From: a virus
Length of the DNA: 22,918 bases
Reading direction: 5' to 3' (one strand)
Virus record (IMG/VR): IMGVR_UViG_3300009085_000090
Location: 1 to 22,918 of that record
The translations under genes were made by a program, and so were the position numbers. Shown here in pieces: positions 1 through 22,918 of this stretch. The stretch's first letter is position 1. The number at the start of each line of letters is the position of its first letter. The notes beneath the pieces are model-generated. The model made no database searches, was not told where the DNA came from, and worked only from the letters and a program-made list of their open reading frames with translations.

Positions 1-2
1 AA

Positions 3-527
3 GCCTATCGGCGGCGGTTCTCGAAAGTCCCGAAGTTGTGGTCGATCTATGAGCAGACCGCCCGCCGCGTCATTCTCTCGGGTCGATCTGCTATCGCCCG
101 GGCCCCGGAGTATAAGCCGATCCCCGTTCGGTTTCTCATGGTCGACGAGCCGCGGCGGGCGCTCGCGATCGAGCTCCCCTCGGGGCGGCGGTTGCATTAC
201 TACGATCCGGAGGTCGAGCCCGATCTCTCATATATGGGGACGGATCCCAAGTCTCACAAATGGACCCGGATCGGGACATACGGGGGGAAATTGGTCGAGA
301 ACGTAACGCAAGCGACCGCCCGGGACATTCTGATCGAAAGTATGCTAAGACTAGAAAACGCAGGTTTTCCGATTGTCGCGTCGATCCATGACGAGGTCGT
401 TTCGGAAATCGACGAGGGCGAGCGGACAGTCGAGGAGCTCGTCGAAATCATGTCGCAGGCTCCCCAATGGATCGGAAACTGTCCGATCGCCGCCTCCGGT
501 TGGAGGGGAAAGAGGTTTCAAAAATGA
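3..527 (+). CDS. DNA polymerase I (family A), C-terminal part, 5' end outside window
   Basis: The reading frame is open from the window edge, so this is the last 174 residues of a longer protein; no start is claimed. It carries the palm end of a family A polymerase: a conserved helix around YGGKLVENVTQATARDIL (bases 276-329) and polymerase motif C, His-Asp-Glu in the context ASIHDEV (bases 387-395), whose Asp binds a catalytic metal. In the family this domain carries out template-directed DNA synthesis, so the phage probably replicates with its own polymerase. The segment between the fingers and motif C resembles phage-type rather than bacterial PolA proteins. Its TGA overlaps the ATG of the next gene (ATGA at 524-527), so the two are probably translationally coupled. 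The exonuclease domain, if present, lies outside the window. The domain call is firm; the subfamily is inferred. Confidence 0.9.
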   Translation, partial: AYRRRFSKVPKLWSIYEQTARRVILSGRSAIARAPEYKPIPVRFLMVDEPRRALAIELPSGRRLHYYDPEVEPDLSYMGTDPKSHKWTRIGTYGGKLVENVTQATARDILIESMLRLENAGFPIVASIHDEVVSEIDEGERTVEELVEIMSQAPQWIGNCPIAASGWRGKRFQK

Positions 528-1039
528 AATGGTTTTTTCTGATCGCCTTGTCGGTTCTATTGCTTGGGGCCGCTCCGAGCCCGCCCTCCGAGGTCGAAAA
601 TTATGTCCGATCGTTCTCCGAGGTCAAAAACTATGTAACTTGGTTTTTTCGAGAGAGCCCTCGGGGGAGAGCAGATCGGGCGCTCCGCCTCGTCCCCAAA
701 GTGTTAAAACACGCGGAAAAATACTCGATCGACCCCTTGCTCGTCGCGGTCTCGATCTCTTTGGAGTCGTCATGGATCCCCGGGCTCAAGGGGCCCAAGG
801 GCGAGATCGGACTCCTCCAATGCAAGGGGCCGCACGTTATCCGAGATTTCGATCTCCGCACCGTCGACGGGCAAATCGCTTGCGGAGTCCATTGGATCCG
901 CAAGTCGATCGACAAATGTCCGGACATGGTCGAGGCTTTCAATAATTACTTGTCGGGGCGCTGCTCGCCCCTCGTCCCCGGGGCGCTCAAACGGGATCGC
1001 GAGTATTCGGAAGCGGTCCGGAGATTTCGGAGCCGGTAA
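524..1039 (+). CDS. Exported lytic transglycosylase (SLT domain)
   Basis: A 171-residue protein. The start is set at the ATG at 524: it follows a strong GGAGGGGAAAGAGG ribosome-binding stretch, overlaps the polymerase stop, and puts a clean signal peptide (MKWFFLIALSVLLLGAA) at the N-terminus. An upstream in-frame start at 467 would bury the signal peptide. The SLT fold is shown by SLESSW (residues 79-84, with the probable catalytic Glu81), KGEIGLLQ (92-99) and the late FNNYLSGRC motif (139-147). Such enzymes cleave the MurNAc-GlcNAc bond of murein in the periplasm. Residues 22-41 contain a tandem duplication (SEVENYVRSF/SEVKNYVTWF). Cys100, 120, 132 and 147 could form disulfides after export. 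Lying in the replication operon rather than the lysis end is unusual; it could be an endolysin-like enzyme or act earlier on the wall. The enzyme class is fairly sure, the role is not. Confidence 0.85.
   Translation: MKWFFLIALSVLLLGAAPSPPSEVENYVRSFSEVKNYVTWFFRESPRGRADRALRLVPKVLKHAEKYSIDPLLVAVSISLESSWIPGLKGPKGEIGLLQCKGPHVIRDFDLRTVDGQIACGVHWIRKSIDKCPDMVEAFNNYLSGRCSPLVPGALKRDREYSEAVRRFRSR
587..646 (+). repeat. Two imperfect 30-bp tandem copies inside the transglycosylase gene
   Basis: The unit beginning TCCGAGGTC at 587 recurs at 617, giving two 10-residue copies directly after the signal peptide. The second copy differs by a few substitutions and keeps the frame. It looks like an in-frame duplication of the linker between the signal peptide and the catalytic domain. 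Confidence 0.7.
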
Positions 1040-1040
1040 A

Positions 1041-1313
1041 ATGTCGCGACACTGGATCGACGAAATCGGAGATCGACTCGGGCTCCCGATCCCTGTTTTC
1101 GCGTCGGGCAGGTTGCGCCCCGGGGCGCGGGTCGAGATCGTTCTCGAATGGACGCCCGACGAGCGGATCGCCTCCGCGGTCATTGTCCGGAAAGAGGGCG
1201 AGGTCTATCTCGTCCGGTATTCGACCCGGGAGGGGCGGAGGCGGATCGCAAAAATGCCTTTTGACAAGATCATTGCAGACCGCAAACCACTAAACCGAAA
1301 GGGCTCGAAATGA
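1041..1313 (+). CDS. Small protein of unknown function
   Basis: A 90-residue protein beginning one base after the transglycosylase stop and ending in an ATGA overlap with the next gene. I do not recognise the family. The middle part (residues 26-70, from RPGARVEIVLEW to REGRRRIAKMPFDKI) alternates hydrophobic and charged residues as in a small SH3-like beta barrel, and the protein is basic overall, with a Lys/Arg-rich end. It has no signal peptide or membrane segment. Its place just upstream of a nuclease and a helicase suggests a role in DNA metabolism, possibly nucleic-acid binding, but that rests only on position. Confidence 0.75.
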   Translation: MSRHWIDEIGDRLGLPIPVFASGRLRPGARVEIVLEWTPDERIASAVIVRKEGEVYLVRYSTREGRRRIAKMPFDKIIADRKPLNRKGSK

Positions 1314-1594
1314 AAGCGACCGAAAAACCAATCGAGGACCGGGTCGTCGCGTATGCCGAAAAGCTCGGGTTTTACGCGATCAAATTCAAGGATCCAGGGC
1401 GGCGGGGCGCTCCGGACCGGCTTTTTCTGGGCCCGGGCGGGCGGGCGTTGTTTCTCGAATTCAAAGCCCCGGGCAAAAAGCCGCGGCGTAACCAAGCCCT
1501 CTATATGTCGCAATTGAACCGCCTCGGGTTTATCGCGGCCTATTGCGACTCTTGGGCCTCCGCGAAAGAGTTTTTAGACTTCTATGCTGTATAA
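1310..1594 (+). CDS. VRR-NUC domain nuclease
   Basis: A 94-residue protein that is almost entirely one VRR-NUC domain, a PD-(D/E)xK-type nuclease fold. Visible residues are GAPDRLFL (33-40, Asp36), ALFLEFKAPG (46-55, Glu50 and Lys52 forming the ExK) and the following KKPRRNQ (56-62, with Gln62), the usual order of the family. Stand-alone phage VRR-NUC proteins of about 90-120 residues are common and often sit beside SNF2-like helicases, as here: the helicase start lies 11 bases inside this gene's 3' end. Members of the family cut branched or flapped DNA, so a role in resolving replication or recombination intermediates is likely but inferred. The start is the ATG of an ATGA overlap with the preceding gene. 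Confidence 0.88.
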   Translation: MKATEKPIEDRVVAYAEKLGFYAIKFKDPGRRGAPDRLFLGPGGRALFLEFKAPGKKPRRNQALYMSQLNRLGFIAAYCDSWASAKEFLDFYAV

Positions 1595-2975
1595 GCCCCG
1601 AGCCTACTCGACCGAGGCGATCCGGTTTCTGCTAGACCGAGGCGGCTCGGGCGGGCTGTTTCTCGATCCCGGGCTCGGAAAGACGGGGATCATTCTCGCC
1701 TTGATCAAGCTGTTACAGGGCGCGGAGCTCGTCGAGCGTGTTCTCGTCGTCGCTCCGCTCCGGGCGATTTATTCGACATGGCCCGCGGAGATCGCGAAAT
1801 GGGATCAGTTTAGGGGGATCTCTTGGGCGCTGCTACACGGGCCCCGCAAGGCCCGAGCAGTCGAGAGCGGGGCGAGAGTCCTATTGATCAATGTCGAGGG
1901 GCTCAAATGGGGCCTCGACGCTCTCCGGGGGGTCAAGATAGACCTCCTCGTCGTCGACGAGTCGACAAAATTCAAAAACCCCCGATCGAAACGGTTTAAG
2001 CTTCTCCGAAAAGCCCTCGACCGATTCCCGAGGCGGATCGTTATGACGGGGACGCCCGCCCCCAATTCGTATCAAGACCTATGGAGCCAAGTTTTTTTAC
2101 TGGACGGGGGCGAGACCCTCGGGCGATCGTTCTCTCGATTTCGGGATCTCTATTTCGAGCCCGTCGATTATATGCGATTCAATTGGAGGCCCCGAGCAGG
2201 GGCGGACGAGGCGATCAACCGCAAGATCGCCCCCCTGGTTTTGCGGATCGACGACTCCGCCCTCGACCTCCCCGAGCTCTTGATCAATGACATCCTGATC
2301 GACCTCGACCCGAAAGCCGCCCGGATCTACCGTGAAATGGAAAAGAGGCTCTTTGCGGAGGTCGAGGGGGCGGATCATTTCGCCCGGTCCGCGGCTCATA
2401 AATATGGGCTTTGCCGTCAAATCGCCTCGGGCGGTTTCTACTCGACCGAGGAGGATCTCGGCTTTGCGGGGGCCCGGACGGTTGTCGAAACGCATAACCA
2501 AAAGACCGAGGCCCTCGTCGACCTAATCGACGAGCTCGCGGGAAAGCCCCTTTTGATCGCTCATATCTATCGGCATGAGACAACCCGCCTCCGAAAAGCC
2601 CTCGGGCCCGTTCCCTATCTCGGGGCGGAGACCTCGGGCTCGGAGTCCCGAGCCATCATAGACAAATGGAACCGAGGCGAGATCCCGATCCTGCTCGCCC
2701 AAGCCGCGAGCATTTCGCACGGTTTGAACCTCCAAGGGGGCGGGAATGATATCGCCTGGATCACCTTGACCGATTCGCCCGAGGACTACGATCAACTAAA
2801 CCGGCGAATCTATCGCCCCGGGGTCTCGGGCCGCGTTCGGATCCATAGGCTGATCGCCCGGGGGACGATCGACGAGGTCGTCGCGGCCCGGTTGGAGGAG
2901 AAAGCCGATCGCCAGTCCGGACTTTTAGAGGCTTTGAAACGCTACCAGAAACAAAAAGAGGAGGCCGAAAAATGA
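1584..2975 (+). CDS. SNF2-like superfamily 2 DNA helicase/translocase
   Basis: A 463-residue protein with the full SF2 motif series: Walker A as DPGLGKTG (residues 28-35), Walker B as VVDEST (123-128, DEST replacing DEAH, common in phage SNF2-like proteins), motif III as MTGTPAPN (154-161), motif V as SHGLNLQ (379-385) and motif VI as QLNRRIYRPG (404-413). Two RecA-like lobes of usual size are present with no large insertion. The protein should hydrolyse ATP and translocate on double-stranded DNA in the cytoplasm. It overlaps the VRR-NUC gene by 11 bases and the next gene by ATGA, so a helicase-nuclease partnership in phage replication or recombination is plausible. The C-terminus (KRYQKQKEEAEK) is charged and probably helical. 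The class is certain; the exact substrate is unknown. Confidence 0.93.
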   Translation: MLYKPRAYSTEAIRFLLDRGGSGGLFLDPGLGKTGIILALIKLLQGAELVERVLVVAPLRAIYSTWPAEIAKWDQFRGISWALLHGPRKARAVESGARVLLINVEGLKWGLDALRGVKIDLLVVDESTKFKNPRSKRFKLLRKALDRFPRRIVMTGTPAPNSYQDLWSQVFLLDGGETLGRSFSRFRDLYFEPVDYMRFNWRPRAGADEAINRKIAPLVLRIDDSALDLPELLINDILIDLDPKAARIYREMEKRLFAEVEGADHFARSAAHKYGLCRQIASGGFYSTEEDLGFAGARTVVETHNQKTEALVDLIDELAGKPLLIAHIYRHETTRLRKALGPVPYLGAETSGSESRAIIDKWNRGEIPILLAQAASISHGLNLQGGGNDIAWITLTDSPEDYDQLNRRIYRPGVSGRVRIHRLIARGTIDEVVAARLEEKADRQSGLLEALKRYQKQKEEAEK

Positions 2976-3694
2976 TCGCTGTTTTCTACTCGTCGAAAAA
3001 CACGCCCGGGATCAACCCGAAAACCGGAAAGCCTTGGGCGGACGCAACCGGGGCTTTCGCTCCCGAGTCAAAGGCGTTTTGTAAAACGTATGGGATCCCC
3101 CCCGAAAACAGGATCGGGATCGACTGTCGCGTCTCCGCTCCTCGGAGAAAAAGAGCTTTTTTAGATGGGATCAAAAGCCTTTACGATCCCTCTGATCCGA
3201 GATCCTCGATCGAGGTTGTCGTCTGCTTTTGTCACGGTTGGGCCTCGGGGATCCAATTCGGATTAACCCGCGAGGGCGCGGGGGCCTTTTTGACCGAGGC
3301 GAAACCGTTTCTCGACCTTTCGGTTACTTGGATCTTCTATGCCTGCTCAACCGCGGAGAATGACCTCCCCGATTCAAACGTCGAGAACATAGGCCCGGGG
3401 ACCGACGGGGGATTCGCGGATCGCTTTCGCGATAAAATGGTCGAGCTCGATATTGGGGGGCGGGTTTACGCTCATAAAAAGGCGGGACATACAACCGAAA
3501 ACCCGACGGTTATCGTTTTTCCCGCGGACCCGGTCGAGGGCTATCTCGATCTAGTCGGGGGGTTTTGGCTCGTCGCTCCGGGCTCCGACCATTGGGCGGC
3601 TTGGGTCAAAAAGCTATCCGCCAAAAGAGGCGATCTGCGTTTTCGATTCCCGCTCATGTCACAAGCGGCCCTTTTTGCGGAGCTCGATCAATGA
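2972..3694 (+). CDS. Putative clan CD (caspase-fold) cysteine peptidase-like protein
   Basis: A 240-residue protein starting at the ATG of an ATGA overlap with the helicase. I know no characterised phage homologue. A hydrophobic strand ends in Cys-His-Gly (VVVCFCHGW, residues 82-90, His88) and, 37 residues on, a second hydrophobic strand ends in Ala-Cys (VTWIFYACST, 118-127, Cys125). A strand followed by His-Gly and a strand followed by Ala-Cys is the hallmark of clan CD peptidases (caspases, gingipains, legumain, CHAT). A conserved-looking stretch follows (GGFADRFRD, 146-154; AHKKAGHTTENP, 167-178). There is no signal peptide, so it should act in the cytoplasm. A processing, host-takeover or anti-defence role is possible but speculative. 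It could also be a catalytically dead relative. The fold is a motif-based inference. Confidence 0.5.
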   Translation: MIAVFYSSKNTPGINPKTGKPWADATGAFAPESKAFCKTYGIPPENRIGIDCRVSAPRRKRAFLDGIKSLYDPSDPRSSIEVVVCFCHGWASGIQFGLTREGAGAFLTEAKPFLDLSVTWIFYACSTAENDLPDSNVENIGPGTDGGFADRFRDKMVELDIGGRVYAHKKAGHTTENPTVIVFPADPVEGYLDLVGGFWLVAPGSDHWAAWVKKLSAKRGDLRFRFPLMSQAALFAELDQ

Positions 3695-3990
3695 ATATCC
3701 GAGAACAGATCGAAATCGAGACGCGGCGGATCGCCGCCTTGCTACTCGTCAAAAATGACCGCTATGGAAACTCGGCTCTTGACCCGATCCGGCTCTTTGC
3801 TCGCGGAGCCTCGCCCGTTGCTCAATTGGAAGTGAGGATCGACGACAAGCTCTCCCGAGTTGCCAGGGGGACGCGGGACGATCTCCGAAAGTATCTCGAC
3901 AATGTCGACGACTTGATCGGCTATCTGATTCTATACCGGATCGCCCTCGGAGCCGCGGCGGACCGAGCCGAAAACGCCCCCAAAGCTTAG
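3691..3990 (+). CDS. DUF1599-like protein (nucleotide-modification-associated / MazG-like helical family)
   Basis: A 99-residue protein. The start is the ATG at 3691, overlapping the upstream TGA as ATGA; a longer frame from 3565 lies inside the previous gene. The pattern resembles DUF1599: KNDRYGNSALDP near residues 21-32, a central RIDDKLSRV helix (49-57) and a late DDLIGYLILYRIAL helix (74-87) with paired acidic residues. Families of this kind are all-helical, relate to MazG-type nucleotide pyrophosphohydrolases, and in phages have been linked by gene context to DNA base modification. The activity here is inferred only. It is the last gene of the + operon, and its TAG overlaps the stop of the oppositely transcribed late operon. 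No base-modifying enzyme is visible elsewhere in the window. Confidence 0.6.
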   Translation: MNIREQIEIETRRIAALLLVKNDRYGNSALDPIRLFARGASPVAQLEVRIDDKLSRVARGTRDDLRKYLDNVDDLIGYLILYRIALGAAADRAENAPKA

Positions 3991-4298
3991 TTTTTGATCA
4001 GAGCGTAGCAAACCGCGGCCAAAGCGGAGACCGCGGCGGTGATGGCTCCGACGAGCCCGAGAAACGCTTTTGTGTTCCAAGCCGCCGCGCCCCCGTCTCC
4101 GGTCGGGGCTTTCGCGAGCGGACATGCCGAAACGTGCTTCTCGATAGCGGTCGCGACATTCGAGACGAGATCCTCTTTCGTTGCAAGATATTCGAGCTTT
4201 CCCCCGAAAGCTGCGATCGTCTCTCCGATCCGGTTGGTCTTTTTGTGTAATTCCTTTATGTCTTTTTTGAGCTCGTCGAGAGCAGTTTCGGTTGTCAT
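3987..4298 (-). CDS. Small membrane protein, holin or XhlA-like candidate
   Basis: A 103-residue protein and the last gene of the late operon. Residues 1-55 are a charged helix likely to form a coiled coil (LDELKKDIKELHKKTNRIG and later KLEYLATKEDL). Residues 78-100 (AFLGLVGAITAAVSALAAVCYAL) form a single hydrophobic membrane segment, followed by Ile-Lys-Asn. Coiled coil plus one C-terminal anchor is the layout of XhlA-type haemolysins and some holin-associated proteins, fitting a position at the end of the late region. It has an ideal AGGAGG eight bases before its ATG. No other lysis gene is adjacent; the only murein hydrolase seen is in the opposite operon. Membrane topology is clear, the lysis role is inferred. 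Confidence 0.6.
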   Translation of the reverse strand: MTTETALDELKKDIKELHKKTNRIGETIAAFGGKLEYLATKEDLVSNVATAIEKHVSACPLAKAPTGDGGAAAWNTKAFLGLVGAITAAVSALAAVCYALIKN

Positions 4299-4312
4299 AG
4301 CTGGATCCTCCT

Positions 4313-5311
4313 CTACAAAGCGACGCCGTTAAAAGTGATTTGAACCTCGTGAACTGTGTCGATCCCGTTTGTCGTTCCGGGGGTTACGATGATTGTCGGG
4401 CTTTGCGTACTAAAGTCGAGATTGAGATTGCAAGGAACAGTTATAACTTGAATTGCGGCGGTTCCATTGTCGCGAACGACTCCGCTCAAAGCCACCCCGG
4501 AGATCGCGTCAATTAACAAAACGCTCATTCTAGTAGCCACGTTTGCCCGGATAACTCCGGGGGTCAATCGCACTTGGATCGAGCTCAAATAAACATTGTA
4601 ATACGGGACGCGACCGATCAACGGAAAGCAAGCGGCATAACAAGGGCGCGCATTTCGGGAAACTATATTTGTTGGGAGCCCCGCGGCGTTAAAATTCCAA
4701 TCGCGGACGCCCGCGGTCTCATTTGTCGACATATCCCCCAAAGATAAAAACAGGTTTTCGGAGGTTAGACCGACCGATCGAACCATTCGCGCTTGACCCC
4801 CTGTTTTGTCATAGTAGACCAAAGAGCCATTGACCAGACAAAGATCTCCCCGGTTATTGGCTCCAAATAAAGTTGGTAACGTATCCACAGGGACGATCTC
4901 GAAAGGCGATCGCGTCGGGGAAACCGATTTACCTGTGATTCGGAGGGCTTTCCCCGTGAGGTTGCCTATAGTGGCCGCGAGGTTGTCGGCGTCGGTTTCG
5001 CAAACAAAGGCATACGGCGAACTATCGGCCCCTCGAAGCCAAAAACAGGGGTTAGCGATCGTGAATCCCCGAAAATCCCAAGATATGACGTTTTCGGGAT
5101 GATACCAACCCCCGTTCACCATGTCGATCCCGTTGTTCACTGCCGGGATCATTTCGTTGATCTTGTCGATCGTCGTTTGATTGATCCAGTTTTCCCAATC
5201 GGCGGGGGGCTGTTCGTCTCCGAGCCAACCCGAAAGCATTTTTCCCGCGGGCGGGACCGCGACGAGCGCCCCGAGACCATTCGCCCAAGGGGTTAGAGTT
5301 GCAATAGCCAT
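4313..5311 (-). CDS. Putative tail fibre / receptor-binding protein
   Basis: A 332-residue protein near the distal end of the tail module, after the baseplate wedge genes, where small myophages encode fibres. Residues 31-47 (GDEQPPADWENWINQTT) match the short stretch common at the start of phage fibre proteins, with Pro-Pro and Trp before Asn/Thr. The rest is beta-rich, Gly/Asn/Thr/Val-rich and has few Lys residues, as expected of a trimeric fibre shaft and tip. No intramolecular chaperone domain or collagen-like repeats are visible, and no chaperone gene follows directly. AGGAGG precedes the ATG. Base composition here is less GC-rich than in neighbours, as host-range genes often are. It probably binds the host surface; the receptor is unknown. 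Confidence 0.65.
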   Translation of the reverse strand: MAIATLTPWANGLGALVAVPPAGKMLSGWLGDEQPPADWENWINQTTIDKINEMIPAVNNGIDMVNGGWYHPENVISWDFRGFTIANPCFWLRGADSSPYAFVCETDADNLAATIGNLTGKALRITGKSVSPTRSPFEIVPVDTLPTLFGANNRGDLCLVNGSLVYYDKTGGQARMVRSVGLTSENLFLSLGDMSTNETAGVRDWNFNAAGLPTNIVSRNARPCYAACFPLIGRVPYYNVYLSSIQVRLTPGVIRANVATRMSVLLIDAISGVALSGVVRDNGTAAIQVITVPCNLNLDFSTQSPTIIVTPGTTNGIDTVHEVQITFNGVAL

Positions 5312-5324
5312 ATAAAGAACCTCC

Positions 5325-5942
5325 TCAAGTCGGCCAGTTTTTGATCGTTATGTCGATCCCCGCTCCGATCGGGGCTTGCTCGACAAGGATCCGCCGCTCA
5401 TGGGGCGCGATCGCGACGTCGAGCTCGACCTCGATAAAGCCGGGAGCGGGTCGGGTTATCAGCGGATCAGCCCCGAAAGCCTTGTTTATAAACGTCCAGA
5501 TCGCCGGGATCGAAGTGTTGCCCGCGACGGCGATCACTTTCGCCCGGAGATACGATCGGTAGGTCTCGTCGTCGACGAGCTCCCCGGACGAAACCCCCGC
5601 GATCGTCTCGAAATGTCCCCCGGTCCCCGGAGCCGAAAGAGCGCCAAAGCCTTTGAGAGGATCCCCTGGATCGGTCAATTTCCTGTAAGCGAAAGTCGTC
5701 TCCGCGGGGATCAGTTTCGCGGGCCTCGGATAGATCCCGATAATGTTTCCGATCTGGTCAAGCCAGACCCCGATCGCGGTGTCGAGCCATCGCGAAAAAG
5801 CGAGAGCGTATAGCATCGCGTCGGAGTCCTCAAAGCGGGCCTCGATCGCCGCGAGTAGTTTCGGGATCGTAAAGCCGATCGCCTCCTCCCGCTTAAATTG
5901 GCGGAGGAGCCCGTCAAGAGCGGTGTCGAGTCTAGATCCCAT
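5325..5942 (-). CDS. DUF2612-family baseplate/tail protein
   Basis: A 205-residue protein with the features of DUF2612: an N-terminal helical region (LDGLLRQFKREE...LLAAIEARFEDSDAMLYAL), a WLDTAIGVWLDQIGNIIGIYPRP segment, and a short C-terminal beta domain ending in IDITIKNWPT. Proteins of this family follow the gpJ-like gene in many myophages and are thought to link baseplate wedges to tail fibres. I take the ATG at 5942, overlapping the upstream gene by 11 bases. A TTG eight codons upstream (5966) is also in frame and cannot be excluded. The next gene downstream is the fibre, supporting an adaptor role. Confidence 0.75.
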   Translation of the reverse strand: MGSRLDTALDGLLRQFKREEAIGFTIPKLLAAIEARFEDSDAMLYALAFSRWLDTAIGVWLDQIGNIIGIYPRPAKLIPAETTFAYRKLTDPGDPLKGFGALSAPGTGGHFETIAGVSSGELVDDETYRSYLRAKVIAVAGNTSIPAIWTFINKAFGADPLITRPAPGFIEVELDVAIAPHERRILVEQAPIGAGIDITIKNWPT

Positions 5943-7092
5943 TGATCTGTATCCTGCTCGCGTCAAAGACCCCTATATGATTGACCGCGGTCAAGAGGTC
6001 GCTTTCCGAGGCGGGATTCGGGGCCGTCCCGAGAAAAAGATCCGAAATCGTATGTCCGGGGGTCTCATTCGCGGGAGAGTAAAGCCGCGACTGGACGATC
6101 GCGTCTCCGATCGAAAAAGTCTCAGTCCCGTAGGCTACGATCGCCGCCTTGATCGTCGCGTCCCCGTTGCCCGGATATTTCGTATTTTTTAGCATATTGA
6201 TCGAGATATAGATCGGGTCTTGGATCGGTCGCTCAAACGGGATCGCGTATGTTCGCCCGGTGATCGGGTCGTCATAGTTGACCGAGGTCGATCCATACAG
6301 CCCGACGCCCCCGTCGACCGTTCCAAAGAGCGCCGCGGCGATCTCCTCGTCGGCTCCGCCCTCGACAATCGCCCAAATCGAATGACCGGGGACGCCATTT
6401 AAATCGATAAGATCTGTCTTATTCTCGAAAACGCGGCACGCAATAACCCCGTCAATATTCGCGATCGCGGTATAGATCGCCGCGACATTAGCAGATCCGG
6501 ACCCTTTCGCCGCGGTTGTTCTCCGCGTCCGGAGCGTCGGATCCTGCTCTCGGTCTTGTCCGGGGATCGCGTCGGTTGGATTGGTTACGCTCGCGAGACC
6601 ATAAACCGGGTTGACTATTTTCGTGATCGTCCCCGCCGCCGCTGCAATCGGTCCGAAATTGATCGCGGTCGCGGTCTCGGTTTTCGATTCGAGCGGAGCG
6701 AGAACGACCTCCGCGTCGAGGGCGAAGTTTTCCCCGACCGCGGGATCGCAAAACAGAGACCCGATCGGAACAGTCGATCCCGCTGCATTGGCGGTTAAAG
6801 TAACGTCGACAACACTCGCGACCCGCTTTTTCCGCTCGATCCCATTAAACGCGACGAGTTTCGAGAGATAGACCCCCGCCGCTCCGGTCGGGTCAAAGGC
6901 ATTTACAACGCCCTCGACAAGCTCATTTTGATCCGCGACCGTTTCGGAGATTAAAGCTGTCACTTGACCCCCGACCGAGCCCGGGGTCGTCTTGAAACCC
7001 GACCCGGCGATCGATTTGAAAGCCGCCTCCAATTTCGCGAAAATGTCGGCATATCGATCGAGGATCAATCCGTTTTCGTTAAACTCGCTCAT
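5932..7092 (-). CDS. Baseplate J-like wedge protein
   Basis: A 386-residue protein of the baseplate J (gpJ/gp6) family. The N-terminal part (TPGSVGGQVTALISETVADQ, residues 36-55, then GVYLSKLVAFNGIERK) and the following beta domain (ASVVDVTLTANAAGSTVPIGS) are typical of the family, in which about 350-400 residues is the usual length. It should form the ring of wedge arms around the baseplate hub together with the gp25-like protein encoded immediately upstream (4-base overlap). The gene order gp25-like, gpJ-like, DUF2612, fibre is the standard order. Confidence 0.9.
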   Translation of the reverse strand: MSEFNENGLILDRYADIFAKLEAAFKSIAGSGFKTTPGSVGGQVTALISETVADQNELVEGVVNAFDPTGAAGVYLSKLVAFNGIERKKRVASVVDVTLTANAAGSTVPIGSLFCDPAVGENFALDAEVVLAPLESKTETATAINFGPIAAAAGTITKIVNPVYGLASVTNPTDAIPGQDREQDPTLRTRRTTAAKGSGSANVAAIYTAIANIDGVIACRVFENKTDLIDLNGVPGHSIWAIVEGGADEEIAAALFGTVDGGVGLYGSTSVNYDDPITGRTYAIPFERPIQDPIYISINMLKNTKYPGNGDATIKAAIVAYGTETFSIGDAIVQSRLYSPANETPGHTISDLFLGTAPNPASESDLLTAVNHIGVFDASRIQINGI

Positions 7093-7448
7093 GGTGTAAC
7101 TATCTCCCCGGAGATTATACCGTAGATCGTTGTAGCGGTATAGGTGATCAGGGCCCCCCGATTGATTGGATCAACGGCAAACTGAAACGCGAGCAGACCC
7201 GAGACGCCCTCGACCCCGAGGATCGTCGACCGGATCGCCGCCTCTTTTTGCTCCAGGCTGGTTTGAGTCGAGAACATAGTCCCGAGCCAATCGAGCCCCC
7301 GGGCCGGGTCAAATTTCCATTCCCCGAACAAAAAACGCAGGGCGATCTTGACCGCTTGAGCGACCTCCTCCGCGTCGGAAATAAAAACGAAATCATTGTC
7401 GACGATTCGCAGGGCGTCGTTTTCATCTAGTGCGAAATCGGTCCCCAT
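7089..7448 (-). CDS. gp25/gpW-like baseplate wedge protein
   Basis: A 119-residue protein of the gp25-like or DUF2634-like kind. Visible are the N-terminal acidic beta hairpin (ALDENDALRIVDNDFVFI), the helix EEVAQAVKIALRFLFGEW, and the FDPARGLDW loop, equivalent to the conserved GEW..D...G stretch. In contractile tails this protein bridges sheath and wedge and helps trigger contraction. Its ATG shares one base with the preceding stop (TAATG), and it overlaps the gpJ-like gene by 4 bases, consistent with equal translation of partners. Confidence 0.82.
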   Translation of the reverse strand: MGTDFALDENDALRIVDNDFVFISDAEEVAQAVKIALRFLFGEWKFDPARGLDWLGTMFSTQTSLEQKEAAIRSTILGVEGVSGLLAFQFAVDPINRGALITYTATTIYGIISGEIVTP

Positions 7449-7828
7449 TAATTTGCCTTTACTTTCGTTTGTCCCGCGTCGGATACCTCGACCGGGCCCG
7501 AAACCGCGACCGTCGCGGGCGGCGGAGTCGGGTTTGTTCCTTGGGCGTTCATGGTTACAAAATCCCCAACCCGGACGGGGGGAGAGCCCTCGGTTTTACC
7601 CTTGATCGCAGTCGCGGGGATCTTCGTCGGCGCAACCGAGACAACCGTCCCCGGAACGCAACCCGGAGCGGAGCCGCCCGAAAAAGTAAACTCGACCTCT
7701 TTCGGAAAGACGCCCAAGCCGACCGCTTTGTCTTTGACCGAGGGGATCGAGGTTATGACAAAAGCTCCCCCGGTTATGGGGCCGCTTTTGTGTGCTATCG
7801 TCCCGCCCGCGTTCATCACGTCTTTCAT
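7448..7828 (-). CDS. PAAR-like spike-tip candidate
   Basis: A 126-residue protein located directly after the spike gene. It is Gly/Pro/Val/Thr-rich and beta-rich with little helix. The first part (MNAGGTIAHKSGPITGG) and the segments SAPGCVPGTVVSV and SPPVRVGDFVTMNAQ resemble the short beta hairpins and GD turns of PAAR-like tip proteins. A clear PAAR zinc site is not visible (one His and one Cys only). The position between spike and gp25-like genes supports a membrane-piercing tip or a structural cap. It could instead be another baseplate protein of unknown fold. Confidence 0.5.
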   Translation of the reverse strand: MKDVMNAGGTIAHKSGPITGGAFVITSIPSVKDKAVGLGVFPKEVEFTFSGGSAPGCVPGTVVSVAPTKIPATAIKGKTEGSPPVRVGDFVTMNAQGTNPTPPPATVAVSGPVEVSDAGQTKVKAN

Positions 7829-8397
7829 GGATCCACCGTCCAGTTATTATTGATATTAACTTGACCCGTCGATCCATTCAATTCAAAAAAGCCCGCGGGG
7901 TTTTCGCCCCGGATCGTCCCGTCATCCTTAACCCGAAAAAAGACGGTTCCGTCTCGCTTTCGGAGCGTGATCGATTTCGGCTCGACGCCCGGAGAAACAG
8001 GATCGGCAAAAGAGAACAGCCCCGAGATCGCGATCGCGTCGGAGAGATCAAAGGCTCGCGAGCTCCCGGGGTCGACGAGGCCACCGGACGAGAGCCATTT
8101 TTCGATCGACCGCTCGGAGCATATCAAAAGGACATAAGAATCGACCGCGACGTCGACCTCGACAATCATGTCCCCGCCGCCCAAAAAGACGATCGGGACG
8201 TCCTCACAAATCGGGAGGAGGACCGGGGCGTCGGAGCCCTCAAAGAGCCGCTTAAGCACAGGTTGGGCGGAGATCGTTCTCCGGTCCCCGTCAAAGGCTG
8301 TCACTTGGGCGATCATGGCGGTATGGATACCGCGGATCAGCCCGTCGAAAATCATCCCGAGAGCGACGTCGAGGCCCATTTTATCCCGTTCGGTCAT
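7825..8397 (-). CDS. Baseplate central spike protein (Gp138 N-terminal domain type)
   Basis: A 190-residue protein. After an N-terminal helix (MGLDVALGMIFDGLIRGIHTAM), residues 27-100 look like the Gp138 N-terminal OB-type domain: MIAQVTAFDGDRRTISAQP, then LLPICEDVPIVFLGGGDM and a YVLLICSERSIEKWLSSG stretch. The C-terminal part (SITLRKRDGTVFFRVKDDG, then NGSTGQVNINNNW) is a repetitive beta segment of the kind that forms a trimeric beta-helical spike. It lies between the hub and the tip candidate, with 4-base overlaps on both sides. It should form the needle that punctures the outer membrane on contraction. Confidence 0.82.
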   Translation of the reverse strand: MTERDKMGLDVALGMIFDGLIRGIHTAMIAQVTAFDGDRRTISAQPVLKRLFEGSDAPVLLPICEDVPIVFLGGGDMIVEVDVAVDSYVLLICSERSIEKWLSSGGLVDPGSSRAFDLSDAIAISGLFSFADPVSPGVEPKSITLRKRDGTVFFRVKDDGTIRGENPAGFFELNGSTGQVNINNNWTVDP

Positions 8398-9260
8398 TTC
8401 GTTTTAGAGCTCCATAGATCCGACTCGGTCAAGGTGTCAAAGGCCCCGCCATGATTCGATCCGGTATGCTGTACTCGATCGACAATATAGATCCCCGCCG
8501 CGTCGAGCTTGGGCGGCTTTTTAGTGTCCTCGGAAAAATTGAGAACCGTCGATCGCGGCTTAACCTGGATCAGCCTTGCGGGGCGGATCTCCGGATTCAA
8601 GAAACTCCGGGTCTTGATCCCGGTGTCGGTCAAGACCGGGGACTCGATCAAACCAGTATCAGAGCTCAAGACGACCGCGGTCGAGCTCTTGATCGGCGGT
8701 TGACCCGCGACAATGATCTCGATCGTACCGTGTTGAATCGACCACGAAAGCCCAAAATCCCGGGTTACTTTGTCGAGACAATCTTTGACCCGGCCCGAGA
8801 AGCTCGCCCCCGAGGTCAAGGTCGCGGAGACGGTCGCGGAGTCGACCTCGCTCGGGAGCCCGAGGGCAAGCGCCATATCGTTTAAGATTTGAGAGATCGG
8901 AGTCCCCGCGGCATACGCTTTATTGAAAATCTTTGTCGAGAATTCTTTTTGACCGTCCCCCGCAAAAATGGCGGTCGAGACTTCATAGGCTCCGATCGTA
9001 TGGAGGGGGCGGATCATGGTCCCCCGGAAAATCAAAACGGGCTTTGACTGATAACCCGCGAGAAACTCGATCCCCTGGTATGACTCCGAAATGAGTCCGC
9101 GGGTTGTTCTGCTTAGATTGTAGACCGTGATCTTCGCTTGGTTTGGTTTCGAGTCGCGGGAGAGAGCGACGTCAAAATCCATATCGAGATCGCGGATTGT
9201 AAAGCGTTTCCCGCCCGCGAAAATCCGGAGCTCGGTCGCTCGGTCGAATAGGATCCCCAT
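8394..9260 (-). CDS. Baseplate hub protein (gp27/gpD-like)
   Basis: A 288-residue protein. The start MGILFDRATELRIF, the early beta strands (ALSRDSKPNQAKITVYNLS) and the middle segment (GTPISQILNDMALALGL, then DCLDKVTRDFGLSWSI) match hub proteins of simple-baseplate myophages, where tube-like domains form the ring between tail tube and spike. The late motif GIYIVDRVQHTGSNHGGAFDT is typical of gp44/gp27-like hubs. It lies between the plug and spike genes, the expected place, and shares ATG/stop bases with both neighbours. Confidence 0.82.
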   Translation of the reverse strand: MGILFDRATELRIFAGGKRFTIRDLDMDFDVALSRDSKPNQAKITVYNLSRTTRGLISESYQGIEFLAGYQSKPVLIFRGTMIRPLHTIGAYEVSTAIFAGDGQKEFSTKIFNKAYAAGTPISQILNDMALALGLPSEVDSATVSATLTSGASFSGRVKDCLDKVTRDFGLSWSIQHGTIEIIVAGQPPIKSSTAVVLSSDTGLIESPVLTDTGIKTRSFLNPEIRPARLIQVKPRSTVLNFSEDTKKPPKLDAAGIYIVDRVQHTGSNHGGAFDTLTESDLWSSKTK

Positions 9261-9580
9261 TATGATCCCCGCGTAACATAGAGCAACTTAAACCGATCCC
9301 CGTATTGGTCGAGATTTGCATCGATCGGCTCCTCCTCGAAATCCGCGATCCAAAGCTCCCCGAGCTCCTCGAAACCATGAGCCGCGAGCAGATCAAAACC
9401 GGAAACCAATTTGATCCCGTAAAGAGCGAGGTCGACCGAGATCCCGACGATGTCCAGAAACCAAGCCTGATCGGTTTCGTTCCATCGGGATCGCAAGCTG
9501 TAGACGTTGCCGTCGAGCTCGATCGAGAATGTCGCGTCGACCGTATTCGAGACGGGGATCTCTTGGATCTCTTGTGTCAT
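9260..9580 (-). CDS. Baseplate plug protein (Pam3 gp18-like)
   Basis: A 106-residue beta-rich protein. The pattern FSIELDGNVYSLRSRWNETD, then WFLDIVGISVDLALYGIKLV and LGELWI, is that of the plug family (Pam3 gp18-like) found in small myophage baseplates. These proteins sit in the tube channel next to the hub. It is placed between the Dit-like and hub genes as in that family, with a 4-base overlap upstream and a TAATG junction downstream. Confidence 0.8.
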   Translation of the reverse strand: MTQEIQEIPVSNTVDATFSIELDGNVYSLRSRWNETDQAWFLDIVGISVDLALYGIKLVSGFDLLAAHGFEELGELWIADFEEEPIDANLDQYGDRFKLLYVTRGS

Positions 9581-10239
9581 ACCCCGACCATTTTCCCGAG
9601 TTTCGAGAGGACCGACTCCGATTTCGCGGGCGCGGTCTCGGTCGATTTCGTCCCCTCATTTTGCGTTTTCGAGTCCTTATTTTTTGCTTTTTGCGTTTTC
9701 TTCTTTTTCTCTTTGTCTTGCGGTATGTCCTCCGGAGCGACGGTCGCGATCTCCGAGGCTACCGTCTTGATCTGCTCAAGAGAGATCCGAAAAAAAAGAG
9801 CGTTGGAGGTCGAGGCTTTGCGATCGATTGCAAGGCTTGTAATCATCAAATCTGGATAGGTATCAAGCGGAGTCGTAACCGTGATCTTTTTGTTCTCCCG
9901 GTCGAGGCGGAGGAGCTCCGAGTATTTTTCGCGCCAGGACGACGAGATCCATTTTCCCGACTTGATCGCTGCGACCGTTGCCGAAAGCATAGCGATCGCG
10001 TCTTGGGGTGGATCCGTGAAAATACATTCTAGATCGACCCCGATCGGGCGAGCGACCCGAGAGTCCGCGGCGTCAAAGCCTGCCTCGACGGGCCGCTTTG
10101 TTATGTCATGGGCATAGACCGGAGACTCGGAGACGAGAACGTCGATCGGGATCTCCCCGAGCAGATTCGGAACCGACCCGAAAAGGTCTTTTAATAGATC
10201 CCGGTTAGTGATCAGATTGGATAGAGCCGCGACTCCCAT
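9577..10239 (-). CDS. Dit-like tail/baseplate protein with charged C-terminal tail
   Basis: A 220-residue protein. Residues 25-75 (LGEIPIDVLVSESPVYAHDI, then RPVEAGFDAADSRVARPIGVDLECIF) are the pattern of Dit-like N-terminal domains, and residues about 90-165 complete a compact domain. The last 50 residues are low-complexity and rich in Lys, Gln, Thr and Glu (DKEKKKKTQKAKNKDSKTQ), ending in a short hydrophobic patch (SVLSKLGKMVGV). Many relatives carry a LysM-like domain at the C-terminus; none is visible here. It probably joins the distal tube end to the hub. The charged tail may be a flexible anchor. Confidence 0.72.
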   Translation of the reverse strand: MGVAALSNLITNRDLLKDLFGSVPNLLGEIPIDVLVSESPVYAHDITKRPVEAGFDAADSRVARPIGVDLECIFTDPPQDAIAMLSATVAAIKSGKWISSSWREKYSELLRLDRENKKITVTTPLDTYPDLMITSLAIDRKASTSNALFFRISLEQIKTVASEIATVAPEDIPQDKEKKKKTQKAKNKDSKTQNEGTKSTETAPAKSESVLSKLGKMVGV

Positions 10240-11990
10240 TAGTAAGACACTCCCGAGGCGTTGTTTCGGGCCGCGATTGCGGCTTTTTCCTCCAAGATCC
10301 CCGCGACTCGATTCGCAAAATCCGCCCCGCTCTCTCCGGGCGATTGCGTCACTGATATTTTGTTCTCGACTTTGACGCTCGAATTATTCGCGACCGAGCC
10401 CCCTCCCGGGGTCGGAGGGGCTCCGAAAGCTCCTCCGGGCCCATAGGTCAAGGGGGTTTGATACGCGGGCGGGGCGAGCTCTGCGTCCCCTTGAAAGAGA
10501 CGCCCGATCACAGGGATGTTTTGAAGCCCGAGCTTGAAGTCCGCGATCCCGCCCCGAATGACGTCCCCGATTTTGTTCCAGATACCCACGATCCAATTAT
10601 AAACCCCGACAAAGCCCGAGACAACCTGATCAAACCAACCCGAGATCGCCTCCCAAGCCAATCCGAAAGCCTCCGCGATCAAGGCGGGAAGGTTGGTAAA
10701 ATTCCCCCAAAACTCGGTTAACCAGTCGGTCATGGCGATCAGGGCTTGATCGAGATCCTCTTTCGAGACGCCCAACCATTCCGCCCATTGTGCGATCGCC
10801 GCGGCGATATATTCCTCCGCGACCGCGAGAACCTCCGGCCAAAACAGTTTGAATTTTTCGAGGAGCCGCCCGATCAGCGATTCGCCCCCGGTAAAAAACT
10901 GATAAAGATCCTCCGCAATCAAGCCGATCGCAACCGCCGCGAGCAGGATCAGAGCAGGCCAAAAAGCCGCGGCGATATTAAAGGCAATTTGCGCCGCGGT
11001 TGCAGCCCGGATCACTATGATAAAATTCCGGAGCCATATCAAAAACTGTAGGGCTTGCCATGCAAGAAACGTAAAGACGACGAGCCGCGCCGCCGACTCC
11101 AAGCCCCCGAGGGCGTTGATAACTTTGTATAGGATTGAAACAATTTTGACTAGGTAGTCATAGAGCCGCTTGACTATGTCGACCGCGTCTTTAACCCACT
11201 TTTTGAGCTCGGTTTTAATCAACGTCTTATTGAGAGCGACCCACTTCACAAGCCTTTGAATGAGCGGGGCGAGAGCCTTTCCCGCAAGGCCCGAAAATTG
11301 GGCGGTTATGGATCCGAGAACCGAGTTAAACTGACCGAGGGCTCGCGAGTATTCGAGCGCCCCCGCTTGACCCTCCTCGTCCAAAAAGGTTAGCTCTTTT
11401 TTCTTCTGGATCATTTCCGCGAGGCTCATGTTTTGAGACCGGAGAAACCCGACGATCCGCCCGGACTGCTCCCCAAGTAGACCTTGAGCCGCCGAAACCG
11501 CGGTTTGTTGGTCCTCAAGGCCCCGGGCCGCGTCCAGAACCGCGACAAATTGATCCTCGGGGGTCAAGTCCTTTAACTTTTTCCAATCGAGCCCGAGGGC
11601 TTTGAGAGAGTCCCGCACGGGGGCGAGATTGCCGTCCCGCTTAAACGCTCCGAGGCGGGCGTTTAACTGCTTCATAGGGTCGAGAGCCGCCTCCGCCCCG
11701 AGTCCTAATTGATTTGTGATCGAGGCCATGGCCTCGAAACCGGCATATGAGATCCCCGAGGCTTTCGCGAGATTCGCATTGGTTGAGGTCTGCTTATTGG
11801 TAACAGTGATCAGAGCCGCGAGAGAGCTCGCGAAACCCGCGGCAATCGTCGCGGCTTTGGCGAAATTGACCCCGATCTCTTTGATCCCCTTGTGGAGATC
11901 CTCGACTTGCTTGTCGAATTTCGCGAGGTTGGAGGAGTCGACCTCCCAACCGAGAAACGCGGTAAACTCCTCTATATATTTCGCGGTCAT
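10239..11990 (-). CDS. Tail tape measure protein
   Basis: A 583-residue protein placed between the tail chaperone frameshift pair and the baseplate genes. Evidence includes a helical N-terminus (DSSNLAKFDKQVEDLHKGI), long Ala/Leu-rich helices, strongly hydrophobic membrane-capable segments at about residues 303-360, and a C-terminus typical of tape measures (NNSSVKVENKISVTQSPG, then ADFANRVAGILEEK). It sets tail length and may pass through the host membrane during DNA entry. With the usual rule of about 1.5 angstrom per residue, the tail would be roughly 85-90 nm long, short for a myophage; that estimate is inference. No peptidase or transglycosylase domain is visible. Confidence 0.93.
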   Translation of the reverse strand: MTAKYIEEFTAFLGWEVDSSNLAKFDKQVEDLHKGIKEIGVNFAKAATIAAGFASSLAALITVTNKQTSTNANLAKASGISYAGFEAMASITNQLGLGAEAALDPMKQLNARLGAFKRDGNLAPVRDSLKALGLDWKKLKDLTPEDQFVAVLDAARGLEDQQTAVSAAQGLLGEQSGRIVGFLRSQNMSLAEMIQKKKELTFLDEEGQAGALEYSRALGQFNSVLGSITAQFSGLAGKALAPLIQRLVKWVALNKTLIKTELKKWVKDAVDIVKRLYDYLVKIVSILYKVINALGGLESAARLVVFTFLAWQALQFLIWLRNFIIVIRAATAAQIAFNIAAAFWPALILLAAVAIGLIAEDLYQFFTGGESLIGRLLEKFKLFWPEVLAVAEEYIAAAIAQWAEWLGVSKEDLDQALIAMTDWLTEFWGNFTNLPALIAEAFGLAWEAISGWFDQVVSGFVGVYNWIVGIWNKIGDVIRGGIADFKLGLQNIPVIGRLFQGDAELAPPAYQTPLTYGPGGAFGAPPTPGGGSVANNSSVKVENKISVTQSPGESGADFANRVAGILEEKAAIAARNNASGVSY

Positions 11991-12612
11991 GGTCTTTTCA
12001 CTTTCGCCGCCTCTTGATCCGCGATCTGTTTCTCCGCGTCAAGACCGAGGAGCATAAACTCTTGTCGGTCTAAAAAATCCCGGTTTGTCCAGTTTTCAAC
12101 CTCCTCGGGACTAACCCGAAACCATCTCGCGACTTGATAGGTTTCTATCTGCCCGGGGTCGAGACTGTTTTTCCGCTCGACGACGCGGGTTTTATTAGGT
12201 CCGGGGGAACGAAACCGGCAAGGCTCCCCCGGACCTTTGAAAAAACCTTCGGCCAATTTTCCAAGACCGCGTACACAGTCGCGATATAGAGCTCCTCGGG
12301 TCGCGTCTCGAAATAGTCGGTTGTATCAAGCGGCCCGAGCTCGGTCCCGTCGACTATCGCGTTTCGGAGGAGCGTCGAGGCCAACGTCCAAAACCGATCG
12401 AAGTCCAGGGCTTTTACTGCGTCGAGGATCGCCGCGACCCGGTCCTCCTCTTTCGATTCGGAGACCCGGGCGATCGCCTCGACGACGACCCCCAAGACCC
12501 CATGAAAGACCCGGGCCGCTTCTTTGCGCTTGAGAGCGACAAAGTTATATTTTTTGACGCCCTCAAGCGTTTTAACGTCGACGACTAGGTCGATTTGTTC
12601 GGTCTGTTTCAT
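11987..12612 (-). CDS. Tail assembly chaperone, long form (gpGT-like) made by -1 frameshift
   Basis: The -1 frame, open down to 11987, overlaps the end of the short form and has no good start or ribosome-binding site of its own (its first in-frame start-like codon is a TTG at 12256). If ribosomes slip after Phe124 (TTT at 12243-12241), the fused protein has 208 residues: 124 shared plus 84 in the new frame. That extension contains VARWFRVSPEEVENWTNRDF and RQEFMLLGLDAEKQIADQE, resembling the T part of gpGT-like chaperones. Its stop overlaps the tape measure start by 4 bases. In the family the G and GT forms bind the tape measure and recruit tube subunits in a set ratio. Confidence 0.82.
12145..12612 (-). 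CDS. Tail assembly chaperone, short form (gpG-like)
   Basis: A 155-residue, mostly helical protein between tube and tape measure, the standard place for the tail assembly chaperone. It starts with a beta segment (QIDLVVDVKTLEGVKKYNF) and then helices (EAARVFHGVLGVVVEAI, DFDRFWTLASTLLRNAI). It shares its 5' part with a longer -1 frameshift product: a T6 slip run falls at codons 123-125 and a perfect 12-bp stem follows. Read in frame, the last 30 residues after the slip site are Pro/Ser/Lys-rich and unfolded-looking, as in other gpG-like proteins. Confidence 0.85.
   Translation of the reverse strand: MKQTEQIDLVVDVKTLEGVKKYNFVALKRKEAARVFHGVLGVVVEAIARVSESKEEDRVAAILDAVKALDFDRFWTLASTLLRNAIVDGTELGPLDTTDYFETRPEELYIATVYAVLENWPKVFSKVRGSLAGFVPPDLIKPASSSGKTVSTPGR
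12197..12247 (-). promoter_or_regulatory. Programmed -1 ribosomal frameshift signal (slip run plus stem-loop)
   Basis: On the coding strand the run GGTTTTTTC (12247-12239) is read as GTT TTT TCA. Three bases beyond the run, AGGTCCGGGGGA (12236-12225) pairs perfectly with TCCCCCGGACCT (12208-12197) across a 16-base loop. Slippery run plus strong downstream hairpin, inside the overlap of two tail-chaperone frames, is the classic arrangement. The slip site is not the textbook GGGAAAG; the P-site Phe codon re-pairs exactly on the T run. The 3-4 base spacer is shorter than the usual 5-8. Confidence 0.8.
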
Positions 12613-12630
12613 AGCCCGCCCCTATCTCGA

Positions 12631-13050
12631 TCAGGTTTCGATCGCTCCCGCGTGCTTGATCGCGCCCTTGATAAAGTTGAATTTCCACTCGGGCTCGACC
12701 GCCTCTTTCCCGCGGATCCAGTCCGGGGACTTCGCTACAACGCAAGACGCGGCGAAAAAGCCCGCCCCGTCGGAGGTCTTGTCGACGATCGTGATCGCGA
12801 CCTCGGAGCCCGCGTCGTCGAGGACTTGAAAGGCGGCGTTTGTCGGGGAATAGTCCGCGAGCTTGAAAGCGCAAACCCCGGAGAGATTCGCCCCCTGTAT
12901 ATGCCGCCCCTCTCCGCTGGATCCTATATGCATGGTCCGCCGATCTTCGGAGTAGGCAATATTGATCATTTCGCCGTCCGCGAAACCCCGGACGACGATC
13001 GCCCCGACGGTCATAATAACTTTTTTCGGATCGTAGGTTAAAAACCCCAT
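12631..13050 (-). CDS. Tail tube protein (DUF3277-like)
   Basis: A 139-residue beta-rich protein. The start LTYDPKKVIMTVGAIVVRGFADGEMI, followed by a YSEDRR segment, then ANLSGVCAFKLADYSPTN and a late SPDWIRGKE stretch, follow the DUF3277 pattern, the tube protein that accompanies DUF3383 sheaths. It is encoded directly after the sheath (15-base gap) with an ideal AGGAGG (13062-13057) before the ATG, consistent with high expression. It should polymerise into the inner tube through which DNA passes. Confidence 0.88.
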   Translation of the reverse strand: MGFLTYDPKKVIMTVGAIVVRGFADGEMINIAYSEDRRTMHIGSSGEGRHIQGANLSGVCAFKLADYSPTNAAFQVLDDAGSEVAITIVDKTSDGAGFFAASCVVAKSPDWIRGKEAVEPEWKFNFIKGAIKHAGAIET

Positions 13051-13065
13051 TGGAAAGCCTCCTCT

Positions 13066-14496
13066 TTAGATCGCCCACGTTCCAACGATTTGATAATCGT
13101 TGATCGCGCTGTTTATGTAACCCTTGAAAACGTCGTATTGGGTCAACTTGTGAGACTGTCGTTCCTCCGCGGTTATGTCGTCCGCGTCGGGGAGGTTGAC
13201 CGTAAAGGGCCGATCCGGTGTGTTGACAAGGATCCGCCGCGTGATCGCTTGCTCGCCCCTCGTCCGGATAAAACCCTCGATCTTGGTCAAGGTTTCATTG
13301 TCAAAGGCGTTCAAAGGCGAATTGAGTTGATCGGTAAAAATGTCCTCCATGATCCGCGAGACAAACCAGTCCCGCCCGAGCATGATCCGCTTTTCCTCTC
13401 CCCCGAAAGTGATCCCGTCATAGAGGTAGGTTTCCCCGACGGTCTCGATCCAGTTCCAACCTTTCGCTTTGAGGGCGATCCGCTCCGAGGTCGTCAAGGG
13501 CTTATCGAGGCCCGAGTCGGTTACAAGGGCGAGCACTTCATAAGCGAAAGAGGTCGTCCCCTCTTGAGCGGGGAGGACGCAACCCCCGACCGCTGCGTCC
13601 GGATACTGATCCGGATGTTCGGTATAGATCCCAAGCGTCCGCTTGGTCGAGAGGGCTTTCAACCTGGATCCGACGTCGGTATCGTCCGCCGGATCTTTCG
13701 CCGCCGCGTCGGAGCCGACGAGGTCGAAAAGCTTGTCTTGGCTTTCGACATAGCTCGCGATCGCTACCTGCTGATCGTCGCTCGCGCCCCGCTCTTGGAT
13801 ATTGTAAAAGGTGTCGTCGATCTCGCGAATCGCCTGGATCGCGTCGACCGGCTCCTCGACGTCGAGACCGCCCCGGGTCTTTCCGTTGCTCGCGTCGAAA
13901 ACGCCCTCGGAAATATCGTCGGGCCCCTCGGTTGTCGTGATCGTGATCAGCGGGGCCGCGGATCCGGTTGTTTTCATTTCGAGGACGAGCCGCCCGATCG
14001 AGTCGACCCGGAATTCCGCGTTTTCGAGCCCGACGACGTCCGGGGTCACAAGCGCCCCTAAAGCGTCATTCAAAAGCTGGATGATCTGCTCCCATGAAGT
14101 GATCGCGGAAAAGTCGAGCCCCGCGACGTCGGTCTCGTTCGCCTCGGAATCGACGACTCGAAACTCCCCCGCCACAACCAGCTTGAGGGCGTCGACGTCT
14201 TTCGAGTATCCGGAGCCGCAAGCGAAAAAAGGCGAGGTCGCGGCGGAGATCCACCGCCCGACCATGAGCTTTTCCGCGATCCGCTTTTGCGAAAAGTAGA
14301 CGAGCGAATACTCGCCCGGGACGCTCTCGTCGTCGAAATCGGTCGCGAAACTGGCCTCGGTTGTGTACCGAAAGCGCGAGTCGGGCGGGATCTGGACGTC
14401 GTCCACTAGAAACAGCCCGACCCCAAAACTCGCCCGGGGGACTTTCGCGGTCAGTAAGATCGCTTGAATGTCGACATGGTCTTTGATAATTGCCAT
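13066..14496 (-). CDS. Contractile tail sheath protein (DUF3383-like)
   Basis: A 476-residue protein and one of the longest in the operon. It begins MAIIKDHVDIQAILLTAKVP, fitting the DUF3383 sheath family, and continues with FGVGLFLVDD. A late helical region (MLGRDWFVSRIMEDIFTDQL) and the C-terminal VFKGYINSAINDY are as in other sheaths. It forms the outer contractile tube and shows that the phage is a myovirus. GGAGGG lies seven bases before the ATG. A self-complementary GCCCCGCGGGGC lies just upstream of this site. The next gene encodes the matching tube protein. Confidence 0.9.
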   Translation of the reverse strand: MAIIKDHVDIQAILLTAKVPRASFGVGLFLVDDVQIPPDSRFRYTTEASFATDFDDESVPGEYSLVYFSQKRIAEKLMVGRWISAATSPFFACGSGYSKDVDALKLVVAGEFRVVDSEANETDVAGLDFSAITSWEQIIQLLNDALGALVTPDVVGLENAEFRVDSIGRLVLEMKTTGSAAPLITITTTEGPDDISEGVFDASNGKTRGGLDVEEPVDAIQAIREIDDTFYNIQERGASDDQQVAIASYVESQDKLFDLVGSDAAAKDPADDTDVGSRLKALSTKRTLGIYTEHPDQYPDAAVGGCVLPAQEGTTSFAYEVLALVTDSGLDKPLTTSERIALKAKGWNWIETVGETYLYDGITFGGEEKRIMLGRDWFVSRIMEDIFTDQLNSPLNAFDNETLTKIEGFIRTRGEQAITRRILVNTPDRPFTVNLPDADDITAEERQSHKLTQYDVFKGYINSAINDYQIVGTWAI

Positions 14497-14515
14497 TTTT
14501 TAACCCTCCGCTTTC

Positions 14516-14533
14516 GCCCCGCGGGGCTTTTTT
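14516..14533 (+). terminator. Short GC palindrome followed by T6, antisense to the late operon
   Basis: GCCCCGCGGGGC at 14516-14527 is followed on the + strand by six T (14528-14533). This is the form of a weak intrinsic terminator, but only in the direction opposite to the late genes. The stem is short: four to five pairs once a loop is allowed. In late mRNA the same hairpin sits between the neck gene and the sheath ribosome-binding site. It may stop antisense transcripts or shield the mRNA; function is unproven. Confidence 0.3.
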
Positions 14534-15046
14534 CTAATGCTCAAAAAGGTTTTGAGTCTCCTCGTCCTTCATCCCGAGGACGTATTCGAGGATCTTCTCG
14601 ACCGTCTCCGAAACCTCACTAAACCATAATAGATCAAAATCGGCTTGGAATCGAGGACGAAATGAAACGTCCCCGAGCTCGGTCAAATCGCGGGCAGTCC
14701 CCCCGCCCTTGAGCGACATACCGCTCGCTCGGAGCTTGAGCCGCGGGGCGCGGAGATAGGTCGATTGATTCAGCCGGGCGAGTATCTCCTCCCCCCCGTC
14801 CGCGTAAACGTCGATCCCGATCGTGATCGTTGCCCGGTTGAAATATTGCTTTTTAACGAGGTCCGGATCGAGCCCCGGGGCTTGACTCCGGACCGAGGTC
14901 GAAAAATCTCCGGGGACGAGGGCGGTCAAGCCATAAGTGATAAAGGGGCGAGCCGGTCGCGGTCCGTTTTGGCGCTCCTCGATCACTTTCGCAGCGTCGA
15001 AACCCGTCGACGCTACAATCCAATCGTAGATCGCCCCGTTATTCAT
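14534..15046 (-). CDS. Neck/tail terminator protein (gp12-like)
   Basis: A 170-residue protein directly before the sheath gene. Features are a helical start (MNNGAIYDWIVASTGFDAAKVI), the PARPFITYGLTALVPGDFS region, and beta segments with a central NRATITIGIDVYADGGEE. This layout fits the neck terminator family (gp12-like, LIC_12616 family) found in this position in simple myophages. It caps the tail tube and joins it to the neck. It overlaps the upstream gene by 8 bases. Confidence 0.72.
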   Translation of the reverse strand: MNNGAIYDWIVASTGFDAAKVIEERQNGPRPARPFITYGLTALVPGDFSTSVRSQAPGLDPDLVKKQYFNRATITIGIDVYADGGEEILARLNQSTYLRAPRLKLRASGMSLKGGGTARDLTELGDVSFRPRFQADFDLLWFSEVSETVEKILEYVLGMKDEETQNLFEH

Positions 15047-15389
15047 CGCTCATAACCTCGCGGAGATAGGCTTTTCGATATTCTCCGAGAACGGTCCGAT
15101 CTTCGATCTGTACGATCTGATAAGTCTTTCCCGCGACGACGAGGCGGTCGGAATCGATCCCGCCTTGTCGCGTGTCGAAAGCCGCGGTCGACCAAGTCTT
15201 TTGATAGTTGCGAACATGCTCCCCGTCCGGTAGCATTTGAAGCTCCCGAGCGGTAACAGGTTGGAGGGCGATCACGCGGATCGCGGAGCTTGTCGCAGTC
15301 CCCGGGGCCCATTGTCCCGAGCTATAGGATCCCGCCGCTCTCCGGTATAGAGTCGCGTCGACGAGCTCGTCCCCGAAAAACTCAAGCAT
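15039..15389 (-). CDS. Head-tail connector / head closure-like protein
   Basis: A 116-residue protein located among connector genes. I recognise no exact family. The sequence is beta-rich with short turns (DATLYRRAAGSYSSGQWAPG, then SDRLVVAGKTYQIVQIED), resembling small head-closure or stopper proteins, with a charged C-terminus (YRKAYLREVMSDE). It overlaps both neighbours by 8 bases. A role between portal and tail is inferred from gene order, which places a stopper here. Confidence 0.55.
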   Translation of the reverse strand: MLEFFGDELVDATLYRRAAGSYSSGQWAPGTATSSAIRVIALQPVTARELQMLPDGEHVRNYQKTWSTAAFDTRQGGIDSDRLVVAGKTYQIVQIEDRTVLGEYRKAYLREVMSDE

Positions 15390-15852
15390 GATCGACTCCG
15401 ATCCAGGCGATATGTTGCCGGAGTTGACCCGAATCGATTAAGGGGTGCGTCTTTGGGGCCTTTTTCGCGAGCGTACTCGGAGCATTGGGCGGATCCTTAG
15501 TCGCGGTGATCTGTGCTTGTACGTCGGTTTGAGCCTGGATCCCAAGGACCGAGATCGCCGCGTCGGTTGTCATTTGTCCCGATAGGATCGCCCGGATCAG
15601 TTTCTTCTCAAGCGTGAGATATTTCGCTTTGTTTGCTCTCATAGCAACCCGGAGAAACGGGCGAGCAGGGATCCGCCCGTCGCTCGTCCCGAATTCATTC
15701 CAATAAGCAATTTCAGAGATCAAAACGTCGGGGCTGTTAGGGTGCGTCCCCGTCCCGAGCAGGATCCCGACCTTGATCCCCCCGTCTTTGAGCGACCGCT
15801 TGAGGAGGTCAACCCCTCCGCCGCGGGTCTTGCGCTTGAGTCCCGACGTCAT
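15382..15852 (-). CDS. HK97 gp10-like neck / tail-completion protein
   Basis: A 156-residue protein with the family pattern: an early beta strand (GIKVGILLGTG), an EIAYWNEFGTSDGRIPARPFLR segment (residues 46-67), a central helix (GIQAQTDVQAQI) and a late KTHPLIDSGQLRQHIAW stretch. These proteins (HK97 gp10 or Mu gpG-like tail completion) join head and tail. The order DUF4054, connector, gp10-like, neck terminator, sheath is common for this phage type. It overlaps the upstream gene by 4 bases. Confidence 0.82.
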   Translation of the reverse strand: MTSGLKRKTRGGGVDLLKRSLKDGGIKVGILLGTGTHPNSPDVLISEIAYWNEFGTSDGRIPARPFLRVAMRANKAKYLTLEKKLIRAILSGQMTTDAAISVLGIQAQTDVQAQITATKDPPNAPSTLAKKAPKTHPLIDSGQLRQHIAWIGVDHA

Positions 15853-16217
15853 ACGACAACCGCCCCGATCCCGATCAACGACATGAGCCGCAAGTATTCT
15901 TGACCGTAGGGGCTCGCCTTGTAATAGTCATCGGAGAGCCCGGAGACCGTCCCCGAGGCGCTCCCGAAAGAGACCGAGACGTCTCCTATAGATCGAGACG
16001 AAACCGGGCCCAAAGAGCCAAGAGCGCCCCCGGACGCGGCGGTCTTTTTCGAGATTGCCAGGAAATGAGCCGCGAGAGCCGCGACCCCGCGATCGTACCA
16101 AGTCCCCCAACGGTCCGGATCGATTTCGAGCTCCGCGTCCGCTATGAAAAAAGAGACGCGGGCGTCCGCGATCGTCGAAAATTCCGGATACCGGGTTTTA
16201 AAAGTCGTCGGGGTCAC
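15849..16217 (-). CDS. DUF4054-like head-tail connector
   Basis: A 122-residue protein. I choose the GTG at 16217: GGAGGCGGAGGG lies just before it, and family members begin with a TFKTRYPEF-type stretch, as here. The frame is open farther upstream to about 16370, but there it only re-reads the repeat tail of the previous gene as a Ser/Pro/Arg string. The pattern FKTRYPEFSTIADARVSFF, then AHFLAISKK, then SVSFG and a late ASPYGQEYLRLMSL is that of DUF4054 adaptor proteins. It overlaps the upstream gene by 20 bases. Confidence 0.82.
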   Translation of the reverse strand: MTPTTFKTRYPEFSTIADARVSFFIADAELEIDPDRWGTWYDRGVAALAAHFLAISKKTAASGGALGSLGPVSSRSIGDVSVSFGSASGTVSGLSDDYYKASPYGQEYLRLMSLIGIGAVVV

Positions 16218-16572
16218 TGTCGGAGCCCTCCGCCTCCGCCTCGGGCTCCCGCCCGGGCTCGGGCTTGGTCTTGGTCTTGGTCTTGGTCTTTGGTTTCCGC
16301 TTGTGCTTTGGCGCGGGCTCGGGCTCGGGCTCGGGCTTCTCGGGCTCCCCGGGCTCCTCGGGCTCCTCAATTACAAATTCGAGCTCCCCCCGGTTCTCAA
16401 GCTCTTTTACCCAATCCGACGCCCGGATCGCGTCGACGTCCTCGGTCGAGAGCCCGAGTTTCCCCGCGAGGTTGGCTCCCGGGACAATCATCGCCTTAAT
16501 CCGCCGCTTGTCACGGTATGCCGACAAGTAGAGAAGCCGCGGGGCTCGATTCAAGATCATGGAATAGGCCAC
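16198..16572 (-). CDS. Small head-region protein with Pro/Glu and Lys/Thr repeat tail
   Basis: A 124-residue protein starting at a GTG (16572) with GAGGAGG seven bases upstream. The N-terminal half holds RRIKAMIVPGANLAGKLGL and a DWVKELENRGELEFV helix, resembling small phage proteins of the VPG.N/LEV kind found between capsid and connector genes. From residue 68 it is low-complexity: Pro-Glu repeats, then a Lys-Thr block (KPKTKTKTKTKPEP), then an acidic end (EAEAEGSDSDPDDF). Such a bipolar tail may be unstructured and bind by charge. Function unknown. The repeats are encoded by hexamer copies and may vary in length between relatives. Confidence 0.7.
   Translation of the reverse strand: MAYSMILNRAPRLLYLSAYRDKRRIKAMIVPGANLAGKLGLSTEDVDAIRASDWVKELENRGELEFVIEEPEEPGEPEKPEPEPEPAPKHKRKPKTKTKTKTKPEPGREPEAEAEGSDSDPDDF
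16265..16338. repeat. Hexamer repeats encoding the Lys-Thr and Pro-Glu tails
   Basis: On the + strand TTGGTC is repeated a little over four times at 16265-16290, and CGGGCT-type hexamers are repeated at about 16315-16336. Shorter CTCGGG copies follow to about 16366. All keep the reading frame of the - strand gene (Lys-Thr and Pro-Glu). Such short repeats tend to expand or shrink by slippage in whole codon pairs. Confidence 0.8.
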
Positions 16573-16588
16573 CGGAAAACCTCCTCGA

Positions 16589-17524
16589 TCAGATCTTTTC
16601 CATGATCGCGAGAGAGAGCGGGTAATAGATATTCAACCCGCCAAACCGCGCCTTGACCGGGATCACGTATTCGAGCCCCTGGATCTGCTCGGGGAGAAAG
16701 ATCACTTCTTGCGGGATCTCCAATTCGAGCTTTTCGGGGCTCTTGTCGTAGACGATCATAATGTCGTCCCCCGGGGTCGTCCCCGCTCCGAGAAGCTCAT
16801 TGATCGGAATGATCGAATCGAGCGACCGGATAAAGGGCGAATTCATGGTGACGTATTTTGCGATCGTGGTATCCGACTGGATCGACCGGGGCGTCGACAT
16901 GATCAGCGTCCATTGGGCAACCGGCAAAAGTAGCGTGTTCGGGCGCTCTTTCTGCTTGGTAGCCTCGAAAATCGCGTTGCAGGCCCCGTTTATGTCCGCG
17001 AGGATCTCGTCGGGGGTCTTGGTCGACCATTCCGTCCCCGATCCCGGGTTGGGGGCGTCTCCCCTCGGAATATTGATGTTGTTGAGCAGACCCGGGAGCC
17101 CGTTGTCCGCGTCCCCAAACCACGCTATGCGGTTCATGGTTTCTTCAATCGCTCGCCTCGCGACAACCGCTTTCCGCTGTGAAAGGGGCATCCCGACCAT
17201 ACGGGCGCTCTCGATCTCGTCGACCGAGTACCCGAAAGCGTCCGCGACCGTCCGGACCGGGGTCGAGACCTCTTTCCCCGCTATGTCGACGCGGGGGAGG
17301 TCTTTCGCGTAGGCGTTTATGATCGCCGCCATGCCGGATCGGTCATAGGACTGATAGACGATCGAGGTTGCGCCCGGGGGCGTCGAGGTGTTGACCGGAA
17401 AGCACGCCCGATACATGAGATCCGCGTATTGGACATCATAGGTTTTGGCTTTGAGGGCCTCAAGCTGGCGGGCAAAGAAGATCGAGCCGTCCGCGTCGAG
17501 CAGTTTCACGTTTTGATTTTCCAT
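16589..17524 (-). CDS. Major capsid protein (DUF2184-like)
   Basis: A 311-residue protein of the DUF2184 capsid type (HK97 fold expected). Visible landmarks are FFARQLEALKAKTYDVQYADL at the N-terminus (long N-arm), RACFPVNTSTPPGATSIVYQSYDRSG, VRTVADAFGYSVDEIESARM, the RRAIEETMNRIAWFGD helix, and a late PVKARFGGLNIYYPLSLAIM strand, all usual for the family. A strong AGGAGG precedes the ATG, and the cement protein gene lies just upstream. It builds the icosahedral shell; no cleavage site is obvious, so the protease probably acts mainly on the scaffold. Confidence 0.92.
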   Translation of the reverse strand: MENQNVKLLDADGSIFFARQLEALKAKTYDVQYADLMYRACFPVNTSTPPGATSIVYQSYDRSGMAAIINAYAKDLPRVDIAGKEVSTPVRTVADAFGYSVDEIESARMVGMPLSQRKAVVARRAIEETMNRIAWFGDADNGLPGLLNNINIPRGDAPNPGSGTEWSTKTPDEILADINGACNAIFEATKQKERPNTLLLPVAQWTLIMSTPRSIQSDTTIAKYVTMNSPFIRSLDSIIPINELLGAGTTPGDDIMIVYDKSPEKLELEIPQEVIFLPEQIQGLEYVIPVKARFGGLNIYYPLSLAIMEKI

Positions 17525-17539
17525 TTTCGATCCTCCTCT

Positions 17540-17983
17540 TTACAGCGCCACGCGGATCTTTGCGATCGCGTCCGCTTCGGCTGTCGATTCCAAAACCCCC
17601 GGGAGCTCGGCCTCGCCCTCGCCCGGGGCCCCGATTCCGATCACTCCGGTAGTTGTGTTGTAATTCAATACATCCCCCGGAGAACCGCCAACCGCCACCG
17701 CCGCGTAAATCGATCCACTCTGAAGGATCGCCATTGTTTCGGTCTCCGCGTATTCGATCGCCCCGGTCAATCGCTCGCCCTCGCGGTCGAGGCTCCGCAC
17801 CGTAACCCCGAGCGGAACCGCACCCCCGAGGACGGCTTGATCGTCGTTTGTCCCGCGGGAGACGACAAGGCCAAAGCCGATCGCCCCGCCCTCCGCCGCT
17901 CGCGAGATCGTCCGGGCCGGATTGAGATCCGCGAGCCCTCCCGCGTATCCAATTACCATGTTGGTCTGATAAGTTTCGGTCAT
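17540..17983 (-). CDS. Capsid cement/decoration protein (gp24-like)
   Basis: A 147-residue, Gly/Ala-rich beta protein between the scaffold and capsid genes. The pattern ETYQTNMVIGYAGGLADLNPARTISR, then IGFGLVVSRGTNDDQAVL and a late GSPGDVLNYNTTTGVIG, matches structural cement proteins of the gp24 type. In such phages trimers of this protein sit on the shell and stabilise it after expansion. AGGAGG precedes the ATG. Its partner capsid gene follows after 15 bases. Confidence 0.82.
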   Translation of the reverse strand: MTETYQTNMVIGYAGGLADLNPARTISRAAEGGAIGFGLVVSRGTNDDQAVLGGAVPLGVTVRSLDREGERLTGAIEYAETETMAILQSGSIYAAVAVGGSPGDVLNYNTTTGVIGIGAPGEGEAELPGVLESTAEADAIAKIRVAL

Positions 17984-18004
17984 GTTCGATCCTCCTCTAT
18001 GCCT

Positions 18005-18586
18005 TTAGGCTTTTTTCTTTTTCGACCCGCCACAAAGATCGACGACCTCCGCGGGCTTTTTCCATGCGTTACGATTCCGCTCGATCATGCGGCCCCGAGC
18101 CGCCTCCGCGGTCTCCGGACCCTGCTCGCCCTTGGGCGTCAAAGCGTCCGCGAGCTTGGAGATCGACCCGTCGACCGCTTTCGGCTTGAGCGTGTCGAAA
18201 ACAGCGGAGACATAGATCGGGGACTTGTCGGAGAGATCGAGACCGTCCGCGAATTTCACCGCGACCGCTTTCCGGATCTCGTCGTCGGTTTTGCCGTCGA
18301 CGACAACCTCCGGATCGAGCTTGCGGGCCCGGTCGACGAGAGCCGCCCGAGTCCGGACGCGGGCGTCGATCTGCTCGTCGCTCAAAATCTGCTTCTTGGT
18401 CGCGTCGAGCTCCCCTGTCAACCGCTCAACCGCCGCTTTTGCATCAGTGATCGCGGTCTTTTCCGCGGTCTCGATCGCGGTGATCTTGGTTTCGAGCTCC
18501 TCGATCCGCTTGTTTTGGGCGTCAAAAGCCTCCGCCCCTTGGTCGGAAAGCTCGATCGTTATCCCGTTCAAAGTCCTTTTAATCAT
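18005..18586 (-). CDS. Nested scaffold protein from an internal start
   Basis: Codon 187 of the protease-scaffold gene is an ATG (18586-18584) preceded at a nine-base spacing by GAGGAG, a better ribosome-binding site than that of many first starts here. Starting there gives a 193-residue protein (MIKRTLNGITIELSDQ onward) made of the coiled coil and C-terminal domain without the protease. This mirrors the nested protease/scaffold arrangement of lambda C/Nu3. Expression of the short form is predicted, not shown. Confidence 0.62.
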   Translation of the reverse strand: MIKRTLNGITIELSDQGAEAFDAQNKRIEELETKITAIETAEKTAITDAKAAVERLTGELDATKKQILSDEQIDARVRTRAALVDRARKLDPEVVVDGKTDDEIRKAVAVKFADGLDLSDKSPIYVSAVFDTLKPKAVDGSISKLADALTPKGEQGPETAEAARGRMIERNRNAWKKPAEVVDLCGGSKKKKA

Positions 18587-19144
18587 GGTTTTTTGCTCCT
18601 CGGTTGAATGGTCGTCGAGGCGGACGCCCGATCCGGCCCGCCCTTTTGCCAAAATGGCGATATGATTCCCGCGGATCCTCCGCTGGATCCCGTCGAAAGG
18701 CCCGAATTTCGCGTCAACCCCCGGAGTCCAATCAACGTCGGTCTCGTATCCAAGCGAGACTTGATCGGTCCCCGCCTGGATCGCGTCGATCGCCGCTTTG
18801 TCTTGGATCACTAGGTCCGCGGTTACTTTGTCCCCGTCCCGCCCGATCGTGTCGCGGGAAAATCCGATCTGGTACTTTTTCCAATTGTCCGCGTTTATGA
18901 ATTCCGGGGGGTGATTCCGAGTTATCGGGCGATTCGACAAGGTCGCGAGGCTCTCGGGTTTAAAAACCTCGTCCTCGGGGCGTAACAAGCGGATCACCGG
19001 GGGCGGGTTTACCTCCGCGGGGATTTCGAGCTCTCGGGGCCCGTACTCTTGGATCCCTGCTTTGGCAATTTTCGCGGAGACAAGTAAAAAGCCGTCTTTG
19101 GTAAAGACCCTTTTTGATATTTCGCCCGCGTCTCGAAGTAGCAT
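18005..19144 (-). CDS. DUF2213 prohead protease fused to scaffold
   Basis: A 379-residue protein. Residues 1-180 form a DUF2213 domain, thought to be the prohead protease: RPITRNHPPEF (72-82, His78), QVSLGYETDVDWTPG (128-142, Ser130) and RGNHIAILAKGRAG (158-171, His161) are conserved-type motifs and candidate catalytic residues. Residues 205-260 are a long coiled coil (NKRIEELETKITAIETAEKT onward) as in scaffolding proteins, and the end is basic (CGGSKKKKA). It would guide capsid assembly and then be cleaved. An in-frame ATG with a good ribosome-binding site at 18586 should also produce the scaffold alone. AGGGGAT lies just before the first ATG. The catalytic assignment is inferred. Confidence 0.82.
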   Translation of the reverse strand: MLLRDAGEISKRVFTKDGFLLVSAKIAKAGIQEYGPRELEIPAEVNPPPVIRLLRPEDEVFKPESLATLSNRPITRNHPPEFINADNWKKYQIGFSRDTIGRDGDKVTADLVIQDKAAIDAIQAGTDQVSLGYETDVDWTPGVDAKFGPFDGIQRRIRGNHIAILAKGRAGSGVRLDDHSTEEQKTMIKRTLNGITIELSDQGAEAFDAQNKRIEELETKITAIETAEKTAITDAKAAVERLTGELDATKKQILSDEQIDARVRTRAALVDRARKLDPEVVVDGKTDDEIRKAVAVKFADGLDLSDKSPIYVSAVFDTLKPKAVDGSISKLADALTPKGEQGPETAEAARGRMIERNRNAWKKPAEVVDLCGGSKKKKA

Positions 19145-19211
19145 TTTATCCCCTGATCATTTGTCTAGTGATCATTTTGACCGGGTTTTTTCAGAATTGC
19201 AACCGTTTTTT
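19145..19211 (-). promoter_or_regulatory. AT-rich gap with promoter-like boxes and two TGATCA palindromes
   Basis: This is the longest gap in the late operon (67 bases) and is much more AT-rich than its surroundings. On the coding strand TTGCAA (19202-19197) is followed after 17 bases by CAAAAT (19179-19174), each four of six to sigma-70 consensus. Two TGATCA palindromes (19174-19169 and 19159-19154) lie 15 bases apart between the -10-like box and the gene, like an operator. A 7-base inverted repeat, CCGGGTT...AACCCGG, also spans the gap. A secondary promoter before the scaffold and capsid genes is plausible but unproven. Confidence 0.3.
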
Positions 19212-20141
19212 TTAACCCGGGGCTTTCGCCTCTTTGTAGAAACCCGCGAGAACCGGCTCCGCTATGCATCTGCACTGGATCGCCTCCCCGGGGCGATAGC
19301 CTCCGGGCGGGATTTCAGACCATGCGAATTTTCGCCCGTTTAAGACTTTATGCTCGGAGCGGACCGACTCGTCCTCGACCGTCCGCCATATGTAATGAGT
19401 GATCCCGATCGCCTCTTGTCGAAGCCGATTAACCGTGGAATTCATTTTCGAGACTTGGTCGCGAGCGATAACCCGGGCCCGTTTCATGTTCTTCTCATTC
19501 ACTTGGAGGAGGTCGAGCTGGATCGAAAAAAAGTCTTTTCCCTCGTCGATTCCCTGTAAGATCATCCCCTGGATCTGCTCGAAATATTGCTCGGGGATCG
19601 TCTTGATTAGAGCGACATTCGCCCGGACCGAGTCGCGGACCGCGCCCTCGATTCCCCCCTCGGTCAAAACCTTTTTGAGATCGACCCCGATCGCCTTTTT
19701 TATGTCCGCGACGAAAGCGGCCCGGTTAGCTTTTCCGCCCTTGATCGCGGTGTCGGTCGCGATTTTCAGGGCGTAGTTTTCGAGCGGAGTCCCGAGGCTC
19801 TCTTTGATTTTGTCGATCTGCTCGCGGATCAGATCCGATAAGTCCCGAGCCTCTTTCGATCGGAGGCTTGGGATCGGGGGCGGGTTGACCCCCTTGATCA
19901 TTTCAGCGTCCGCGACCGCGAGCCCCGGGGCCTTTTTGTAAATCGCTTCATTTTTCTTGAGCAGGGGAAAGACCGACTTTTCGATCAGCCGGTCGACCTC
20001 CCCGACGATCCGAGAGAGATCCCGATAGTATTGAGCCTCAAGCGGGAGAGACGAGGGGACGCCCGCGACTTTCGCCGCGGCTTTCCGACGGGACGATCGG
20101 ATCTGCTCGCGGATCGCGATCTTTTGCTCTTCGGGGATCAT
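19212..20141 (-). CDS. MuF-like head morphogenesis protein (SPP1 gp7 family)
   Basis: A 309-residue protein following the portal with a 4-base overlap. The C-terminal 110 residues hold the Phage_Mu_F pattern: ARVIARDQVSKMNSTVNRL, then GITHYIWRTVEDESVRSEHK, VLNGRKFAW and GEAIQCRCIAEPVL, with the late Cys-Arg-Cys. The N-terminal part is helical. In SPP1 and Mu such proteins bind the portal, enter the procapsid in few copies and act on DNA exit. No toxin domain is fused. The gene ends just before the AT-rich gap. Confidence 0.88.
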   Translation of the reverse strand: MIPEEQKIAIREQIRSSRRKAAAKVAGVPSSLPLEAQYYRDLSRIVGEVDRLIEKSVFPLLKKNEAIYKKAPGLAVADAEMIKGVNPPPIPSLRSKEARDLSDLIREQIDKIKESLGTPLENYALKIATDTAIKGGKANRAAFVADIKKAIGVDLKKVLTEGGIEGAVRDSVRANVALIKTIPEQYFEQIQGMILQGIDEGKDFFSIQLDLLQVNEKNMKRARVIARDQVSKMNSTVNRLRQEAIGITHYIWRTVEDESVRSEHKVLNGRKFAWSEIPPGGYRPGEAIQCRCIAEPVLAGFYKEAKAPG

Positions 20142-21595
20142 TCATTCGATCCCGGGCTCGGAATCTCGGAGGGCTCCGGAGCCTCTCCGGGCGAGAGCTC
20201 CTCCGCGGGCTCGGGGGCCTCGACCGGGGGCTCCTCGGGCGCGGGCGCGGGGGGCTCGGGCTCGATCGCCTCCTCGAATTTTTCCGCGTCGACCTCCGCG
20301 ACGAGCTCGACGAACTCGTCGGTTAAATCCGGATAGGTCCGATTATCGCGGAGGCGTCCAGTCGCAATCGAGGGGGTTATGATTCCGGCCCCGATGTTCG
20401 CCGCGTCGGTCGCGGCTCTCATTTGTTCGATCTCCGCGACCTCCCGCTCGGAGAGCTGCCAAAGCGGATTAAACTCAAAACTCCAATCGTCGGGATAGAA
20501 ACCGAGAGCAGACCGGACGAGGATCTGATCGAGTTGTGCCCAAGCGGGGCGGAGGTCTTTCTCTTGTTTGCTCGATAGTGAATCGTAGTAGTCCCGCTGC
20601 TCGCCCTTGCCAGTCGAATTGAGGCCCCCGGGCGATTGACCGAGGAACCGAGTCGAGGGAATATCCGAGGCCCCCGCGACTATATCCAAAAATTGCGGGA
20701 TCAAATCCTTGATCCCACTTGTGGAAATGTTCCCCGCTTTCCGCTCATATTTTTCGGTCGAGTCGAGGAGCAAAAGGTTGTTATTGGACTTGAGGATCTT
20801 CGCCATGAGAAACCGCTTGAGGAGGGCGCTCTCGCCCGCGGGCGTCGAGAGTTGGCGCTTGAGCTCGTCGATCGTGATTACGTCGACGTTGCTTTCCCAG
20901 ATCATAGAAGCGACCGATCGGATCGTGCTTTCCGCGTCGGTTATGACGTCAAAGGCCCGCTGTAAAACCGAGAGCCCCCAATAGTTAAGCCGTTGCTGGA
21001 TCCTCCAAGGGGCGCGGGCCCCCGTAAACCGGAGGATTCGCGAGTAGTGGATCCGTTGCGCCCCAAAAACCGAATATTCGGTCGGGAGCCTGTAATTGGC
21101 GGCGGTCGGGTCGTATATATTGACCCCCCAAACCGAGAGATCGAAACGGTCGATCACGTTCAAAAATTTGAGCGATCCAGGCTTGACTTGATTCAAGTCG
21201 AGCGGCTCGTCGGGCTCTCCCGCCCCCTCGATCCCGAGGACGACAACCGCGCCCCCGTAAAGCCGCGACCACTTGAGCGCCTCCTCGAATTTTTGCTCGA
21301 CGAAAAGCTCCGCCTCGACCTTTTCGACCGCCTCGATCTGATCCGCGGACAAGCTCGGGGCCGATATTTTCCGCCCCTCGCGGAGCATGTCCTCGACCGG
21401 AATGTCGATCATCTTTGCAGCGATCCAGTCGTCGGAATAGAGGGCGTCGAGCTCCGCATAACTCAAAACCCGCGTTGTGTATTGGATATGCTCCCGCTTA
21501 TCCTGCTCGGTCCCGAGATTCGCGATCAGGTTTTGGAGTTTATCCCCGACCTCTTGACCGTCCCCGACTTTTTGCTCGTCCACTATTTCAGCCAT
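20138..21595 (-). CDS. Portal protein (DUF1073-like) with Pro/Glu-rich C-terminus
   Basis: A 485-residue protein. RVLSYAELDALYSDDWIAAK and MIDIPVEDMLREGRKI near the N-terminus, then LKWSRLYGGAVVVLGIEG, HYSRILRFTGARAPW, NYWGLSVLQRAFDVI and the late STRFLGQSPGGLNSTGKGEQ are hallmarks of DUF1073 portals. Twelve copies should form the DNA-entry ring at one vertex. The last 45 residues are a Pro/Glu-rich, probably disordered tail (PEPPAPAPEEPPVEAPEPAE), which could be lost inside or outside the shell. The MuF-like gene overlaps by 4 bases. The terminase is not in the window. Confidence 0.9.
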   Translation of the reverse strand: MAEIVDEQKVGDGQEVGDKLQNLIANLGTEQDKREHIQYTTRVLSYAELDALYSDDWIAAKMIDIPVEDMLREGRKISAPSLSADQIEAVEKVEAELFVEQKFEEALKWSRLYGGAVVVLGIEGAGEPDEPLDLNQVKPGSLKFLNVIDRFDLSVWGVNIYDPTAANYRLPTEYSVFGAQRIHYSRILRFTGARAPWRIQQRLNYWGLSVLQRAFDVITDAESTIRSVASMIWESNVDVITIDELKRQLSTPAGESALLKRFLMAKILKSNNNLLLLDSTEKYERKAGNISTSGIKDLIPQFLDIVAGASDIPSTRFLGQSPGGLNSTGKGEQRDYYDSLSSKQEKDLRPAWAQLDQILVRSALGFYPDDWSFEFNPLWQLSEREVAEIEQMRAATDAANIGAGIITPSIATGRLRDNRTYPDLTDEFVELVAEVDAEKFEEAIEPEPPAPAPEEPPVEAPEPAEELSPGEAPEPSEIPSPGSNE

Positions 21596-21606
21596 GATCG
21601 ATCCCC

Positions 21607-21948
21607 TTATTCAAAACAGCGATCCACCTCTTTGCAATCGCGGGCCCGGGTTACGCAATCGAGCGGAAAATCAAAAGTCGGCTCTCTTTCGAGCTCCCGA
21701 CAAACCGCCGAACATGATCGATCGTCCCGTGTTCCAAATCGCTCGTCGACCCCGGGCGAGCCGCGGCCCCCCGAACAACCGAGGCGGATCAGGTTGTCAC
21801 AAGCGGAGACGCAAGTCGGATCGCTTGCGGGAGATTGGATCGACCCCTCGGGACATGCCGCGCAAGAAACCGCGGCCCGAGCCAAAACGAAACAACACGC
21901 GACCGAGCAGACCCAAAGCGCAAAACGGAAAACTTTCTCGTCATTCAT
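21607..21948 (-). CDS. Exported Cys-rich protein, unknown function
   Basis: A 113-residue protein. I choose the ATG at 21948, which overlaps the peptidase stop as ATGA and gives a signal-peptide-like start (MNDEKVFRFALWVCSVACCF, then VLARAA). An earlier in-frame start at 22059 would read through the end of the peptidase gene. After the likely cleavage (about residue 26) the mature part has ten Cys (29, 32, 46, 50, 58, 79, 83, 98, 105, 111), enough for five disulfides. The spacing TCVSACDNLIRLGC...SCSAVC...DCVTRARDCKEVDRC resembles Cys-rich secreted domains of some bacteria, though I name no family. A lipobox is possible but not clear. It may act in the periplasm with the upstream peptidase. 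Confidence 0.68.
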   Translation of the reverse strand: MNDEKVFRFALWVCSVACCFVLARAAVSCAACPEGSIQSPASDPTCVSACDNLIRLGCSGGRGSPGVDERFGTRDDRSCSAVCRELEREPTFDFPLDCVTRARDCKEVDRCFE

Positions 21949-22742
21949 TTTTGTAACCTCGACCAACCGGAGACGACCGTCAAGTCGCGGACCGCGTCGG
22001 ATCGGATATAGCTTTCGGAAAAAAGACAATACCCTCCCGCCCTCCAAGCCGCGCCCCATGAATTCCGGACTTCAAAGAGCCGCCCCGAGGGGCCCGCCTG
22101 GATCCCGGTGATCAGCATGGCATGGCCTCCGACCTTTGGATCCGAGCTCGCGGGACTCTCGATAACCTCCGGACCGCGAAACGAAAGAAACGATTTAGAG
22201 ACCGACGTCCCGAATAAAACCGGGAGCCCGTCGAAAAGAGCCGCTCGAATCGCGGAGAGCCTAGCCTCTCCCCGATCTCGGATCAGGTAGTAGGATCCCC
22301 CGCGTCGACCAAAGGCGAGATTGTACGCCTCCCAAGGGGGTTGACGGTTAACTGTGAAGATCGAGGTCGAGAACGGGAAAGCCTGCTCGTCGGGGGCCCC
22401 GTACCATTTGAGCCCCTCGAAAGCATCTCGGATCACCGTCCCCCCGTCGACCTTGGTCGTCCCCTTATAGCGGCGGGCGTTGTGATAGATGAAAAGCCGC
22501 GAGGGGACACGGGCAGAGAGCCCGACCCGAGCCTCTCGGATGACGATCGCCCCCGCTATCGCTTGAGATACACAAGAGGCGGTTTTCCCCTGATCGAAAA
22601 CGGGCCCCGCGAAATCGCGGAGAGAGAATTTTTCATCGATTCGAGGCGGCGGAATCGAGAGCCCGAGCTTGTCGAAATCAAAATCCCGACTATCGGGCTC
22701 ATTCGGGATCCAGCCGAGCCCCGCATTTTTCCGAAAGATCAA
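21945..22742 (-). CDS. Papain-like (C1 family) cysteine peptidase
   Basis: A 265-residue protein with all papain landmarks in order: the oxyanion Gln51 and nucleophile Cys57 in VFDQGKTASCVSQA (six residues apart, as in papain), His207 in VGGHAMLITGI, and Asn227 in VRNSWGAAW. The pattern GWIPNEPDSRDF at the N-terminus and PSRLFIYHNARRYKG in the middle are usual in bacterial and phage C1 peptidases. No signal peptide or large propeptide is seen. The start is a TTG at 22742, supported by a TTGA overlap with the preceding stop and by lack of other starts upstream of the domain. Role unknown: virion maturation, host protein cleavage or entry. Placement before the portal suggests late expression. 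Confidence 0.85.
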   Translation of the reverse strand: MIFRKNAGLGWIPNEPDSRDFDFDKLGLSIPPPRIDEKFSLRDFAGPVFDQGKTASCVSQAIAGAIVIREARVGLSARVPSRLFIYHNARRYKGTTKVDGGTVIRDAFEGLKWYGAPDEQAFPFSTSIFTVNRQPPWEAYNLAFGRRGGSYYLIRDRGEARLSAIRAALFDGLPVLFGTSVSKSFLSFRGPEVIESPASSDPKVGGHAMLITGIQAGPSGRLFEVRNSWGAAWRAGGYCLFSESYIRSDAVRDLTVVSGWSRLQK

Positions 22743-22918
22743 GGGGCCCCCGAGTCGACCCCCGCGTCGACCGGCGTCTCCTCCGGGGCGAGCGCCCCGT
22801 CGACCGGCGTCTCCTCCGGGGCGAGCGCCCCGTCGACCGCGCCCTCCGCGTCCGCCGCGGCCCCAAGGACTATGTCGAGGATCGGATCGATGTTCTTTTT
22901 CACTTTACACCATTGGGC
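22739..22918 (-). CDS. C-terminal end of an unknown protein with 11-residue repeats (partial)
   Basis: A frame open to the window edge and ending in the TGA that overlaps the TTG of the peptidase gene. The visible 59 residues begin AQWCKVKKNIDPILDIVLG, followed by an Ala/Asp/Glu/Pro-rich tail with an 11-residue unit (VDGALAPEETP) in two full copies plus a partial one. The tail is acidic and probably disordered. A GTG at 22903 could be an internal start, giving a protein of 54 residues, but no ribosome-binding site is clear, so I treat it as the 3' end of a longer gene. Confidence 0.55.
   Translation of the reverse strand, partial: AQWCKVKKNIDPILDIVLGAAADAEGAVDGALAPEETPVDGALAPEETPVDAGVDSGAP
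22766..22839. repeat. 33-bp tandem repeat, two full copies plus a partial third
   Basis: The unit starting GTCGACCGGCGTCTCC occupies 22766-22798 and is repeated exactly at 22799-22831, with the first bases again from 22832. It encodes the 11-residue Pro/Glu-rich repeat of the partial gene on the - strand. Exact identity implies recent duplication. Confidence 0.85.

Follow-up and report, generated by a model that had tools for sequence, protein, structure and literature searches.

A G_GTT_TTT slip site with a conserved downstream hairpin predicts -1 frameshifting in the tail assembly chaperone gene of an uncultured contractile-tailed phage

Introduction

In phage lambda, the tail assembly chaperone is encoded between the tube and tape measure genes, and programmed -1 ribosomal frameshifting (-1 PRF) near the 3′ end of G fuses the T domain to a minority of the products (PMC5009743). 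Slip sites in which X_XX is G_GU form a recognised intermediate class; cardioviruses rely on such a site and so does T7 gene 10, which is decoded by bacterial ribosomes (PMC5009743, Atkins review). Frameshifting on G_GUU_UUU has been confirmed by mass spectrometry in TMEV (cardiovirus 2B*; PMC4524249). A 2025 report on Pseudomonas phage Adele described -1 PRF with a GTTTTT motif that is invariant in 56 Vandenendeviridae chaperone alleles and present in Andersonviridae too, and the available portion of that report mentions no stem for the chaperone signal of either family (PMC12846349). In addition, PRFect reports slip motifs in actinophage chaperones that depart from X_XXY_YYZ, one of them named 'twofive' (PMC10885494), a pattern that, judged from its name, would cover GGTTTTT.

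Here, we have analyzed a 22,918-nt virus fragment from IMG/VR (referred to as the window), in which a preliminary description made from the sequence alone had proposed a lambda G/GT-like -1 frameshift. Comparison with relatives strongly supports this proposal, and it is very probable that the tail assembly chaperone (TAC) gene of this contractile-tailed phage contains a programmed -1 ribosomal frameshift signal. Both the kind of signal and the slip sequence are already known; the novelty lies in the lineage of the phage, in the conservation of the hairpin and possibly in a trade-off between a weak slip site and a strong stem.

Gene order and reading frames

The minus strand of the window carries a set of head and tail genes: portal, Mu F-like, DUF2213, DUF2184 major capsid, DUF3383 sheath, KPP10-like tube, chaperone, tape measure, Dit-like, hub and baseplate J. 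The portal gene is preceded by one for a predicted cysteine peptidase of the papain family (C1; 21945-22742, minus strand; PF00112, E 1.8e-5). The coordinates of the relevant features are given in Table 1. A TAC homologue, recognised by its phrog_1613 and PF21822 matches and by its neighbours, sits between the tube and tape measure genes. The match of the window protein to PF21822 (Phage_TAC_15) falls below the Pfam cut-off (E 0.0027), and all seven clade members scanned matched this family, with a best E of 5.4e-8.

Table 1. Features of the chaperone locus in the window
Feature	Position	Strand	Remarks
Window	1..22918		22.9-kb IMG/VR virus fragment; head and tail genes on minus strand
Tail tube protein	12631..13050	-	phrog_280 E 2e-25, KPP10_Orf10 E 2e-5; upstream of chaperone
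Short form, TAC (lambda gpG-like)	12145..12612	-	155 aa, ATG start; phrog_1613 E 8.4e-7
Downstream -1 frame, stop to stop	11987..12325	-	overlaps TAC ORF
Slip heptamer G_GTT_TTT	12241..12247	-	zero-frame GTT Val and TTT Phe; direct read
-1 frame portion read after slippage (predicted)	11990..12241	-	84 codons; derived from sequence
Spacer TCAA	12237..12240	-	4 nt to 12-bp stem, 6 nt to conserved core stem
5′ arm of 12-bp stem, AGGTCCGGGGGA	12225..12236	-	conserved core 12234-12225
Loop	12209..12224	-	16 nt, also in L092 and L014; 25 nt in L095 and L096
3′ arm of 12-bp stem, TCCCCCGGACCT	12197..12208	-	pairs perfectly with 5′ arm
Conserved C-terminal T domain of -1 frame	about 12166-11990	-	kept in relatives
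Tape measure protein	10239..11990	-	phrog_8125 E 6e-23

The TAC ORF and a -1 ORF overlap exactly where the preliminary description had located a cassette, between tube and tape measure. The -1 frame ends in a TGA that shares bases with the tape measure ATG, as ATGA, and it encodes a T domain whose conserved residues in relatives are S-L-x-P-G-Q-x-E-T-Y-Q-V-A ... V-E-N-W-x-N-x-D-F-L-D-R-Q-E. Slippage at the heptamer would give a predicted fusion protein of 124 + 84 = 208 aa with the junction ...PKVF-FKGPGE....

Relatives and conservation of the -1 frame

Direct searches with the window chaperone yielded no relative in phages or viral contigs and no close one in named phages, and searches with the major capsid protein (MCP) or sheath alone yielded only one further contig, from the same or a nearly identical phage and ending before the chaperone. 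Relatives were reached by MCP alignment and then by two-sequence TAC and T alignments. The capsid route gave the Criblamydia plasmid, Chaseviridae, Rhizobium phage I72 and 80 IMG/VR loci. Profile searching for the chaperone collected 58 ORFs initially and finally 72 non-identical loci (loci are designated by L numbers). Members of the clade of the window (L092, L094-L099 and L101-L103, beside L014) were added via T-domain and chaperone alignments. A DNA-pattern scan for the slip site plus the stem start returned 22 stretches, only three of which were chaperone loci as judged from the translations, all of them clade members already found by alignment. In hhalign comparisons between the window clade and the wider family, the chaperone parts matched clearly (probability 97%), and the T domain, which is conserved within the clade, matched its wider-family counterpart with a probability of 11% (E 0.003), a level at which homology is unproven.

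The Criblamydia sequanensis plasmid (L004, NZ_LK031773.1), which may be a phage-plasmid, contains a phage module of the contractile-tail type whose MCP is 48% identical to that of the window; two IMG/VR contigs have chaperone loci near-identical to it and a Rhabdochlamydiaceae MAG is close (L040, L043 and L104). Several public phage and plasmid records lack an annotation for the T part: in L004 (13119-13276), L005 (10522-10708), L006 (14076-14234) and L009 (14122-14298), the T ORF of the -1 frame, which lies between the chaperone and tape measure genes, is unannotated.

Beyond the stop of the short form, the -1 frame stays open for 110-263 nt in 72 of the 72 loci. The -2/+1 frame was rejected as the fusion frame; it closes quickly in most relatives. 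At or near equivalent codons, 55 loci have T_TTT_TTN, seven have G_GTT_TTT and the remainder have other types. A -1-frame stop lies no more than 9 nt upstream of the heptamer in 26 of the 72, which pins the slip to the heptamer; in phage KIL4 (L141) the site pinned in this way is a G_GTT_TTT.

These data also bear on whether the downstream frame is translated separately from a start of its own, giving two proteins without fusion, as has been argued for T4-like phages. A TTG at 12256, upstream of the slip site in the -1 frame and preceded by a weak GGA, could serve such a start. However, a start upstream of the slip site is impossible in 12 relatives, because a -1-frame stop directly abuts their assigned heptamer, and downstream of it 42 of the 72 loci, the window included, have no ATG, GTG or TTG within 35 codons, whereas a start codon with a Shine-Dalgarno-like stretch occurs there in only four. 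The conserved start and ribosome-binding site that the preliminary description had named as evidence against its proposal were thus looked for and are not what the relatives have, and we regard separate translation as very unlikely. The window locus has an overlapping -1 frame with a conserved T domain and no start of its own, and its slip site near the end of G is conserved in relatives.

Four loci (L080, L081, L108 and L098) retain the -1 architecture, but neither a canonical heptamer nor G_GTT_TTT is clearly present where the slip site would be expected; the sequences there include A_GGT_TTA and C_ACT_TTT. In Acinetobacter phage Mithridates (L143), the chaperone gene (6926-7351) has, close to its end, a T_GTT_TTT with an abutting -1-frame TGA, which suggests that slippage may take place at N_GTT_TTT even without the leading G.

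Slip site

Read on the minus strand in the short-form frame, the region is ...GAA AAT TGG CCG AAG GTT TTT TCA AAG GTC CGG GGG, continuing AGC CTT GCC GGT TTC GTT CCC CCG GAC CTA..., with GTT at 12246-12244, TTT at 12243-12241 and TCA at 12240-12238. The T6 run described earlier (GTT TTT TCA) is therefore in the short-form frame at exactly these positions, and it does differ from the standard GGGAAAG, although G_GTT_TTT sites already constitute a recognised slip class. The heptamer departs from canonical X_XXY_YYZ, with a middle mismatch on shifting from GTT to GGT and perfect re-pairing of TTT on TTT alone; as a zero-frame G_GTT_TTT with a covarying stem 6 nt downstream, it has the sequence features of the G_GUU_UUZ class. 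The slip run on its own is uninformative, since the window has 10 copies of GGTTTTT, counting both strands, and 28 runs of six or more T residues. Codon choice (GTT about 24% of Val codons, TTT about 63% of Phe codons) is a weak test, one gene having been counted partly out of frame.

G_GTT_TTT is found at aligned codons in five clade contigs (the window, L014, L092, L095 and L096), in which the preceding codon is AAG or, in L092, TCG, and the following codon is TCA, ACG, TCC or TCG, around a constant GGTTTTT. In the tree of chaperone plus T, these five rows fall in a 10-member group with support 95/97, and the Vandenendeviridae with this heptamer (Adele, KIL4) make up a group of their own; given the well-supported branches, the G_GTT_TTT label must have changed at least twice on the family tree. 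The zero-frame heptamer is confirmed in that group as well (TCG GTT TTT TCT in Adele, TCG GTT TTT CAG in KIL4) and lies at aligned codons in L139 and L141. Among other members of the window clade, L097, L099, L101 and L103 have T_TTT_TTN and L094 has C_CCA_AAG; the three types thus occupy adjacent codons within one clade (L094-L103, codons N-x-P-K-V-F-F).

The same fusion could arise by a single-tRNA slip in the P site on T_TTT, with Ser TCA in the A site, or on another codon pair. The two modes of slippage give an identical junction peptide, and peptide mass therefore cannot separate them. The preliminary description had allowed slippage on the P-site Phe tRNA or on Val/Phe. The latter is favoured by the comparison and the route through the Ser codon is disfavoured, for the A-site codon varies while GGTTTTT does not, and L014, with ACG in place of TCA and a T run of only five, indicates that the Val/Phe pair is the slip site and the Ser codon irrelevant. 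As for another pair, the codons CCA AAG immediately before the site could serve for a C_CCA_AAG slip in L094, L095 and L096, and because L095 and L096 carry this canonical site along with G_GTT_TTT, their slip site is less certain; but C_CCA_AAG is absent from the window and L092, and in L095 and L096 it lies about 12 nt from the stem. Taken together, the single-tRNA and other-pair routes are improbable, if less so than any other alternative considered here, and the Val/Phe slip on G_GTT_TTT is preferred.

Transcriptional slippage on the T6 run, producing mRNAs one base longer or shorter, is a further alternative. The run is present, but six T residues are short for this process, runs of that length are common in the window, L014 has only T5, and a conserved, covarying stem downstream fits ribosomal stimulation. 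We consider this explanation highly improbable.

Downstream hairpin

The perfect 12-bp stem and 16-nt loop that had been noted are exact at 12236-12197, and so is the spacer of 3-4 nt (3 nt if counted from the end of the T run, 4 nt if counted from TTT). No other perfect hairpin in the window has 9 bp or more with a loop no longer than 20 nt, and a first-order Markov model predicts 0.075 perfect stems of at least 12 bp per window. RNAfold extends the stem by one G-U and one C-G pair and gives -29.3 kcal/mol (z -3.6) for the 60 nt after the heptamer, and none of 300 synonymous recodings of the window short frame folded as well. A pseudoknot between the loop GGUUU and a downstream AAACC was dropped, as 4 nt would need to span the 12-bp stem.

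Alignment of relatives, which had been suggested as a check on whether run and stem change together, shows GGTTTTT kept in all five G_GTT_TTT clade members and, exactly 6 nt past the heptamer in each, a stem starting GTCCG or CTCCG. In the common 10-bp helix, 98% of cells are paired across the five aligned sequences, from which the structure was itself derived; double-sided changes that keep pairing are seen in five of the 10 core pairs, and sliding the partner by 1-3 columns lowers pairing to 26-60%. L095 and L096 are closely related to each other, which leaves about four independent sequences in support of the stem. The fraction of synonymous recodings folding as well is at most 1/300 in the window, L092, L095 and L096 and 2.7% in L014, whose stem alone is weak (z -1.3).

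A GC-rich stem-loop between genes of one operon might otherwise be read as a transcription terminator or a chance inverted repeat. Yet no coding-strand T tract follows the stem in any of the five sequences (AATAAAA, GCCCTGG, AAAATG, GATCAG and AAGGAA), and the hairpin lies inside two conserved reading frames, with the low expectation and double-sided changes given above; the probability of either is close to negligible.

Proposed mechanism and significance

Sequence and comparison establish the frames, the slip site, the stem and their conservation, and from these we infer slippage, its efficiency and the roles of its products. Most ribosomes would yield the short chaperone of 155 aa. When GTT is occupied by Val-tRNA and TTT by Phe-tRNA, the hairpin 4-6 nt ahead would resist the ribosome, and a fraction would slip back by one base, Val re-pairing on GGU with a middle mismatch and Phe re-pairing perfectly on UUU. 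The slipped ribosomes would read the T domain to the stop at the tape measure start and produce a G-T fusion of 208 aa as a minor product. If the proteins work as lambda gpG and gpGT do, the short form may coat the tape measure and the T part may recruit tube subunits. The imperfect re-pairing of the P-site Val tRNA at G_GTT_TTT is a point against this scheme.

Clade members with other slip sites fold more weakly downstream (p 0.016 for MFE and p 0.008 for z-score, five against five, uncorrected for kinship). This difference, which is suggestive only, is the basis for a tentative idea that we hold to be somewhat doubtful: as the heptamer turns over between strong and weak types at adjacent codons (C_CCA_AAG, G_GTT_TTT and T_TTT_TTN), the hairpin might change along with it, a strong conserved stem accompanying the weaker G_GTT_TTT and no stem accompanying T_TTT_TTN, and this compensation would hold the G:GT ratio steady. 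The natural variants of the clade could be used to ask if the strengths of slip site and stem are balanced in this way. To the known tail-chaperone frameshifts, the window would add a lineage of uncultured myophages whose -1 slip site is non-canonical and whose covarying hairpin is unusually clear, and G_GTT_TTT is seen in two or more distinct branches of a single family of homologous genes.

Comparison with known systems

The window resembles lambda G/GT in the position of the chaperone and in the overlapping -1 frame, and differs in having G_GTT_TTT instead of G_GGA_AAG (GGGAAAG), a strong 12-bp hairpin and a contractile tail. T7 gene 10 has a slip site of the same G_GU class that is decoded by bacterial ribosomes, but the gene encodes a capsid protein and its stimulator is a long-range CCCC. 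In TMEV, the stem is 14 nt away and frameshifting needs virus infection, whereas the hairpin of the window is 4-6 nt away. The Vandenendeviridae and Andersonviridae share a related DUF3383-sheath myophage module, in which the TAC gene precedes the tape measure gene and the -1 frame has no stop across the locus; the Vandenendeviridae occupy another branch of the TAC tree and do not share the GTCCG stem. Finally, the family with T_TTT_TTN (Chaseviridae, Rhizobium phage I72 and the Criblamydia plasmid) differs in its canonical heptamer and, in many members, in lacking a strong stem, and it has in common with the window a homologous TAC, the aligned codons N-x-x-x-[VF]-F and the -1 architecture.
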